Positions 1 to 64,000 of a stretch of DNA of 64,000 nucleotides are shown here, in pieces. This DNA is from Rathayibacter rathayi (GTDB lineage: Bacteria > Actinomycetota > Actinomycetes > Actinomycetales > Microbacteriaceae): NCBI RefSeq assembly GCF_004011095.1, contig NZ_CP028129.1:1736001-1800000 (forward strand), read 5' to 3'. Every line of letters starts with the position of its first letter. Within the stretch, counting starts at the first letter, position 1. The notes under the pieces are model-generated. The model searched no databases. It saw only the letters and a program-made list of their open reading frames with translations, and was not told where the DNA came from. Both the position numbers and the translations under genes were made by a program.

Positions 1-1
1 C

Positions 2-148
2 GGTCGAGTAGCCAACCCCGCGCAGCGCGACGAGATCGCGACCGCGTTCCGCACACTGGTGGCCGAGGTGTGTGCATCCCCCGCGGTCGTCAGCGTGCTC
101 TCCCCGATCGGTGACGGCCTGCTCCAGGCCAACAAGCGCCGCGCCTGA
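2..148 (+). CDS. O-methyltransferase, C-terminal fragment (cut by window edge)
   Basis: An open frame runs in from the left edge and ends with TGA at 146-148. Its 48 visible residues include VANPAQRDE near the start and VLSPIGDGLLQANKRRA at the end. This pattern (an N/DPAQRD motif, then a P-[IV]-G-DGLL tail) is what I remember from the C-terminus of class I SAM-dependent O-methyltransferases of the Rv1220c/CCoAOMT-like group in actinobacteria. The SAM-binding part lies outside the window, so the substrate cannot be judged. The small DUF3117 gene follows on the opposite strand. Confidence 0.6.
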   Translation, partial: GRVANPAQRDEIATAFRTLVAEVCASPAVVSVLSPIGDGLLQANKRRA

Positions 149-219
149 GGGGCGATCACCCTCGGGAACGAGGGAACGCCCGTCGCACGGTGTGCGGCGG
201 GCGTTCTCGACGGTGCGGA

Positions 220-393
220 TCAGGCGGGAGAGACCACCGACGCGAGCGCGTCGTGCAGCTCTTGTGCCTCTGCATCGTTGACCGAGACGACGAGGCGTCC
301 GCCTCCTTCTAGCGGAACACGCACGACGATGAGTCGCCCCTCCTTAACAGCCTCCATCGGTCCGTCTCCGGTCCTCGGCTTCATGGCCGCCAT
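220..393 (-). CDS. DUF3117 family small protein
   Basis: This 57-residue protein starts MAAMKPRTGDGPMEAVKEGR and continues into a short beta-rich, acidic stretch (VVRVPLEGGGRLVVSVND). That is the near-invariant start of the DUF3117 family (about 55 residues, actinobacteria only; Rv1211 is one). A strong ribosome binding site, AAGGGG, lies 6-7 bases before the ATG. Its function is unknown. In other actinobacteria it sits in the same neighbourhood as dapE, dapD and an O-methyltransferase, as here. The family is highly conserved, so the call is safe although the role is not. Confidence 0.85.
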   Translation of the reverse strand: MAAMKPRTGDGPMEAVKEGRLIVVRVPLEGGGRLVVSVNDAEAQELHDALASVVSPA

Positions 394-480
394 AGAGTTC
401 CCCTTTCGTGACGTATCGCCCTATTATCGTGCATTCGCGAGGTCGCGATGAACCGTGACCGCGCCGAAGTGTTGCGGCGA

Positions 481-1692
481 TCACGGCGGGGTCCAGTCGG
501 AGCGGGTCACCGCCCAGCAGATCGAGATCCAAAGGATCTGCCCGCCGATCCCGATCAGGACCAGCGCGACGCGGAAGACCGGTGAGCGTGGGACGGCGAG
601 CGCCCCGGCGAGCGGGAACATCGGACCGAGTAGCCGGAACGTGCTCGACTGCGGGAAGAAGAATGCGACCAGGTACAGGCCGTAGCCGGCGACCCAGGCC
701 CGGCTGAACAGATCGAGCTTGCGCGTCCAGGGGGCCGCGAGTATCCCGAGGAAGGTCGCCAGGAGGAGCACGACCAGAGCGATGCCGATTCCCGGAGCGC
801 TGAACCACCACGAGCCCCACCAGGCGCCGCCCTGGAACCACGGAGTCAGCGGGAGCAGCTCCTGGTAGCCGATGTAGGCGGAGCGCCAGGCCAACTCGGT
901 GTCGGTGTAGGCCGTCATCGACCCCGTCACCGCCCAGGCGATCGCGGGCCAGAGGAAGCCGACCACGAGACCCCAGGCGGTCAGGCCCACGGCGGGCAGC
1001 CACTCCGACCGCGGGAAAGGCTCGGAGCGACGCCGGGCGAAGCGGAAGACGACGTACAGGCCCAGCGCCGCGGCGAAAGCGAGTCCGCTCGGCCGGGTCA
1101 GACTCAGCAGCAGCACGACCGGCACGACCGCCAACCAGCGACGGCGCACCAGGAGCAGAAGCACGACGGCCGTCAGCAGCATCCCCAGTGACTCCGCGTA
1201 AGCGAGCTGCAGAAGCGGCGAGGTCGGCGCCACGCAGAACAGCAGCACCGCCATGAGCGACTGCGACTCGCCGAGGGAGTGGCGGAACAGGCGGTAGAGG
1301 ACGAGGCAGGCGCCGGCCCCGCAGAGCACTGAAACGGTGACGGCCGCCGGAGCCCAAGGGAGGCTGGTGACGGACATCACCACCTTCACCACACCCGGAT
1401 ACAGCGGCATGAAGGCCCAGGCGTTCTCCCGGACATGGCCGGTCTGGGCGATCGGCAGGGACGTCGGATAGCCGCCTGCCGCGATGACCTCGTACCAGCG
1501 CCCGTCCCACAGCGAGGCGAACGCGGAGTAGGAGGGCGAGGGTCCGGTCCACGGGTTGGCGAGCTGCTCCGCCGCGAACCACAGCAGGATCACCGTCGTG
1601 ACCACTCGGGTCAGGACGTACACCGCGAGCACCCGGACCCACCAGGGGATCAGGCGCAGGCGAACCGGCTCGGGTGCAGTGATCGTGGTCAT
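481..1692 (-). CDS. Integral membrane mannosyltransferase, PIG-V-like
   Basis: A 403-residue multi-pass membrane protein with about ten hydrophobic segments. Near residues 45-60 it carries LWDGRWYEVIAAGGYP, the WDGxWYxxIAxxGYP pattern of PIG-V-type (PF04188-like) mannosyltransferases, which use polyprenyl-phosphate mannose on the outer face of the membrane. A target in lipoglycan or protein mannosylation is an inference. The ATG overlaps the dapE stop codon by 4 bases (ATGA), so it is translationally coupled to dapE and expressed from the dapE promoter. That pairing is probably transcriptional only, since no metabolic link is obvious. Confidence 0.72.
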   Translation of the reverse strand: MTTITAPEPVRLRLIPWWVRVLAVYVLTRVVTTVILLWFAAEQLANPWTGPSPSYSAFASLWDGRWYEVIAAGGYPTSLPIAQTGHVRENAWAFMPLYPGVVKVVMSVTSLPWAPAAVTVSVLCGAGACLVLYRLFRHSLGESQSLMAVLLFCVAPTSPLLQLAYAESLGMLLTAVVLLLLVRRRWLAVVPVVLLLSLTRPSGLAFAAALGLYVVFRFARRRSEPFPRSEWLPAVGLTAWGLVVGFLWPAIAWAVTGSMTAYTDTELAWRSAYIGYQELLPLTPWFQGGAWWGSWWFSAPGIGIALVVLLLATFLGILAAPWTRKLDLFSRAWVAGYGLYLVAFFFPQSSTFRLLGPMFPLAGALAVPRSPVFRVALVLIGIGGQILWISICWAVTRSDWTPP

Positions 1693-2786
1693 GCGGTCGC
1701 GGTGAGCCAGCGGCGCAGAGCCTCGGCGCACTCCGTGATCTCGTGCACCGCCACGCGCTCGTCGTCCGCGTGGGCCCGGAGCGGATCGCCCGGCCCGTAG
1801 TTCACGGCGGGGATCCCCATCCCCCAGAAGCGGGCGACGTCGGTCCAGCCGTACTTCGGTCTCGCCGGCGCGTCGACGGCCGCGAGGAAGTCTTGAGCAA
1901 GGGGCGCGTCCAGGCCCGGCCGGGCACCCTCGGCCAGATCGTCCACCGTCACCTCGAAGCCCTCGAACAGCTCCCGCAGGTGCGTGAGTGCCTCCTCGCC
2001 GGATCGGTCCGGGGCGAAGCGGTAGTTGACCTGCACCGTGCACAGGTCCGGGATCACATTGCCCGCGACTCCGCCGCTGATGCGCACCGCGTTGACCCCC
2101 TCGCGGTAGACCAGGCCCTCGACCTCCACCTCGCGCGGCTCGTAGGCGGCGAGGCGCTCGAGGATCGGCGCGGCAGCATGGATCGCGTTCTCGCCGACCC
2201 AGCTGCGGGCCGAGTGCGCGCGGACCCCGCTGATGACCACGTCGACCCTGAGCGTGCCGTTGCAGCCGCCCTCCACGGCTCCGCTGGTCGGCTCGCCCAG
2301 AACGGCGAAGTCGGCGGAGAAGAGGTCGGGGCGGTGCCGGGAGAGTCGACCGAGACCGTTGAGGTCGGAGGCGACCTCCTCGTTGTCGTACCACATCCAG
2401 GTGATGTCGACAGCGGGGTCGGTGAGCTCGGCAGCGAGCACGAGCTGTAGGGCGACCCCCGCCTTCATGTCGACCGTGCCGCGGCCCACGAGGTGCTCGA
2501 CGCCGTCGATCGTCTCGGTGACGACCGGGAGATTTCCGTTGACCGGCACCGTATCGAGGTGCCCGGCGATCACGACACGCTGCGTCAGGCCGAGGTTCGT
2601 CCGTGCAACGACGGTGTTCCCATCGCGGATCACCTCAAGATGCTCGTACTGCTCAAGCGCCCAGTGCACCGCGTCCGCGATCGCGAGTTCGTCGCCCGAG
2701 ACCGACGGGATGTCGCAGAGGACCCGGGTGAGAGCGACCGGATCAGTGCGCAGATCGAGTGGAGGGACAGCGGTCACATCGGACAT
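1689..2786 (-). CDS. dapE: Succinyl-diaminopimelate desuccinylase
   Basis: A 365-residue M20-family metallohydrolase that cleaves N-succinyl-LL-2,6-diaminopimelate, the last step of the succinylase branch before LL-DAP. Metal-site motifs are in order: GHLDTVP, GRGTVDMK, the YDNEEVAS catalytic/ligand glutamates, and LGEPT. The length is usual for actinobacterial DapE. The open frame extends much further upstream, but ATG 2786 (MSDVTAVPPLDLRTD) is favoured. It begins the homologous core, and a -10 box (TACCCT, 2799-2794 on this strand) ends exactly 7 nt before it, which fits a leaderless mRNA. It diverges from dapD, the succinylase that makes its upstream substrate. Confidence 0.9.
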   Translation of the reverse strand: MSDVTAVPPLDLRTDPVALTRVLCDIPSVSGDELAIADAVHWALEQYEHLEVIRDGNTVVARTNLGLTQRVVIAGHLDTVPVNGNLPVVTETIDGVEHLVGRGTVDMKAGVALQLVLAAELTDPAVDITWMWYDNEEVASDLNGLGRLSRHRPDLFSADFAVLGEPTSGAVEGGCNGTLRVDVVISGVRAHSARSWVGENAIHAAAPILERLAAYEPREVEVEGLVYREGVNAVRISGGVAGNVIPDLCTVQVNYRFAPDRSGEEALTHLRELFEGFEVTVDDLAEGARPGLDAPLAQDFLAAVDAPARPKYGWTDVARFWGMGIPAVNYGPGDPLRAHADDERVAVHEITECAEALRRWLTATA

Positions 2787-2832
2787 GCGCCCCAGGGTAG
2801 CGGCAGCATGCTCCGCGCTACCCTGAACGCCA
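2786..2832. promoter_or_regulatory. Mirror-image divergent leaderless promoters of dapE and dapD
   Basis: A perfect 10-bp inverted repeat, CAGGGTAGCG (2793-2802) and CGCTACCCTG (2816-2825), places a TACCCT -10 box on each strand. On the plus strand TACCCT is 2819-2824 and ATG is 2832. On the minus strand TACCCT is 2799-2794 and ATG is 2786. Both gaps are exactly 7 nt, so each start codon lies where transcription should begin. A smaller palindrome (AGCATGCT, 2805-2812) sits at the centre. The repeat could double as an operator, but no regulator is identified. No convincing -35 boxes were found. Confidence 0.6.
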
Positions 2833-2894
2833 TGACCCCGAACGCCATAACCCCGAACGGCACGACCCCGAACGGCACGACCCCGAACGGCACG
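2825..2894 (+). repeat. 15-bp tandem repeat spanning the dapD start codon
   Basis: Four full copies of a 15-bp unit (GAACGSCAYRACCCC) occupy 2825-2884, and a fifth is partial. The first copy contains the dapD ATG, the second has ATA at the same place, and the third and fourth have ACG. In frame it encodes a repeated TPNGT/TPNAI tract ahead of the conserved protein. Because the unit is a multiple of three, copy-number changes would keep the frame. Confidence 0.85.
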
Positions 2895-3872
2895 CCACTC
2901 GAGCGCCCCGCAGACCTCTCCGTTCCCACCTCGGCCTGGGGGTACGGGCTCGCCACCGTCGCGTCCGACGGCACCGTCCTGGACACCTGGTTCCCGGAGC
3001 CGCGGCTCGGCACGATCCCCGCGGGCCGCGACCCGTGGATCGTGCCCGCGGAGTTCGAGGAGCAGGCCGGCGAGGACCCGCGCCGCGACGTCCGGATCGA
3101 CGTGGTCACGCTCCAGATCGACGTGCAGGCGCCCCCCGCGTCCACCTCGGACGCGTATCTGCGCCTGCACCTGCTCTCCCACCTTGTGGTCCGGCCGAAC
3201 GAGGTCAACCTCGACGGCGTCTTCGCGCACCTGCCGAACGTGGTCTGGACCAACGCCGGGCCGGTCTCGCCCGAGTCGTTCACCCGCCTGCGCGCCTCGC
3301 TCCGACGCCACGGCATCCAGGCCACCGGCATCGACAAGTTCCCGCGCCTCACCGACTACGTCACGCCGGAGAAGGTGCGGATCGCGGACACGTCGCGCGT
3401 GCGCCTCGGGGCACACCTCGCTCCGGGTACGACCGTGATGCACGAGGGCTTCGTGAATTTCAACGCCGGGACTCTCGGCAGCTCGATGGTCGAGGGGCGG
3501 ATCTCGCAGGGAGTCGTGGTCGGCGACGGCTCGGACATCGGCGGCGGCGCCTCGATCATGGGGACGCTCTCGGGCGGAGGAGTCCAGCGCGTCTCGATCG
3601 GCGCGCGGGCGCTGCTGGGCGCGAATTCGGGCGTCGGCATCCCGATCGGCGACGACACCGTGGTCGAGGCGGGCCTTTACGTAACCGCCGGCACCAAGGT
3701 CGTCGTGCTCGGCGGTGCGCCGCGCGCCGACGGGACTCGGCAGACGGTGAAGGCGGTGCAGCTGGCCGGAGTCCCCAACCTGCTCTTCCGCCGCAACTCG
3801 CTCACCGGTGCCGTCGAGGTCCTCCCCCGCACCGGCACCGGCGTCGAGCTGAACGCCGCCCTGCACGCCTGA
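2832..3872 (+). CDS. dapD: Tetrahydrodipicolinate N-succinyltransferase
   Basis: A 346-residue enzyme that transfers succinyl from succinyl-CoA to tetrahydrodipicolinate in DAP/lysine synthesis. After the N-terminal TPNGT repeat, the family core begins at SAWGYGLATV. The C-terminal half is a left-handed beta-helix with hexapeptide-type repeats (GRISQGVVVGDGSDIGGGAS, GARALLGANSGVGIPIGDD). This is the long actinobacterial DapD type. ATG 2832 is preferred over ATG 2808 because a TACCCT -10 box lies 7 nt before it; ATG 2808 would lie upstream of that promoter. The repeat tract makes the N-terminus about 20 residues longer than needed for the core. The gene diverges from dapE. Confidence 0.9.
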   Translation: MTPNAITPNGTTPNGTTPNGTPLERPADLSVPTSAWGYGLATVASDGTVLDTWFPEPRLGTIPAGRDPWIVPAEFEEQAGEDPRRDVRIDVVTLQIDVQAPPASTSDAYLRLHLLSHLVVRPNEVNLDGVFAHLPNVVWTNAGPVSPESFTRLRASLRRHGIQATGIDKFPRLTDYVTPEKVRIADTSRVRLGAHLAPGTTVMHEGFVNFNAGTLGSSMVEGRISQGVVVGDGSDIGGGASIMGTLSGGGVQRVSIGARALLGANSGVGIPIGDDTVVEAGLYVTAGTKVVVLGGAPRADGTRQTVKAVQLAGVPNLLFRRNSLTGAVEVLPRTGTGVELNAALHA

Positions 3873-3875
3873 GCA

Positions 3876-3900
3876 CGCCGGTCGAAACGATCGACCGGCG
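3876..3900. terminator. Hairpin between convergent dapD and gltA
   Basis: A perfect 10-bp stem, CGCCGGTCGA with TCGACCGGCG, has a 5-nt loop. It starts 3 nt after the dapD stop codon and lies in the gap before the gltA stop codon. There is no U-tract, as is common in actinobacteria. It could serve both strands. Confidence 0.55.
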
Positions 3901-3946
3901 AGGAACCAACCGAGATCGACGCCGTGCAGGCTCTCGGCGGGCCGAA

Positions 3947-5332
3947 TCAGCGGTCGGTGGGCCAGTGGCGCCCGGGCGATCCCATGTACAGCTGCTGGGG
4001 GCGGCCGATCTTGGTCTGCTTGTCGATGTTCATCTCGCGCCAGTGCGCAACCCAGCCGGGCAGGCGACCGATCGCGAAGAGCACGGTGAACATACGGGTC
4101 GGAAAGCCCATCGCCTTGTAAATCACGCCGGTATAGAAGTCGACGTTCGGGTAGAGGCGACGCTCCTTGAAGTAGTCGTCCTCGAGCGCGAGGGCCTCGA
4201 GTTCCATCGCGATGTCGAGCAGCGGGTCCTTCACTCCGAGCGACTGGAGCACTTCGGATGCGCTCTCCTTGACGAGCTTGGCGCGCGGGTCGTAGTTCTT
4301 ATAGACCCGGTGGCCAAAGCCCATCAGGCGCACGCCCTCCTCCTTGTTCTTCACCCGCTCGACGAAGGTCGACACGCTCTCGCCCGACTCGCGGATCCGG
4401 CCGAGCATGGTCAGCACAGCCTCATTCGCTCCGCCGTGCAGGGGACCGAAGAGGGCGTTGATGCCGGCCGAGATGGAGGCGTAGAGGTTCGCCTCCGTCG
4501 AACCGACGAGACGGACGGTCGAGGTCGAAGCGTTCTGCTCGTGATCCTCATGCAGGATCAGGAGGCGATCAAGAGCTTTCGAGAGCACCGGATCGACCTG
4601 GTACTGCTCGGCCATCGTGCCGAAATTCAACCGGAGAAAGTTGTCGACGAAACTCAGCGAGTTGTCCGGATAGAGGAACGCCTGGCCGATGCTCTTCTTG
4701 TGCGCATAGGCCGCCATGACCGGCAGCTTCGCGAGCAGCCGAATGGTGGACAGCTCGACCGCCTCGGGATCCTTCGGATTGGAGCTGTCCTCGTAGTAGG
4801 TGGACAGCGCGGAGACTCCGGCCGAGAGAACCGACATCGGGTGCGCACTGTGCGGGAGCGCATCGAAGAAGCGCTTGAGATCCTCGTGTAGCAACGTGTG
4901 GCGGCGGATCCGCTCATCGAAGCCCGCGAGTTCGTCGGCGGTCGGCAGCTCACCGTAGATAAGAAGCCAGGCCACCTCAAGGCATGTCGCGTTGGTGGCG
5001 ACCTCTTCGATGGGGTAGCCGCGGTATCGCAGGATCCCCTGGTCGCCGTCGATGTACGTGATCTGCGACTTGGTCGCCGCCGTGTTGACGAAGCCGTAAT
5101 CGAGCGACATGAATCCGGTCTGCTTCGACAGCGTCGAGAAATCAATGCTGGAGGAGCCGTCGACGCTGCGCAGGACCGGGAAATCTGCGGTCTGGTCGCC
5201 GAAGGTGAGGGTGACCTTCTCGGGGAGCTGCTGCGCCCCCGGCACGGGAGGCTGCGTCGTGGCGCTCCCGGTAGCGGGCTCTGCGGAACCCGCCGTCGCG
5301 GTTCCGTCGCTCTGCGTGCCGGATTCGGTCAC
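3947..5332 (-). CDS. gltA: Citrate synthase (type II)
   Basis: A 461-residue citrate synthase condensing oxaloacetate with acetyl-CoA at the entry of the TCA cycle. The catalytic triad is visible: the histidine region LHEDHEQNASTSTVRL, GPLHGGANEAV, and the aspartate in YPNVDFYTG; GFGHRVYKNYDPRA is the oxaloacetate/CoA segment. The first 35-40 residues are a low-complexity Thr/Ala/Pro-rich extension before the conserved LTFGDQTADFPVL. The GTG start has GGGAGG 5-6 nt upstream. The gene stands alone, with about 200 bp upstream that holds its promoter and nothing else I recognise. Confidence 0.95.
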   Translation of the reverse strand: MTESGTQSDGTATAGSAEPATGSATTQPPVPGAQQLPEKVTLTFGDQTADFPVLRSVDGSSSIDFSTLSKQTGFMSLDYGFVNTAATKSQITYIDGDQGILRYRGYPIEEVATNATCLEVAWLLIYGELPTADELAGFDERIRRHTLLHEDLKRFFDALPHSAHPMSVLSAGVSALSTYYEDSSNPKDPEAVELSTIRLLAKLPVMAAYAHKKSIGQAFLYPDNSLSFVDNFLRLNFGTMAEQYQVDPVLSKALDRLLILHEDHEQNASTSTVRLVGSTEANLYASISAGINALFGPLHGGANEAVLTMLGRIRESGESVSTFVERVKNKEEGVRLMGFGHRVYKNYDPRAKLVKESASEVLQSLGVKDPLLDIAMELEALALEDDYFKERRLYPNVDFYTGVIYKAMGFPTRMFTVLFAIGRLPGWVAHWREMNIDKQTKIGRPQQLYMGSPGRHWPTDR

Positions 5333-5540
5333 AACGCCTCCCAGGTCGTCGCGGTCGCACCCCGGAAGCGCTCGCGCGGAGCAGGCGGCGCCGGGTCTGG
5401 ATCATGGTGCAGCCGAGGCATCGCGAGGCGCCGTCGACCGAACCGCATACAGCCTATGGGCAAAGTTCGGGCACTGTGACATTGCCCAGCGCTGGGGTGA
5501 CGCCTTTGTCGCATCCCGCCACGATCGAGGTGACGAGCGC

Positions 5541-6650
5541 TCAGAGACCGCCGGCCAGGCGCTCGACAACCGCGTCGATCCGCTCGTCGGACGCCGTCAG
5601 CGACAGGCGCACATGTTCGGGGAAGCCGTCACCGTAGAAGACGCCGGGGCCGGCCAGGATGCCGACCCGGGCTAGTCGCTCGATGGACTCCCAGGCAGGA
5701 CGCCCCTCGGTGACCCACAGATACAGACCCGCCTCGCTGCGATCGACCCGGAAGCCCGCGGACTCGAGGGCGGGGCGAAGCCGGTCGCGTCGGGAGCGGT
5801 ACCGCTGCTTCTGCACGGCGACGTGCTCGTCGTCGGCGAGGGCGACGACCATCGCCTCCTGAAGCGGACCAGGGACGATCATGCCTGCGTGCTTGCGGAC
5901 AGTGACCAGGCGCGCGATCAATGCCGCGTCGCCGGCCACAAACGCGGCGCGATAGCCGGCGAGATTCGACTGCTTGCTGAGCGAGTACACGCCGAGGACG
6001 CCCGAACGATCCTCCCCCGCGACGCGCGGGTCGAGGACGCTGGGGATCGGCTCCTGGGCCCAGCGGCCGTCCCAGCCGAGCTCGGCGTAGCACTCGTCGC
6101 CCGCGACGACGGCGCCCAGCTCCCGCGCCCTCACCACCGCGCGCTGCAGCGCGGGCACGTCGAGCACGGCGCCGTCGGGGTTCCCGGGAGAGTTCAGCCA
6201 GACCATACGGGTCGCCTCCGGCCACTCGTCGGGGTCGTCGGAGGCGAGCGCCTCGGCTCCCGCGATCGCCGCCCCCATCGCGTAGGTCGGGTAAGCGGCA
6301 CGCGGATGCACGACCACGTCGCCCTCACCGAAGCCGAGGAGGAAGGGCAGCCAGGCAACGAGCTCCTTCGAGCCGATCGTCGGCAGCACCTCGTCGATGC
6401 GCAGACCCGGGACTCCCCGACGCCGCGCATACCAGGCCGCGATCGCCTCGCGCAGGGCGGGTGAGCCCACGGTCGTGGGGTAGGCGTGGGAGTCGGTGGC
6501 GCGGGCCAGGGCATCGCGGATCGGGTCGGGTGTCGGGTCGACCGGCGAGCCGATCGAGAGGTCGACGATTCCGCCGGGGTGCTCCGCCGCCGTCCGGGCG
6601 AAGGGCGCCATCAGGTCCCAGGGGTAGTCGGGTAGCGCGCCGAGGGACAC
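5541..6650 (-). CDS. dapC: Succinyldiaminopimelate transaminase
   Basis: A 369-residue fold-type I PLP aminotransferase, the actinobacterial DapC that makes N-succinyl-LL-DAP from its keto form with glutamate as donor. The N-terminus LPDYPWDLMAPFARTA is typical. The aromatic/PLP-binding region is SPGNPDGAVLD, and the PLP-lysine lies in YSLSKQSNLAGYR. It starts with GTG 9 bp after the ferredoxin stop codon, so fdxA-dapC form one transcript, the same pairing as Rv1177/Rv1178c in Mycobacterium. With dapD and dapE nearby, three steps of the succinylase DAP pathway lie within 5 kb. Confidence 0.9.
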   Translation of the reverse strand: MSLGALPDYPWDLMAPFARTAAEHPGGIVDLSIGSPVDPTPDPIRDALARATDSHAYPTTVGSPALREAIAAWYARRRGVPGLRIDEVLPTIGSKELVAWLPFLLGFGEGDVVVHPRAAYPTYAMGAAIAGAEALASDDPDEWPEATRMVWLNSPGNPDGAVLDVPALQRAVVRARELGAVVAGDECYAELGWDGRWAQEPIPSVLDPRVAGEDRSGVLGVYSLSKQSNLAGYRAAFVAGDAALIARLVTVRKHAGMIVPGPLQEAMVVALADDEHVAVQKQRYRSRRDRLRPALESAGFRVDRSEAGLYLWVTEGRPAWESIERLARVGILAGPGVFYGDGFPEHVRLSLTASDERIDAVVERLAGGL

Positions 6651-6659
6651 GGGGCGGCC

Positions 6660-6980
6660 TCAGTGATTCTGCGGAGGGAGCGCCGCGACGACCGGGTGGT
6701 CCTTCGCGATCACGCCGACCTTGGCGGCACCGCCCGGGGAGCCGAGCTCGTCGAAGAACTCGACGTTGGCCTTGTAGTAGTCCGACCACTGCTCGGGGAG
6801 GTCATCCTCGTAGTAGATCGCCTCGACGGGACACACCGGCTCACAGGCACCGCAGTCGACGCACTCGTCGGGGTGGATGTAGAGCGAGCGCTCGCCTTCG
6901 TAGATGCAATCGACCGGGCACTCATCAATACAGGCGCGGTCTTTGACATCGACGCACGGAAGTGCGATCACGTAGGTCAC
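6660..6980 (-). CDS. fdxA: 7Fe ferredoxin (3Fe-4S/4Fe-4S)
   Basis: A 106-residue seven-iron ferredoxin of the Rv1177/FdxC type. The N-terminal cluster motif is CVDVKDRACIDECPVDC and the second is CVDCGACEPVCP. The C-terminal 45 residues (DDLPEQWSDYYKANVEFFDE onward) are the usual actinobacterial tail. It is a soluble electron carrier; its partner is not shown by the sequence. The GTG start is preceded by a GGATCTGGAG-like site, with a TACGAT -10 box further up around 7010-7015. It is first gene of the fdxA-dapC transcript. Confidence 0.93.
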   Translation of the reverse strand: MTYVIALPCVDVKDRACIDECPVDCIYEGERSLYIHPDECVDCGACEPVCPVEAIYYEDDLPEQWSDYYKANVEFFDELGSPGGAAKVGVIAKDHPVVAALPPQNH

Positions 6981-7009
6981 GGTGCTCCAGATCCCTTCGA
7001 ACAGTGTGT

Positions 7010-8215
7010 CTATCGTACGGGGGCCGACAAGGAGTCGGCGTCCGCGAGCTGCTCAGCGGCGGGCGCGACGGCGCGCAACCGCGGCCAGGCGATCACGACC
7101 AGGGCGATCAGCGCGGGGAGGAAGGTCCAGGCCACGCCGAGGCCGTTGGCGGGGATGAGCACGGAGCCGCCGGCGCTGCGCAGCGCGAGCAGCCCGATCA
7201 TCCCGAGCAGCCCCATCGCGGTGCAGAATGCGACGAAGCGGTCGATGAGCACGAGCCGCAGCCCGAGGAGAAGCAGCAGCACGCCGGCAAGGGAGGCGGC
7301 GAGACCGAGCGGGACCACGACCGATCCGATCGAGACAATGCTCTGGTGCGCCACCGTGGTGATCGCTCCGACGACTGCCCCGACCAGGACGCCGATGACT
7401 CCGGACAGCGCGCGCGAGGCGAGCGTCGGTCGCTCCTGCGCGGGCACAGCCGGACGGATCGGCGCCGTGCTCGGGCGGAAGCGCTCGACGCGGCCGATCG
7501 GGAACGACGGGCCGCTGGAGAGCCGCGCCTGCTCGCCCTCGACCACCAGCTGCGTGGCGTGCGCCTCGAACGCGGCGCGCTTGCGGGCGAAATCCTCGGC
7601 GGTGAGCTCGATCACGATGTCGCCGGGCAGAGAGGGGGTCGCATCGGGCAGGACGGCGAGCAGACGCAGGCCGAGCAGCTCCGCAGCGCGCTCGGCGACC
7701 CGGGCGGTGCGGACGTGGTCCGGGTGACCGTAGCCGCCGCCCGCGTCGTAGGAGAGCACGACGTCGGCGTCGACCTGGCGGAGAACGGCCACGAGGTCGG
7801 CCACCTCCTCGTCCTCGGCTGCGGCGGTCAACGAGTCGGGGTGCACGGGCTCGAGCGGAACGGGTACTCGGCCGGGCCCCCACTGCATGCCGGAGTCCCG
7901 GTAGAGGCGCGGGGTCAGCCCGGGAGCTCGGGCGCCCTCCTCACCGAGGAAGCGGTGGTCGGCAACGCCGAGCGCGGTCAGCGCGACGACGAGTTCGGTC
8001 GTGCGGTGCGCGGCCAGTTCGGCCGAGCCCTCGAGCGGGGCGAGGTCCTCGGGGATGACCTCGCCGCATTCCCCCCGAGTGGCGGTCACGACAGTGACGG
8101 ACGCACCCTGTGCCGTCAATCGCGCCAGTGTCCCGCCCATAGTGATCGTCTCGTCATCGGGGTGGGCGTGCACCGCCACCACCCGCTCCGCTGCTGCGTC
8201 CCGGCCCGCGTCCAC
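7010..8215 (-). CDS. mshB: MshB-like PIG-L deacetylase with fused C-terminal membrane domain
   Basis: Residues 10-260 are a PIG-L family zinc deacetylase, with AHPDDE at about 17-22 and GGYGHPDH further on. These match MshB, which deacetylates GlcNAc-inositol in mycothiol synthesis. Mycobacterial MshB is about 300 residues. This protein has 401, and the last ~130 form about four hydrophobic segments (ALSGVIGVLVGAVVGAIT, LGLAASLAGVLLLLLGLRL and two more), so the enzyme is probably membrane anchored. The position next to fdxA/dapC matches the mycobacterial neighbourhood. The mycothiol role is inferred from family and context. Another PIG-L substrate is possible. GTG start. Confidence 0.75.
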   Translation of the reverse strand: MDAGRDAAAERVVAVHAHPDDETITMGGTLARLTAQGASVTVVTATRGECGEVIPEDLAPLEGSAELAAHRTTELVVALTALGVADHRFLGEEGARAPGLTPRLYRDSGMQWGPGRVPVPLEPVHPDSLTAAAEDEEVADLVAVLRQVDADVVLSYDAGGGYGHPDHVRTARVAERAAELLGLRLLAVLPDATPSLPGDIVIELTAEDFARKRAAFEAHATQLVVEGEQARLSSGPSFPIGRVERFRPSTAPIRPAVPAQERPTLASRALSGVIGVLVGAVVGAITTVAHQSIVSIGSVVVPLGLAASLAGVLLLLLGLRLVLIDRFVAFCTAMGLLGMIGLLALRSAGGSVLIPANGLGVAWTFLPALIALVVIAWPRLRAVAPAAEQLADADSLSAPVR

Positions 8216-8296
8216 TCTCTGCCTCTCGTCCCGCGCGGCCTCCGCCGCGCCGCGCTTCTGGACAGCGACCCGGCGGCGGACTACAGTCGACCCGGG

Positions 8297-8315
8297 TTAG
8301 GCAAGGCTTACCGAA
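8297..8315 (+). promoter_or_regulatory. IdeR/DtxR-type iron box upstream of efeUOB
   Basis: The 19-bp site TTAGGCAAGGCTTACCGAA matches the IdeR/DtxR consensus TTAGGTTAGGCTAACCTAA at 15 of 19 positions by hand. It lies about 77 bp before the efeU GTG and just after a TACAGT -10 candidate (8282-8287). A bound iron-loaded repressor there would block initiation or clearance. This predicts that efeUOB is turned on in iron shortage. Confidence 0.75.
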
Positions 8316-8391
8316 CACGGAGTCCCGCCGACCAGATCGACTCGGGGCGGAGTCGCCCCCTCCTCGTCCACCATCGACCAAGAGAACACGC

Positions 8392-9258
8392 GTGCTCGCA
8401 AACTACCTCATCGGCCTCCGCGAAGGCCTCGAAGCCGGCCTCGTCGTCGGCATCCTCGTGGCCTATCTGACCAAGCTCGGTCGGCGCGACGTGCTGCCGC
8501 GGCTCTGGGTAGGGATCGCCGCAGCCGTCGTGATCTCCCTCACGACCGGCGCGATCCTCACCTGGGGGCCCTCGACCCTCTCCTTCCAGGCGCAGGAGCT
8601 GATCGGCGGCGGCCTCTCGATTCTCGCGGTCGGCCTGGTCACCTGGATGATCTTCTGGATGGGCGCGAACGCCCGCAGCCTCAAGGGAGAGCTGGAGTCC
8701 AAGCTCGACGGCGCGATCTCCGGCTCGGCGCTGGGGATCGTCGCCATCGGATTCATCAGCGTCGGCCGCGAGGGCATCGAGACAGCGCTGTTCGTCTGGG
8801 CGAGCGTGTCCTCGAGCACCGCGGCCTCCAGCTCGAATGCGTGGGCGGGCACGATCAACGCCCTACTCGGCATTCTCAGCTCCATCGTGATGTCGTACCT
8901 GATCTTCCGAGGCTTCGTGCGGATCGACCTCGGCCGCTTCTTCACCTGGACGGGCGCCTTCCTCATCCTGGTGGCGGCCGGCGTGCTCTCGTACGGAGTC
9001 GGCGACCTGCAGGAGGCGTCGCTGCTGCCCGGCTGGGGTGCCGCGCTGTTCTCGCTCGGCCCGATCTTCCCGCCGTCCGTGACCGCCGTGCTCGGCGGCC
9101 TGTTCAACTACACCCCCGAGCCGACGGCCCTGCAGTTCGTGGTCTGGTTGCTCTACCTCGTCATCGTCGGCGGCCTCTTCGTCCGCCAGGTCCGCCGCCG
9201 CGGTCCCCGACGGGGCAGCGCGGACCCGGTCGCGGCTCCCGCTTCCACCTCCGTCTGA
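8392..9258 (+). CDS. efeU: Iron permease of the EfeUOB system (FTR1 family)
   Basis: A 288-residue seven-helix iron permease. The two iron-binding REGxE motifs are present: REGLEAGL at about residues 10-17 and REGIETALF at about 126-134. Hydrophobic segments are spaced as in the FTR1/EfeU family, and the tail is short, basic and Pro/Ala-rich. The GTG start follows AAGAGAAC. It is the first gene of efeUOB and lies behind an iron box, so it is expected to be iron repressed. The system imports ferric/ferrous iron together with the lipoprotein EfeO and the haem peroxidase EfeB. Confidence 0.93.
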   Translation: MLANYLIGLREGLEAGLVVGILVAYLTKLGRRDVLPRLWVGIAAAVVISLTTGAILTWGPSTLSFQAQELIGGGLSILAVGLVTWMIFWMGANARSLKGELESKLDGAISGSALGIVAIGFISVGREGIETALFVWASVSSSTAASSSNAWAGTINALLGILSSIVMSYLIFRGFVRIDLGRFFTWTGAFLILVAAGVLSYGVGDLQEASLLPGWGAALFSLGPIFPPSVTAVLGGLFNYTPEPTALQFVVWLLYLVIVGGLFVRQVRRRGPRRGSADPVAAPASTSV

Positions 9259-9338
9259 CCCCGTCCAGCCCCTGTTCGTCCCACTCCCACGACCTGCTCC
9301 GGCCCCGCCGATGCATCCGCCCCGATCCCAGGAGAAGC

Positions 9339-10589
9339 ATGTCCTCGCGCGCTCGTCCCACCCTCCCTCGCATCACCCTCGGCCTGGCCGGAGCGGGCGC
9401 CTTGGCGCTCCTTCTGACGGGGTGCGTGCCGAACACCCCCGCGTCCTCCTCCGCCGCGCTCGACGTCGCGATCGGAGACGAGGCGTGCGAGGTCTCGGCG
9501 GCCACCGCCGAAGCGGGTGCCGTGACGTTCACGCTGACCAACGGCGGGTCGGACGTCAACGAGTTCGAGATCCTCGCGGAGGACAAGCTGCGGATCGTCG
9601 GTGAGAAGGAGAACGTGACCCCCGGGCAGAGCGTCTCGTACGTCGCGCAGTTGGAACCGGGCACATACTACACCGCCTGCAAGTTCCGACAGGTCGGCGC
9701 CCCGATCGGCCTCAGCGCGTTCACCGTCACCGGGCAGGCGACCGCGCAGTCGGCCGACGAGAAGGCGGCGACGCAGGCGGCGGTCACCAACTACGTCTCG
9801 TATGTGAAGTCGCAGGTCGGCGAGTTGCTTCCCGCGGTTGCCGACTTCGCGCAGGCCTACGAGTCGGGCGACGACGAGAAGGCACGCAGCCTCTTCGCCT
9901 CCACTCGCGTCTTCTACGAGCGCATCGAGCCGACCGCTGAGGCGTTCGGCGATCTCGACCCGCGCATCGACTACCGCGAGGTCGACGCGGTCGCTGAGGG
10001 CCTGGACTGGACCGGCTTCCACCGCATCGAGAAAGACCTCTGGGTCCCCGCGGACGGCGCGCTCAACTCGGACGGCACGAGCGCCCTCCTCGAGTGGGCC
10101 CCCTCCACGGCCGAGCAGCGCGCCCAGTTCGGCCAGGGGCTCGTCGCGGATGTGCAGAGCCTCGCCGACCTCGTCAACGCCCCCGACTTCACCGTTTCGG
10201 TGGGCGAGATCTCGAACGGCGCCATTGGCCTACTCGACGAGGTCGCCGCCGGCAAGATCACCGGCGAGGAGGACTGGTGGTCGAGCACCGATCTCACCGA
10301 CTTCGCCGCCAACGTGCAGGGCGCGCAAGTGGCCTTCGGCAACGTGGAGCCGATCGCGACCGCCAGCGGTGACGCCGGGGCGGGGCTCACCGCGCAGATC
10401 ACACAGCGCTTCTCGGAGCTGGACGCCAGCCTCGCCCAGTACGGCTCCATCGACTCCGGCTTCGTCGCCTACTCGACCCTGACCGCGGAACAGAAGAAAG
10501 AGCTGTCGGACCAGGTGAACGCTCTCTCCGAGCCGCTCTCGCAGCTCACCCACACGGTCCTCGGTGTCCAGGAGCCGACGGCGGAGTGA
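9339..10589 (+). CDS. efeO: Iron uptake lipoprotein EfeO
   Basis: A 416-residue exported lipoprotein. The signal peptide ends in the lipobox LLTGC (Cys about 29). Next comes a cupredoxin-like domain (about 45-135, with conserved CKF near its end) and then the M75/imelysin domain, whose HxxE-type site is GFHRIEKDLW. In the EfeUOB family EfeO binds iron outside the membrane and hands it to EfeU. The ATG has GGAGAAG directly upstream. The gap from efeU is 80 bp and the end overlaps efeB by 4 bp, so the three genes form an operon. Confidence 0.93.
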   Translation: MSSRARPTLPRITLGLAGAGALALLLTGCVPNTPASSSAALDVAIGDEACEVSAATAEAGAVTFTLTNGGSDVNEFEILAEDKLRIVGEKENVTPGQSVSYVAQLEPGTYYTACKFRQVGAPIGLSAFTVTGQATAQSADEKAATQAAVTNYVSYVKSQVGELLPAVADFAQAYESGDDEKARSLFASTRVFYERIEPTAEAFGDLDPRIDYREVDAVAEGLDWTGFHRIEKDLWVPADGALNSDGTSALLEWAPSTAEQRAQFGQGLVADVQSLADLVNAPDFTVSVGEISNGAIGLLDEVAAGKITGEEDWWSSTDLTDFAANVQGAQVAFGNVEPIATASGDAGAGLTAQITQRFSELDASLAQYGSIDSGFVAYSTLTAEQKKELSDQVNALSEPLSQLTHTVLGVQEPTAE

Positions 10590-11920
10590 ACGCCGAGCAG
10601 CACCCCGATCCCGCGTCCGAGCGCTCCGCCGACCACCAGAACGAGCAGCCCGCCGAGCAGCCCCACCGCCTCTCGCGGCGCGGGCTGCTCGGCCTCGTCT
10701 CGGCGGGTACCGCGGGCCTGGCCGCCGGAGTCGGCGGGACGCTCGCCGCGACCTCCTCCGCCGGCGCGACCGCACCCTCCCCCGCGCGCACCGTGCCGTT
10801 CTTCGGCGCGAACCAGGCGGGGATCACCACTGCGGCGCAGGACCGTCTGCATTTCGCCGCCTTCGACCTCGCCGCGGGCAGCACTCGCGAGGACCTGATC
10901 GAGCTGTTACAGGACTGGACGCTCGCCGCTTCGCGGATGACCCAGGGGCTCGAGGTGGGCGACACCGGCGCGGTGGGCGGAGCGGACACCGCGCCTCCCG
11001 AGGACACCGGGGAGGCGCTCGGGCTCGACGCGGCCTCGCTCACCGTCACCGTCGGCTTCGGCCCGACGCTCTTCACCGACGAGTCCGGTGCCGACCGCTT
11101 CGGCCTGGCCGACCGCCGCCCTCCGCAGCTGCGGGCCCTACCCCGCTTCCGCGGTGATGCGCTCGTGCCCGCGGCCGGTGGCGGCGACCTCTGCATTCAG
11201 GCCTGCGCCGACGACCCGCAGGTTGCCGTGCACGCCATCCGTAATCTGAGCCGCATCGCGTTCGGGCGCGCCTCGCTCCGCTGGTCGCAGCTCGGCTTCG
11301 GCCGCACCTCCTCGACCTCAACCGCCCAGGCGACCCCGCGGAACCTGTTCGGCTTCAAGGACGGCACCGCGAACGTGAAGTCCGAGGAGGCCGACGCCGT
11401 GCAGGAGCACGTCTGGGTGTCCTCCGCCGACGGCCCGGGGTGGATGGCCGGCGGCAGCTACCTGGTTGCGCGGAAAATCCGGATGATCATCGAGACCTGG
11501 GACCGCAGCCAGCTCGGCGAGCAGGAGCGGGTCATCGGACGCAGCAAGGGCTCCGGCGCCCCGCTCTCGGGCGGCGCGGAGTTCGCCGAGCCAGACTTCG
11601 CGGCGGCCGGAGCGACCGGCGCTCCCCTGATCGACAAGGAGTCGCATGTGCGCCTCGCGCATCCCAGCGTGAACAATGGTGTACGGCTCCTGCGCCGCGG
11701 CTACAACTTCGTCGACGGCAACGACGAGCTCGGCCGCTTAAATGCGGGGCTGTTCTTCCTCTCCTTCCAGCGCTCACCGGAGCAATTCATCGCTGTCCAG
11801 CGCAACCTCGCGATTGATGCGCTGAACGAGTACGTCAAACATGTGGGCTCGGCCGTGTTCGCGGTACCGCCCGGCGCTCGGGACGAGAGCGACTTCCTCG
11901 GCTCGGGCCTTTTCGTCTGA
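10586..11920 (+). CDS. efeB: Tat-exported dye-decolorizing haem peroxidase EfeB
   Basis: A 444-residue DyP-type peroxidase. The N-terminus has a twin-arginine signal (SRRGLLGLVSAGTAGL, arginines near residue 33). The GxxDG motif is GFKDGTAN at about 254, and the proximal haem histidine is in LAHPSVNN at about 358. In the family it oxidises iron or releases it from haem for EfeO/EfeU. GTG start in a GTGA overlap with the efeO stop, so translation is coupled. The protein folds with its cofactor before export, as expected for a Tat substrate. Confidence 0.93.
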   Translation: MNAEQHPDPASERSADHQNEQPAEQPHRLSRRGLLGLVSAGTAGLAAGVGGTLAATSSAGATAPSPARTVPFFGANQAGITTAAQDRLHFAAFDLAAGSTREDLIELLQDWTLAASRMTQGLEVGDTGAVGGADTAPPEDTGEALGLDAASLTVTVGFGPTLFTDESGADRFGLADRRPPQLRALPRFRGDALVPAAGGGDLCIQACADDPQVAVHAIRNLSRIAFGRASLRWSQLGFGRTSSTSTAQATPRNLFGFKDGTANVKSEEADAVQEHVWVSSADGPGWMAGGSYLVARKIRMIIETWDRSQLGEQERVIGRSKGSGAPLSGGAEFAEPDFAAAGATGAPLIDKESHVRLAHPSVNNGVRLLRRGYNFVDGNDELGRLNAGLFFLSFQRSPEQFIAVQRNLAIDALNEYVKHVGSAVFAVPPGARDESDFLGSGLFV

Positions 11921-11950
11921 CCCCTCGTTCTGGCACCCCTCGTTCTGGCA
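11921..11950 (+). repeat. Two adjacent 15-bp direct repeats after efeB
   Basis: CCCCTCGTTCTGGCA occurs twice without a gap, starting one base after the efeB stop codon, followed by a further CCCTGAG. It has no obvious coding role. It belongs to a set of short tandem repeats found at gene ends across the window. Confidence 0.8.
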
Positions 11951-12035
11951 CCCTGAGAGGATCCGCACGCCGTCCCAGGATTCAGCGGGCGTGCTCCTCG
12001 GCGGCCCATAGCCTGCGCGCGTACCGTCGCCCGTG

Positions 12036-12950
12036 ATGTCCGGAAACAGTGCGAGAAACGGTCTGACCAAACGCGAGCGCCAGGAGCTCGCCCGTGCCGA
12101 GGCGCGGGAGCGCCGCGAGACGGAGAGGCGCAAGCGGCGCCGGAACCGTCTGCTCGGGTACGGCGGAGTCGTGGTCGGGCTGCTCGCCGTGGTGGCGCTG
12201 GTGTGCTGGAACATCTGGTCGCAGCAGGAGGTCGCGACCGCCGGTCCCGCCAATATGCTCAGCGACGGCATCGTACTCACGGGCGACACGTCGGCCGTGA
12301 CGGTGAAGACGACCGCCGGGATCGCTCCGGAGGCCTCGCCCGTACCGACCGACGAGAGCGCGACCCGGGCGGGCGGAGTGGTGGCGGTTGACCTTTACGT
12401 CGACTACCTCTGCCCCTACTGCAGTCAGTTCGAGAAGACGAACGCCGAGCAGTTGCAGTCGTGGTTGACGGAGGGGGCGATCACGCTCGAGATCCACCCG
12501 GTCGCGATTCTCGATTCCTCCTCGGCCGGCTCGGCATACTCCAGTCGCGCGGCGAATGCGGCGGCCTGCGTCGCCGATGAGGATCCCGACCACTTCCTGG
12601 CCGTGAACGCGGCGCTCTTCGCGCAGCAGCCGGCCGAGGGGACGACGGGCTTGAGCGACGACGCGCTACGGACGCTCGTGGTCGGGGCGGGAGTGACGAA
12701 CGACAACGTCCTCGCCTGCATGACCAGCGGCGAATTCCGCCCGTGGGTGACGGCCGCCACCACGCGAGCAACGACCCAGCCGGTGCCGAACTCGTCGCTG
12801 GCGAAGCTCGCCTCGACACCGACCGTCCTGGTCAACGCTCAGCAGTACACGGGGAAGCCCGACGACGCGTCGGCGTTCGCCTCGTTCATCAGCTCGACGC
12901 TCGAAGCCGAGTCCAGCGCCGAGTCGCCGTCGCCGACTCCAGCGGGCTGA
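12036..12950 (+). CDS. Membrane-anchored DsbA/thioredoxin-like disulfide oxidoreductase
   Basis: A 304-residue protein: a very basic cytoplasmic N-terminus (about 1-40, rich in KR/RER), one transmembrane helix (about 42-65, GGVVVGLLAVVALVCWNIW), then an extracellular DsbA-like thioredoxin fold (thioredoxin_4 type). The CPYC active site is at about 126-129, in VDYLCPYCSQFE, and a cis-proline region (STPTVLVN) lies near residue 270. It probably forms or isomerises disulfides in exported proteins. ATG 12036 is preferred over GTG 12033, because a TACCGT box (12022-12027) ends 8 nt before the ATG and suggests a leaderless mRNA. Confidence 0.82.
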   Translation: MSGNSARNGLTKRERQELARAEARERRETERRKRRRNRLLGYGGVVVGLLAVVALVCWNIWSQQEVATAGPANMLSDGIVLTGDTSAVTVKTTAGIAPEASPVPTDESATRAGGVVAVDLYVDYLCPYCSQFEKTNAEQLQSWLTEGAITLEIHPVAILDSSSAGSAYSSRAANAAACVADEDPDHFLAVNAALFAQQPAEGTTGLSDDALRTLVVGAGVTNDNVLACMTSGEFRPWVTAATTRATTQPVPNSSLAKLASTPTVLVNAQQYTGKPDDASAFASFISSTLEAESSAESPSPTPAG

Positions 12951-12966
12951 CGCCGCGGTCAGGAGG

Positions 12967-13019
12967 CGCAGACGACGAGACCGGCCGGAGCGATGCTCCG
13001 GCCGGTCTCGTCGTCTGCG
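12967..13019. terminator. 25-bp perfect hairpin between convergent genes
   Basis: Two exactly complementary 25-bp arms (12967-12991 and 12995-13019) flank a 3-nt loop (GAT). The hairpin lies 16 bp after the stop codon of the thioredoxin-like gene and 20 bp before the stop of typA on the other strand. It can work in both directions. There is no U-tract. The perfect, very long stem is unusual even for a terminator. Confidence 0.8.
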
Positions 13020-13039
13020 GGCGCCGGGGCGCCCGGGGC

Positions 13040-14944
13040 TCAGCCCTGCTTCTTGAGGCGGCTCGTCATCCGCGCGCGGGCGTTCGCGTCGAGCTCGACC
13101 TTGCGGATACGGACGACCTCGGGGGTCACCTCGACGCACTCGTCCTCACGGGCGAACTCGAGGCACTCCTCGAGGGTCAGCTGGCGCGACGGAGTCATCG
13201 ACTCGAACGTGTCGGAGGTGGACTGACGCATGTTCGTCAGCTTCTTCTCCTTAGTGATGTTCACGTCCATATCGTCGTTGCGCGAGTTCTCGCCGATCAC
13301 CATGCCCTCGTAGACCTCCTCCGTCGGGTTCACGAAGAAGGTCATCCGCTCCTGGAGCGCGATGATAGCGAACGGGGTCACCACGCCGTTGCGGTCCGCT
13401 ACGATCGAGCCGTTGTTGCGGGTGACGATGGCGCCCGCCCACGGCTCGTAGCCGTGCAAGATGGCGTTCGCGATGCCGGTGCCACGGGTGGTGGTGAGGA
13501 ACTCGGTGCGGAAGCCGATCAGGCCGCGCGAGGGGACGATGAACTCCATCCGCACCCAGCCGGTGCCGTGGTTCGACATGCCGTCCATGCGGCCCTTGCG
13601 GGCGGCGAGGAGCTGGGTGATCGCGCCGAGATACTCCTCCGGAGCGTCGATCGTGAGGTGCTCGAAGGGCTCGTGCGTCTTGCCGTCGACCTGGCGGGTG
13701 ACCACCTGGGGCTTGCCGACGGTCAGCTCGTAGCCCTCGCGGCGCATCTGCTCGACGAGGATGGCCAGCGCGAGCTCGCCGCGGCCCTGAACCTCCCACG
13801 AGTCGGGGCGTCCGATGTCGACGATCTTGAGCGACACGTTTCCGATGAGCTCGCGGTCGAGGCGGTCCTTGACCATGCGCGCCGTGAGCTTGTGACCCTT
13901 GACCTTGCCGACCAGCGGCGAGGTGTTGGTGCCGATGGTCATCGAGATCGCCGGGTCGTCGACCGTGATGGCGGGCAGCGGGCGGATGTCCTCGGGGTCG
14001 GCGATGGTCTCGCCGATGGTGATCTCGGGGAAGCCCGCGATCGCCACGATGTCGCCGGGCCCGGCCGACTCCGCCGGGTAGCGATCGAGCGCCTTGGTGA
14101 TCAACAGCTCGGTGATGCGTGCGTTGGTGTGGGAGCCGTCGTGGTGGACCCACGCGACCGTCTGGCCCTTCTTGATCGTGCCGTTGAAGACGCGGAGGAG
14201 GGCGAGGCGGCCGAGGAACGGCGAGGCGTCGAGGTTGGTGACGTGGGCCTGGAGGGGCGCCTCGTCGTCATAGGTGGGCGCCGGGATGTGCTTGAGGATG
14301 GCCTCGAACAGCGGCTCCAGGTCCTCGGCGTCCGGCAGCGAGCCGTCCTCGGGCTTGTTCGCCGAGGCGCGGCCGGCCTTGCCGGAGGCGTAAACCACGG
14401 GGACGTCGAGGATCGCGTCGAGGTCGAGGTCCGGCACGTCGTCGGCCATGTCGGAGGCGAGGCCGAGGAGCAGATCCTGGCTCTCGGCGACGACCTCGTC
14501 GATGCGCGCGTCGGGGCGGTCGGTCTTGTTGACCAGAAGGATGACGGGCAGCTTCGCCTCGAGCGCCTTGCGCAGCACGAAGCGGGTCTGCGGCAGCGGG
14601 CCCTCCGACGCGTCGACGAGGAGGCAGACGCCGTCGACCATCGACAAGCCGCGCTCGACCTCGCCGCCGAAGTCAGCGTGGCCGGGGGTGTCGATGACGT
14701 TGATGGTGATGGGACCGTCGCTCGCGTGCTTGCCGCTGTAGGAGACAGCGGTGTTCTTCGCGAGGATCGTGATGCCCTTCTCGCGCTCGAGTTCGTTCGA
14801 GTCCATCGCGCGCTCGTCGACGTGGGCGTGCGCGTCGAAGGAGTTCGTCTGCTTGAGCATGGCGTCGACCAGCGTGGTCTTGCCATGATCGACGTGGGCG
14901 ACGATCGCGACGTTGCGCAGGTCTGAGCGGGTGGCACTTGCCAT
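13040..14944 (-). CDS. typA: Ribosome-associated translational GTPase TypA/BipA
   Basis: A 634-residue translation-factor GTPase related to EF-G and LepA. The N-terminal G domain shows AHVDHGKTTLVDAML (G1), GITILAKN (switch I), VIDTPGHADFGGEVER (G3) and VNKTDRPDAR (G4). Beta-barrel and EF-G domains III/V follow, then the TypA-specific C-terminal domain. TypA binds the ribosome and supports growth in cold or other stress. It stands alone; a TACGAT box about 50 bp upstream may be its -10. The C-terminus ends in a basic tail. Confidence 0.95.
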   Translation of the reverse strand: MASATRSDLRNVAIVAHVDHGKTTLVDAMLKQTNSFDAHAHVDERAMDSNELEREKGITILAKNTAVSYSGKHASDGPITINVIDTPGHADFGGEVERGLSMVDGVCLLVDASEGPLPQTRFVLRKALEAKLPVILLVNKTDRPDARIDEVVAESQDLLLGLASDMADDVPDLDLDAILDVPVVYASGKAGRASANKPEDGSLPDAEDLEPLFEAILKHIPAPTYDDEAPLQAHVTNLDASPFLGRLALLRVFNGTIKKGQTVAWVHHDGSHTNARITELLITKALDRYPAESAGPGDIVAIAGFPEITIGETIADPEDIRPLPAITVDDPAISMTIGTNTSPLVGKVKGHKLTARMVKDRLDRELIGNVSLKIVDIGRPDSWEVQGRGELALAILVEQMRREGYELTVGKPQVVTRQVDGKTHEPFEHLTIDAPEEYLGAITQLLAARKGRMDGMSNHGTGWVRMEFIVPSRGLIGFRTEFLTTTRGTGIANAILHGYEPWAGAIVTRNNGSIVADRNGVVTPFAIIALQERMTFFVNPTEEVYEGMVIGENSRNDDMDVNITKEKKLTNMRQSTSDTFESMTPSRQLTLEECLEFAREDECVEVTPEVVRIRKVELDANARARMTSRLKKQG

Positions 14945-15021
14945 GAATACGGACTCGTCTCGTGTTCTCGTGCAAAAAGGGGACCATCCATCGTACCGCA
15001 GCGAGGCGTCCGCACGGCGAA

Positions 15022-15083
15022 GGGCCCCGGATCCCCGCTCGCAACGGCCCTGTGCAGGGCGTTCCGAGTGGGGCCGGGGCCCG
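15022..15083 (-). terminator. Imperfect hairpin after the peptide ABC operon
   Basis: GGCCCCGG at 15023-15030 and its complement near 15075-15082 start a long, interrupted stem whose inner part pairs CCCTG with CAGGG around a 2-nt loop near 15051. It lies just downstream of the ATPase stop codon and before typA on the same strand. It most likely ends the transporter transcript. Confidence 0.5.
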
Positions 15084-15095
15084 TGGATCCGTCGA

Positions 15096-16832
15096 TCAGA
15101 CCGCGAACTCGATGCCGGCGCCCGGGATGGCGTCGAGCAGCTCGCGGGTGTACTCCTGCTGCGGCGAGTCGAACACGGTGTCCGTCGGGGCGTGCTCGAC
15201 GATTCGACCCTTCTGCATCACACAGACGTCGTCGGCGATCACGCGGACCACCGCCAGGTCGTGCGTGATGAACAGGTAGGTGAGCCCGAGCTCCGCCTGA
15301 AGATCGGCGAGGAGGCGGAGGATCTGCGCTTGGACGAGGACGTCCAGGGCCGACACCGCTTCGTCGAGCACCACGATCTCCGGCTTCAGCGCGAGCGCGC
15401 GGGCAATCGCCACGCGCTGGCGCTGACCGCCGGAGAGTTCGTTCGGGTACCGGCTCGCGATCACGCGCGGGAGGGACACCTGATCGAGCAGCTCGAGGAC
15501 CCGCTCGCGCTGCGAGCTCCGGTCGCCGACCTTGTGCACCCGCAGCGGCTCCGAGATGGTGTTGCCGATGTTATACAGCGGGTCGAGCGAGCCGTACGGA
15601 TCCTGGAACACCGGCTGCATCGAGCGACGCAGCGCCAGCATCTCGCGGCCCTTGAGCTTCTCGGTCCGGCGGCCGGCGATCGAGATCGCTCCGGACGTCG
15701 CCGTCTCGAGCCCCAGCACGAGGCGGGCGATGGTCGACTTGCCCGAGCCGGACTCGCCGACCAGCGCCGTGGTGGTGCCCTTCGGGATCGAAAACGACAC
15801 GTCATCGACGGCCGTGAAGTCCTCGGCCTTCAACCCGCCGCGACGGATCTTGAAGACCTTGGTCAGGCCGTCGACCTCGATCATCGGGGCACCCGACACG
15901 ACAGCGCCGCCGTGGTGCGCGGCACCCGCGCCGACTAGGTCGACCTCCCGGACCGCCGCCGACTCACCGGGGATCGTCTGCGTGGCCTGACCAGCCGTGG
16001 ACTGGATCCGGCGCGACGCGAGGCTCGGCGCCGCCGCGATCAGGCGCTGCGTGTAGGGGTGCTGCGGGTTCTGCAGCACCTCCACCGAGGCGCCGGACTC
16101 GACGATGCGCCCCTTGTACATGACGATGAGCTTCTCGGCGCGCTCGGCGGCCAGACCCAGGTCGTGCGTGATGAAGAGCAGAGCGGTGCCGTCGGTCTTC
16201 GTCAGCGTCTCGAGATGGTCGAGGATGCGGCGCTGCACCGTGACGTCGAGCGCCGAGGTGGGCTCGTCCGCGATCAGCAGCTGCGGGGCCGCGGCCAGGC
16301 CGATGCCGATCAGCACTCGCTGGCGCATGCCTCCGGAGAACTGGTGCGGGAACTGCTTGAGCCGCTTCTCGGCGTCTGCGAGACCCGCGTTCTGCAGGAC
16401 CTCGATCGCCTTAGCGCGCACCTCCTTGCGGCCGCTCGCGAGGCCGTTGGCCTTGATCGTCTCCTCGACCTGGAAGCCGACGGTCCATACTGGGTTGAGG
16501 TTGGACATCGGGTCCTGCGGCACGTAGCCGATGCGACGGCCGCGGATGTCCTCCAGCTCGGTCCTCGTCGCCTTCGCGAGGTCCTTACCGTCGAACAGCA
16601 CGGAGCCGCCGGTCACCTGACCGGTGCCGGGGAGCAGGCCGATGATCGCGGCGGCGGTCGTCGATTTGCCAGAGCCCGACTCCCCCACGATCGCGACGGT
16701 CTGGCCGTACTCGATCGTGAGGCTCACGCCGCGCAGGGCGGGGACCAGGCCGCTGCCGGTCTGGAAGCCGACCTCGAGGTCGGTGACCTCGAGCAGGGGC
16801 CCGTGCGAAGGATTTGGTGTCGTCGCGGTCAT
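15096..16832 (-). CDS. Peptide ABC transporter, fused double ATPase (DppD-DppF-like)
   Basis: A 578-residue cytoplasmic protein with two complete ABC cassettes. The first has Walker A GESGSGKST (about 51-59), signature FSGGMRQRV and Walker B LLIADEPTS. The second has Walker A GESGSGKST (about 363-371), signature LSGGQRQRV and Walker B IVVLDEAVS. This is the fused form of the DppD and DppF subunits of oligopeptide/dipeptide importers (PepT family). Its ATG overlaps the upstream permease stop by 4 bp. Last gene of a four-gene operon with the binding protein first. Confidence 0.9.
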   Translation of the reverse strand: MTATTPNPSHGPLLEVTDLEVGFQTGSGLVPALRGVSLTIEYGQTVAIVGESGSGKSTTAAAIIGLLPGTGQVTGGSVLFDGKDLAKATRTELEDIRGRRIGYVPQDPMSNLNPVWTVGFQVEETIKANGLASGRKEVRAKAIEVLQNAGLADAEKRLKQFPHQFSGGMRQRVLIGIGLAAAPQLLIADEPTSALDVTVQRRILDHLETLTKTDGTALLFITHDLGLAAERAEKLIVMYKGRIVESGASVEVLQNPQHPYTQRLIAAAPSLASRRIQSTAGQATQTIPGESAAVREVDLVGAGAAHHGGAVVSGAPMIEVDGLTKVFKIRRGGLKAEDFTAVDDVSFSIPKGTTTALVGESGSGKSTIARLVLGLETATSGAISIAGRRTEKLKGREMLALRRSMQPVFQDPYGSLDPLYNIGNTISEPLRVHKVGDRSSQRERVLELLDQVSLPRVIASRYPNELSGGQRQRVAIARALALKPEIVVLDEAVSALDVLVQAQILRLLADLQAELGLTYLFITHDLAVVRVIADDVCVMQKGRIVEHAPTDTVFDSPQQEYTRELLDAIPGAGIEFAV

Positions 16833-17797
16833 CGGAGGGCCCTCGCCTTCGGGTCGAGCGCGTCGCGGAGCGACTCGCCGAGGAGGATGAAGCTCAGCAC
16901 CGTCACCGTCAGGGCAATCGACGGATAGATCAACGTCTGCGGGTTGGTGCGCAGGTCGCGCTGCGCCTGGCTGATGTCATTGCCCCAGGACATCACGGAG
17001 CCGGGCAGGCCGACGCCGAGGAAGGACAGCGTCGCTTCCGCGGTGATGGCCGCACCGAGCGAGATCGTCGTGACCACGATCACGGGGGCGATCGAGTTCG
17101 GCAGGACGTGCCGGAACAGGATGGCCATGCGCGAGAGGCCGGTCGCGGTCGCGGCGCCGACGAAGTCGGACTGCTTCACGCGCAGAACCTCGGAGCGCAG
17201 GACACGCGCCGTCGTCGGCCACGCGAACGCGCCGATCGCCAGGGCGATGACGAACACGTTCCGGTGCTCGGAGAACACGGACATGATGACGACCGCGGCG
17301 AGGATGTAGGGGATCGAGAAAAAGATGTCGCCCAGGCGCATGATCACGGTGTCGACCCAGCCGCCGAAGAAGCCGGCCAGTGCACCGCCGATGACCCCGG
17401 ACATCGTCGTGATGACGATCACGATCAGGCCGACGGTCAGCGAGGTGGACGTGCCGTGGATGATCCGCGAGAACACGTCGCACCCCTGCTTGGTATAGCC
17501 GAGCAGGCTGCCGTCGCCGGGGCCCTGGTTGCTGAACGAAAGCGCGCACTGCCGCGGGTCCACCGAGGTGAACAGGCCCGGGAAGAGCGCGACCGCGATC
17601 ACGACGAGGATCAGGACGCCAGAGATCCAGAACATCGGGCGCTTGCGCAGATCCCGCCACGCATCGGTCCACAGGTTGCTCGGCTTCTCGTCGAGGCTGA
17701 CCGCGTCGACCGACGCGATCGGCGTCTCCTCGAGCGGCGCCACGAAGTGGTCGATGCGGCGGGCCTTCTGCGCGCCGCCGGTGAACTCATTTGGCAT
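16829..17797 (-). CDS. Peptide ABC transporter permease (DppC-like)
   Basis: A 322-residue permease with a long cytoplasmic N-terminus (about 50 residues), six membrane segments, and the family EAA loop around GAATATGLSRMAILFRHVLPN, which contacts the ATPase. SWGNDISQAQRDLRTNP near the C-terminus is typical of the DppC/OppC group. It overlaps the upstream permease gene by 11 bp and the ATPase gene by 4 bp, so all three are tightly coupled. Confidence 0.9.
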   Translation of the reverse strand: MPNEFTGGAQKARRIDHFVAPLEETPIASVDAVSLDEKPSNLWTDAWRDLRKRPMFWISGVLILVVIAVALFPGLFTSVDPRQCALSFSNQGPGDGSLLGYTKQGCDVFSRIIHGTSTSLTVGLIVIVITTMSGVIGGALAGFFGGWVDTVIMRLGDIFFSIPYILAAVVIMSVFSEHRNVFVIALAIGAFAWPTTARVLRSEVLRVKQSDFVGAATATGLSRMAILFRHVLPNSIAPVIVVTTISLGAAITAEATLSFLGVGLPGSVMSWGNDISQAQRDLRTNPQTLIYPSIALTVTVLSFILLGESLRDALDPKARALR

Positions 17798-18716
17798 AGC
17801 GGATCCTCGGGTCGAGTACGGCGTAGAGCAGGTCGACGAGGATGTTCACCACGAGGTAGAACAGCACCATGACCGTGACGAAGGAGACGACGGTCGGTCG
17901 CTCCCCTCGGATGATCGCCTGGTAGAGCGTGTTCCCGACTCCGGGAACGTTGAAGATGCCCTCGGTCACGGTCGCGCCGACGATCAGGAGGCCGAAGTCG
18001 GCTCCGAACTGCGTGGTGACCGGGATGAGCGAGTTGCGCAGGACGTGCACGGGGATGACGCGGCGTCGCGAGAGCCCCTTGCTGTACGCGGTGCGCACGA
18101 AGTCCGAGCCGGCCGTCTCGATGACCGAGCCGCGCGTGAGGCGGATAGCCGAGGCGACCACGAACAGGGCCAGCACGATCGCGGGCAGTAGCAGCCTCTG
18201 GAACGACGCGTCGGCTCCGACGGTCGGAGGGAACCACCCCAGCTGGATCGCGAAGAACGACTGCGCGATGAAGCAGAGCACGAAGATCGGCACCGAGACG
18301 AGAAGGAGGCTGACGACCAGCGCACTCGCGTCGAAGAAGCTGCCCTTGCGCAGACCACTGATGAGGCCAATGGTCAGCGCGAGAACGATCTCGATGATGA
18401 TCGCCATCATCGCCAGCGTCAGAGTGACCGGGAAGGTGCGGGCGAGGATCTCGTTGACGGACTGACCCGAGAACGAGATGCCGAAGTCGCCGCGGACGAC
18501 GCCTCCCAGGTAGTACAGGTACTGCACGAAGAAAGGCTCGTTCAGGTGGTACTGCTCCTCGAGGCGGGCGAGGAGCGCGGGGCTCGGCGTCTTGTCGCCG
18601 AAGAGCGACAGGAGCGGGTTCCCCGGCATGGAAAAGACCATGAAGTAGATGAGGAACGTGGTGCCGATGAGCACGGGGACGGCTTGCAGGATGCGTCGGA
18701 CGATGTAGGCGAGCAT
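17787..18716 (-). CDS. Peptide ABC transporter permease (DppB-like)
   Basis: A 309-residue permease that starts MLAYIVRRILQAVPVLIGTT, the typical DppB/OppB N-terminal helix. PGNPLLSLFGDK and LARLEEQYHLNEPF form the first periplasm-side loop. The EAA loop is FVRTAYSKGLSRRRVIPVHVLRN. It pairs with the DppC-like permease and follows the binding protein after a 127-bp gap that contains a strong hairpin. Confidence 0.9.
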   Translation of the reverse strand: MLAYIVRRILQAVPVLIGTTFLIYFMVFSMPGNPLLSLFGDKTPSPALLARLEEQYHLNEPFFVQYLYYLGGVVRGDFGISFSGQSVNEILARTFPVTLTLAMMAIIIEIVLALTIGLISGLRKGSFFDASALVVSLLLVSVPIFVLCFIAQSFFAIQLGWFPPTVGADASFQRLLLPAIVLALFVVASAIRLTRGSVIETAGSDFVRTAYSKGLSRRRVIPVHVLRNSLIPVTTQFGADFGLLIVGATVTEGIFNVPGVGNTLYQAIIRGERPTVVSFVTVMVLFYLVVNILVDLLYAVLDPRIRYAK

Positions 18717-18777
18717 GTCAGCCCAGCCGGTTCCGGAGTCGCATGGATGGGGACCTCATTCGATTGTGACCGAAACA

Positions 18778-18830
18778 GGGCGCTTCGCCCGTGCCGCGAC
18801 CGGGTGGCCGACAGCACGGGCGAAGCGCCC
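18778..18830 (-). terminator. Intercistronic hairpin between binding protein and permease genes
   Basis: Perfect 17-bp arms (18778-18794 and 18814-18830) enclose a 19-nt loop, 13 bp after the stop codon of the solute-binding protein. In ABC import operons such a hairpin commonly gives partial termination or 3' end protection, so that binding protein outnumbers permease. That function is inferred from position. Confidence 0.65.
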
Positions 18831-18843
18831 CAGTGGTTCGAGC

Positions 18844-20463
18844 TTAGTTCTTAGTGATCTCGTAGTAGAGCGGCACCGAGTTCCAGCCGAACTCGACGTT
18901 CGACACGTTCTCGCTGAAGCCACCGGTCACGTTCGCGTACCACAGGGGCAGCGAGGGGAGGTCCTGGAGGAGGATCTCCTGCGCCTGCTGGAACGTCGCG
19001 TTCGCAGCGCTGGCGTCGGCGTTCGACAGGCCCTGCTGGACGAGCGCATCGAACTCGGGGTTCGAGTAGTCGCCGTCGTTGGAGGAGCCGCCGGTCACGT
19101 ACAGGGGGCCGAGGAAATTGTTCAGGCTCGGGTAGTCGGCCTGCCATCCGGTGCGGAACGCGGTCGCGATCGAACGATCGACGATCTTGGTGCGCGCCTC
19201 GGCGAAGGTCGGGTACGCGTCGCCCTCAGCGTCGATGCCCAGCGTGTTCTTGATCGAGTTGGTCACCGCGTCGACCCAGCCCTGGTGGCCGCCGTCGGCG
19301 TTGTACGCGATCTTGAAGGTGCCGTCCCAGGGGCTGATCGCGTCGGCCTGTGCCCACAGCGCCTTGGCCTCGTCGGGGTTGTACGCGAGCACATCGGCGC
19401 CGGAGAGGGCGTCGCTGTAACCGTCGATCACCGGGGAGGTGAAGTCGGAGGCGGGGGTGCGGGTGCCCTCGAAGATCACGTCGGTGATCTCCTTGCGGTC
19501 GAAGGACATCGAGATGGCCTGGCGGCGGAGCTTGCCCTCCTCTCCGCCGAAGTGCGCGAGACGCTCCGGGATGGTGAACGACTGGAACACGGCCGAGGGC
19601 TGGTTCACGGCGCGGTCGCCGAGGTCACTTTCGAAGGTGCCGAAGGCGGAGTCCGGGATCTGGTCGATGACGTCCACGTTGCCGGCGAGCAGGTCGGCGT
19701 AGGAGGCGTCCTGGCTGGCGTAGAAGACGATCTTCAGTCCGCCGTTCTGGACCTTGCGGGGACCGGTGTAGTCCTCGTTCTTGGCCAGCTCGATTTGAAC
19801 GTCGTGCTGCCAGGCGTTGTCCCCGGCCAGCTTGTAGGGGCCGTTGCCGATCGGGTTCTGGCCGAACGCGGCCAGGTCGTCGAACGCGACGGCGGGGAGC
19901 GGGTAGAACGCCGAGTAGCCGAGGCTGATCGGGAAGTCCGACTGCGGGGTCTTCAGCGCCACCGTGAACGAGGTGTCATCGACGACCTTCAGACCGGTCA
20001 GCTCGCTGTCCTCGGTGTCGCTGAAGCCCTCGATGTTCGAGAAGAACGAGGAGCTGATCTGATTGTTCGAGAGCTTGGCGCCGTAGTTCCAGGCGTCGAT
20101 GAACGAGCTGGAGGTGACCGGGTCGCCGTTGGTGAAGGTCAGGCCCGACTTGATCGTGATGGTGTAGTTCTGCGCGTCGCTGGATTTGATGGACTCGGCG
20201 ACGTCGTTCTTGGGGGCGCCCTTGGCGTCATAGTAGACCAGGCCCGCGAAGATCTCGCCGAGGATCTTGCCACCACCAGTCTCGTTGGTGTTTGTCGGGA
20301 CCAGCGGGTTCTGGGGCTCGGAGCCGTTGGTGGATATGATCGCGGCGGCGTCGCCTCCCGATGCACCCCCGCCCGTGTCGTTCGAGCTGCTGCAGCCGGC
20401 CAGGACCAGCGTGCTCGCGGCGACGAGCGCCAGAGCCCCGAATCCGTAACGTCTGATATTCAC
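18844..20463 (-). CDS. Peptide ABC transporter substrate-binding lipoprotein
   Basis: A 539-residue SBP_bac_5 (DppA/OppA) type lipoprotein. The start is GTG 20463 (VNIRRYGFGALALVAAS), with GGAGGAATT just upstream; the open frame extends further but lacks support. The lipobox LVLAGC puts the lipid-bearing Cys near residue 26, followed by a Ser/Gly linker. Family signatures include GEIFAGLVYYD, GLTFTNGDPVTSSSFIDAWNYGA and FPISLGY. It captures oligopeptides outside the membrane for the downstream permeases. First gene of the operon. Confidence 0.9.
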   Translation of the reverse strand: MNIRRYGFGALALVAASTLVLAGCSSSNDTGGGASGGDAAAIISTNGSEPQNPLVPTNTNETGGGKILGEIFAGLVYYDAKGAPKNDVAESIKSSDAQNYTITIKSGLTFTNGDPVTSSSFIDAWNYGAKLSNNQISSSFFSNIEGFSDTEDSELTGLKVVDDTSFTVALKTPQSDFPISLGYSAFYPLPAVAFDDLAAFGQNPIGNGPYKLAGDNAWQHDVQIELAKNEDYTGPRKVQNGGLKIVFYASQDASYADLLAGNVDVIDQIPDSAFGTFESDLGDRAVNQPSAVFQSFTIPERLAHFGGEEGKLRRQAISMSFDRKEITDVIFEGTRTPASDFTSPVIDGYSDALSGADVLAYNPDEAKALWAQADAISPWDGTFKIAYNADGGHQGWVDAVTNSIKNTLGIDAEGDAYPTFAEARTKIVDRSIATAFRTGWQADYPSLNNFLGPLYVTGGSSNDGDYSNPEFDALVQQGLSNADASAANATFQQAQEILLQDLPSLPLWYANVTGGFSENVSNVEFGWNSVPLYYEITKN

Positions 20464-20632
20464 TAATTCCTCCAGTGATGTGGGGGCGCGCGAGAAGTGG
20501 TTTTCCCTGACGCGTGGGGTGCCGTGCGCGTGGCGACGGCGGCGGCGGCGCACGAGACTGGTGGCCGTCGCGCGGATGCCGTGTTCGAGACTATGTATTC
20601 ATGCGCTATCTGCACAAAAGCAGGTGACAACC

Positions 20633-20648
20633 GTTACACAGCGGTAAC
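20633..20648. promoter_or_regulatory. Inverted repeat in the SBP/CPBP divergent region
   Basis: GTTAC (20633-20637) and GTAAC (20644-20648) are inverted around 6 bp, in the 275-bp gap between the peptide transporter and the CPBP gene. Reading toward the transporter, TTGTCA (about 20632-20627) followed after 16 bp by TAGCGC could be a weak promoter. The repeat could be an operator for an unknown regulator. I see no other features in this gap. Confidence 0.3.
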
Positions 20649-20738
20649 AGGGAGGTGGAATCCTTGCGTTGCTCTGCAGGAAACCTGCGCGAGAACCGGG
20701 TACCGCGCAACACATCGAACCCAGAGGAGACACCCGAA

Positions 20739-21533
20739 GTGTCCACCGACCTGTCAAGATCCGGACGGCCTTTTCGTCGACTACGTATCGAAATCGTGCT
20801 CGTGCTCGGACTCTCGCTCGGCGCCTCCGCGGTGTATTCGATCGTGTCGATCACGAACCGGCTGACCCGCCCCACGGCCCTCGGCGATCAGACGGCGACA
20901 ATCAACGGCGCGCTCAGCGACCGTCCGGTCTTCGACCTCGTCTACCAGCTGCTCGCCCTCTTCTTCGACCTGGTGCCCGTCGCCCTCTGCGCGTTCCTGC
21001 TCTGGCAGAGCACGGGACGACCGCTCGGCCGCCTCGGCCTCGACCTGCGCCGACCCCTCGCGGACCTTCGCACCGGCACGATCCTGGCGGTGACGATCGG
21101 TGCTCCGGGCATTGGGCTCTATGTGCTCGGGCGGGCGCTGGGGATCACCGTGGCGGTCAACGCAGCGCCGGAGGACTGGCGGTGGTACACGGTTCCGGTG
21201 CTCGTGCTCTCCGCGATCCGGGCGGGAGTGCAGGAGGAAGTCATCGTGATCGGCTACCTCTACGCCCGCCTCGGCGATCTGGGCTGGGGGCGGTGGCAGA
21301 TCCTGGTGACCAGCGCGCTGCTGCGGGGCAGCTACCACCTGTACCAGGGCATCGGCCCTTTCATCGGGAACGTGGTCATGGGGGTTGTCTTCGGCCTCTT
21401 CTACCAGCGCTTCGGGCGGACGCTGCCGCTGGTGATCGCCCACTCGATCATCGACATCGTCTCGTTCGTCGGGTACCCACTGGCGGTCGTGCTCTGGCCC
21501 GAGCTGTTTGCGCCGCCCGCTCGGTCTACGTGA
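20739..21533 (+). CDS. CPBP family intramembrane metalloprotease
   Basis: A 264-residue membrane protein with about six to seven hydrophobic segments and the CPBP (CAAX/Rce1-like) motifs: VQEEVIVIGYLYARL (EE followed by R), YHLYQG, and AHSIIDIVSFV. The glutamates and two histidines form the predicted active site in the membrane. Bacterial members process or bind peptides, sometimes bacteriocins; no substrate is visible here. GTG 20739 is chosen for the AGAGGAGA ribosome site 8-9 nt before it. Its 3' end overlaps the convergent gene by 8 bp. Confidence 0.85.
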   Translation: MSTDLSRSGRPFRRLRIEIVLVLGLSLGASAVYSIVSITNRLTRPTALGDQTATINGALSDRPVFDLVYQLLALFFDLVPVALCAFLLWQSTGRPLGRLGLDLRRPLADLRTGTILAVTIGAPGIGLYVLGRALGITVAVNAAPEDWRWYTVPVLVLSAIRAGVQEEVIVIGYLYARLGDLGWGRWQILVTSALLRGSYHLYQGIGPFIGNVVMGVVFGLFYQRFGRTLPLVIAHSIIDIVSFVGYPLAVVLWPELFAPPARST

Positions 21534-22479
21534 GGCTGCGCCGTCCGAAACCGAGGTCAGCAAGCGCGAACGGGCTGCTCGATAGCCCGCAACACCGATC
21601 TGACCTCGGTGACGAACGTTCTCCAGGCCGGCGGATCGACCACAGGTGCCCCTTGCGCCGGACGAGGCCTCGGATCACCGCTTCAGTCTCGCTCCAGGAA
21701 CCGACGATCTGACGCGTCGAGAGCCGGATGCAGAGGTACCCCTGCGCAGCCAGCTCGAGACTGCGCCGGTAGTCCTCCTCGAGCTGGTGGGAACCCGAGT
21801 GAAAAGCGCGGCCGTCCGGCTCGAACACGAGCCGCTCTCCGAGGATGACATCGACCCGTCCGACCCGCGGGACGGCCGCCTGCGACCGCACCCGGACCCG
21901 CAGCCGACGACCGCACCGGCGCACCCGCGTCTCAAGCCCAGACTGGGCCCCGGGCTCCACTTCATCGAAGACCCACCGCTTCGCCGCCGGAGCACGAGAG
22001 CGCAGTGCGAAGAGATCGTCGAGGTCGATAGCGCCGGAGTTCACAGCGCTGTCGAAGCTCATCAGGGCGTCCTCCCCATCGACGCAGGCGAGCAGATGGA
22101 GAAGCGAGGAACGCAGCCCGTCGAGCGAGGGCGTCTCGCTCCCGCACCCCTCCCACTCGCGCCAGTGCAGCAGGACGCCGTTCCCGCCCCGACGCTCGGA
22201 CGAGTGGGGCGGGACGGCGACGTGGAGCTGTTCGGTGTCGAGGACCCAGAGGCCTCGGGAGGCGAGGGCTGACGCGCAGCTGAGCACGCCTCCCGCGGCG
22301 ACGGCACGGCGCTCATCCAGCGCAACGCTCGGCAGGGCGAACCACCCTCGGCGCAGTCTCAGGACAGCACCGCACTCCACGGCGTCGCGAACCGTCCGCG
22401 CCGAAATCCCGGAGCGGAGGAGTTGCGCGGTCGTGGCGACCCCGCCGAGTCCTGCGAGCACCTCGACAACACGTTCCAT
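21526..22479 (-). CDS. AbiEi-like N-terminal plus DUF559 (Vsr-like nuclease) domain protein
   Basis: A 317-residue protein. Residues 1-50 (GGVATTAQLLRSGISARTVR, then RLRRGWFALP) match the winged-helix domain called AbiEi-antitoxin-like, which is widespread in actinobacteria and not necessarily an antitoxin. Residues about 205-280 look like the DUF559/Vsr-type endonuclease fold: GRVDVILGERLVFEPDGR, a histidine, EEDYRRSLELAAQGY, then CIRLSTRQI. No AbiEii nucleotidyltransferase partner is nearby. The last 28 or so codons lie in a 61-bp inverted-repeat element (21550-21610), so the C-terminus may have been replaced by an insertion. Confidence 0.65.
   Translation of the reverse strand: MERVVEVLAGLGGVATTAQLLRSGISARTVRDAVECGAVLRLRRGWFALPSVALDERRAVAAGGVLSCASALASRGLWVLDTEQLHVAVPPHSSERRGGNGVLLHWREWEGCGSETPSLDGLRSSLLHLLACVDGEDALMSFDSAVNSGAIDLDDLFALRSRAPAAKRWVFDEVEPGAQSGLETRVRRCGRRLRVRVRSQAAVPRVGRVDVILGERLVFEPDGRAFHSGSHQLEEDYRRSLELAAQGYLCIRLSTRQIVGSWSETEAVIRGLVRRKGHLWSIRRPGERSSPRSDRCCGLSSSPFALADLGFGRRSLT
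21550..21610. repeat. AACCGAGG-ended inverted-repeat element, copy 1
   Basis: ACCGAGGTCAG (21550-21560) is perfectly inverted as CTGACCTCGGT (21600-21610). Inside, CGGGCT and AGCCCG form a second small stem. It sits over the 3' end of the DUF559 gene, at the convergent junction with the CPBP gene. Including flanks, GTCCGAAACCGAGGT is shared with one end of copy 3. Confidence 0.6.
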
Positions 22480-22578
22480 GCCCCTCAGGTTCGCCGCTCA
22501 CGCACCATCGCGAGCCCTCGGACGACCTGAGGAGGAATCCGGAGCCCGTCGGCAGCCTGTGGAGAACCGTTCGTGTTC

Positions 22579-22644
22579 GCAACCGAGGGTAAGAGTCGCG
22601 AGAAGGGACTGGAGGGCCGGTCTCGTCGTCTCACCCTCGGTTGC
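22579..22644. repeat. AACCGAGG-ended inverted-repeat element, copy 2 (possible gcvP terminator)
   Basis: GCAACCGAGGGTAAGA (22579-22594) pairs with TCTCACCCTCGGTTGC (22629-22644), with one mismatch in 16. It lies 20 bp after the gcvP stop codon and before the upstream region of the DUF559 gene. It would fold into a hairpin in RNA and may terminate gcv transcription, but its ends match the other two copies. Confidence 0.6.
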
Positions 22645-22663
22645 AAACCAACGCACAGGCGGA

Positions 22664-25552
<2,889 letters not shown>

Positions 25553-25927
25553 CTACTCGCCGACCAGCTCGGTGTAGGCCGCGGCGTCGAGCAGGCCGTC
25601 GGGCAGGGCCTCGAAGCGGATCCGGATCAGCCAGCCCTCGCCGAACGGGTCAGAGTTGACTAGTTCGGGGCTGTCGACGACGGCCGTGTTGGCCTCGAGG
25701 ACCTCGCCGTCGACGGGCGCGAACAGCTCGCCCACCGACTTCGTTGACTCGATCTCGCCGACGACGCTGCCGCCCTCGACGCGGGAGCCTGCCTCGGGGA
25801 GTTCGACGAAGACGACGTCGCCCAGCTTGTCGGCCGCGTAGGCGGTGATGCCGACGGTCGCGGTGGCTCCGTCGATGCGGATCCACTCGTGGTCGGAGGT
25901 GTACTGCAGGTCGGAGGGCACAGCCAT
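25553..25927 (-). CDS. gcvH: Glycine cleavage system H protein
   Basis: A 124-residue lipoyl carrier protein. The lipoylated lysine is Lys63 in [38 protein letters not shown] at the start and [11 protein letters not shown] in the middle are typical. It shuttles the aminomethyl group between the P and T proteins. There is 1 bp between gcvT and gcvH, and gcvP begins directly after its stop codon. Confidence 0.96.
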
Positions 25928-25928
25928 G

Positions 25929-27116
<1,188 letters not shown>

Positions 27117-27195
27117 GAGTTCTCCAATTCGTCGCAGTGCTGGACTCGCGCCGCCGATGCGGCAGAGCACAGCAGTGCCGTGGGAACTCCCCCTC

Positions 27196-27368
27196 TGTCG
27201 TGGAGCCTGAGAGATTCGCGCCGCCCCGGAGGGTCGTCCGCTTTCACCGTGGGCGGATCCGAGCGGATCGCTTTCCAGAGTGGCCCGTTCGACGCGGTAC
27301 AAGACCTGAGAGATTGGCGGGGAGGCTTGCTCCTTCGGTGCCGACCGGAGTCGGCTCTCCCGCGTCGC
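27196..27368 (-). ncRNA. Tandem glycine riboswitch (gcvT element)
   Basis: On the minus strand the leader has two glycine aptamers in a row. The first starts with CGGGAGAGCC near 27365, contains CCGAAGGAGCAA, and ends with the conserved CTCTCAGG near 27304-27312. The second contains GGAAAGCG and CACGGTGAAAGCGGA and ends with CTCTCAGGCTCC near 27203-27214. This is the classic paired-aptamer layout upstream of gcvT, which turns the operon on when glycine is plentiful. A -10 box (TAGGCT, 27405-27400) places transcription start near 27393. About 80 nt of expression platform, with GC-rich helices, separate aptamer 2 from the gcvT ribosome site. Confidence 0.93.
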
Positions 27369-27462
27369 GTAATGCGGCCCGGTATTCGGTTGTGCAGTCA
27401 GCCTAGCGGGCGGGGCGGGTCTGGCTCGCGTCGCCGGTCGTGCTTGGTGTTCGGGTGGTGAT

Positions 27463-27507
27463 GACACTAAGGTTGCTCCAGCACTTAGAGTCAGTGCGAC
27501 TCTTAGT
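27463..27507 (+). promoter_or_regulatory. Candidate NrtR operator over the nad promoter
   Basis: ACTTAGAGTC (27483-27492) and GACTCTTAGT (27498-27507) are inverted with one mismatched position per arm around AGTGC. A further half-site, GACACTAAG, lies at 27463-27471. TAGAGT (27486-27491) could be the -10 with ATGACA/TGACAC near 27461-27467 as the -35, so a bound protein would cover the promoter. The site lies 13 bp before the nrtR ATG, which fits autoregulation and repression of nadABC. The exact regulator-site match is inferred from position. Confidence 0.6.
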
Positions 27508-27519
27508 TGGGAGCCAGGA

Positions 27520-28197
27520 ATGCCGGATGTGCAACTCGCCGTCTCGACGGTGATCTTCGCCCTGCGACCCCACCCCGAGACCGGCGCCAGCACCGTCTGG
27601 ATGCCCGTGGTTCGCCGGATCCGGGAGCCGTTCGAGGGGCTCTGGGCGCTGCCCGGCGGACCGCTGCATCCGGACGAGGACCTCGCCGAATCCGCCCGCC
27701 GCACCCTCCGCGAGACCACCGGCCTCGCGCCGCGCTACCTCGAGCAGCTCTACGCCGTCGGCGGCACCGACCGCTCCCCGGGCGAGGACCGCGTCGTGTC
27801 GATCGTCTACTGGGCGCTCGTGCGCTCCGCCGAGGCCGATGAAGCGATCGTGGGAGAGAACGTCGCCTGGCTCTGCACCGACCTCCCGCTCGAGCTCGCC
27901 TTCGACCACGGCCTGATCATCGACTACGCCCTCTGGCGCCTGCGCAACAAGATGGAGTACTCCCGCATCGCGCACGCCTTCCTCGGCGACACGTTCACCC
28001 TGTCCCAGCTGCGGGAGGTCCACGAGGCCGTCCTGCAGAAGCCGCTCGACCCGGCCAACTTCCGCCGCACCATCGAGAGCACCGGGACTGTGGTGCCGAC
28101 CGGGCAGCGACTGACGGGAACCCGTCACCGCCCCCCGCGCCTGTACCGCTACGACGAGTCGGCCGCGCTCGTCGACAACGGCCCCCTGCCCGTCTGA
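27520..28197 (+). CDS. nrtR: Nudix-type transcriptional regulator of NAD synthesis
   Basis: A 225-residue protein with a Nudix fold (about 1-140) and a C-terminal winged helix (about 145-225; YSRIAHAFLGDTFTLSQLREVHEAV, then NFRRTIESTG). The Nudix box begins GGPLHPDEDLAESARRTLRE, but positions where active enzymes have catalytic glutamates read T (RTLRETTG rather than RExxEExG). Loss of catalysis is typical of NrtR, which senses ADP-ribose or related NAD turnover products and represses NAD genes. It is followed by nadA after 42 bp, with an inverted repeat over the promoter, so it is the likely operon repressor. Confidence 0.87.
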   Translation: MPDVQLAVSTVIFALRPHPETGASTVWMPVVRRIREPFEGLWALPGGPLHPDEDLAESARRTLRETTGLAPRYLEQLYAVGGTDRSPGEDRVVSIVYWALVRSAEADEAIVGENVAWLCTDLPLELAFDHGLIIDYALWRLRNKMEYSRIAHAFLGDTFTLSQLREVHEAVLQKPLDPANFRRTIESTGTVVPTGQRLTGTRHRPPRLYRYDESAALVDNGPLPV

Positions 28198-28239
28198 GCG
28201 CGCCGCGCCGCCACCCCACTGCCTCGCGAGGAGACCACC

Positions 28240-29529
28240 GTGACATCCGTCGACAGCACCATCCGGCTCATCGAGGGCGGATCCGCGCCCGGCGCCACCT
28301 GCGCACCCGAACTCGCCGAGGCCCCCTGGTCGTTCGACCTCGGCCTGCCCGCGTACGGCCCCGGCGCCTCCCAGGCCGACCCGATCCCCGCCGACGCGCC
28401 CGTGCAGGGCCGCCTGCCCGAGGAGTACCAGACTGCGAGCGCCGACGAACTGCACCACCGCATCCTGGCCGCGAAGGAGACGCTCGGCGAGCGGGTCGTC
28501 GTGCTCGGCCACTTCTACCAGCGCGACGAGGTGGTGCAGTACGCGGACTACGTGGGCGACTCGTTCCAACTGGCGAAGGCGGCGACCAGCCGACCGGACG
28601 CGGAGGCGATCGTCTTCTGCGGCGTGCACTTCATGGCGGAGACCGCCGACATCCTCTCGGGGCCGGAGCAGGCGGTGATCCTGCCGAATCTGGCGGCCGG
28701 CTGCTCGATGGCCGACATGGCCGACATCGACTCCGTCGAGGACGCCTGGGCCGAGCTGACCGAGCTCTACGGCGACGAGCCAGACGCGGACGGCCGCGTG
28801 CCGCTCGTTCCCGTGACGTACATGAACTCCTCCGCCGCACTGAAGGCGTTCTGCGGGCGCAACGGCGGCGTGGTCTGCACCTCCTCGAACGCGGCGACCG
28901 TGCTCGAGGACGTGTTCGCGCGCGGGCAACGGGTGCTGTTCTTCCCCGACCAGCACCTCGGCCGTAACACCGCGAAGGCGATGGGCGTGCCGCTGGAGCG
29001 GATGCCGATGTGGAACCCGCGCAAGCCCCAGGGCGGCTCCGACACGGCGACGCTCCTGGACGCGCAGGTCATCCTCTGGCACGGCTTCTGCTCGGTGCAC
29101 AAGCGTTTCACGACGGCCCAGATCGCGAAGGCGCGCACCGAGCACCCGGGCGTGCGCGTGATCGTGCACCCGGAGTGCCCGATGGCGGTCGTGGACGCGG
29201 CCGACGAGTACGGCTCGACCGACTACATCGTGAAGGCGATCCAGGCGGCGCCCGCAGGCTCGACCTTCGCGATCGGCACCGAGATCAACCTGGTGCAGCG
29301 TCTCGCCGCGCAGTACCCGCAGCACACGATCTTCTGCCTCGACGACGTGGTCTGCCCATGCTCGACGATGTACCGCATCCATCCGGGATACCTCGCCTGG
29401 GTGCTGGAGGGCCTGGTCGCCGGGACCGTGCTCAACCGCATCGAGGTCGCCCAGTCGGTGCAGGCCGAGGCGCGGGTGGCGCTCGAGCGGATGCTCGCGG
29501 CGGTGCCGCCCGTCGGACCGGCACGCTGA
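28240..29529 (+). CDS. nadA: Quinolinate synthase
   Basis: A 429-residue [4Fe-4S] enzyme that condenses iminoaspartate with dihydroxyacetone phosphate to quinolinate. The long actinobacterial form is seen: GHFYQRDEVVQYADYVGDS, IVFCGVHFMAETADIL, the internal repeat with VTYMNSSAALKAFCG, VHPECPMAV, and the C-terminal DDVVCPCSTMYRIHP. Cysteines in the first, third and fourth of these motifs are candidates for the cluster ligands. GTG start with GCGAGGAGA upstream. Its cluster is probably loaded by the NifS-like protein at the end of the operon. Confidence 0.95.
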   Translation: MTSVDSTIRLIEGGSAPGATCAPELAEAPWSFDLGLPAYGPGASQADPIPADAPVQGRLPEEYQTASADELHHRILAAKETLGERVVVLGHFYQRDEVVQYADYVGDSFQLAKAATSRPDAEAIVFCGVHFMAETADILSGPEQAVILPNLAAGCSMADMADIDSVEDAWAELTELYGDEPDADGRVPLVPVTYMNSSAALKAFCGRNGGVVCTSSNAATVLEDVFARGQRVLFFPDQHLGRNTAKAMGVPLERMPMWNPRKPQGGSDTATLLDAQVILWHGFCSVHKRFTTAQIAKARTEHPGVRVIVHPECPMAVVDAADEYGSTDYIVKAIQAAPAGSTFAIGTEINLVQRLAAQYPQHTIFCLDDVVCPCSTMYRIHPGYLAWVLEGLVAGTVLNRIEVAQSVQAEARVALERMLAAVPPVGPAR

Positions 29530-29530
29530 C

Positions 29531-31066
29531 ATGGCGCGCGTCATCGTCGTCGGCAGCGGGATCGCCGGCCTGGTCACCGCCCTGACGGCCTGCCGCCACC
29601 ACGAGGTGCTGCTCGTCACCAAGGGCGCGCTCCCGGAGTCGTCGACCCGGGCCGCGCAGGGCGGGATCGCCGCAGTCACCGGGCCTGGCGACTCCGTGGC
29701 GCTACACATGCAGGACACGCTCTCGGCCGGAGCGGGCCTCGCTGTGCGCTCGGCGGTGGAGGTGCTCTGCGCCGAGGGGCCGGCGGCGATCGCGGCGCTG
29801 CAGGAGTGGGGCGTCGGCTTCGACTGCGAGGGCGGCGAGCCGGCCCGCGGGCTCGAGAGCGCGCACTCGCGGCCGCGGATCCTACACGCGGGTGGCGACG
29901 CGACAGGTGCCGCGATCGAGGCGGCGCTGGTCGCGGCGGTGAGCAGCGCGGGCGTCAAGCTGCGCGAGCACACCGCGCTGGTCGACCTGGTGCGGGAGGG
30001 CGGCTCGGTGCGGGGCGTCGACGTCCTGCACGACGGGCTGCGGGAGCGCCTGGTCGCAGATGCGGTGGTGCTGGCCACCGGAGGCGCTGGGCAGCTGTAC
30101 CGGCACACCACCAACCCCACCGTGGCGACCGGCGACGGGCTCGCCGCGGCGCTGCGGGCCGGAGCGGCGACGGCGGATCTGGAGTTCTACCAGTTCCACC
30201 CCACCACGCTCGCCCTGCCGGGCGGATTCCTCGTCTCGGAGGCGGTGCGCGGCGAGGGCGCGGTTCTCCGCGACGCGGCGGGCGAGCGGTTCCTGATCGG
30301 CGTGCACCCCGAGGCCGAGCTGGCGCCGCGCGACATCGTGGCACGGGCGATCGCCGAGCGGATGCGGCTCCAGGGCGGACTACCCGTGCACCTGGACGCG
30401 CGGGGTATCGACCGCGAGGTGCTGGCCCGCCGATTCCCGACGATCTCGGCCGTCTGCCGCGCGAACGGGCTCTCCCTCGCCGACGACCTGCTGCCCGTGA
30501 CTCCGGCCGCGCACTACTGGATGGGCGGCATCGCCACCGACCTGGACGGACACACGAGCCTCCCCGGACTGCTCGCAGTCGGCGAGGTCGCCCGCACCGG
30601 TGTCCACGGCGCGAACCGACTGGCCTCGAACAGTCTGCTCGAGGGTGTCGTGTTCGCCCGGCGCGCGGCGGCAGCGCTCGACTCCCTTCCTTCTGTCTGC
30701 GCTCCAGTGGCCGCATCGACCGCCCTCGTCCCCGTCGCGCTGGAGCGCACCGCCCTGCAGGGCGCGATGTGGGCGGGAGCCGGCCTCGCCCGGGATGCGG
30801 CGGGCCTCGAGGCCGCGCGCGACGCCCTCGTCGCCTCCGCCTCACCCGCCCCGCTGGAGCTGCGGACCCTCGAGAACGCGAACCTGCTGGCCTGCGCCCT
30901 CGCACTGATCGACGCGGCGCTCGCGCGCACCGCCTCCGTCGGCGCTCACCACCGCACCGACTCCGCCGACCACCGCACCGACTCCGCCGACCTGCGGACC
31001 GACTCCGCCGACCCCGCGACGGCGAGCGCCGCCGCCCCCACCAGAGAGGCGGCCCTCCCGTGCTGA
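29531..31066 (+). CDS. nadB: L-aspartate oxidase
   Basis: A 511-residue FAD enzyme oxidising L-aspartate to iminoaspartate for NadA. The FAD motif VVGSGIAGLVTAL is at residues 5-17. STRAAQGGIAAV and the C-terminal GVHGANRLASNSLLEG are signatures of the family. It starts 1 bp after the nadA stop codon. The last ~40 residues are a low-complexity HRTDSAD repeat followed by an Ala/Thr-rich tail, encoded by a 21-bp tandem repeat. The tail replaces much of the usual C-terminal helical domain, so this end may be variable or eroded. Confidence 0.93.
   Translation: MARVIVVGSGIAGLVTALTACRHHEVLLVTKGALPESSTRAAQGGIAAVTGPGDSVALHMQDTLSAGAGLAVRSAVEVLCAEGPAAIAALQEWGVGFDCEGGEPARGLESAHSRPRILHAGGDATGAAIEAALVAAVSSAGVKLREHTALVDLVREGGSVRGVDVLHDGLRERLVADAVVLATGGAGQLYRHTTNPTVATGDGLAAALRAGAATADLEFYQFHPTTLALPGGFLVSEAVRGEGAVLRDAAGERFLIGVHPEAELAPRDIVARAIAERMRLQGGLPVHLDARGIDREVLARRFPTISAVCRANGLSLADDLLPVTPAAHYWMGGIATDLDGHTSLPGLLAVGEVARTGVHGANRLASNSLLEGVVFARRAAAALDSLPSVCAPVAASTALVPVALERTALQGAMWAGAGLARDAAGLEAARDALVASASPAPLELRTLENANLLACALALIDAALARTASVGAHHRTDSADHRTDSADLRTDSADPATASAAAPTREAALPC
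30950..31012 (+). repeat. 21-bp tandem repeat at the 3' end of nadB
   Basis: Three copies of a 21-bp unit ending ACCGACTCCGCCGAC (30950-30970, 30971-30991, 30992-31012). The first two are identical and the third differs near its start. In frame they encode HRTDSAD, HRTDSAD and LRTDSAD. Copy number can vary without changing the frame. Confidence 0.85.
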
Positions 31067-31911
31067 CCCGCCAGAGCATTGACCGCGTCGTCCTCCTCGC
31101 CCTCGAGGAGGACGCGCCCTGGGGTGACCTGACCTCCGACACCCTGATCCCGCCGGACGCCACCGCGAGCGCTGCCGTCACCGCCCGCGAGCCCGGCGTC
31201 TTCAGCGGCGGCGCCGTACTCGTCGGCACGATGCGACAGGCCGACTCCCGGATCCGCTGCTCGGTGCTCGTCGAGGACGGTGCGGTCTTCGAGGCCGGGC
31301 AGACCCTCGCGAGGATCCAGGGGCCAGCTGCGGGAGTGCTCCGCGGCGAACGGGTCGCGCTCAACCTCGTGCAGCGGATGAGCGGCATCGCGAGCCTGAC
31401 GGCGCAGTACGTCGCCGCCGTCGAGGGGACGCGCGCCCGCATCGTCGACACCCGCAAGACCACGCCGGGGCTGCGCGCGCTGGAGCGGCATGCGGTGCGC
31501 AGCGGAGGCGGCCGCAATCACCGCTTCTCGCTCTCGGACGCGGTCCTGGCGAAGGACAATCACCTCGCGGTGCTCGCCGCCCGCGGGATCGACCTGACCG
31601 CCGCACTGCGGGCGGCGCGCGCCTCGATCCCGCACACCGCGCACCTCGAGGTCGAGGTCGACCGGCTCGACCAGATCGAGCCAGCACTGGCGGGAGGGGC
31701 GGACACGATCATGCTCGACAACTTCACGCCCGAGCTCCTGCGGCAGGGCGTCGCGCTCATCGGCGGGCGCGCCGTGGTCGAGGCCAGCGGAGGCGTCGAC
31801 CTCTCGACCGTGCGCGCGATCGCCCAGGCGGGGGTCGACGTGATCTCGGTCGGCGCGCTGACCCACAGCGTCCGCTCGCTCGACCTCGGCCTGGACATCG
31901 CGGTCGAGTGA
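31060..31911 (+). CDS. nadC: Nicotinate-nucleotide pyrophosphorylase (quinolinate phosphoribosyltransferase)
   Basis: A 283-residue QPRTase joining quinolinate and PRPP to nicotinate mononucleotide. Conserved features are EEDAPWGDLTSDTL near the start, RIVDTRKTTPGLRALERHAV, GGGRNHRFSLSDAVLAKDNH, EVEVDRLDQ and IMLDNFTPE. GTG 31060 overlaps the nadB stop by 7 bp, with AGAGAGGCGG upstream. Its end overlaps the NifS-like gene by 4 bp. Confidence 0.95.
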   Translation: MLTRQSIDRVVLLALEEDAPWGDLTSDTLIPPDATASAAVTAREPGVFSGGAVLVGTMRQADSRIRCSVLVEDGAVFEAGQTLARIQGPAAGVLRGERVALNLVQRMSGIASLTAQYVAAVEGTRARIVDTRKTTPGLRALERHAVRSGGGRNHRFSLSDAVLAKDNHLAVLAARGIDLTAALRAARASIPHTAHLEVEVDRLDQIEPALAGGADTIMLDNFTPELLRQGVALIGGRAVVEASGGVDLSTVRAIAQAGVDVISVGALTHSVRSLDLGLDIAVE

Positions 31912-33014
31912 TCTACCTCGATCATGCGGCGACCTCGCCGGTGCGCCGCGAGGTGTTGGAGGCGATGTGGCCGTTCCTGACCCGGGAATACGGCAATCCG
32001 TCGAGTAGCCATGCGCTCGGAGATGCCGCTGCGCGCGCTCTGGAGTCGGCGCGCGGGCAGGTGGCCCGGTTCCTGGGCGGGCGGGCCTCCGAGACACTCT
32101 TCACCTCGGGCGGCACGGAGTCGATCAATACGGCAATCAAGGGTCTCGCGCTCGGAGCGCCGCGGGGCCGGCACCTGGTGCTCTCGGCGCTGGAGCACGA
32201 GGCGAGCGTCGAGTCAGCCGACTACCTGCGGCGGCTGCACGGATTCGAGGTGTCGGTGGCCCCCGTCGATGCCTCCGGCCTGCTCGATCTCGGGGCACTC
32301 GCCGCGCTGATCCGATCGGACACCGCGCTGGTGTCGATTCTCGCCGCGAGCAACGAGATCGGGACGGTGCAGGACGTGCCGGCGATCGCGACGCTCTGCC
32401 GTTCGCGGGGCGTGCCGCTGCATGTGGACGCTGTGCAAGCAGCGGGCTGGCTGGAGGTGGCGGGCTGGGGCGCCGACGCGGTCTCAGTCTCGGGGCACAA
32501 GCTCGGCGCGCCCAAGGGCGTGGGGGCGCTGCTGCTGCGCAGCCGCCTGCCGTTCGAGCCGCTGCTGCACGGCGGCGGCCAGGAGCGGGAGCGACGCTCA
32601 GGCACCGAGAACGTCGCCTTCGCGGTCGCGCTCGGCACTGCCGTGCGCCTGCTCGATCCGGAGCGCGCCAGCCGGGTCGCTGCGGTGCGCGACGCCTTCG
32701 CCCGACAGGTCGCCGCACTCGCACCGCGGGCCGTTCCGCTGGGCTCCGCAACACACCGACTCCCCTCGATCGCTGCGTTCGCCGTGCCAGGACGCAGCGG
32801 TGAGTCGACCCTCCTCGCGCTGGAGGAGCGCGGCGTGGTGGTCTCCAGCGGCTCGGCCTGCGCGGCCGGACGCGACGAGCCCTCGCCTGCGCTGCTCGCC
32901 CTGGGGCTCGCCCCCGAGCTCGCCCACACAGCCGTGCGGTTCAGCTTCGGCGAGGACGCCACGCTTGAGGAGGCGGAGACCGCCGCCTCCGCCTTCGCCG
33001 CGGTCCTCGCCTGA
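31908..33014 (+). CDS. NifS-like cysteine desulfurase in the nad operon
   Basis: A 368-residue PLP enzyme removing sulfur from cysteine. PLP lysine is in VSVSGHKLGAPKG (about 200), and the persulfide cysteine is in SSGSACAAGRDEPS (about 319). The start YLDHAATSPVRREVLEAM is standard. The GTG overlaps the nadC stop (GTGA). In nadABC operons such a dedicated desulfurase supplies sulfur for the NadA iron-sulfur cluster; that role is inferred from context. No IscU/SufU-like scaffold is adjacent. Confidence 0.9.
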   Translation: MIYLDHAATSPVRREVLEAMWPFLTREYGNPSSSHALGDAAARALESARGQVARFLGGRASETLFTSGGTESINTAIKGLALGAPRGRHLVLSALEHEASVESADYLRRLHGFEVSVAPVDASGLLDLGALAALIRSDTALVSILAASNEIGTVQDVPAIATLCRSRGVPLHVDAVQAAGWLEVAGWGADAVSVSGHKLGAPKGVGALLLRSRLPFEPLLHGGGQERERRSGTENVAFAVALGTAVRLLDPERASRVAAVRDAFARQVAALAPRAVPLGSATHRLPSIAAFAVPGRSGESTLLALEERGVVVSSGSACAAGRDEPSPALLALGLAPELAHTAVRFSFGEDATLEEAETAASAFAAVLA

Positions 33015-33066
33015 GCCCTTTCGCAGTCCTGGGCCCTTTCGCAGTCCTGAGCCCTTTCGCAGCGGA
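33013..33066 (+). repeat. 18-bp tandem repeat after the cysteine desulfurase gene
   Basis: Three units of 18 bp, GRGCCCTTTCGCAGTCCT, begin at the stop codon (33013-33030, 33031-33048, 33049-33066; the last diverges in its final bases). They lie in the 210-bp gap before the MFS gene. Confidence 0.85.
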
Positions 33067-33155
33067 TCCACGCCGATCGGGAATGTCGGAGGTGTCCGGC
33101 ACTGTTTTCCCGTCCGTACCCCGCATCCGCGACCGCGAGTCGAGCCGTCGATGCG

Positions 33156-33200
33156 CCCCTTACGCCGATCCCCCTTACGCCGATCCCCCTCGCACCGATC
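33156..33200 (+). repeat. 15-bp tandem repeat upstream of the MFS gene
   Basis: Three units of 15 bp, CCCCTTACGCCGATC, CCCCTTACGCCGATC and CCCCTCGCACCGATC, end 24 bp before the MFS start codon. A second repeat type lies in the same gap. No promoter could be placed with confidence between them. Confidence 0.8.
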
Positions 33201-33223
33201 CCCCCGACGACCGGAGAACACCT

Positions 33224-34702
33224 GTGACCGAGCGCAGCACCCTTCCCGCAACGCGGCCCGCCGCACCCGCCGCCGCCGCCACGACCCTCGAACCGCGCAG
33301 CCGCCTGGTGATCAGCCTCCTGCTGGTGTCGGCGTTCGTCGTGATCCTCAACGAGACGATCATGAGCGTGGCCCTGCCGGATCTCATGCGTGACTTCGGC
33401 GTCGAGGCGCACGTCGGCCAGTGGCTCTCGACCGCGTTCATGCTGACGATGGCCGTCGTCATCCCGATCACCGGATACCTGATCCAGCGGCTGCACACCC
33501 GCACGCTGTTCGCCGCCGCGATGATCCTGTTCAGCCTCGGCACGCTCACCGCCGCGCTCGCGCCGACCTTCGCCGTTCTCCTGGCCGCCCGTGTGGTGCA
33601 GGCCGGCGGTACGGCGATCATGATGCCGCTGCTGATGACGACCGTGATGACGCTGGTGCCACCGGCGATCCGCGGCCGAATGATGGGCAACATTTCGATC
33701 GTGATCTCGGTGGCGCCGGCCGTCGGACCGACGATCTCGGGCGTCATTCTCAACTTCCTCGGCTGGCGCTGGATGTTCTGGATCGTGCTGCCGATCGCGA
33801 TCGGGGCGCTGCTGCTGGGTCTGCGGAAGGTCGAGAACGTTACGGAGCCGCGCGCCATCCCGATCGACTCGCTCTCGGTGGTCCTCTCGGTCTTCGGCTT
33901 CGGCGGTCTGGTCTACGGCCTGTCGAGCCTGGGCGAGGGCGGAGCAGCGGTCCTCGCGCCGTGGATCCCCTTCGTCGTCGCGGGGCTGGGCCTCGCGGGC
34001 TTCATCGCGCGCCAGCTGCTGCTCCAGCGCACCGATCGCGCCCTGCTCGATCTGCGCACCTTCTCCTCGGCGAACTTCACCATCGTGATCGCGATGATGG
34101 CCGTGAGCATGTCGGCACTGTTCGGCACGCTGATCCTGCTGCCCCTCTACACACAGAACGTGCTGGGGCTCACCCCGCTGGAGACCGGGCTACTGCTGCT
34201 CCCGGGCGGGCTGCTGATGGGTCTGCTCGCGCCGTTCGTCGGCCGCGGGTACGACCGCTTCGGGCCTCGAGTGCTGCTCGTGCCCGGGTCGATCGTGGTC
34301 GCCGGCGCGCTCTGGGGGTACACCCTGCTGGCGGCGGACTCGTCGCCCTGGTTCGTCCTCTTCCTGCACATGACCCTGAGCCTCGGGCTGGCCTTCGTCT
34401 TCACGCCGCTGTTCACGGCCGGGCTGGGCTCGGTCCGCCCCTCGCTTTACTCGCACGGCAGCGCGATCATCGGCACCGTGCAGCAGCTCGGCGGCGCGGC
34501 GGGCACGGCGCTGTTCGTCACCGTCCTCTCGATCCGCGCGGCGGAACTGGCGCAGGGCGGCGCCGACCAGGCGGCCGCCTACGCCGGCGGCATCCACTCC
34601 GCTTTCCTGTGGGGCGCCTCGATCGCGACCGTCGCGATCGTCGCCGCGTTCTTCGTCCGGCGTCCGGCCGAGTCGGACGCGCCGCTGCCGATGGCGCACT
34701 GA
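33224..34702 (+). CDS. MFS transporter, DHA2 (14-helix) drug:H+ antiporter type
   Basis: A 492-residue membrane protein with about fourteen hydrophobic segments. Motif C-like sequence is in APAVGPTISGVILNFLGWRWMF, and the N-terminal helix has NETIMSVALPDLMRDFGV, the DHA2 pattern. GTG 33224 is chosen for CCGGAGAACACC just upstream; a longer frame from 33083 runs through tandem repeats and is less likely. It lies 105 bp before the Pls-type synthetase on the same strand, so it may export the polymer or confer resistance, but ordinary drug efflux is equally possible. Confidence 0.85.
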   Translation: MTERSTLPATRPAAPAAAATTLEPRSRLVISLLLVSAFVVILNETIMSVALPDLMRDFGVEAHVGQWLSTAFMLTMAVVIPITGYLIQRLHTRTLFAAAMILFSLGTLTAALAPTFAVLLAARVVQAGGTAIMMPLLMTTVMTLVPPAIRGRMMGNISIVISVAPAVGPTISGVILNFLGWRWMFWIVLPIAIGALLLGLRKVENVTEPRAIPIDSLSVVLSVFGFGGLVYGLSSLGEGGAAVLAPWIPFVVAGLGLAGFIARQLLLQRTDRALLDLRTFSSANFTIVIAMMAVSMSALFGTLILLPLYTQNVLGLTPLETGLLLLPGGLLMGLLAPFVGRGYDRFGPRVLLVPGSIVVAGALWGYTLLAADSSPWFVLFLHMTLSLGLAFVFTPLFTAGLGSVRPSLYSHGSAIIGTVQQLGGAAGTALFVTVLSIRAAELAQGGADQAAAYAGGIHSAFLWGASIATVAIVAAFFVRRPAESDAPLPMAH

Positions 34703-34807
34703 GCCGAGCGGCACGCCCCCGACTGTTCACCTGCGCGTCACCCCGCCTGGCTACGGTGTCGCCCCGGCGCCGGGCCTTCGATCGCGCGGCCGGGACGGAG
34801 ACGAGAC

Positions 34808-37800
34808 GTGACAGAGACGGCCCGCCCCCAGGACGTGCTCGACGCAGCAGCCGCGACGACCCCGCCGCGCACACTGATCGATGTCCTCCGCGACACCGCC
34901 CAACGCCACCCCGACGCCTCCGCCCTCGAGGACCCGGCCGGCGCCCTGAGCTATCGGGAGCTGCTGGCCCGCACCGTGCAGCTCGCCGCCGAACTCGCCG
35001 CAGCCGGCGTCCGCCAAGGCGACCGCGTCGGCGTCCGGATGCCCAGCGGTTCGCGCGAGCTGTACCTCGCGATCCTGGCCGTCCTCGCCGCCGGAGCCGC
35101 CTACGTCCCGGTCGATGCGGACGACCCGGAGGAGCGCGCCCGCCTCGTCTTCGGCGAGGCCGCCGTCCGCGGCGTGATCACCGGCTCCGGACGCTTCGAG
35201 CGGAGCGGGACCGAGGAGCCGGCCGCGCGCCTGTTCACCGCGACCGCGCCGCACCCGAGCACCGCGTCGATCCCGCTGCTGCAACCGCCCACGCTCGAGG
35301 ACGACGCCTGGATCATCTTCACTTCCGGCTCCACCGGCACCCCGAAGGGCGTGGCGGTCAGCCACCGCTCGGCCGCCGCGTTCGTCGACGCCGAGGCCCG
35401 CCTGTTCCTGCAGGAGGAGCCGCTCGGCCCCGGCGACCGCGTGCTGGCCGGTCTCTCGGTCGCCTTCGACGCCTCCTGCGAGGAGATGTGGCTCGCCTGG
35501 CGACACGGCGCCTGCCTGGTCCCGGCGCCGCGCTCGCTCGTACGCAGCGGCATGGACCTGGGCCCGTGGCTGACCACGCACGGCATCACGGTGGTCTCGA
35601 CGGTGCCGACGCTCGCCGTGCTCTGGCCCGCGGAGTCACTCGAGAACGTCCGCCTGCTGATCTTCGGCGGCGAGGCTTGCCCTCCCGAACTCGGCGAACG
35701 CCTCGCTGTCGAGGGCCGCGAGGTGTGGAACACCTACGGCCCGACCGAGGCCACCGTCGTCGCCTGCGCCGCCCCACTCGGCGGGCCCGCCCCGGTGCGC
35801 ATCGGTCTGCCGCTGGACGGCTGGCGACTCGCCGTCGTCGACGCGGAGGGACGGCGCGTCGGCGAGGGCGAGGTCGGCGAGCTGATGATCGGCGGAGTCG
35901 GGCTCGCCCGCTACCTCGACCCGGTCAAGGACGCCGAGAAGTATGCGCCCGCGCCGCTACTGGGCTGGGAGCGCGCCTACCGCTCCGGCGACCTCGTGCG
36001 CTTCGAGAGCGCCGGCCTCGTCTTCCAGGGACGCGCCGACGACCAGGTAAAGCTCGGCGGCCGCAGGATCGAGCTCGGCGAGGTCGAGGCGGCGCTGCAG
36101 GGGCTTTCCGGAGTCTCGGGGGCGGCCGCCGCGGTCCGCACCACCGCAGCGGGCAACCAGGTCCTCGTCGGCTACCTCGCCCTGACCGGCGGTCGCGCGC
36201 TCGACCGCGACGCCGCGCTGACGCGCCTGCGCGAGGAGCTACCCGCCTCCCTGGTGCCCCTGCTGGCCGTCGTCGACGAGCTGCCGACCCGCGTCTCCGG
36301 CAAGGTCGATCGCGCCGCGCTCCCCTGGCCGCTCGCCGACGTCACCGAAGATGCGTCCCTGGACCCCGAGGAGGCCTGGCTCGCCGGGCTCTGGTGCGAC
36401 GTGCTCGGCGTGCCGGTCGATGAGCGCGCGAACTTCTTCGATCTCGGTGGTGGCTCCCTCGCCGCCGCCCAGCTCGTCGCGCGGATCCGCGAGCGCGACC
36501 CCGATTTCACGGTCGCCGACGTCTACGCCCACCCGCGCCTGGCCGCGATGTCCGCCGAGATCCAGAGCCGCGCGACCGGCGCCGCGGAGGTCTCCGCCCA
36601 CCGGATCACCCCGGTCCCCCTCCGGATGCGCGTGCTACAGACCCTCCTCGGCGCACCGCTGCTCGCGCTCGGTAGCGCCCGCTGGGTCACCGCGATCCTC
36701 ACCGTCACCGCCGTGCTCAACCTGGTGCCGGGCTTCAGCTGGCTGCCCACCGCCCCGCTCGCCGCCCTGATCCCCGCGTTCGCGCTCTTCCTCACGCCCT
36801 TCGGGCGGATGGGGCTCACCGTCCTAGCCGCTCGCACCCTGCTGCGCGGGATTCGCGCGGGCGATCATCCGCGCGGCGGCAGCGTGCACCTGCGGCTGTG
36901 GCTGGCCGAGCAGATCGCGTTCCAGCTGAAGGCCGTGAGCCTCGCCGGGGCCCCCTGGGTCGCCTACTACGCCCGCGCGCTCGGCGCCCGGATCGCCGCC
37001 GACGTCGACCTGCACTCGCTCCCGCCGCTGACCGGCATGCTCACGCTCGGCCGCGGCGCGGCGATCGAGCCCGAGGTGGATCTCTCCGGCTATTGGATCG
37101 ACGGCGATGTCCTGCGCGTCGGCGCCGTCCGGGTCGGGGCCGGCAGCACGGTCGGGGCGCGCAGCACGCTGCTCCCCGGCGCTCGGATCGGCAAGCACGC
37201 GCAGATCGAGCCCGGCTCGGCCGTCTTCGGGCGGGTGCCGGCCGGGCAGCGCTGGGGCGGCTCCCCCGCCCAGCGGCTCGGCAGGGCCAACGCCGGATTC
37301 CCTGCGGAGCGTCCGGCGCGAGGTCCGGCGTGGGTCTGGGCCTACGGAGTATCGGCGGTCGGCCTCGCGGCGATCCCGGTGCTCGCCCTCGCGGCCGGAC
37401 TCGCGGTCGTTGCCCTGGCTGCACAGCACTCCGCCGACCTCGGCGCCGCGCTCGGGCCGTCCGTCGCGGCGCTCGTCCCCGCCGTCGTCGTCTCCGGAGT
37501 CGTCCTCGCCGCGCTCGTGGTCGTCCTCGTGCGCCTGCTCGGTCGGGGCGTCGAGCCGGGCACGCACCCGGTGCGCGGGCGGATCGGCTGGCAGGTGTGG
37601 TCGACGGAGCGGCTGCTCGACTCCGCGCGCGTCCTGCTCTTCCCGCTCTACTCCGGCCTGTTCACCCCGGTCTGGCTCCGGCTGCTCGGCGCGAGGGTCG
37701 GCCGCGACGTCGAAGCCTCCACCGTGCTGCTCCTGCCCGCGATGACGACCATCCGCGACGGCGCGTTCCTCGCCGACGACACGCTCGTCGCCTCCTACGC

Positions 37801-38743
37801 CCTCGGCGGCGGGTGGATGCGGCTCGCCCGCGCCGAGATCGGCGAGCGCGCGTTCCTCGGCAACTCCGGCATGGCGGCTCCCGGCCACACCGTGCCCGCC
37901 GGCGGACTAGTGGCCGTGCTCTCCTCCGCGCCGCGGAAGGCGAAACCGGGCTCGTCCTGGCTGGGGTCGCCGCCAGTGCGGCTGAGGCGCACCGTCCTCG
38001 AGGCGGAGTCGGCGCGCACCTTCCGCCCGGCGCGACGGCTTCGCGCAGCCCGCATCATCTGGGAACTCGGCCGCTTCGTCCCGGTGGTCGTCTCGATCGC
38101 GATCGGCCTCGGGGTCGTCGCAGGACTGCTCGCGCTGATCCTGGCGCTCGGCCCGGTCCTCGCCGCGCTCGCCGGCGGCGTGGTGCTCCTGGCCGCCGGT
38201 GCCCTCGCCGCGGCCGTCTCCACTGCCGCGAAGTGGCTCCTGATCCAGCGCGTCGAGCCGAGCGAGAAGCCGCTGTGGTGCTCCTTCGTCTGGCGGAGCG
38301 AGCTGGCCGACACCTTCACCGAGATGGTCGCCGCACCCTGGTTCGCCCATGCGGCCACAGGGACCCCGGCGCTGGTCTGGTGGCTGCGGAGCCTGGGCGC
38401 GCGGATCGGGCGCGGCGTCTGGTGCGAGAGCTACTGGCTCCCCGAAGCCGATCTCATCTCCCTCGGCGACGGCACGACCGTGAATCGGGGCTGCGTCGTA
38501 CAGACCCACCTGTTCCATGATCGAATCATGAGCATGGATCTCGTGAGCCTCGACGCCGGCGCCACCCTGGGCCCGCACAGCGTGATCCTCCCCGCCGCGC
38601 GGATCGCCGAGCACGGCACAGTCGGCCCCGCCTCCCTCGTCATGCGCGGCGAGCTGGTGCCCGCGGGCAGCCGGTGGAGCGGGAACCCGATCGGCCCGTG
38701 GCGTGAGGTGCGCGTGGCCGACTACCACGCGCCCATCGCGTGA
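34808..38743 (+). CDS. Pls/PosA-type membrane NRPS (poly-lysine-synthetase-like)
   Basis: A 1311-residue single-module peptide synthetase. Adenylation domain: A3 FTSGSTGTPKG (about 171), A4 AFDASCEEMW (about 219), A5 NTYGPTEATV (about 307), A7 YRSGDLVRF (about 390), and A10 lysine in RVSGKVDR (about 498). The carrier protein has its phosphopantetheine serine in DLGGGSLAAAQ (about 549). No condensation or thioesterase domain is present. From about 605 there are three pairs of membrane helices alternating with three related soluble domains that contain hexapeptide-like stretches (VGAGSTVGARSTLLPGARIG). That is the layout of epsilon-poly-L-lysine synthetase Pls (about 1319 residues) and PosA, which join amino acids through side-chain amines. 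The hand-aligned pocket reads D-A-E-S-I-G-T-V-V-K, pointing to a basic amino acid. GTG start after ACGGAG. Confidence 0.87.
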   Translation: MTETARPQDVLDAAAATTPPRTLIDVLRDTAQRHPDASALEDPAGALSYRELLARTVQLAAELAAAGVRQGDRVGVRMPSGSRELYLAILAVLAAGAAYVPVDADDPEERARLVFGEAAVRGVITGSGRFERSGTEEPAARLFTATAPHPSTASIPLLQPPTLEDDAWIIFTSGSTGTPKGVAVSHRSAAAFVDAEARLFLQEEPLGPGDRVLAGLSVAFDASCEEMWLAWRHGACLVPAPRSLVRSGMDLGPWLTTHGITVVSTVPTLAVLWPAESLENVRLLIFGGEACPPELGERLAVEGREVWNTYGPTEATVVACAAPLGGPAPVRIGLPLDGWRLAVVDAEGRRVGEGEVGELMIGGVGLARYLDPVKDAEKYAPAPLLGWERAYRSGDLVRFESAGLVFQGRADDQVKLGGRRIELGEVEAALQGLSGVSGAAAAVRTTAAGNQVLVGYLALTGGRALDRDAALTRLREELPASLVPLLAVVDELPTRVSGKVDRAALPWPLADVTEDASLDPEEAWLAGLWCDVLGVPVDERANFFDLGGGSLAAAQLVARIRERDPDFTVADVYAHPRLAAMSAEIQSRATGAAEVSAHRITPVPLRMRVLQTLLGAPLLALGSARWVTAILTVTAVLNLVPGFSWLPTAPLAALIPAFALFLTPFGRMGLTVLAARTLLRGIRAGDHPRGGSVHLRLWLAEQIAFQLKAVSLAGAPWVAYYARALGARIAADVDLHSLPPLTGMLTLGRGAAIEPEVDLSGYWIDGDVLRVGAVRVGAGSTVGARSTLLPGARIGKHAQIEPGSAVFGRVPAGQRWGGSPAQRLGRANAGFPAERPARGPAWVWAYGVSAVGLAAIPVLALAAGLAVVALAAQHSADLGAALGPSVAALVPAVVVSGVVLAALVVVLVRLLGRGVEPGTHPVRGRIGWQVWSTERLLDSARVLLFPLYSGLFTPVWLRLLGARVGRDVEASTVLLLPAMTTIRDGAFLADDTLVASYALGGGWMRLARAEIGERAFLGNSGMAAPGHTVPAGGLVAVLSSAPRKAKPGSSWLGSPPVRLRRTVLEAESARTFRPARRLRAARIIWELGRFVPVVVSIAIGLGVVAGLLALILALGPVLAALAGGVVLLAAGALAAAVSTAAKWLLIQRVEPSEKPLWCSFVWRSELADTFTEMVAAPWFAHAATGTPALVWWLRSLGARIGRGVWCESYWLPEADLISLGDGTTVNRGCVVQTHLFHDRIMSMDLVSLDAGATLGPHSVILPAARIAEHGTVGPASLVMRGELVPAGSRWSGNPIGPWREVRVADYHAPIA

Positions 38744-40065
38744 GCCCCGGCCTGATCGGGCTCGAGACGGCCGGCGACCCGGACGTCCCGGGCATCGGGA
38801 ACACCGGCTACCGCGTCGAGTCGTACACCCTCGACCTCGACTACCGCGTCGCCTCGAACCGGCTGGCCGGCCGGGCGACGCTGCACGTCCTCGCCCTCCA
38901 GCCGCTGCGGCGCTTCTCCCTCGACCTCTCCCGACTCCGCGTCGCCCGGGTGCGGATCGACGGGCGCCGCGCCCGCCATGAGCAGGCACCGCACAAGCTG
39001 CGGGTCACCCCGGCCGAACCCCTGGTCGCCGGCGAGCGCATCATCGTCGAGATCGACTACAGCGGCCACCCCGCCCCGCGCGCGAGCCACTGGGGCGAGC
39101 TGGGGTGGGAGGAATTGGCGGACGGCGTACTCGTCGCCTCGCAGCCCTCCGGCTCCTCCACCTGGTTTCCCTGCAACGACGATGTCGCAGAGAAGGCGCC
39201 CTACCGGCTCCGCGTCACGGCCGAGGAGGGCTACGCCGTGCTCGCGAACGGGGTACTCCTCGACTCGAGCGCTCGCTCGGGCCGCCGCACCTGGCTCTAC
39301 GAGCAGCGCGAGCCCACAGCCGCGTATCTCGCGTCGGTGCAGATCGGCCGGTACGTGCTCGAGGAGCGGGTACTCGCCGGAGTCGCGGTGACCCTCGCCC
39401 GTCCGGCCGCCCTGGCCGCGCGGGTCGCTCACGACTTCGCTCCGCTGGAACGCATGCTCGCCCTTTTCACCCGGCTCTTCGGGCCGTATCCCTTCGCCCG
39501 CTACTGTGTCGTCGTCACCGCGGACGAGCTCGAGATCCCGCTCGAAGCGCAGGCGATGGCCGTCTTCGGAGCGAACCACGCCGACGGCGGCGGCGGGTCG
39601 GAGCGCCTGATCGCGCACGAACTCGCGCACCAGTGGTTCGGCAACAGCGTCGGTATCGCCCGCTGGCGGCACATCTGGCTCAACGAGGGCTTCGCCTGCT
39701 ACGCCGAGTGGCTGTGGTCCGAGGAGTCGGGACGCGCTTCCGCGGACGCCTGCGCCCGCCGCCACCACGCGGTGTTGCGGGCTGCGGCGCAGGATCTGGT
39801 GCTCGCCGACCCCGGGCCGGTCGCACTGTTCGATGACCGCGTCTACAAACGCGGCGCGCTCACCGTGCACGCGCTGCGGCTCACCGTCGGCGACGAGCCC
39901 TTCTTCCGCCTTCTGCGCGCCTGGACCTCCCGCTACGCCTTCGCCGCCGTCACCGATGAGGAGTTCCGCGACCTCTGCACCGAGCTGCTCGGCGACGGGG
40001 TGGACGACCTGCTCGACGCCTGGCTCCTCGACGAGGAGCTGCCGCCGCTACCGCCCGCCCGCTGA
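38740..40065 (+). CDS. M1 family zinc metallopeptidase in the Pls cluster
   Basis: A 441-residue short M1 aminopeptidase: an N-terminal beta-sandwich (about 20-200) and a thermolysin-like domain with HELAHQW (His293, His297) and Glu316 in NEGFA, exactly 18 residues after the second histidine. The usual GAMEN motif is replaced by EIPLEAQAM. There is no signal peptide and no C-terminal helical domain. GTG overlaps the synthetase stop by 4 bp, so the two are co-translated. In poly-lysine producers a zinc aminopeptidase acts as polymer-degrading enzyme; this gene is a good candidate for that role, but it is an inference. Confidence 0.85.
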   Translation: MSPGLIGLETAGDPDVPGIGNTGYRVESYTLDLDYRVASNRLAGRATLHVLALQPLRRFSLDLSRLRVARVRIDGRRARHEQAPHKLRVTPAEPLVAGERIIVEIDYSGHPAPRASHWGELGWEELADGVLVASQPSGSSTWFPCNDDVAEKAPYRLRVTAEEGYAVLANGVLLDSSARSGRRTWLYEQREPTAAYLASVQIGRYVLEERVLAGVAVTLARPAALAARVAHDFAPLERMLALFTRLFGPYPFARYCVVVTADELEIPLEAQAMAVFGANHADGGGGSERLIAHELAHQWFGNSVGIARWRHIWLNEGFACYAEWLWSEESGRASADACARRHHAVLRAAAQDLVLADPGPVALFDDRVYKRGALTVHALRLTVGDEPFFRLLRAWTSRYAFAAVTDEEFRDLCTELLGDGVDDLLDAWLLDEELPPLPPAR

Positions 40066-40806
40066 GACCAGCGAGTCCGCGAGAGCGTCGCCGTGCTCGC
40101 GCCGCCAGCCGATGATCGGTCCGGCACCCGTGTCCCCCATCGGCCCCAGGGCGACGCTGACCCGCAGCGCCGGATCGAGCCGCGGTTCGGCCAACCGGAA
40201 GCGGACCTCGCCGATCCGCGCCTCTACCGCGTGCCGCGACTCGTGCACATGTACGCGGCGCGGGTCGAGCTCGAGTCCGCGGCCGTCCGCCTTCAGCGCG
40301 GCCTCGATCCGGGTCCAGTGCAGGACGGGGTCGGCGGGGCGCATACCGCCCGTCGCGAACGGCGCCCCCGCGATCCGCGTGATGTGCTCGTCGCGCTCCG
40401 ATGTCCCGAGGGACGGCTCAACGTCGACACCGACCACTCCTGCGCTGCTCGCCGCGACGACCACCGCGCCCGCGCAGTGCGCGATGCTCACCGAGAGCAG
40501 CTCCAGCGCGGTCTCCCGCCCCTCCAGGCGAGGCCGGCCGTGCGCTGCTCCGCAGCGCCTACAGCAGGCGACAACCCGCACCTCCGACGCGCGCGTGCCC
40601 GTGAGCTCGGCGGCGAGCATCCGCAGCAGCACCCGCCCGAAGACGAACCGCTCAGCCACCGGCGCGGCGACCGTGCTGGCGTAGCGCTCCCGCTCCGGTG
40701 CGCTCAGCAGCGGCAGCAGCCGTCGCGCATCCAGGGTCTGCTCATCCAGCGCCAGCCAGCGCAGGTGCACGCCGGGCAGCTCCGCGCCGATCCCCGACTC
40801 CCCCAT
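40048..40806 (-). CDS. Sfp-type 4'-phosphopantetheinyl transferase
   Basis: A 252-residue PPTase that converts apo to holo carrier proteins using CoA. Motifs: VVGVDVEP (the GVD magnesium site), and WTRIEAALKADG in place of WxxKEAxxKxxG, so the first lysine is isoleucine while Glu and the second Lys remain. A CxxC-like CCRRCGAAHGRP lies mid-protein, also common in this group. ATG 40806 follows GGGGGGAGA. It converges with the M1 gene, overlapping it by 18 bp. It is the natural activator of the Pls-type carrier domain. Confidence 0.82.
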   Translation of the reverse strand: MGESGIGAELPGVHLRWLALDEQTLDARRLLPLLSAPERERYASTVAAPVAERFVFGRVLLRMLAAELTGTRASEVRVVACCRRCGAAHGRPRLEGRETALELLSVSIAHCAGAVVVAASSAGVVGVDVEPSLGTSERDEHITRIAGAPFATGGMRPADPVLHWTRIEAALKADGRGLELDPRRVHVHESRHAVEARIGEVRFRLAEPRLDPALRVSVALGPMGDTGAGPIIGWRREHGDALADSLVSAGGR

Positions 40807-40828
40807 CTTTCTCCCCCCGATCAGCTCG

Positions 40829-40972
40829 TCAGCGCCAGGTGTCGATCTGCGTGCCGTCGCGGCGGAGCAGCACCGTGTCATCGTCCTCGTCGAGCCCTCG
40901 CGCGTCAGCGGGCGTGAGCGTGCGGGGCAGCTCGGGCGTGAGGCGAAGGGCGTCGTGGGCAGTGTCGGGCAT
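40829..40972 (-). pseudogene. Short ORF resembling the N-terminus of polyphosphate kinase 2
   Basis: A 47-codon frame runs from ATG 40972 to TGA 40829 and ends ...DDDTVLLRRDGTQIDTWR. In PPK2 enzymes the region before the catalytic core typically reads 'DG-x2-DTWREGYPYDER', so this looks like a PPK2 start cut off by a stop codon right after DTWR. The rest of PPK2 is absent; the PPTase gene follows 22 bp on. A TAGCGT box 6 nt before the ATG would still give a leaderless transcript, so it might be an expressed small protein. The family match is from memory and rests on few residues. Confidence 0.4.
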
Positions 40973-41106
40973 GGAGGAACGCTAGTGCGCCCGTGTGACG
41001 CCCCGGTGAACGGGCGGTGACGTGCGCCCTACGCGCCTGCACTCCTTGGTTCAGCCTTCCCCTCCTCGGCAGCAGCACGCCGTCCGACGCGATGAGAGCC
41101 GTAGCC

Positions 41107-41168
41107 AACCGAGGTCGGATCGGCCGATCCAGGCCGTTAGGACCCGATCAGCGCTCTCAACCTCGGTT
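41107..41168. repeat. AACCGAGG-ended inverted-repeat element, copy 3
   Basis: AACCGAGGT (41107-41115) is inverted as ACCTCGGTT (41160-41168). Between them is a perfect 14-bp palindrome, GGATCGGCCGATCC (41117-41130). The element fills much of the gap after the SDR gene, ending 10 bp before its stop codon. The outer sequence ACCTCGGTTTCGGAC is the complement of GTCCGAAACCGAGGT at copy 1. Confidence 0.6.
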
Positions 41169-41178
41169 TCGGACGTGT

Positions 41179-41862
41179 TCAGGCGGAGAAGGCGGCAGGC
41201 GGCAAGTCGGTCTCGCCGCCGGCCAGGGCGGCGAGCAGCCGGTCGACGACCGCGTGCGGGGCCAAACCCGCACCGAACCGCGGAGCGTCACCCGCAAGCG
41301 GATGCCGCGACAGCTCGGTCTCGATGTGCCCGGGCCGCGCGTCGAGCAGCAGCACGCCGGCCCGCTTATACTCGCGCACCGAGGCCTTCACGAAGGCGTG
41401 CAGCGCCGCCTTCGAGGCCGAGTACGCCGCGAGACCGGCGGTCGGCGCCTCCGCCACCACTCCGCTGATGGTCAGCGCGAACGGCTCGCCACCTGTGCCA
41501 GCCGACGCGACGAGCGACGGCAGGGCCGCGGTCAGAACGCGGATCGGCGCAAGCGCATTCACCTCGATCAGCTCCTCCAGCACAGCCGGGTCGAGCTCTG
41601 CGGAGGGGCCGAACGCCACCACGCCCGCCGCCACGACCACGCCATCGAGGCGTCCGTGCCGCTTCAGCACCTCGGCGATCAGACGGCGCGGCTCGTCCTC
41701 TCCGCGCAGGTCGGCGACGAGAGGAGCCTCACCGAGCGCGGAGGAGTCCCGCCCGGAACGCACTGCCACAGCACCGCGCGCTTCCAGCGAGTCGGCCAGC
41801 AGACGGCCGAGGCCACCGGAGGCCCCGAGGACGAGGACGACGGCACCCTCGAGACGAGTCAT
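41179..41862 (-). CDS. Short-chain dehydrogenase/reductase
   Basis: A 227-residue classical SDR: cofactor motif VLGASGGLGR (TGxxxGxG-like) at about 11-20, the NAG-equivalent segment VVAAGV, ISG with the catalytic serine, and YSASK with catalytic Tyr and Lys. The substrate cannot be told. It is shorter than most (about 250) and the C-terminal substrate loop is short. It stands alone between the inverted-repeat element and a divergent small gene. Confidence 0.85.
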   Translation of the reverse strand: MTRLEGAVVLVLGASGGLGRLLADSLEARGAVAVRSGRDSSALGEAPLVADLRGEDEPRRLIAEVLKRHGRLDGVVVAAGVVAFGPSAELDPAVLEELIEVNALAPIRVLTAALPSLVASAGTGGEPFALTISGVVAEAPTAGLAAYSASKAALHAFVKASVREYKRAGVLLLDARPGHIETELSRHPLAGDAPRFGAGLAPHAVVDRLLAALAGGETDLPPAAFSA

Positions 41863-41937
41863 GTGGCGAGCCTAGACGGGTGTGCTGGCGCGGATCGGCA
41901 CTACCGTCAGTAGCCCCGGCCGCTTACCGTGATGCAT

Positions 41938-42171
41938 ATGCCCCGACCGCCGAGCCGTGCCCGACTCCGCTGTCTGCTCGATATCCTCGAGGATCCCGCC
42001 CCCGTCAATCCCGGCCACGCCCAGCACCTGCGGGCGCTGCTCCGCGAGGCGCTGGAGTGGATCGCCTGCCACCGGCCGCGCGAATCCGGAGCGTGGAGTG
42101 GACCCTCCTCCGGCAAACCCGCGGCCGCGGTCGCTCCCGAGGATCCCGCCGTGACCGACCCCGGCCTCTGA
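41938..42171 (+). CDS. Small hypothetical protein with leaderless start
   Basis: A 77-residue protein: a basic, Arg/Pro-rich start, then an amphipathic helical middle (CLLDILEDPAPVNPGHAQ, then LRALLREALEWIACHR), then an Ala/Pro-rich tail. I do not recognise the family. A TACCGT -10 box (41925-41930) ends exactly 7 nt before ATG 41938, the same geometry as dapD/dapE, which supports both the start and expression. GTG 41929 and ATG 41932 in the same frame would overlap the -10. Confidence 0.5.
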   Translation: MPRPPSRARLRCLLDILEDPAPVNPGHAQHLRALLREALEWIACHRPRESGAWSGPSSGKPAAAVAPEDPAVTDPGL

Positions 42172-42220
42172 CACTCCCGCCCTCCTCGTAGATTCGTTCG
42201 CCGGAGGAACGGGGGGGCCG

Positions 42221-42775
42221 ATGGACGAGGGTGCGCCCGCGGGCTGGTACCGCGACCAGAGCGATGCGGCGGTGATGCGCTGGTGGGACGGCAAACGCTT
42301 CACCGAGGCGCGGCAGTCCGCGCGGGACGAGGATGCGACACGACAGGACGCCGTCTCGGTCCGCGCGGACGGCCGCGTCCTCGGCTACCTGCCCAACGCC
42401 TCCGCCCACCGCGCCGCCCTCGACCGGGTCGTGGCGAGCGAAGCCGTCCCCGTCACCACTGCGCGCCTGCGAGTCGAGCGAGGCGAGGAGGGCCTTCGCG
42501 CACAGCACCGGAGAGGTGGTGAAACTGCGCCTGGACGGCGAGCCCGTCGGCGAGCTCTCGCCGACGCTGTCGGCCGATGTCACCCCGACCCTCGGCCATC
42601 TCGCCGGCCTCGGCCTCACCGCCGCCGCCTATGCCTCTCTCCGCGGTTCCCCGCTGAAGGTCGAGCCACCCTCCAGGCCGCGAAAGCCGTCAATCTCCCC
42701 GACCCCTGGGTGCACGGCCGCACCGTCACCTGGGTGGTCGTCGGCGTCTGCACCCTGGTGGGCTGTCGAGCTGGA
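42221..42775 (+). pseudogene. DUF2510 protein gene broken by two frameshifts
   Basis: It starts MDEGAPAGWYRDQSDAAVMR and WWDGKRFTEA, a DUF2510 domain. The frame then reads sense up to about TTARLRVERGE (42485), continues one frame over as HSTGEVVKLRLDGEPVGELS through GSPLKVE (to about 42667), and returns to the first frame for TLQAAKAVNLPDPWVHGRTV. Two compensating indels therefore interrupt one ancestral protein. After WVVVGVCTLVG the sequence stops looking protein-like and runs into the 3' end of the convergent RelA/SpoT gene. Sequencing error cannot be excluded. Confidence 0.6.
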
Positions 42776-42871
42776 TCATCGGGGGCGTGCGGAACTGAGC
42801 GAGGCTCTCCGGATGGCAACATCGATCGAATCGCATCATCGGCGTTGGTCGGACTCTGTGGTGTCCGCCTC

Positions 42872-44302
42872 TCACTGGGGGCGTTCGCTCCGGCCGTCGG
42901 CGACTACGACATCGCCCCGCACGACCCGGAGGTCGAAGGGGCGGACCCGTGAGAGCAGGTCCGCCATAGCTCCCTCCACCGCCTCGCGACCGAGATTCGA
43001 GATCACCCAGATGTCCGAGTCGTCGTCGACCGAGATCCGCTTGGCCCTCGTCCCTGGAGGTAGATCGGATTCTGAGACGACGACTCCCTGATGAGAGACG
43101 GCCTCCCTCCCACATTCACTCGCGACGATTCGCACGACTTCCCGTAGAGCACCGGCTGCTGTGTACGGCCCCGCATCGAACTCCGTCCGACCAGAACGGC
43201 CGAGCACAGAACGGCTGAGCAGGCGATAGGTCCAGTACTGCGTTTTTCCTCGCAACCGATCGTAACGCCATTCGAGCTGCCGGCCGCGATGACGAGCGGT
43301 CCCCGTATTCGTGGTTTTCTCGATGTAATCCTGCCCGAAGCGCGCGAGCAGCTCGTCGTCGAGACGCCGGACCCGAGTGACCGGACCACCCGATTCCATC
43401 AGCGCCCGCACCTGCTCGCTGTCGACGTCCTCCAAGGCCGATTCCAGCTGGTCGACCGTGTCGATCCCGCAGCATCGTGCGAGCTCGATTCCGAATTCGA
43501 TCCCCTTCTCGCTGCCGTCCGTGTCATCGGGGAACCTCGATTCCAGGAACTCGCAGAGCGTCCGGACGTCCAGAGGCGTCGCCGCGGTCTCCCCCAGGCC
43601 AGCCGCCGGCTCGATACGGACCTGGTCGTGCCGGCTCTCCTCGTCGACCGACGGCCGCGCGAGAATCCGGTCGATCGCCACGAACGTCTCATCGAGCGCT
43701 CGACGAGCGTCGGACGCCGCTCCGAAGAGCTGGTCGATCGTTACTCTGTCCTGCTCGCCGACTGCCTCGTACTGCGCGCCTTTATATCGGCGTGCATGCT
43801 CGAATTCGGCCCACGCGTGTCCGGCCACGGTGCGGATCTGGATCTCCAGCCCTCCGAACGTCGTGAAGTAGCGCTCAAGTTCTCCGCCGGAGACGACCCA
43901 GTCGGAATCATGGCCGTCGACTTCTCCCGACACGACGATGTGCAGACAGTCGTATCCGCGCAGGTGTGGCAGCTTCTCTTCTTTCTCTTTTCCCGGATTC
44001 CGGTCCTCGCCGCTCACGACGGCGAACCGGGAGAGGATCAGTTCACGGGCTCTGTCCCGATCGGTAATGGAGTAGGTGATGATGCGGATCGCAACGATGT
44101 CCGTCATTTTCCCCATAGGGTCCGAGTACTTCTTCGCCCGCTGCTTCCGCTGGAAGGACGCTATCGACTTTGCCCGCGCCGAGACGGCGTGCGGCTGGAT
44201 GCTCGACTCGGCGAGCAATCGCTGCACATAGCCCTCGATCTCCTCCGCCGCGCGGGGAAGCCAGTCCCACTTCGTGAAGTCCACGCTGTCGATACTGCTC
44301 AT
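42872..44302 (-). CDS. RelA/SpoT nucleotidyltransferase-domain protein with long C-terminal region
   Basis: A 476-residue protein. Residues about 40-175 are an alarmone synthetase domain with the expected residues: SARAKSIASF (Arg/Lys/Ser), MTDIVAIRI (Asp68, Arg73), GYDCLH (116-121), EIQIRT (153-158) and HAWAEFEH (162-169). There is no HD hydrolase and no TGS/ACT. About 300 further residues, acidic and with no domain I recognise, follow. Housekeeping small alarmone synthetases are near 200-260 residues, so this resembles the accessory toxSAS/CapRel kind, where extra C-terminal parts sense or neutralise. ATG 44302 has GGGGGAC upstream and overlaps a short upstream frame (ATGA). Confidence 0.75.
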   Translation of the reverse strand: MSSIDSVDFTKWDWLPRAAEEIEGYVQRLLAESSIQPHAVSARAKSIASFQRKQRAKKYSDPMGKMTDIVAIRIITYSITDRDRARELILSRFAVVSGEDRNPGKEKEEKLPHLRGYDCLHIVVSGEVDGHDSDWVVSGGELERYFTTFGGLEIQIRTVAGHAWAEFEHARRYKGAQYEAVGEQDRVTIDQLFGAASDARRALDETFVAIDRILARPSVDEESRHDQVRIEPAAGLGETAATPLDVRTLCEFLESRFPDDTDGSEKGIEFGIELARCCGIDTVDQLESALEDVDSEQVRALMESGGPVTRVRRLDDELLARFGQDYIEKTTNTGTARHRGRQLEWRYDRLRGKTQYWTYRLLSRSVLGRSGRTEFDAGPYTAAGALREVVRIVASECGREAVSHQGVVVSESDLPPGTRAKRISVDDDSDIWVISNLGREAVEGAMADLLSRVRPFDLRVVRGDVVVADGRSERPQ

Positions 44303-44430
44303 CCTGTCCCCCGTGCTGTCCGCTTTTGGCACTCTCGCCGCGCCTCACGGTACAGGTCGGCCGGTTCTGACCGCGCGAGTAGGCGCTCGCTGCAACGCTC
44401 GTCGATCCGATCCGCTTCCGGGGCCGACAC
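44299..44430 (-). CDS. Possible small ORF upstream of the RelA/SpoT gene
   Basis: A 43-codon frame (GTG 44430) ends in a stop codon that overlaps the RelA/SpoT ATG (ATGA). It reads VSAPEADRIDERCSERLLAR, then SEPADLYREARRECQKRTA, a charged helical-looking peptide. Toxic alarmone synthetases are often paired with a small antitoxin gene, and the overlap suggests translational coupling. No clear ribosome site precedes the GTG and I recognise no family, so this is weak. Confidence 0.25.
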   Translation of the reverse strand: MSAPEADRIDERCSERLLARSEPADLYREARRECQKRTARGTG

Positions 44431-44556
44431 GGAGGTGCCCGGCCCGCGTGACGCAACGCCTAGTCGCACCCAACGCCCTCCGGCTGAGGACGGCTTCCCC
44501 AATCGGCGACGGCGTGAGCCGGACTCGGGCGATATCGGTGGCTGAGCCGTCGTAGC

Positions 44557-45135
44557 TTATCGCCGCTGGGCATCGTCGCGAATGAGGTCCTCCTCGAGCG
44601 CCGCAAAGACGAACTCGCTCCCCCACGCCCCCGACAGGCGTCGATCGTTCTCGATGAGGGGCGCCTCCTGTCGGAAGCCCAGCCGTCGGCACAGGAGCAC
44701 CGAACGCTCGTTCTCGGCATCGAGCCGGGCGAACAGCCGATGCGCGCCGTACTCCGAGAAGGCGAGTTCGGCGATCGCCCGCGCGGCCTCGGTGGCATAG
44801 CCCTGACCCGCATCCTCGGGATTGAAGACCCAGCCGATCTCGAGCTGCGAGGCCCGATGATCCGACAGGGTGAGAACGACCTCCCCGATGACGCGGCGCT
44901 CCCCGTGCACCCGGACCGCGAATACCAGAGTGTCGCCGTCGGCCTCGAGCGCCGTCGTCGCGATGGCCCGCTCGATGCCCACCGCGCAGGCGTCCCGGCT
45001 CAGCGGCTCGCGGTAGAGGTAGCGGGCGACGTCCTCGCGCGACTGGTACGCGAGACGATCGTCGAGATCGCCGTGGTCGAAGCGCGTAATGTCGAGATGT
45101 CGAGTGGTGAGGATCAGCGGCACCGTGAACTCCAT
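44557..45135 (-). CDS. GNAT family N-acetyltransferase (RimJ/RimL-like)
   Basis: A 192-residue GNAT. The acetyl-CoA loop region is NPEDAGQGYATEAARAIAEL, and HRLFARLDAENERSVLLCRRLGF is the typical ending of the RimJ/RimL-like acetyltransferase_3 group. The N-terminus TTRHLDITRFD is also typical. Targets range from ribosomal proteins to small amines and cannot be assigned. The start ATG 45135 is in the usual place. The 217 bp upstream hold nothing I recognise. Confidence 0.87.
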   Translation of the reverse strand: MEFTVPLILTTRHLDITRFDHGDLDDRLAYQSREDVARYLYREPLSRDACAVGIERAIATTALEADGDTLVFAVRVHGERRVIGEVVLTLSDHRASQLEIGWVFNPEDAGQGYATEAARAIAELAFSEYGAHRLFARLDAENERSVLLCRRLGFRQEAPLIENDRRLSGAWGSEFVFAALEEDLIRDDAQRR

Positions 45136-45352
45136 GCGGTCAGTCTCCCCTCCCCTACTGTCGCCCTCCCAGGGACGCCGACGAGCTTGCTCACCGGAGT
45201 GCTCGGATCACCGATCGTGACGGACGCCGACAGCTGCGTCAGTTCCCCGGCCGGCCCACTCTCGGTGTCGTCGGCGCCCCGCCGCTCCCGCTTGCACGAC
45301 CACGCCCGGCTCGCTGAACCGCGTGACCGCCGCGAGCCGATCGCGGCCCGAC

Positions 45353-46426
45353 TCACACGTTGAAGCGGAACTCCACCACATCCCCGTCCTGCATCACGTA
45401 GTCCTTGCCCTCGATACGGGCCTTGCCCTTCGCCCGCGCCTCCGCGATCGACCCCGTCTCGACGAGGTCATCGAACGAGATGACCTCGGCCTTGATGAAG
45501 CCCTTCTGGAAGTCGGTGTGGATGACGCCCGCGGCCTGAGGGGCGGTCCAGCCCTTCCCGATGGTCCAGGCTCGGGTCTCCTTCGGGCCGGCCGTGAGGT
45601 AGGTCTGCAGGCCGAGGGTGTCGAAGCCGATGCGGGCGAGCTGGTTCAGACCCGACTCCGTCTGGCCGGTCGATTCGAGCATCTCGGCGGCGTCGGCCTC
45701 GTCGAGGTCGATCAGCTCGGACTCGATCTTGGCGTCGAGGAAGATTGCCTGCGCGGGGGCGACGAGGGCCGAGAGCTCGGCCTTGCGCGCGTCGTCCGTC
45801 AGCACGGCCTCATCGACGTTGAAAACGTAGATGAAGGGCTTGGCGGTCAGCAGGCCCAGCTCGCGGATCGGCTCGAAATCGAGCGTGGACGCCGAGAGCG
45901 GCTTGCCGGAGTCGAGGAACTCGCGCGCCTTCTTCGCGGTCTCGACCACGATCGGCTCGATCTTCTTGCCCTTGAGTTCCTTCTCGTAGCGGGCCTCGGC
46001 CTTCTCGAGCGTCTGGAGGTCGGCGAGGACGAGCTCGGTGTTGATGGTCTCCATGTCGCTCGCGGCGTCGACCTTGCCGTCGACGTGGACGACGTCCGAA
46101 TCCTCGAAGCCGCGGATAACCTGCGCGATGGCGTCGGCCTCGCGGATATTCGCGAGGAACTTATTGCCCAGGCCCTCGCCCTCGGACGCGCCGCGCACAA
46201 TGCCGGCGATATCGACGAAGGAGACGGGCGCGGGGAGGATGCGCTCGGAGCCGAAAATCCCGGCCAGCACCTCGAGGCGCGGGTCGGGCAGGTTCACGAC
46301 GCCGACGTTCGGCTCGATCGTCGCGAATGGGTAGTTCGCCGCGAGCACCGTGTTCTTGGTCAGCGCGTTGAAAAGCGTCGATTTGCCGACGTTGGGGAGT
46401 CCGACGATTGCGATAGTGAGAGCCAC
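45353..46426 (-). CDS. ychF: Redox-regulated ATPase YchF
   Basis: A 357-residue Obg-related P-loop protein: G1 GLPNVGKST at about 8-16, G3 DIAGIVRGASEGEGLGNKFL, and NVDE in place of NKxD, the change that makes YchF prefer ATP. A TGS domain forms the C-terminus (GWTAPQAAGVIHTDFQKGF, then VEFRFNV). GTG 46426 gives the standard N-terminus MALTIAIVGLPN, and a TAGGAT box (46440-46435) ends 8 nt before it. ATG 46432 would leave only 2 nt after that box, so GTG is preferred and the mRNA is probably leaderless. Confidence 0.93.
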   Translation of the reverse strand: MALTIAIVGLPNVGKSTLFNALTKNTVLAANYPFATIEPNVGVVNLPDPRLEVLAGIFGSERILPAPVSFVDIAGIVRGASEGEGLGNKFLANIREADAIAQVIRGFEDSDVVHVDGKVDAASDMETINTELVLADLQTLEKAEARYEKELKGKKIEPIVVETAKKAREFLDSGKPLSASTLDFEPIRELGLLTAKPFIYVFNVDEAVLTDDARKAELSALVAPAQAIFLDAKIESELIDLDEADAAEMLESTGQTESGLNQLARIGFDTLGLQTYLTAGPKETRAWTIGKGWTAPQAAGVIHTDFQKGFIKAEVISFDDLVETGSIAEARAKGKARIEGKDYVMQDGDVVEFRFNV

Positions 46427-46585
46427 GGGCATCCATCCTACGGCGTGGCAGCGGGCGGGCCGGGGTGTGCGGAAGCGATGGGACGGGAGACGCCCGGCGC
46501 TGACCCGCGCGGGCCGGAAGGGATCGCCGCACCCCGTGCCGCGTGCCGCTCAGGACCGCGTCGGAGGTGCGTGAGAGGCTGGAGC

Positions 46586-47173
46586 GTGCCCATCGACTTC
46601 ACCGCCATCGACTTCGAGACCGCCAACTCGCACGGAGCCTCCGCCTGCTCCGTCGGGCTCGTGAAGGTCCGCGACGGCCGCGTCGTCGATCGGGCCGGCT
46701 GGCTGATCCGCCCTCCGGTGGGCTTCGACGACTTCCTCGAGTGGAACACGCGGATTCACGGCATCCGCAAGCACGACGTGCACGCGGCCGCGACCTGGGT
46801 CGAGCAGTTCGCCGACCTGACGGCCTTCGCGGGCGAGGACGTGTTCGTCGCGCACAACGCCGGCTTCGACATGAGCGTCATCCGTGCGGCCTGCGCGGCC
46901 ACCGCCCTCAAGCACCCCGAGTACGACTACCTCTGCTCGCTCCAGCTCGCCCGCAAGACCTATGAACTCGACTCCTACCGCCTCCCCGTCGTCGCGATGG
47001 CCGCGGGTTTCGAGGACTTCCGACACCATGACGCATCAGCAGACGCGGAAGCGTGCGCCGCGATCGTCGTGCACGCGGCACGACGGCACGGCGCCGCGAG
47101 CATGGCCGAGCTGGGCGAGCTAGCGGGCGTCTCGGTGAAGCGTCTGCTCCCCAAGGCTCCCGTCGCCGCCTGA
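46586..47173 (+). CDS. DEDDh 3'-5' exonuclease
   Basis: A 195-residue exonuclease of the DnaQ/RNase T type. Exo I DFETA at about 9-13, Exo II AHNAGFDMS, and Exo III HHDASADAEA with the DEDDh histidine are all present. There is no BRCT or helicase part. It could be a proofreading subunit-like or repair exonuclease; the exact job is unknown. The GTG start has GAGAGGCTGGAG upstream and gives VPIDFTAIDFE. It diverges from ychF. Confidence 0.85.
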   Translation: MPIDFTAIDFETANSHGASACSVGLVKVRDGRVVDRAGWLIRPPVGFDDFLEWNTRIHGIRKHDVHAAATWVEQFADLTAFAGEDVFVAHNAGFDMSVIRAACAATALKHPEYDYLCSLQLARKTYELDSYRLPVVAMAAGFEDFRHHDASADAEACAAIVVHAARRHGAASMAELGELAGVSVKRLLPKAPVAA

Positions 47174-47174
47174 A

Positions 47175-47216
47175 TCGGTACCGCCGGAGTCGCCGCCGGA
47201 GTCGGTGCCGCCTGAG
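47175..47216 (+). repeat. Degenerate 12-15 bp repeat after the exonuclease gene
   Basis: CCGCCGGAG, CCGCCGGAG and CCGCCTGAG recur with TCGGT/TCG spacers directly after the exonuclease stop codon. It is another gene-end tandem repeat, less regular than the others. Confidence 0.55.
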
Positions 47217-47316
47217 CCCTGTCAGCCGCACGGTCCGCGGCGCCCGCGAGTCGGCCGCCAGGATGTCATCGACGGAGCCCCCCGAGCAGGAACGAGGCCA
47301 GCACCGGAATGACGAC

Positions 47317-47365
47317 GACCGCACCGCCCCGCCGGCGTCGGACGCCGGTCGGGGGCGGTGCGGTC
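47317..47365. terminator. Bidirectional hairpin between convergent genes
   Basis: GACCGCACCGCCCC (47317-47330) pairs perfectly with GGGGCGGTGCGGTC (47352-47365), and CCGGCGTC pairs with GACGCCGG inside. It lies between the exonuclease gene and the cell-wall-binding protein gene, which converge, and should stop transcription from both sides. Confidence 0.75.
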
Positions 47366-47403
47366 CAGATCATTGGTCCACGCTAGTGGCGGTGCGGTCG
47401 CGA

Positions 47404-49590
47404 TCAGCCGCAGGGCGTGAGCCGCGCGACCTCCTCCGAGAGAGTGGTCGGACCGCCCAGAAGGACGACCCGCTTCGCTCCGGACGTCGCGATATCCGTC
47501 AGGACCGCGCGAGGCACGCAGGTCGGCGGCACGGCGAACAGCGGGCTCGTTGAGTAGCCCGCCGCCGTGGCTCCGGCGAGCGCATCGGGGAAGTTCTCGC
47601 CCGTCGCCAGGAACACCGTCTTTGCGCTCGAGAAGGCGGCGCGGTTCAGCTGCTCCGAGGTGTCGTAGCGGTCGACGCCGCCGATCCGCGTGATCGTCGG
47701 CCCCGACAGGGAACTCTTGATCCCGTCGCTCACCGAGAGCGCGCTGCCCGCGATGGTCAGATTCTGGACCTTGAGGCCCGACACGATGGCCCGCGTGGTC
47801 GAGTCGGCACTACCGAGACCGCCGTTCACGAGGATGACGGGCGCGTCGACGGAGCCGGCCGCTGCGCTCGCACCGAGCGCGTCGGGGAACTTCTCACCGG
47901 TGGCGAGCCAGGCCCGCGCCGAACCTCCCGAGAACGCGTACTGGATGATCTGCTTCGACGTGTCGTAGCGGTCCTGGCCGCCGATGCGCTGCACCTGGGG
48001 GGAGAAGGATCGCAGCTGGTTCAGGAGGCCGTCGGCGACGCTCAGGGAGGAGCCGACGACCACGATCTTCGCGGGTTTGAGCCGGGCGAGCTCGTCGCGG
48101 ACGGGCTGCGACATCGAGTCGCGGTCGACCAGGAGGAGCGGTCCGCCCTGCTTGGCGGCGGCGGGGGCGGCGCTCAGCGCATCGGGGAAGTTCGCGCCGG
48201 TCGCGACGTAGACGACGGGGACATTGGCGCCAAAGACCGCCTTCGAGATCTCGACGGCGGTGCCCTGGCGATCAGTGCCGGCGAGGCGCGTGACGTCGAT
48301 TCCCGCGGACGTGCTCACGCTGGAGCAGCCGAGGTCCTTCGCGCCCGGACCTCGGGAGTCTCCCGAGCCCACCCACCGGTTCCAGTCGACGGAGTCGGCC
48401 GCGACGCACACCCGGTAGGTGCCCGGCGCAGAGGCCGGCGTCGTCGCTCCGAAGCCGTGGGCGCGGCCTGCGGCCGGGTAGTCGCCCGGGATGTCCCCGC
48501 GGTCGCCGTTCGCAGTCTGCGTGCGGACGGTGCGACTGCCGTCCGGGGCGATGACGGTGACCGTCGTCCTCAGTGCGGCCTGCTGCGTGGTCGGGTCGAC
48601 CGCCCAGCCGGACACGCTGAGGGTACTGCCCGAAATGCGCGGCGCATCGACGCGGCCGGCGGGCGCGATCCCGGCGTTCGCCAGGGTCCCATTCGGGTTC
48701 CAGTCGCTGAAGAGATACCAGAAGTTGATGTTGCCGTAGGTCGCACAGTTCGCGTCACCGGAGTTGGTGAGCGCGTAAGCGTTGGGCTGGTACGGCGTGT
48801 AGTAGTAGAGGTCGGCCGTCGCCTGGTTGCGGATGGTCACCGGCGAGGAGCCGCACGCGGTGCTCGGGGTGTACTGGATGTACGGCGTCGTACCCGGAGC
48901 GAAGGCGGTGAAGTTGGAGCCCGAGCCGGGCGGGTTGGCGTAGCGCTTAAACTGGCGGGCCGCGCTGTGGACCTGCGTGAAGAAACCGGCGGAGCCGGGG
49001 TCGCAGGCCGAGGTGTCCGGACAGTTGTACCCGGTCGCCTTGGCATAGTCGGCGGGGCTGGGATTCGTGGTGGTGACGAGGCTCCGCTCCTTCTGCACGA
49101 GGACGACGAGCGTCAGCGGGTTGATCCCGCAGGCCGCTCCGACGCGCGTGAAGATCGAGGCCGACGACTCGCTCCCCGAGCCCTGGTAGGCACTGCACAT
49201 CGCATCCGCCGCCTTCGACGGGGTCGCCTGCGAGAAGTCCTTAAGGCAGGGCATGCCGGCGTCGGTCGCGCACCGGCTGCCCTTCTCGTTCAGGAGCGAC
49301 TGCACCTGCCCGATGTTCAGCGCATCACCGTCGAAGAACTGTGCGTCGCTGATGATGAAGCCGGCGCGGAAGCTCCTCGTCTCCGAGGCGTCGTACTGCC
49401 TCGACTGGTCCGGGAGGCCGTGGTCGGCGCGATCCAGCGCCGGATCGAGGGAGCCGGTCTCGACCGAGACGCTCGATGGCGCGTCCTCGGCTGCGAAGGC
49501 GACGGTGAGCGGGACGACGGCGGTGCCGAGCCCAACGGCGAAGGCGAGCGCGGCAGTGAGCAGGCGCGACGAGCGATGGTGGTTCCCCAT
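47404..49590 (-). CDS. Secreted protein with three cell-wall-binding type 2 repeats
   Basis: A 728-residue exported protein. A Sec signal peptide (about 1-33, ending VAFA-AED) precedes an approximately 250-residue globular region with many cysteines, GFIISDAQFFDG and a QKERSLVTTTNPSPADYAKATGYN-like segment that recurs in Microbacteriaceae wall proteins (quoted parts are contiguous pieces of it). Next is a beta-sandwich region (SVSGWAVDPTTQQA...). The last ~300 residues are three CWB2 repeats, each with RLAGTDRQGTA/RIGGQDRYDTS, ATGxNFPDAL and VVVGSSLSV-type cores. It is probably anchored to the wall non-covalently. Enzymatic activity of the N-terminal region is uncertain. Confidence 0.82.
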   Translation of the reverse strand: MGNHHRSSRLLTAALAFAVGLGTAVVPLTVAFAAEDAPSSVSVETGSLDPALDRADHGLPDQSRQYDASETRSFRAGFIISDAQFFDGDALNIGQVQSLLNEKGSRCATDAGMPCLKDFSQATPSKAADAMCSAYQGSGSESSASIFTRVGAACGINPLTLVVLVQKERSLVTTTNPSPADYAKATGYNCPDTSACDPGSAGFFTQVHSAARQFKRYANPPGSGSNFTAFAPGTTPYIQYTPSTACGSSPVTIRNQATADLYYYTPYQPNAYALTNSGDANCATYGNINFWYLFSDWNPNGTLANAGIAPAGRVDAPRISGSTLSVSGWAVDPTTQQAALRTTVTVIAPDGSRTVRTQTANGDRGDIPGDYPAAGRAHGFGATTPASAPGTYRVCVAADSVDWNRWVGSGDSRGPGAKDLGCSSVSTSAGIDVTRLAGTDRQGTAVEISKAVFGANVPVVYVATGANFPDALSAAPAAAKQGGPLLLVDRDSMSQPVRDELARLKPAKIVVVGSSLSVADGLLNQLRSFSPQVQRIGGQDRYDTSKQIIQYAFSGGSARAWLATGEKFPDALGASAAAGSVDAPVILVNGGLGSADSTTRAIVSGLKVQNLTIAGSALSVSDGIKSSLSGPTITRIGGVDRYDTSEQLNRAAFSSAKTVFLATGENFPDALAGATAAGYSTSPLFAVPPTCVPRAVLTDIATSGAKRVVLLGGPTTLSEEVARLTPCG

Positions 49591-49693
49591 GATCGCGGAG
49601 TCTACGAGGCCGTGGGGCGACCTCGTGTCCTTCTTTTGGGGGGCATGGCGCGTCGATTCGAGGATGTCGGAGGTGCGTGGTGTCATCGGCGGC

Positions 49694-50935
49694 ATGGATG
49701 TCTCCTTCGCTCTCGGTCTGGTGGTCGGCGCGCTCCTCGCGGGAGTCGTCGCCGCACTCCTCGCCCGCTCCCGCACACCCGACGCCGCCCTCGCCCTCGA
49801 CCTCGCGACCACCCGCGCCCGCGCCGAGGGGCTGGAGGAGCGCCACGAGGCCGTCGTCGAGCAGCACCGTGAGCATCTCGGATCCGCGCGCGATCAGATC
49901 CGCGAGCTGCAGGAGCAGCTGCGCGTCGTTGCCGAGCGCGAGCGGCACGACGCGCGCATCCTGCAGACCCTCTCCCCCGTCGCCGAGAGCCTGCGCGGCA
50001 TGCAGGAGGCGGTGGGCCGGCTCGAGCGCGAGCGCGCCGCCCAGTTCGGCGCGATCACCGAGCAGCTGGAGGGCCAGCGGGCGGCGGGCGAGCAGCTCCG
50101 CTCGACCACCGAGACCCTCGCCACCGCGCTGCGCTCGACCACCAGCCGCGGCGCGTGGGGTGAGACCCAGCTCCGCAATGTCGTCGAGGCCGCAGGGCTC
50201 ACGCAGCGGGTCGACTTCGACGTGCAGTTCGGGCTCGAAGGAGAAGCAGGTCGCGGCCGGGCCGACATGGTGGTGCGCCTCCCCGGTGGCAAGGCGATCG
50301 CGGTCGACGCCAAAGTCCCGTTCGATGCGTACCTCGAGGCCAGCGCGATCCCCGCCGGGGCCGTCGGTGAGGAGGAGGCTCGACGCGCGGCGCTCCTGCG
50401 CGCCCACGTTCGCGCGCTCCGCGGCCATGTGGACGCGCTCGCCGCCCGCTCCTACTGGACGGGACTTGCGGCGAGTCCCGAGTTCGTCATCGCATTCGTG
50501 CCCAGCGAGCCGCTGCTCGCCAGCGCGCTCGATGCCGACCCGAGCCTGCTTGAGTATGCGTTCCGCAAGCGCGTGGCGCTCGCCTCGCCGGTCACCCTCT
50601 GGTCCGTACTCAAGACCGTCGCCTACACCTGGCAGCAAGACGTGCTCACCGACGACGCGAAACGTCTGCTCGACCTCGGCAAGACCCTCTATGCGCGGCT
50701 CGGCACGCTCGCCGACCACGCCGAGGGCCTGCGCCGCTCGCTCGAGAAGACGGTGGACTCCTACAACGCCTTCGCCGGCTCACTCGAGAGTCGCGTGCTC
50801 GTCACCGCACGCCAGTTCGACTCCCTCGACGAGTCGAGGGTCATCGCCCCGGTCGCCGGCGTCACCTCCTCCCCGCGCCGCCTGACCGCGGTCGAGCTGC
50901 TCACGGACGAGACGGATGGGGAACGGAACTCGTAA
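49694..50935 (+). CDS. rmuC: DNA recombination protein RmuC
   Basis: A 413-residue RmuC-family protein: a membrane-spanning N-terminus (ALGLVVGALLAGVVAALLA, about 5-23), a coiled coil (about 30-130, rich in E/R/Q), then the PD-(D/E)XK-like core with SRGAWGETQLRNVVEAAGL, GRADMVVRLPGGKAIAVDAKVPFDAYLEA (read in pieces), and FVPSEPLLASALD. RmuC restrains inversion at short repeats in E. coli. ATG 49694 is used; the ribosome site is weak. It diverges from the cell-wall protein gene with about 100 bp between. Confidence 0.85.
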   Translation: MDVSFALGLVVGALLAGVVAALLARSRTPDAALALDLATTRARAEGLEERHEAVVEQHREHLGSARDQIRELQEQLRVVAERERHDARILQTLSPVAESLRGMQEAVGRLERERAAQFGAITEQLEGQRAAGEQLRSTTETLATALRSTTSRGAWGETQLRNVVEAAGLTQRVDFDVQFGLEGEAGRGRADMVVRLPGGKAIAVDAKVPFDAYLEASAIPAGAVGEEEARRAALLRAHVRALRGHVDALAARSYWTGLAASPEFVIAFVPSEPLLASALDADPSLLEYAFRKRVALASPVTLWSVLKTVAYTWQQDVLTDDAKRLLDLGKTLYARLGTLADHAEGLRRSLEKTVDSYNAFAGSLESRVLVTARQFDSLDESRVIAPVAGVTSSPRRLTAVELLTDETDGERNS

Positions 50936-50963
50936 GAAGGCGGGGCCGGCCGAGCGGCGGGGC

Positions 50964-51959
50964 TCAGACCCACTTCTCCGCGAGGTGCTGGGCGGTGACA
51001 CGGCGGATGGTGCCCGAACGCGAGCGCAGGACGATCGACTCCGTCGTGATGACGTGACCCTCCTTGCGTACGCCCTTCACGAGCCCGCCGTTCGTCACGC
51101 CGGTCGCGACGAAGTAGGTGTTGTCGCTGCGGACCAGGTCGTTCGCGTGCAGCACTCGGTCGAGGTCGTGGCCGGCGTCGATGGCGCGCTGGCGTTCGTC
51201 GTCGTCCTTCGGGCGCAGGATCCCCTGAATGACCCCTCCTAGAGCACGGATGGCGCACGCCGTGATGATTCCCTCGGGCGTGCCTCCGGTACCGACGCAC
51301 ATGTCCAGCCGCGAGTCATGGCGGGCCGCGTTGATGCCACCCGCGACATCGCCGTCGAGCAGTAGCCGGGTTCCGGCTCCGGCCGCGCGGATGTCCTCGA
51401 TGAGCTGAGCGTGACGGGGACGATCCAGCACCGCGATCCGCATCTCCTCCACAGGCTTGCGCTTGGCGCGGGCGAGCGCACGGATGTTCTCGCCGATCGG
51501 GCGTTGAATGTCGATAATGCCGACGCCCTCGGGCCCGGTGACGATCTTCTCCATGTAGAACACAGCGGAGGGGTCGAACATCGCGCCGCGGTCGGCGACC
51601 GCGATCATCGAGAGCGCGTTCTGACGCCCGGCGGCAGTCAGCGAGGTGCCGTCGATCGGGTCGACCGCGATGTCAGCGGCGGGCCCCGAGCCGTTGCCGA
51701 CGTGCTCACCGTTGAAGAGCATGGGCGCGTTGTCCTTCTCGCCCTCACCGATCACGACGACGCCGTCGAAGTTCACTGTCCCGAGGAAGGTGCGCATCGC
51801 ATCGACGGCAGCACCGTCGGCGGCGTTCTTATCACCCTTGCCGATGAACGGTACGGCGCGGATCGCGGCGGCCTCGGTAGCACGGACGAGCTCCATGCCG
51901 AGGTTGCGGTCGGGGTGGAGGTAGAGCGAGTCGTTGTCAGTCGGGTCGTGATCAGTCAC
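50964..51959 (-). CDS. glpX: Class II fructose-1,6-bisphosphatase
   Basis: A 331-residue GlpX enzyme of gluconeogenesis, the only FBPase type in many actinobacteria. Metal-site motifs are [14 protein letters not shown] and [11 protein letters not shown], followed by GTGGTPEG and the C-terminal [19 protein letters not shown] 51959 ([15 protein letters not shown]) is chosen because AAGGA lies 9 nt upstream; the frame continues further without support. It is followed by converging rmuC and preceded, on the other strand, by fbaA, whose product makes its substrate. Confidence 0.93.
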
Positions 51960-52148
51960 TGAGCGGAGTCCTTCGTCGTCGAGTTCGTGCACGTCGTCGC
52001 AGGACCCGCGGAGCGGATCCCCATCCCACGGGAAGCCTAGTCCAGGGCCTCTCCGCCGCAGGAGGGAGTGCGCAGGGGCGGCTCGCTAGACTCGTCCGCG
52101 ACGCGGGCCTCGCCCGACCCCCTTCGTTCATCCGTCAAAGGAGATGCC

Positions 52149-53174
52149 ATGCCCGTCGCTACCCCGGACCAGTACGCAGAGATGCTCGACAAGGCGAAGG
52201 CGGGCGGCTTCGCCTACCCGGCGTTCAACGTCTCCTCGTCGCAGACCATCAACGCGGTCCTCCAGGGCCTCACCGAGTCGGGCTCGGACGGCATCATCCA
52301 GGTGACGACCGGAGGCGCGGACTACTTCGCCGGTCATACCGTGAAGAACCGCGCGGCCGGCGCGATCGCCTTTGCGAAGTTCGCGACCGAGGTCGCCAAA
52401 AACTATCCGGTCACGGTCGCTCTGCACACCGACCACTGCCCGCAGAACGCGCTCGAGGGCTTCGTCTACCCGCTGATCGCCGCCTCCGAGGAGGAGGTCA
52501 AGGCCGGTCGCGAGCCGCTGTTCCAGTCGCACATGTGGGACGGCTCCGCGGTCCCGCTCGACGAGAACCTCGCCATCGCGAAGGAGATCCTCCCCCGGGT
52601 GAAGAACATCAACGCGATCCTCGAGGTCGAGATCGGCGTCGTCGGCGGCGAGGAGGACGGCGTCTCGCACGACATCAATGAGCACCTCTACACGACCCTC
52701 GACGACGCGATCGCGACCGTCGAGGCGCTCGGCTTCGGCGAGCAGGGCCGTTACATGGCCGCCCTCACCTTCGGCAACGTGCACGGCGTCTACAAGCCCG
52801 GCAACGTGCGCCTGCGCCCGGAGCTGCTCCGCGAGATCCAGGACGGCCTGCAGCAGAAGTACGGCACCGACACGCTCCCGCTCGACCTCGTCTTCCACGG
52901 CGGATCGGGCTCGACCGACGAAGAGATCGCCGAGGCGGTCCGCAACGGCGTCGTGAAGATGAACATCGACACCGATACGCAGTATGCGTTCAGCCGCTCG
53001 ATCGCGGACACCGTGCTGAAGAACTACGACGGCTTCCTTAAGGTCGACGGCGAGGTCGGTAACAAGAAGGTCTACGACCCGCGCTCCTGGGGTAAGATCG
53101 CCGAGACCGCGATGGCCGCACGCGTCGCCGAGGCCACCCGCCAGCTCGGCTCGGCCGGGAACTCCGGGAAGTAG
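52149..53174 (+). CDS. fbaA: Class II fructose-bisphosphate aldolase
   Basis: A 341-residue zinc aldolase of glycolysis and gluconeogenesis. Zinc and active-site segments: YPVTVALHTDHCPQNAL, ILEVEIGVVGGEEDGV, TFGNVHGVYKPGN, LVFHGGSGSTDEEI and KMNIDTDTQYAF. ATG 52149 has AAAGGAGATGCC upstream, an excellent ribosome site. It diverges from glpX, so two consecutive enzymes of the hexose-bisphosphate step share an upstream region of about 190 bp. Confidence 0.96.
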   Translation: MPVATPDQYAEMLDKAKAGGFAYPAFNVSSSQTINAVLQGLTESGSDGIIQVTTGGADYFAGHTVKNRAAGAIAFAKFATEVAKNYPVTVALHTDHCPQNALEGFVYPLIAASEEEVKAGREPLFQSHMWDGSAVPLDENLAIAKEILPRVKNINAILEVEIGVVGGEEDGVSHDINEHLYTTLDDAIATVEALGFGEQGRYMAALTFGNVHGVYKPGNVRLRPELLREIQDGLQQKYGTDTLPLDLVFHGGSGSTDEEIAEAVRNGVVKMNIDTDTQYAFSRSIADTVLKNYDGFLKVDGEVGNKKVYDPRSWGKIAETAMAARVAEATRQLGSAGNSGK

Positions 53175-53185
53175 GGCTCCGCTTC

Positions 53186-53752
53186 GTGACGAACGCACAC
53201 GATCAGCCGGGCGCCGGACGTCCGGAGCCGCAGTACGGCGAGTACGCGCCGCCCGGCTGGTCGTGGCAGCCGCCGGAGGACGCAGTTCTCGTCCCGGATC
53301 CGCGTGGCTCCGAGACCGATCCGCGCCCCTCGACCGCAGCGGCCGCGACAACCGTCGCGCACCCCGTCGACCGCCTGCTCACGATCGTGCTGCTCGCGCT
53401 CGGCGTGTTCTTCGCGGTACCGAGGCTGCTCGATCCGTCGAGCTTCGCGACAACACTGCAGGAGTTCTATCGCACCCAGGGCATCGGCACGTACGCGTCG
53501 CCCGAGTTCGCGCGTATCCTCGGCGTCGTCGTGGCGCTCGCCCAGTCGCTGATCGTCGCCTTCGCAGTGTGGATCTCGATCCGACGGCTCCGCGCCGGCA
53601 AGCGCGCCGTGCTCGTGCCGATTCTCGGCATCGCGGCGACCGTGCTGCTCTCCCTGATCATCGCCGCGATCGCCATCCTGGGCGATCCGACGTTCGCGGA
53701 GTACGTCACCCGCATGACGAGCTCGCAGAGCGGCGCGTCGACTGCTGCCTGA
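53186..53752 (+). CDS. Small membrane protein, DUF6264-like
   Basis: A 188-residue protein with a Pro/Tyr-rich soluble N-terminus (EYAPPGWSWQPPEDAVLVPD, about 20-40) and about three or four membrane helices (LLTIVLLALGVFFAVP, VVVALAQSLIVAFAVWISI, LGIAATVLLSLIIAAIAIL). It resembles DUF6264 proteins of Microbacteriaceae; no function is known. The GTG lies 11 bp after the fbaA stop codon, so it is likely co-transcribed with fbaA. Confidence 0.6.
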   Translation: MTNAHDQPGAGRPEPQYGEYAPPGWSWQPPEDAVLVPDPRGSETDPRPSTAAAATTVAHPVDRLLTIVLLALGVFFAVPRLLDPSSFATTLQEFYRTQGIGTYASPEFARILGVVVALAQSLIVAFAVWISIRRLRAGKRAVLVPILGIAATVLLSLIIAAIAILGDPTFAEYVTRMTSSQSGASTAA

Positions 53753-53974
53753 CCACCAGAGGCGACCGCTCGCGGGCTCCGACGCCGATCGTTGTCGCGT
53801 CCTCGTGGCGACGCTCCCTCTGCGACGGCTGAGGGGCCGGTCATTACTGTCGTGGTGGCCGTCGACGCCACTCCTGTGGATGGCGACCCGACTGAACGGC
53901 GACCACTAAAGGAAAGCAGACACACCCTATGGAGGTTTAGCGGATACTGTACTGACCTGGACAGGAGCGCAACC

Positions 53975-54271
53975 ATGACCGCAGACCTTCCCCCAGCAGT
54001 ACGCGCCTCAGCGGTCGAGATCGGCGCCGACCTCGCCGGATGGCGGAAGATCCTCGGGTTGACCGCGGAACAGGTCGCGGACCGCGCGGGGGTGACCCGA
54101 GTGACCCTCCGCAAAGTGGAACACGGCGACTCGACCGTCGGCTTCCACGTCCTCCTCCGCGTCGCCCGCGCTCTCGGCGTTCTCGAAACCCTCACCGCTG
54201 CACTCGATCCCCTGAAGACCGATCTGGGACGCGCGCGCGCTGACCTCCTCCTGCGAAAGCGCGTCCGATGA
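53975..54271 (+). CDS. hipB: HipB-like helix-turn-helix antitoxin
   Basis: A 98-residue XRE-type regulator. The HTH is LAGWRKILGLTAEQVADRAG followed by VTRVTLRKVEHGD. In HipBA modules it neutralises HipA and represses the operon. ATG 53975 has ACAGGAGCG upstream, and its stop overlaps hipA by 4 bp (ATGA). Upstream, CTAAA (53906-53910) and TTTAG (53936-53940) are inverted half-sites near a TACTGT box (53945-53950) and may be its operator. Confidence 0.85.
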   Translation: MTADLPPAVRASAVEIGADLAGWRKILGLTAEQVADRAGVTRVTLRKVEHGDSTVGFHVLLRVARALGVLETLTAALDPLKTDLGRARADLLLRKRVR

Positions 54272-55527
54272 CCGCACACGACTCACTCGAGGTCCATGTC
54301 GAGATCGACGGCGCCACTGTGCTCGCAGGCCGAGCGCAGTTTCATCGCGGCCGCGGATCCCTCACGTCGACGACCTTCCAGTACGAGCCCGACTACCTCG
54401 CTCTGCCACACTCTTACGCGCTCGACCCGCGGCTCGACCTCTTCGTTGGCACTCAGCAGACCCCCGGAGTGCCGGGTGCCTTCGCCGACTCCGCCCCCGA
54501 TCGCTGGGGCCGCACCCTGATCATGAAGCGCGAGCGTGCGCTAGCCCGGCAAGAGTCGCGGACGCCTCGCGCTCTCGACGACGTCGACTTCCTCACGGGA
54601 GTCGCCGACACGACGAGGCAGGGCGCCCTCCGATTCCGTGGTTCTCACCAGGCGGCCTTCCTGAATCCGGACGACGGCGTACCGCGACTGCTCCAACTGC
54701 CTGCGCTGCTGCGCGCCGCCGAAGCCGTCACCGGCGACGAGGACGAATTCGAGTCGGTGACGCTGCTCCTTGACGCAGGCACTGGTTCTCTCGGTGGGGC
54801 TCGACCGAAAGCCTCCGTCCGCGACGACAACGGCGATCTTCTGATGGCGAAGTTCCCGCATTCCGGTGATCAGTGGGACGTCATGCTCTGGGAGGGGACG
54901 GCACTCGACCTCGCTTTTTCGGCGGGAGTGCGCGTTCCCGAGCATCGGCTTATCCGAGTAGACGGACGCCGCCTCCTCCTCCTTCGACGTTTCGACCGCC
55001 GCTCACGGCGAGGGGGCAGAAGCGACCGAGTGGGTTACCTGAGCGCTATGGCCCTCCTTGAGCGGCGGGACGGAGACGGAGGCGACTACCTCGACCTGGC
55101 CGAGCGGATACCGGAGACCAGCATCCGCGCGAGCGATGACGCACGTCAGCTGTTCCGTCGAGCCGCCGTCAACGTCGGCCTGAACAACACGGACGATCAT
55201 CTCCGGAATCACGGTTTCGTGCGGGAGGGACCCGGATGGACGCTCAGCCCGGCATTCGATATCAACCCCGAACCCGAGCCGGCCAGGAGGCAGACGTCGA
55301 TCGCAGGAGCGGACAACGGAGCGGATCAGGCGGAGGGTCTGGTCGTCCTGGCGGAACAGTGCCGACTCGCTCCCGGTGAATTCCGGGCAGAACTGCTCGC
55401 AGTGGTGGGAGCTCTCTCCGACTGGCAGGACGTCGCACGGTCGAACGGCGCGCGTCCGGGCGAGATCACACGCTTCGAGGAGTCGTTCGAGACGGGTCTC
55501 CGGACGCTGCGGGAGGCGGCGCGTTAG
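54268..55527 (+). CDS. hipA: HipA-like serine/threonine kinase toxin
   Basis: A 419-residue HipA family kinase. The N-terminal HipA_N/couple_hipA region ends with [11 protein letters not shown]. The ATP loop is [11 protein letters not shown] with MAKFP following, and the catalytic segment is [12 protein letters not shown], then LSPAFDINP. HipA-type toxins phosphorylate aminoacyl-tRNA synthetases or other targets; the target here is unknown. It has the size of the normal full-length family and looks intact. Its stop codon overlaps the convergent ispH stop. Confidence 0.88.
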
Positions 55528-56597
55528 GCGCCGGCTCCCGCGCTGATCCGGCCGCCGACCCCACGGGCGTCGCGCTTGCCGGCAACGTCCTTCCGCAGCT
55601 CCTTGGGGAGCGAGAACATCAGGTCCTCCTCGGCAGTCTTGACCTCCTCGACCTCGCCGTAGCCGGCGGCGGCCAGGTCGTCGAGGACCTCCTGCACGAG
55701 CAGCTCGGGCACCGAGGCGCCGCTGGTGACGCCGACGGTGCGGATGCCCTCGAGCCACTCCTGCTTGATCTCGCTCGCGTAGTCGACCCGGTAGGCCGCC
55801 TTCGCGCCGTACTCGAGGGCGACCTCGACCAGGCGGACGGAGTTGGAAGAGTTGGCGGAGCCGACGACGATGACCAGCTCGGCGCCCGCAGCGACCTTCT
55901 TGATCGCGACCTGGCGGTTCTGGGTGGCGTAGCAGATGTCGTCGCTCGGCGGGTCCTGGAGGTTGGGGAAGCGCTCGCGGAGGCGACGCACCGTCTCCAT
56001 TGTCTCGTCGACCGACAGCGTGGTCTGCGAGAGCCAGACCACCTTGTCCGGGTCCTTCACCACGATATTCGGCACGTCGTCTGGGCTGCCCACGAGGGTG
56101 ACGTGATCGGGCGCCTCGCCCGCGGTACCCTCGACCTCCTCGTGGCCTTCGTGGCCGATCAGGAGGATCTCGAAGTCGTCGCGCGCGAACCGGACGGCCT
56201 CGCGGTGCACCTTGGTCACGAGCGGGCAGGTCGCGTCGATTGCCTGGAGATTGCGGTCAGCCGCGCCCTGGACGACCGCCGGCGAGACTCCGTGCGCACT
56301 GAAGACGACGTGCGAGCCCTCGGGTACCTCGTCGACCTCGTCGACGAAGATCGCCCCCTGGCTCTCGAGCGTCGAGACGACGTGCAGGTTGTGCACGATC
56401 TGCTTGCGGACGTAGACGGGGGCCCCGTAGTGCTCGATGGCCTTCTCGACCGCGACGACCGCGCGGTCGACGCCGGCGCAGTATCCGCGGGGGGCGGCGA
56501 GGAGGACGCGCTTCGCTCCGTCGACGGGGACGTCACGCAGAGGCCCTGTGGCGCGGGGCATGCGCGGCATGGGCAGGCTGATCGGGACGTGACTCAC
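55524..56597 (-). CDS. ispH: 4-hydroxy-3-methylbut-2-enyl diphosphate reductase
   Basis: A 357-residue [4Fe-4S] enzyme, the last step of the MEP isoprenoid pathway. The three cluster cysteines are in [27 protein letters not shown] and [11 protein letters not shown]. Further landmarks are FSAHGVSP and [18 protein letters not shown] 56597 is used; a TAAGAT -10 box lies 6 nt before it, so this is another likely leaderless mRNA. The C-terminal tail is Gly/Ala-rich. Confidence 0.95.
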
Positions 56598-56716
56598 CCC
56601 CCGATCTTACGTGCTGTATCCCGTGCCCGGGGGGGTCCCCGTGTCGGAGGCATCCCGTACCGTGGTCAGCGCGGGAGGGCACTTCCGCTCCCCCGTCCCA
56701 CCGAGCAGAGGCAGCG

Positions 56717-57949
56717 ATGACCGACGCCCCACCCACCGCCGACGCCCCCTGGCCGGTCGGCCTGCTCGCCAGCAAGATCAAGGGCTGGATCGAGCGGCTC
56801 GGCACCGCCTGGGTCGAGGGCGAGATCACCCAGTGGGGGGTCTCGGGCGGCAACGTCTACGGCAAGCTGAAAGACCTTTCCGGCGACGCGACAATCGGAT
56901 TCACGGTCTGGTCGTCGGTGCGGAGCCGGCTCCCGGCCGACCTCAAGCAGGGCGACCGCGTCATCGCGCTCGTGAAGCCCAACTACTGGGTCAAGGGCGG
57001 CACGCTCTCGATGCAGGTGTTCGAGATGCGCCACGTCGGCCTCGGCGACCTGCTCGAGGCACTCGAGCGGCTGCGTCGCCAGCTCGCGTCGGAGGGATTG
57101 TTCGATGCGTCCCGGAAAAAGCCGCTGCCGTTCCTCCCCCACGGAGTCGGCCTGATCACCGGTAAGGACTCGGACGCCGAGAAGGACGTGCTGCGGAACG
57201 CGCAGCTGCGCTGGCCCGCCGTGCGCTTCCGGGTCGTCCACTCCGCGGTGCAGGGCGATCGGACGGTGCCCGAGGTGCTCGCGGCCCTGCGGACCCTCGA
57301 CGCCGATGAGAACATCGACGTGATCGTGATCGCGCGCGGCGGCGGCGACTTCCAGAACCTCCTCGGCTTCAGCGACGAGGCCCTCGTGCGCGCGGTCGCC
57401 GCCTGCTCCACTGCGGTCGTCAGCGCCATCGGCCACGAGGCCGACCGCCCACTCCTCGACGAGGTCGCCGATCTGCGCGCCTCCACGCCCACCGACGCGG
57501 CCAAGCGGGTCGTGCCCGACGTCTCCGACGAGCTGCTGCGGGTGCAACAGGCGCGACTGCGGATGACCGGCCGGGTGAGCGGGCTGGTCTCGCACGAGAT
57601 CGACCGGCTCTCGCAGCTGCGCTCGCGCCCTGTCCTCGCGCAGCCGCGGGTGCTGGTGGATCGCCACGCCGAGGAGCTGACCCGCTGGGTCGCGCGCGGC
57701 GCTGAACTGGTCGAGCGCCGCCTCGAGCGCGCGCACCTCGAGGTCGAGCGCCTCCACGGTCACCTGCGTGCCCTCTCCCCCCAGCACACCCTCGACCGCG
57801 GCTACGCGATCGTGCACAACGCGGCCGGTCATGTCGTCCGCGTGCCCGGGGATGCTCCCGCGGGCGGCGCGCTCGTCCTCACACTCGCGGAGGGAGCCGT
57901 CGGCGCACGTTCCGAGGGCCCCGTCGGCGATCCGGCAGGCCGCTGCTGA
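56717..57949 (+). CDS. xseA: Exodeoxyribonuclease VII large subunit
   Basis: A 410-residue XseA. The N-terminal OB fold contains WVEGEITQWGVSGGNVYGKL, and the catalytic domain has GLITGKDSDAEKDVL, IVIARGGGDFQNLLGFSDE and STAVVSAIGHEADRPLLDEVADLRASTPTDAA (read in pieces). A helical region and a short C-terminal LDRGYAIV segment follow. With XseB it degrades single-stranded DNA to oligonucleotides. ATG 56717 follows AGAGGCAGCG. It diverges from ispH and starts the xseA-xseB operon. Confidence 0.94.
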   Translation: MTDAPPTADAPWPVGLLASKIKGWIERLGTAWVEGEITQWGVSGGNVYGKLKDLSGDATIGFTVWSSVRSRLPADLKQGDRVIALVKPNYWVKGGTLSMQVFEMRHVGLGDLLEALERLRRQLASEGLFDASRKKPLPFLPHGVGLITGKDSDAEKDVLRNAQLRWPAVRFRVVHSAVQGDRTVPEVLAALRTLDADENIDVIVIARGGGDFQNLLGFSDEALVRAVAACSTAVVSAIGHEADRPLLDEVADLRASTPTDAAKRVVPDVSDELLRVQQARLRMTGRVSGLVSHEIDRLSQLRSRPVLAQPRVLVDRHAEELTRWVARGAELVERRLERAHLEVERLHGHLRALSPQHTLDRGYAIVHNAAGHVVRVPGDAPAGGALVLTLAEGAVGARSEGPVGDPAGRC

Positions 57950-58000
57950 GCACGCCGAGCCCCGCCTCATCCCTCAGCCCCGGTCGATAGGATCACCCCC

Positions 58001-58240
58001 ATGCCCGACTCCCCCGACGCCCCGGCGACCGACTCCGACGTCTCGGGATTCTCGTACGAGCAGGCGCGTGACGAGCTCGTCCGTGTCGTCTCCGAACTGG
58101 AGCAGGGCAGCTCCACGCTCGAGCGCTCGCTCGCCCTGTGGGAGCGCGGCGAATCCCTCGCCGCCCGCTGCGAGGAGTGGCTGAGGGGAGCACGCGCCCG
58201 GCTGGACGCGGCCCGCTCGGGAGGGGCGAGCGCCGGATGA
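58001..58240 (+). CDS. xseB: Exodeoxyribonuclease VII small subunit
   Basis: A 79-residue Xse[21 protein letters not shown], then [20 protein letters not shown], the two helices that coat XseA. It starts 51 bp after xseA. Its stop codon overlaps the next gene by 4 bp (ATGA). Confidence 0.93.
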
Positions 58241-58881
58241 GCCGCAGCAAGCCCGCACGGGTCGTCGCCGAGCTCGGACGTCCGGAGACCGCCGCGGAGA
58301 CCGCCGCCCGCAAGGCCGAGAATTCCCGCCTCTACCGCCAGCGCAAGACGGTCAACAATCTCGTCTTCTCGCTGCTCGCCACCGTCGGCGCCGTGGCACT
58401 GATCGTGTTGCTCGTCCCCCGGGGCGACACCGTCGACTTCTCCTCGGTTGATGTCCCGCGCGTCGCCGCGCAGGTCCAGCTCGGCGAGCAGCAGACGCTG
58501 GCCGTACCCAGCCTGCCCGAGGGCTGGAAGGCCAACGCGGCTGAGCTCCGGCGCGAGAACGGCACCGACTACTGGTACGTCGGCCTGATCACCCCCAAGG
58601 CGGGCTACATCGGCCTGAGCCAAGGGCTCGGCGCGGACCCGGCCTGGGTCGCGACTCAGCTGGACCGCCGGGCGGCGACGGGGGTCGAGACGATCGGGGG
58701 TCGCGACTGGACCGTCTACGACCACCGCGACTCCGGCGCCGACACCGGCAACACGCCCTACGCACTCGCGACGACGGAGGGCTCCAGCACCTACCTCGTC
58801 TACGGCACGGCCCCGACGGACGAGATCCGCCGGGTCGTCGACGCCATCGCCCCGCAGATCGGCCAGGAGGAGTCCCGATGA
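58237..58881 (+). CDS. DUF4245 membrane-anchored protein
   Basis: A 214-residue protein: cytoplasmic N-terminus with an [17 protein letters not shown] and [12 protein letters not shown], one membrane helix (about 45-65, [20 protein letters not shown]), then an outside domain with a [22 protein letters not shown] core. That is the DUF4245 family found next to xse genes in actinobacteria. Its function is unknown. It is coupled on both sides by 4-bp overlaps, to xseB and to the carbonic anhydrase gene. Confidence 0.8.
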
Positions 58882-59645
58882 GCCTCGGCACCACCAGCAC
58901 TGTCCCCCGCGAGTCGCGCCCGCCGGCGTGGGTCTGGAAGGAAATGCTCCGGGGCAATCAGCGCTTCGTCGCGGGCGAACCACGCCACCCCCGCCAGGAC
59001 GTCGAGCGCCGAACCGAGCTCGCCGCCGCTCAGGCTCCGCTCGCCGCGCTCTTCGGTTGCAGCGACTCCCGCCTCGCGGCCGAGATCATCTTCGACCTAG
59101 GCCTCGGTGACCTCTTCGTCGTCCGCAACGCCGGCCAGGTGATCGCCGACTCCATCATCGGCTCGCTCGAGTACGGGGTGGCCGTCCTCGGTGTGAAAGT
59201 ACTGCTCGTGCTCGGGCACGACGAGTGCGGAGCGGTCCGCGCGGCGATCCAGTCGCAAGCGCCCGGAGCCGAGCGGCTCCCGCCGCACATCGAGCACCTG
59301 ATCGAGCCGATCATCCCCGCCGTCCGCCGACAGGTGGGCGTGCAGCCGGACGGCCGCGTGCTCGTCGACCCGTCGGCGATCGACGCGCTGGCCGTCGGCC
59401 GCGAGCACCTGCGCGACACCGTCGGCGAGCTGCTCCAGCGCTCCCCGCTCATCGCGGACGCGGTCGCCACCGGGGAACTCGCCCTGGTCGGCGCCAATTA
59501 CCGGCTCTCGGACGGCACCGTCATATCCGACGTCGTGCTCGGGATCGAGCCGCCCGAGCTCAGCCCCTATCTCTCCGAGCTGGAGCGCGACTCCAGCTCG
59601 ACCCCCTCCGCCGCTCCGAGCCCGGTGGGATCGGATCCCGCATGA
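58878..59645 (+). CDS. Beta-carbonic anhydrase
   Basis: A 255-residue beta-class carbonic anhydrase interconverting CO2 and bicarbonate. Zinc site: FGCSDSR (Cys and the Asp-Arg dyad, about 59-65) and LGHDECGAV (His and Cys, about 113-121). The family segment RNAGQVI is also present. The C-terminal tail is Ser/Pro-rich. Its stop overlaps fumC by 4 bp. Bicarbonate supply for carboxylations fits with the adjacent TCA gene. Confidence 0.92.
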
Positions 59646-61111
59646 GCGGCTCCGGACAGCACAGCAGCAACCGACCAGATAAGGACGAACACAGCGTGGT
59701 GGATCACTCCCCGACCGACGACTCCGGCGACTTCCGGATCGAGCACGACACGATGGGCGAGGTGCGGGTCCCGCGCGACGCCCTCTACGCCGCGCAGACC
59801 CAGCGGGCGGTCGAGAACTTCCCGATCTCGGGTGCGGGCCTCGAGCCGGCGCAGATCGCGGCCCTCGCCCGCATCAAGAAGGCCGCGGCGCTCGCGAACG
59901 CCGAGCTGGGCGTCCTCGACTCCGACGTCGCGACTGCCATCGCGGACGCGGCCGACCTCGTCGTCGGCGGCGGCTACGAGGCGCACTTCCCGATCGACGT
60001 CTACCAGACCGGCTCGGGCACCTCCTCGAACATGAACATGAACGAGGTCCTCAGCTCGCTCGCGACCACGGCTCTCGGCCGCACCGTGCATCCGAACGAC
60101 CACGTCAACGCCTCGCAGTCCTCCAACGACGTCTTCCCCACCTCCGTGCACGTCGCCGTCACCGGCGCGCTGATCGAATCGCTGATCCCCTCGCTCGAGC
60201 AGCTCGCCGAGTCGCTCGAGGTCAAGGCGGAGCAGTGGGCCGAGGTCGTCAAGGCCGGTCGCACGCACCTGATGGACGCCACCCCGGTGACGCTCGGGCA
60301 GGAGTTCGGTGGCTACGCTGCGCAGATCCGCCTCGGTATCGAGCGTGTGCAGTCGGCGCTCCCCCGCGTCGCCGAAGTTCCGCTCGGCGGCACCGCGGTC
60401 GGCACCGGGATCAACACCCCCGCCGGTTTCCCGCAGAAGGTCATCGCGCGTCTCGCGGAGGAGACGGGGCTGCCCGTCACCGAGGCCCGCAACCACTTCG
60501 AGGCCCAGGGGGCGCGCGACTCGCTGGTCGAGGCCTCCGGCGCGCTGCGGGTGCTCGCGGTGAGTCTGACGAAGATCAACAACGATCTGCGCTGGATGGG
60601 CTCCGGACCGAACACCGGGCTCGGCGAGCTGCGGATCCCTGATCTGCAGCCCGGCTCCTCGATCATGCCCGGCAAGGTGAATCCGGTGATCCCGGAGGCG
60701 GTCCTCATGGTGTGCGCGCGCGTGATCGGCAACGACGCCACGATCGCCTGGGCCGGCGCGTCGGGTGCCTTCGAACTGAACGTGGCGATCCCGGTGATGG
60801 GCACGGCGCTGCTGGAGTCGATCCGACTGCTCTCGAACTCGGCAGTTGTGCTCGCCGACAAGACCGTCGACGGCCTCGAGGCCGACGTCGAGCACGCGCG
60901 GGCCCTCGCCGAGTCCTCGCCCTCGATCGTCACTCCGCTGAACAAGGTGATCGGCTACGAGGCCGCGGCCAAGGTCGCGAAGAACTCAGTCGCCAAGGGC
61001 ATCACGGTCCGCGAGTCGGTCGTCGACCTCGGCTTCATCGAGCGCGGCGAGGTGACGCAGGAGCAGCTCGACAGCGCCCTCGACGTCATGTCGATGACGC
61101 ACCCCGGCTGA
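59642..61111 (+). CDS. fumC: Fumarate hydratase, class II
   Basis: A 489-residue FumC converting fumarate to L-malate. The signature [11 protein letters not shown] is present, with the active-site segments [35 protein letters not shown] and [16 protein letters not shown]. The first ~30 residues (hydrophilic, Ser/Asp-rich) precede the core at [11 protein letters not shown], so a later GTG start near 59697 ([17 protein letters not shown]) is also possible. Last gene of the five-gene run that begins with xseA, with a strong hairpin after it. Confidence 0.95.
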
Positions 61112-61121
61112 GCCCGGCCCC

Positions 61122-61163
61122 CTGATGGCCCGTCCCTGCGCTCCCGGCGGGACGGGCCATCAG
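61122..61163. terminator. Hairpin after fumC
   Basis: CTGATGGCCCGTCCC (61122-61136) pairs perfectly with GGGACGGGCCATCAG (61149-61163) over a 12-nt loop, 10 bp after the fumC stop codon. It touches the stop codon of the convergent prepilin peptidase gene and may serve both. Confidence 0.8.
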
Positions 61164-61627
61164 AGCATCAGCCAGAACGCCGCGAGCTGGAACGGGCCGA
61201 ACGCGACGTGTCCGCGGCCTCGTAATGCGAGCACCCACACTCCGGCCAGCACGAAGGCGAGGGCCGGTGCTGCGGCGACCCGGTGAGGTCCGAGGGCGGC
61301 GAGCGGAGGCGCGAGCGCCGCTCCGAGCTTCACGTCACCGAGGCCGAGCCCTCCCCCCGCGTGCAGGGCGCCGAGGCCCAGTGCCGTCGCGAGGAGGGCA
61401 ATGAGCGTCTCCGGCGTCGGCGCGAGCGCGGCTTCCGTGGCCAACAACGGCAGAGTGATCGCGTTCGGGAGACGCCTCCCGCGCACGTCCGCCAGCACCA
61501 GCGGCACGCTCACGAGCGCCACCGGGACGAGGCCGGGCACCTCCCCGAGGCGCGGTGCCGCGATCACGAGCAGCAGGGCGGCGCCGAGCAGGACGGCCGC
61601 GCGGTCGAGCAGGGGTCCGCGGATCAT
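61160..61627 (-). CDS. A24-family prepilin peptidase, short form
   Basis: A 155-residue membrane protein with about five to six helices and the two catalytic aspartates of the A24 peptidases: LADVRGRRLPN and GLGLGDVKLGAAL. It lacks the N-terminal methylase domain of PilD, like the short TadV/CpaA type. It would process pilin-like proteins of a Tad or type IV system, but no pilus gene is in this window. A stand-alone copy suggests the pilus genes are elsewhere. Confidence 0.82.
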   Translation of the reverse strand: MIRGPLLDRAAVLLGAALLLVIAAPRLGEVPGLVPVALVSVPLVLADVRGRRLPNAITLPLLATEAALAPTPETLIALLATALGLGALHAGGGLGLGDVKLGAALAPPLAALGPHRVAAAPALAFVLAGVWVLALRGRGHVAFGPFQLAAFWLML

Positions 61628-61745
61628 CCGCCGAGACTAGAACGCACTGCCATCCGCTCGTCACCGTTCTCCACAGGGCCCGCCGGCGATGGCCCTAGGG
61701 AGGGAATCGGCCGGATTGCTCGCCCTGGCGCCCGCCGCCGCGTGG

Positions 61746-62912
61746 TCAGCTTGTCGGAGGCAGCGGTCCGAGCAGGAGCGAGGCCCAGGCGCCGTGCGCC
61801 GACGAGTCGTCGGAGGGGTGGAACTGCCCCGCCAGCACGTCGCGAGAGAGGCGGCCGAGTTCCGACCGGCGCGCGTAGGCCGAACCGCCCGCGATCCGCA
61901 CGGCACTCTCGACCACGCGCAGCGCCCCCTCCGTGGTGCGGATCTTCACGCCCACGAGCGAGGGGAACCAGCGCGCACCCCGGTCGACGAGCGCGTCCAC
62001 GTCCGCCGCCGCTGAGCGCAGCGGGGCTTGGAGTCCGTCGAGCAGCATCCCGACCGCGGCGACCCGGTGGCGCACATCGGGGTCCTCGGCGAGTGGCCGC
62101 CCGCCCGAGCGGAGGGAAGTCCGGCGCTGCACCGAGACGACGGCCACGTCGAGCGCCCGCTGCGCGACACCGAGATAGACCGAGGAGATCAGCAGCTCGA
62201 ACGCCGCGAAGACCGCGAAGACGAAGGGGTCGGCGCTCGGTCCGACGGGCAGCGAGCGGATCATCCGCTCGGCCGGGACAACGACTCCGTCGAGCACTGT
62301 CGTGCGACTCTGTGTCGCGCGCATGCCCAGCGTGTCCCAGTCGTCGTGAACCTCGAGTCCGGCGACGGGCGTCTCCGGGGTCTCCCGGTCGACGAAGCCA
62401 TGCACGAGGCATGGTTGGGGGCCGCTGTCGTCGCGCCCGAAGACACCGAGCCGCGTCCACACGGGCGCGAGGGACGTGAAGACCTTCGTGCCGGTGAAGC
62501 GGTAGCCGCCGTCGCCGACCGGCTCCGCACGGGTCAGCGAGTCCGAGAGCACCAGATCGTTTCCCGCCTCGCTGTTGCCGAAGGCGAAGACGTGACCCGC
62601 CGCAGCCTCGACGAGCACCGAGCGGAGGGAGTCGTCGCCGCGGTCGAGCAGGAGGCGTGCGATCCCGGTCCAGACCAGGTGCATGTTAACGGCGAGCGCC
62701 GTCGCCGGGGCCGCGGTCGCGAGGCGCGTCTGCTCAGCGGCCGCTTGTTCTAAGCCGACGCCCACACCGCCGAGGTCCTCGGGAACGAGCAGCGCGAGGT
62801 AGCCGATCGCGCGCAACTCCTCCAGATCCTCGTAGCAGAACGCGTTGCGCTCGTCGTAGTCGGCCGCACGGCCGCGGAAGCGCTCGAGGAGCGCGTCGTC
62901 GAGGATGCTCAC
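61746..62912 (-). CDS. Acyl-CoA dehydrogenase family protein
   Basis: A 388-residue flavoprotein of the acyl-CoA dehydrogenase fold: an N-terminal helical domain (IGYLALLVPEDLGGVGVGLE), a middle domain with FTGTKVFTSLA and LGMRATQSRTTVLDGVVVP, and a C-terminal four-helix domain. It may be a dehydrogenase or one of the related monooxygenases/desulfurisation enzymes; the substrate is unknown. GTG 62912 (VSILDD) is preferred over GTG 62921, because a TAGCGT box ends exactly 7 nt before it. It stands alone. Confidence 0.85.
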   Translation of the reverse strand: MSILDDALLERFRGRAADYDERNAFCYEDLEELRAIGYLALLVPEDLGGVGVGLEQAAAEQTRLATAAPATALAVNMHLVWTGIARLLLDRGDDSLRSVLVEAAAGHVFAFGNSEAGNDLVLSDSLTRAEPVGDGGYRFTGTKVFTSLAPVWTRLGVFGRDDSGPQPCLVHGFVDRETPETPVAGLEVHDDWDTLGMRATQSRTTVLDGVVVPAERMIRSLPVGPSADPFVFAVFAAFELLISSVYLGVAQRALDVAVVSVQRRTSLRSGGRPLAEDPDVRHRVAAVGMLLDGLQAPLRSAAADVDALVDRGARWFPSLVGVKIRTTEGALRVVESAVRIAGGSAYARRSELGRLSRDVLAGQFHPSDDSSAHGAWASLLLGPLPPTS

Positions 62913-63018
62913 CCGCCCCACGCTACGCCCCGCGCCTGCGGCTCGCGGAACCGCCTCCGGCTCGCAGGAACCAGCGGATCCTCCGAGCCGGAAGCTCCCC
63001 GACGAGCCGAAAGCCCGC

Positions 63019-63999
63019 TCAGGCGAGTTCGTGCGACTCCAGCATCTCGGTGACCAGCGCCGCGATCGCCGAGCGCTCCGAGCGGGTCAGCGTGACGTGC
63101 GCGAACAGCGGGTGCCCCTTCAGCGTCTCGATCACGGAGGCGACTCCGTCGTGCCGCCCGACCCGAAGGTTGTCGCGCTGCGCCACGTCGTGAGTCAGCA
63201 CCACCCGGGAATTCTGGCCGACGCGCGAGAGCACCGTGAGCAGAACGTTGCGCTCCAGCGACTGCGCCTCATCCACGATCACGAACGCATCATGCAGCGA
63301 GCGTCCGCGAATGTGGGTGAGCGGCAGCACCTCGAGCATGCCCCGCTCGATCACCTCATCGAGCACGTTCTGCGAGACCAGCGCGCCGAGTGTGTCGAAA
63401 ACCGCCTGCGCCCAGGGATTCATCTTCTCGGCAGCGTCGCCGGGCAAGAAGCCAAGATCCTGACCGCCCACCGCGTAGAGCGGCCGGAAGACCATGATTT
63501 TCTTATGCTGGCGCTTCTCAAGCACGGCCTCCAGCCCCGCGCAGAGCGCGAGCGCCGACTTGCCGGTGCCGGCTCGGCCGCCGAGCGAGACGATCCCCAC
63601 CTCCTGATCCAGGAGCAGGTCGATCGCGAGCCGCTGCTCCGCCGAGCGCCCGTGCAGGCCGAACACGTCCTTATCGCCGCGTACTAGCGTGATCTGCCGC
63701 TTCCCGGTGACCCGGGCGAGGGCGGAGCCGCGGTCGGAGTGGACGACGAGTCCGGTATTGACCGGGATGTCGGCCACGACGTCGGTGAACAGGCGCTCGC
63801 GGTCGTACAGCTCGCTCATCGCGTCGCCGCCGAGCGTCACGTCGTCCATGCCGGTCCAGCCGGACTCGGGGGCCTGCTCGGCGAGGTACTCCTCAGCGGC
63901 GAGACCGATGGACGCAGCTTTCACGCGCATCGGCATGTCCTTGGACACGACGGTGACCGCGGCGCCCTCACTCTGCAGGTTGAGGGCGACGGCGAGGAT
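63019..63999 (-). CDS. PhoH2-type ATPase/RNA helicase with PIN domain (N-terminus outside window)
   Basis: A partial gene: 326 residues are visible, running off the right edge in frame. The first visible residues [20 protein letters not shown] belong to the end of a PIN domain; the remainder is a PhoH ATPase with Walker [35 protein letters not shown], and Walker [11 protein letters not shown]. PhoH2 proteins join an RNase-like PIN domain to a helicase motor. About 100 N-terminal residues, including the first PIN aspartates, lie outside the window. Confidence 0.9.
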
Positions 64000-64000
64000 C

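What the first reader, a model, noticed from the sequence alone, without database searches (positions are those of the whole stretch)
34808..40806. Compact Pls/PosA-type cationic isopeptide cluster: synthetase, coupled M1 peptidase and own PPTase
Seen: a single A-PCP module without condensation or thioesterase domains, fused to six membrane helices and three tandem soluble domains (the architecture of epsilon-poly-L-lysine synthetase Pls and of PosA), GTGA-coupled to an HEXXH-x18-E aminopeptidase, with an Sfp-type PPTase converging on it and an MFS gene upstream. Known: this architecture makes epsilon-poly-lysine-like antimicrobial homopolymers in Streptomyces and relatives. Inference: this organism makes a short cationic side-chain-linked polymer with built-in activation and turnover. 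The product, chain length and bioactivity cannot be read from the sequence.
Basis: partly seen in the sequence, partly recalled or inferred. Interest (0 to 1): 0.85.

Follow-up and report, generated by a model that had tools for sequence, protein, structure and literature searches.

The report
Polylysine synthetase operon in Rathayibacter
A bacterium of the plant-associated genus Rathayibacter carries a compact set of genes that very probably makes epsilon-polylysine, a known natural antimicrobial polymer, next to a peptidase and an activating enzyme that usually accompany such genes in its family.

Summary
The 1311-aa protein at 34808-38743 is a full-length Pls/PosA synthetase (TIGR02353, 674 bits, cut-off 423). 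Its ten-residue A-domain pocket, DAESIGTVVK, equals that of S. albulus epsilon-poly-L-lysine (e-PL) synthetase, so lysine is the likely monomer. The GTGA-coupled M1 peptidase matches the known pls-pldII arrangement; the convergent gene has an Sfp PPTase fold. This is a new member of a known kind.

Three refinements came out. (1) In 149 Microbacteriaceae genomes a close M1 homologue occurs in 62 of 62 Pls+ and 0 of 87 Pls- genomes, the PPTase in 60 of 62 against 6 of 87. (2) The M1 here shows no signal peptide by hydropathy, whereas both Streptomyces homologues examined have a Tat-like one, so turnover may be cytosolic. (3) Across 22 family members (13 lysine-type, 9 others) the C-terminal part keeps one invariant histidine, in a QxHxxxD loop of the third repeat: a candidate condensation centre.

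The upstream MFS gene is loosely tied to the unit. Product, length and activity are unmeasured.

The parts
34808..38743 (+). pls: Pls/PosA-family synthetase, predicted epsilon-poly-L-lysine synthetase, 1311 aa
   Evidence: TIGR02353 674 bits, cut-off 423; best PDB match S. albulus Pls A domain 7wew, 616 bits
34850..36337 (+). Adenylation domain; pocket D221 A222 E225 S264 I285 G287 T309 V317 V318 K499
   Evidence: alignment to 7wew; code computed
36377..36559 (+). Carrier (PCP/T) domain; pantetheine serine S550
   Evidence: Pfam PP-binding; S550 in 199 of 199 aligned homologues
36632..38692 (+). NRPS_term_dom: six membrane helices and three repeats
   Evidence: TIGR02353 profile 1-695 of 695; model m0f180b87739e
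36962..37315 (+). Repeat C1
   Evidence: hhalign to C3, prob 99.1
37676..38011 (+). Repeat C2, with family-invariant D990 and N1019
38372..38701 (+). Repeat C3, with the loop Q1232-x-H1234-x3-D1238; H1234 codon 38507-38509
   Evidence: only histidine of the C-terminal part invariant in 22 of 22 family members, 26 of 26 after adding four
38740..40065 (+). M1-family peptidase, homologue of the PldII-position peptidase, coupled to pls by GTGA, no signal peptide seen
   Evidence: Pfam M1; 44% to the M1 next to pls in Streptomyces sp. NBC_01454; N-termini
40048..40806 (-). Sfp-type 4'-phosphopantetheinyl transferase (alternative start at 40881)
   Evidence: model and PDB fold search; D128, W164, E168, K172 invariant in 34 of 34 rows
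33083..34702 (+). DHA2-type MFS exporter upstream; link to the unit uncertain
   Evidence: kept without pls in genome G150

Best explanation
An e-PL biosynthesis unit. The A domain activates L-lysine (inferred from the pocket). The PPTase arms S550 of the carrier domain (inferred from fold and co-occurrence). The membrane-anchored C-terminal part, three repeats that resemble hexapeptide acyltransferases, moves the lysyl group from its pantetheine thioester to a side-chain amine, repeatedly, to give epsilon-linked polylysine (family function; the linkage is inferred from characterised members). The most likely catalytic centre is the C3 loop QxHxxxD (inferred). The co-translated M1 peptidase hydrolyses epsilon-polylysine, here perhaps from inside the cell, as disposal, length control or self-protection (inferred). 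The confidence given is for the e-PL unit as such; the C3 site and the cytosolic M1 are each less certain.
For: TIGR02353 over its full length; A domain 616 bits to S. albulus Pls 7wew with an identical ten-residue code; the same code in 80 of 80 genome loci and 114 of 118 proteins over 1100 aa; M1 downstream on the same strand in 80 of 80 pls loci, 76 of them with the earliest possible start overlapping or within 100 bases of the pls stop; M1 in 62 of 62 Pls+ and 0 of 87 Pls- Microbacteriaceae; PPTase in 60 of 62 against 6 of 87; within 13 genera that hold both states, 14 of 15 against 2 of 14; published e-PL production from a Corynebacterium pls (PMC8117764, Results read) and published pls-coupled pldII (PMC9223678, passages).
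Against: No product data. C. variabile itself made no e-PL under the tested conditions although its gene works in S. coelicolor, so this unit may be silent. Of 7 lysine-type plasmid-borne pls loci, 2 (L097, L138) have no M1 match in the 3.2 and 4.2 kb read downstream. Genome G150 keeps the PPTase without pls and M1. Other PPTase-like genes exist in the genome. In G065 and G123 the PPTase lies nearer a second Pls copy than the copy beside M1. The C3 loop is poorly modelled (pLDDT under 50).
Confidence: 0.85

Rival explanations
1. The enzyme makes a different cationic polymer (ornithine, diaminobutyrate or beta-lysine), for instance because Rathayibacter walls use diaminobutyrate (recalled).
For: The family is functionally diverse: fetched relatives carry the codes DMEHNGTVSK, DFECLSAVTK, DLEDIGTVVK and DSECYGGVTK; the Streptomyces NBC_01527 member sits next to a diaminobutyrate aminotransferase and an aspartate kinase.
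Against: The window code is identical to S. albulus Pls; position 2 is Ala as in lysine enzymes, and Met in PosA (PMC10522769); the neighbour is M1, not Dab genes.
Confidence: 0.08
2. The unit is intact but not used as a secreted antimicrobial: e-PL stays at or in the cell (envelope charge, attachment, polyphosphate or DNA binding) and a cytosolic M1 recycles it.
For: M1 without a signal peptide by hydropathy; pairing with M1 in 62 of 62 Pls+ Microbacteriaceae; native silence of C. variabile pls.
Against: The characterised S. albulus enzyme's polymer is secreted (PMC9223678 passages); distribution is patchy, 62 of 149 genomes, unlike a core envelope function.
Confidence: 0.3
3. The PPTase is a neighbour by chance and serves the genome's other NRPSs.
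For: Other NRPS-like regions at G000:C1:899916-910351 and elsewhere; G150 keeps the PPTase without pls; 6 of 87 Pls- genomes have a match.
Against: 60 of 62 Pls+ genomes have it, 55 of 62 within 6 kb; the contrast holds inside 13 genera; PPTase genes also lie directly downstream of Pls/PosA genes in 2 of the 10 distant plasmid loci fetched, Rhizobium and Sphingomonas.
Confidence: 0.2
4. The catalytic site lies in C1 (H736, E754, E756, D765, D767) rather than in C3.
For: H736, E754, E756, D765 and D767 are invariant in 199 of 199 mostly close homologues.
Against: In the 9 non-lysine members H736 is kept in 1, E754, E756 and D767 in 0, and D765 is Glu in 5 and otherwise not acidic; Q1232, H1234 and D1238 are kept in 9 of 9.
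Confidence: 0.2

Closest known systems
Epsilon-poly-L-lysine synthetase Pls (Streptomyces albulus; PDB 7wew for the A domain)
   Same: Architecture, pocket code DAESIGTVVK (read from the 7wew alignment), coupled peptidase gene downstream
   Different: Rathayibacter host; PPTase at the 3' end; M1 without the Tat-like N-terminus seen in two Streptomyces loci; adjacent MFS
Corynebacterium variabile Pls (PMC8117764)
   Same: Pls plus a peptidase in an operon in a coryneform actinobacterium; lysine pocket
   Different: No PPTase partner is mentioned: the paper's main text has 0 occurrences of 'phosphopantethein' and of 'Rathayibacter'
PosA, delta-poly-L-ornithine synthetase of Acinetobacter baumannii (PMC10522769)
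   Same: A-PCP-six helices-three repeats; the C3 QxHxxxD loop in an A. baumannii homologue that carries the published PosA code (L127)
   Different: Pocket DMEHNGTVSK; L127 is about 33% identical to the window protein and has no M1 match in the region fetched
PldII, e-PL-degrading peptidase of S. albulus (PMC9223678, passages)
   Same: Translationally coupled to pls, similar length (1404 bp against 1326)
   Different: PldII is reported outside the membrane; the window M1 shows no export signal by hydropathy

Membership tests
Pls/PosA family (TIGR02353) | Terminal domain model over its full length above the curated cut-off | tested here: met
   674 bits, cut-off 423, profile 1-695 of 695
Pls/PosA family (TIGR02353) | A-PCP without C or TE domains, then six helices and three repeats | tested here: met
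Epsilon-poly-L-lysine synthetase (Pls) | Lysine-type A-domain pocket | tested here: met
   DAESIGTVVK, identical to 7wew
Epsilon-poly-L-lysine synthetase (Pls) | Coupled peptidase gene of the pldII position | tested here: met
   GTGA overlap; M1 44% to that of Streptomyces sp. NBC_01454, whose pls is annotated as such and overlaps its M1 by 4 bases. That the window M1 degrades e-PL is untested
Epsilon-poly-L-lysine synthetase (Pls) | Makes epsilon-linked polylysine | not testable with these tools
   needs expression and mass spectrometry
PldII peptidase | Metallopeptidase motif (M1 HEXXH-x18-E) | tested here: met
   read; Pfam M1. S. albulus PldII itself was not compared: its sequence was not in hand
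PldII peptidase | Located outside the membrane | tested here: inconclusive
   no hydrophobic N-terminal segment (15-residue mean at most 0.47), which speaks against export; a hydropathy threshold, not a trained predictor, and location was not measured
Sfp-type PPTase | Sfp fold | tested here: met
   Foldseek to 4mrt E 1.3e-12, TM 0.64/0.71
Sfp-type PPTase | Catalytic residues and W-x-x-K-E-A-x-x-K motif (motif recalled) | tested here: inconclusive
   D128, W164, E168, K172 invariant in 34 of 34 rows, but the Lys before E168 in the consensus is Ile in the window protein

The most novel reading that the evidence does not exclude
A three-gene polymer unit in which the peptidase works in the cytosol as an obligate partner of the polymerase, the PPTase is dedicated to it, and polymerisation runs at a single acyltransferase-type site (C3 QxHxxxD with C2 D990/N1019) inside a one-chain pseudo-trimer whose other two repeats have no conserved histidine at that place. 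That would explain how an enzyme without a condensation domain joins amino acids: an acetyltransferase-like fold using a carrier-bound aminoacyl group in place of acetyl-CoA.
Probability: 0.35. Interest if true: 0.65.

Novelty: new member of a known kind. Interest (0 to 1): 0.42.

Why it matters
The cluster itself is a known type, so its presence in Rathayibacter mainly extends the range of predicted epsilon-polylysine producers. The testable extras matter more. How Pls-type enzymes form the isopeptide bond without a condensation domain is unresolved (the PosA authors state that no structural information exists for the C-terminal domain), and one family-wide histidine gives a direct mutational test. 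The close pairing with a peptidase that shows no export signal suggests that the polymer has to be controlled inside the cell, which the picture of a secreted antimicrobial with external self-protection does not cover.

Tried and rejected
Poly-diaminobutyrate as the product: considered because of wall chemistry (recalled), rejected on the pocket code. Pls as a core gene of Microbacteriaceae: first guess after the homologue list; the tally of 62 of 149 over the cut-off shows it is patchy. M1 pairing across the whole Pls/PosA family: rejected; 0 of 10 distant loci (L127-L136) had an M1 match, and 2 of 7 lysine-type plasmid loci had none in the flank read (codes of the seven). Universal PPTase neighbour: rejected; 37 of 80 loci, all 37 among the 41 that I classed as Micrococcales from the record titles, 0 of the other 39. 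Loss of pls in genome G159: not supported; its pls runs off a contig end. Promoter or terminator signals: none found. C3 alignment to a named acetyltransferase histidine: not reached; the printed HMMER alignments were mainly to gamma carbonic anhydrases, LpxA-like chains and one hexapeptide transferase, so equivalence with the acetyltransferase histidine is recalled knowledge plus fold, not a shown alignment. The structural second look covered mainly C2.

Rows dropped: two proteins under 1100 aa (P0042, P0088) left out before the counts; 4 of the 37 PPTase loci (L013, L028, L054, L079) not put into alignment A2; the distant locus L136, annotated as a shorter Pls/PosA gene, left out of the alignment.

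Literature searches. 'Rathayibacter' with 'polylysine' gave 0 papers; PPTase with poly-lysine synthetase terms gave 1 paper, seen as a listing only, and 0. They cover only the open-licence library.

Full report
WHAT IS THERE. The window is G000:C1:1736001-1800000 of a 3.10-Mb single-contig genome. The closest named homologue of the synthetase's C-terminal part (residues 600-1311) is from Rathayibacter sp. AY1E6 (95%); R. toxicus is at 86%. So this is a Rathayibacter but, by that distance, not R. toxicus. The reported genes are real: synthetase 34808-38743, M1 peptidase 38740-40065, PPTase 40048-40806 on the other strand, MFS 33083-34702. Upstream lie nadA, an FAD-binding protein in the nadB position, nadC and a NifS-type cysteine desulfurase.

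SYNTHETASE. TIGR02353, the Pls/PosA model, covers residues 609-1295 at 674 bits. The A domain's best solved relative is S. albulus Pls 7wew, 616 bits. From that alignment and by position the pocket code is DAESIGTVVK, the same in both. The positions were placed by motif comparison with GrsA (recalled). The same columns returned DMEHNGTVSK for a fetched A. baumannii homologue (L127), which is the published PosA code, so the placement is checked. The code is the same in 80 of 80 genome loci and in 114 of 118 proteins over 1100 aa; the other four differ at one position. The PosA paper reports Ala at position 2 for lysine enzymes and a gain of lysine activity on M218A (Results parts 2-4 of 4 and Discussion read).

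M1 PARTNER. S. albulus pldII is 1404 bp and translationally coupled to pls (PMC9223678, passages); C. [quoted passage not shown] The passages I saw do not name the family as M1. The link comes from Streptomyces sp. NBC_01454, where a gene annotated pls overlaps an M1 metallopeptidase gene by 4 bases whose product is 44% identical to the window's M1. In 80 of 80 loci from the genome collection (the best 80 of 593, themselves a capped list) an M1 lies downstream on the same strand. In 76 of 80 its earliest possible start overlaps or lies within 100 bases of the pls stop; in L049, L056, L064 and L085 it is 298 to 2107 bases away. In 149 Microbacteriaceae genomes of at least 90% completeness, Pls over the cut-off occurs in 62, and an M1 match of at least 394 bits in exactly those 62 and none of the other 87. 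Three Pls- genomes have distant M1 matches under 170 bits. Exceptions lie further away: L097 and L138, both with the lysine code, have no M1 match in the 3.2 and 4.2 kb read downstream.

WHERE M1 WORKS. The window M1 begins VSPGLIGLETAGD with no hydrophobic segment. Of 94 M1 loci scanned (80 collection, 11 genus, the window, L096, L098), none reached a 15-residue hydropathy mean of 1.9; only L085 (1.65) and L096 (1.59) passed 1.5. L096, a Streptomyces, has a twin-arginine start (CSRRALIRGVALMPLAA), and so does a second Streptomyces, L137 (CSRRALLRGAALLPLAA). That fits PldII being reported outside the membrane, and suggests a cytosolic enzyme in Rathayibacter and most of the other actinobacteria scanned. 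This is a threshold on hydropathy, not a trained signal-peptide predictor; the cut of 1.9 was too strict to see the Streptomyces signal, so 1.5 is the informative one.

PPTASE. Sequence libraries barely see it, but the model matches Sfp and the aminoadipate-semialdehyde dehydrogenase phosphopantetheinyl transferase 2cg5. An iterative profile found it near pls in 37 of 80 loci, all among the 41 Micrococcales loci (order assigned by me from the titles). With a 34-row profile (A2: the window and 33 of those 37), 60 of 62 Pls+ and 6 of 87 Pls- Microbacteriaceae match at 1e-20, and 55 of 62 have it within 6 kb. Related genomes are not independent, so the Fisher value (5e-32) overstates. In the 13 genera with both states the split is 14 of 15 against 2 of 14, p 2e-5. 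The profile was built from pls neighbours, which favours this result. Of 10 distant Pls/PosA loci fetched from plasmids, 2 (Rhizobium, Sphingomonas) have an annotated PPTase gene immediately downstream. Against strict dedication: G150 keeps it without pls, and in G065 and G123, which hold two Pls copies, it lies nearer the copy that is not beside M1.

A NATURAL DELETION. Of 15 genomes of the genus, 12 have full-length Pls, one (G160) a 444-residue piece at a contig end, and one (G159) a 5' piece that runs off a contig end; neither of these two assemblies holds a close M1, as expected if the rest of the locus fell into an assembly gap. G150 has neither pls nor a close M1; its MFS and PPTase genes converge with 62 bases between the matched ends, at 92% and 76% identity. 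The MFS match there spans one in-frame TAG, whose meaning I did not follow. Most simply, pls and M1 were lost as one piece while MFS and PPTase stayed. MFS adjacency is seen in the genus (12 of 12 loci) and in L009; in the other collection loci MFS matches are absent or weak (at most 141 bits against 695).

VERDICT. A new member of a known kind with good support, and two testable refinements (cytosolic turnover, C3 histidine). The interest is moderate because a pls-peptidase operon in coryneform actinobacteria, and pls homologues in Microbacterium, are already in print.

Noticed in passing
L122 (G150:C6:138000-152000), around 7674-7737: A close relative lacks pls and M1; MFS and PPTase, their neighbours here, lie next to each other there.
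   Followed up: yes
L129 and L131: Pls/PosA genes of Rhizobium and Sphingomonas plasmids have a PPTase gene immediately downstream, a repeat of the pairing far from actinobacteria; their pocket codes are DLEDIGTVVK and DMEHNGTVTK.
   Followed up: partly
G065 and G123 (unnamed Microbacteriaceae of one genus): Two Pls/PosA copies over the cut-off in one genome; in both genomes M1 sits beside the higher-scoring copy and the PPTase lies nearer the other.
   Followed up: no
G000:C1:2126732-2127388: Second PPTase-like gene, 43% identical to the window PPTase; one of two searches counted a TGA inside its matched span. Further PPTase-like genes near 338436, 364223 and 514841.
   Followed up: no
G000:C1:899916-910351: Large NRPS-like open frames (2115 and 2201 aa) elsewhere in the genome, not examined.
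   Followed up: no
window 15096-20553 (-): Opp-type oligopeptide ABC transporter genes about 14 kb upstream of pls; a link to oligolysine uptake is only a thought.
   Followed up: no
L133, L134: Pls/PosA members with codes DFECLSVVTK and DFECLSAVTK sit next to diaminobutyrate aminotransferase genes: gene context tracks the substrate pocket.
   Followed up: partly
L139 (Embleya plasmid): Lysine-type pls whose matched span holds one in-frame stop in this record.
   Followed up: no
window 47404-49812 (-): 802-aa protein with three cell-wall-binding CWB2 stretches, otherwise unassigned.
   Followed up: no
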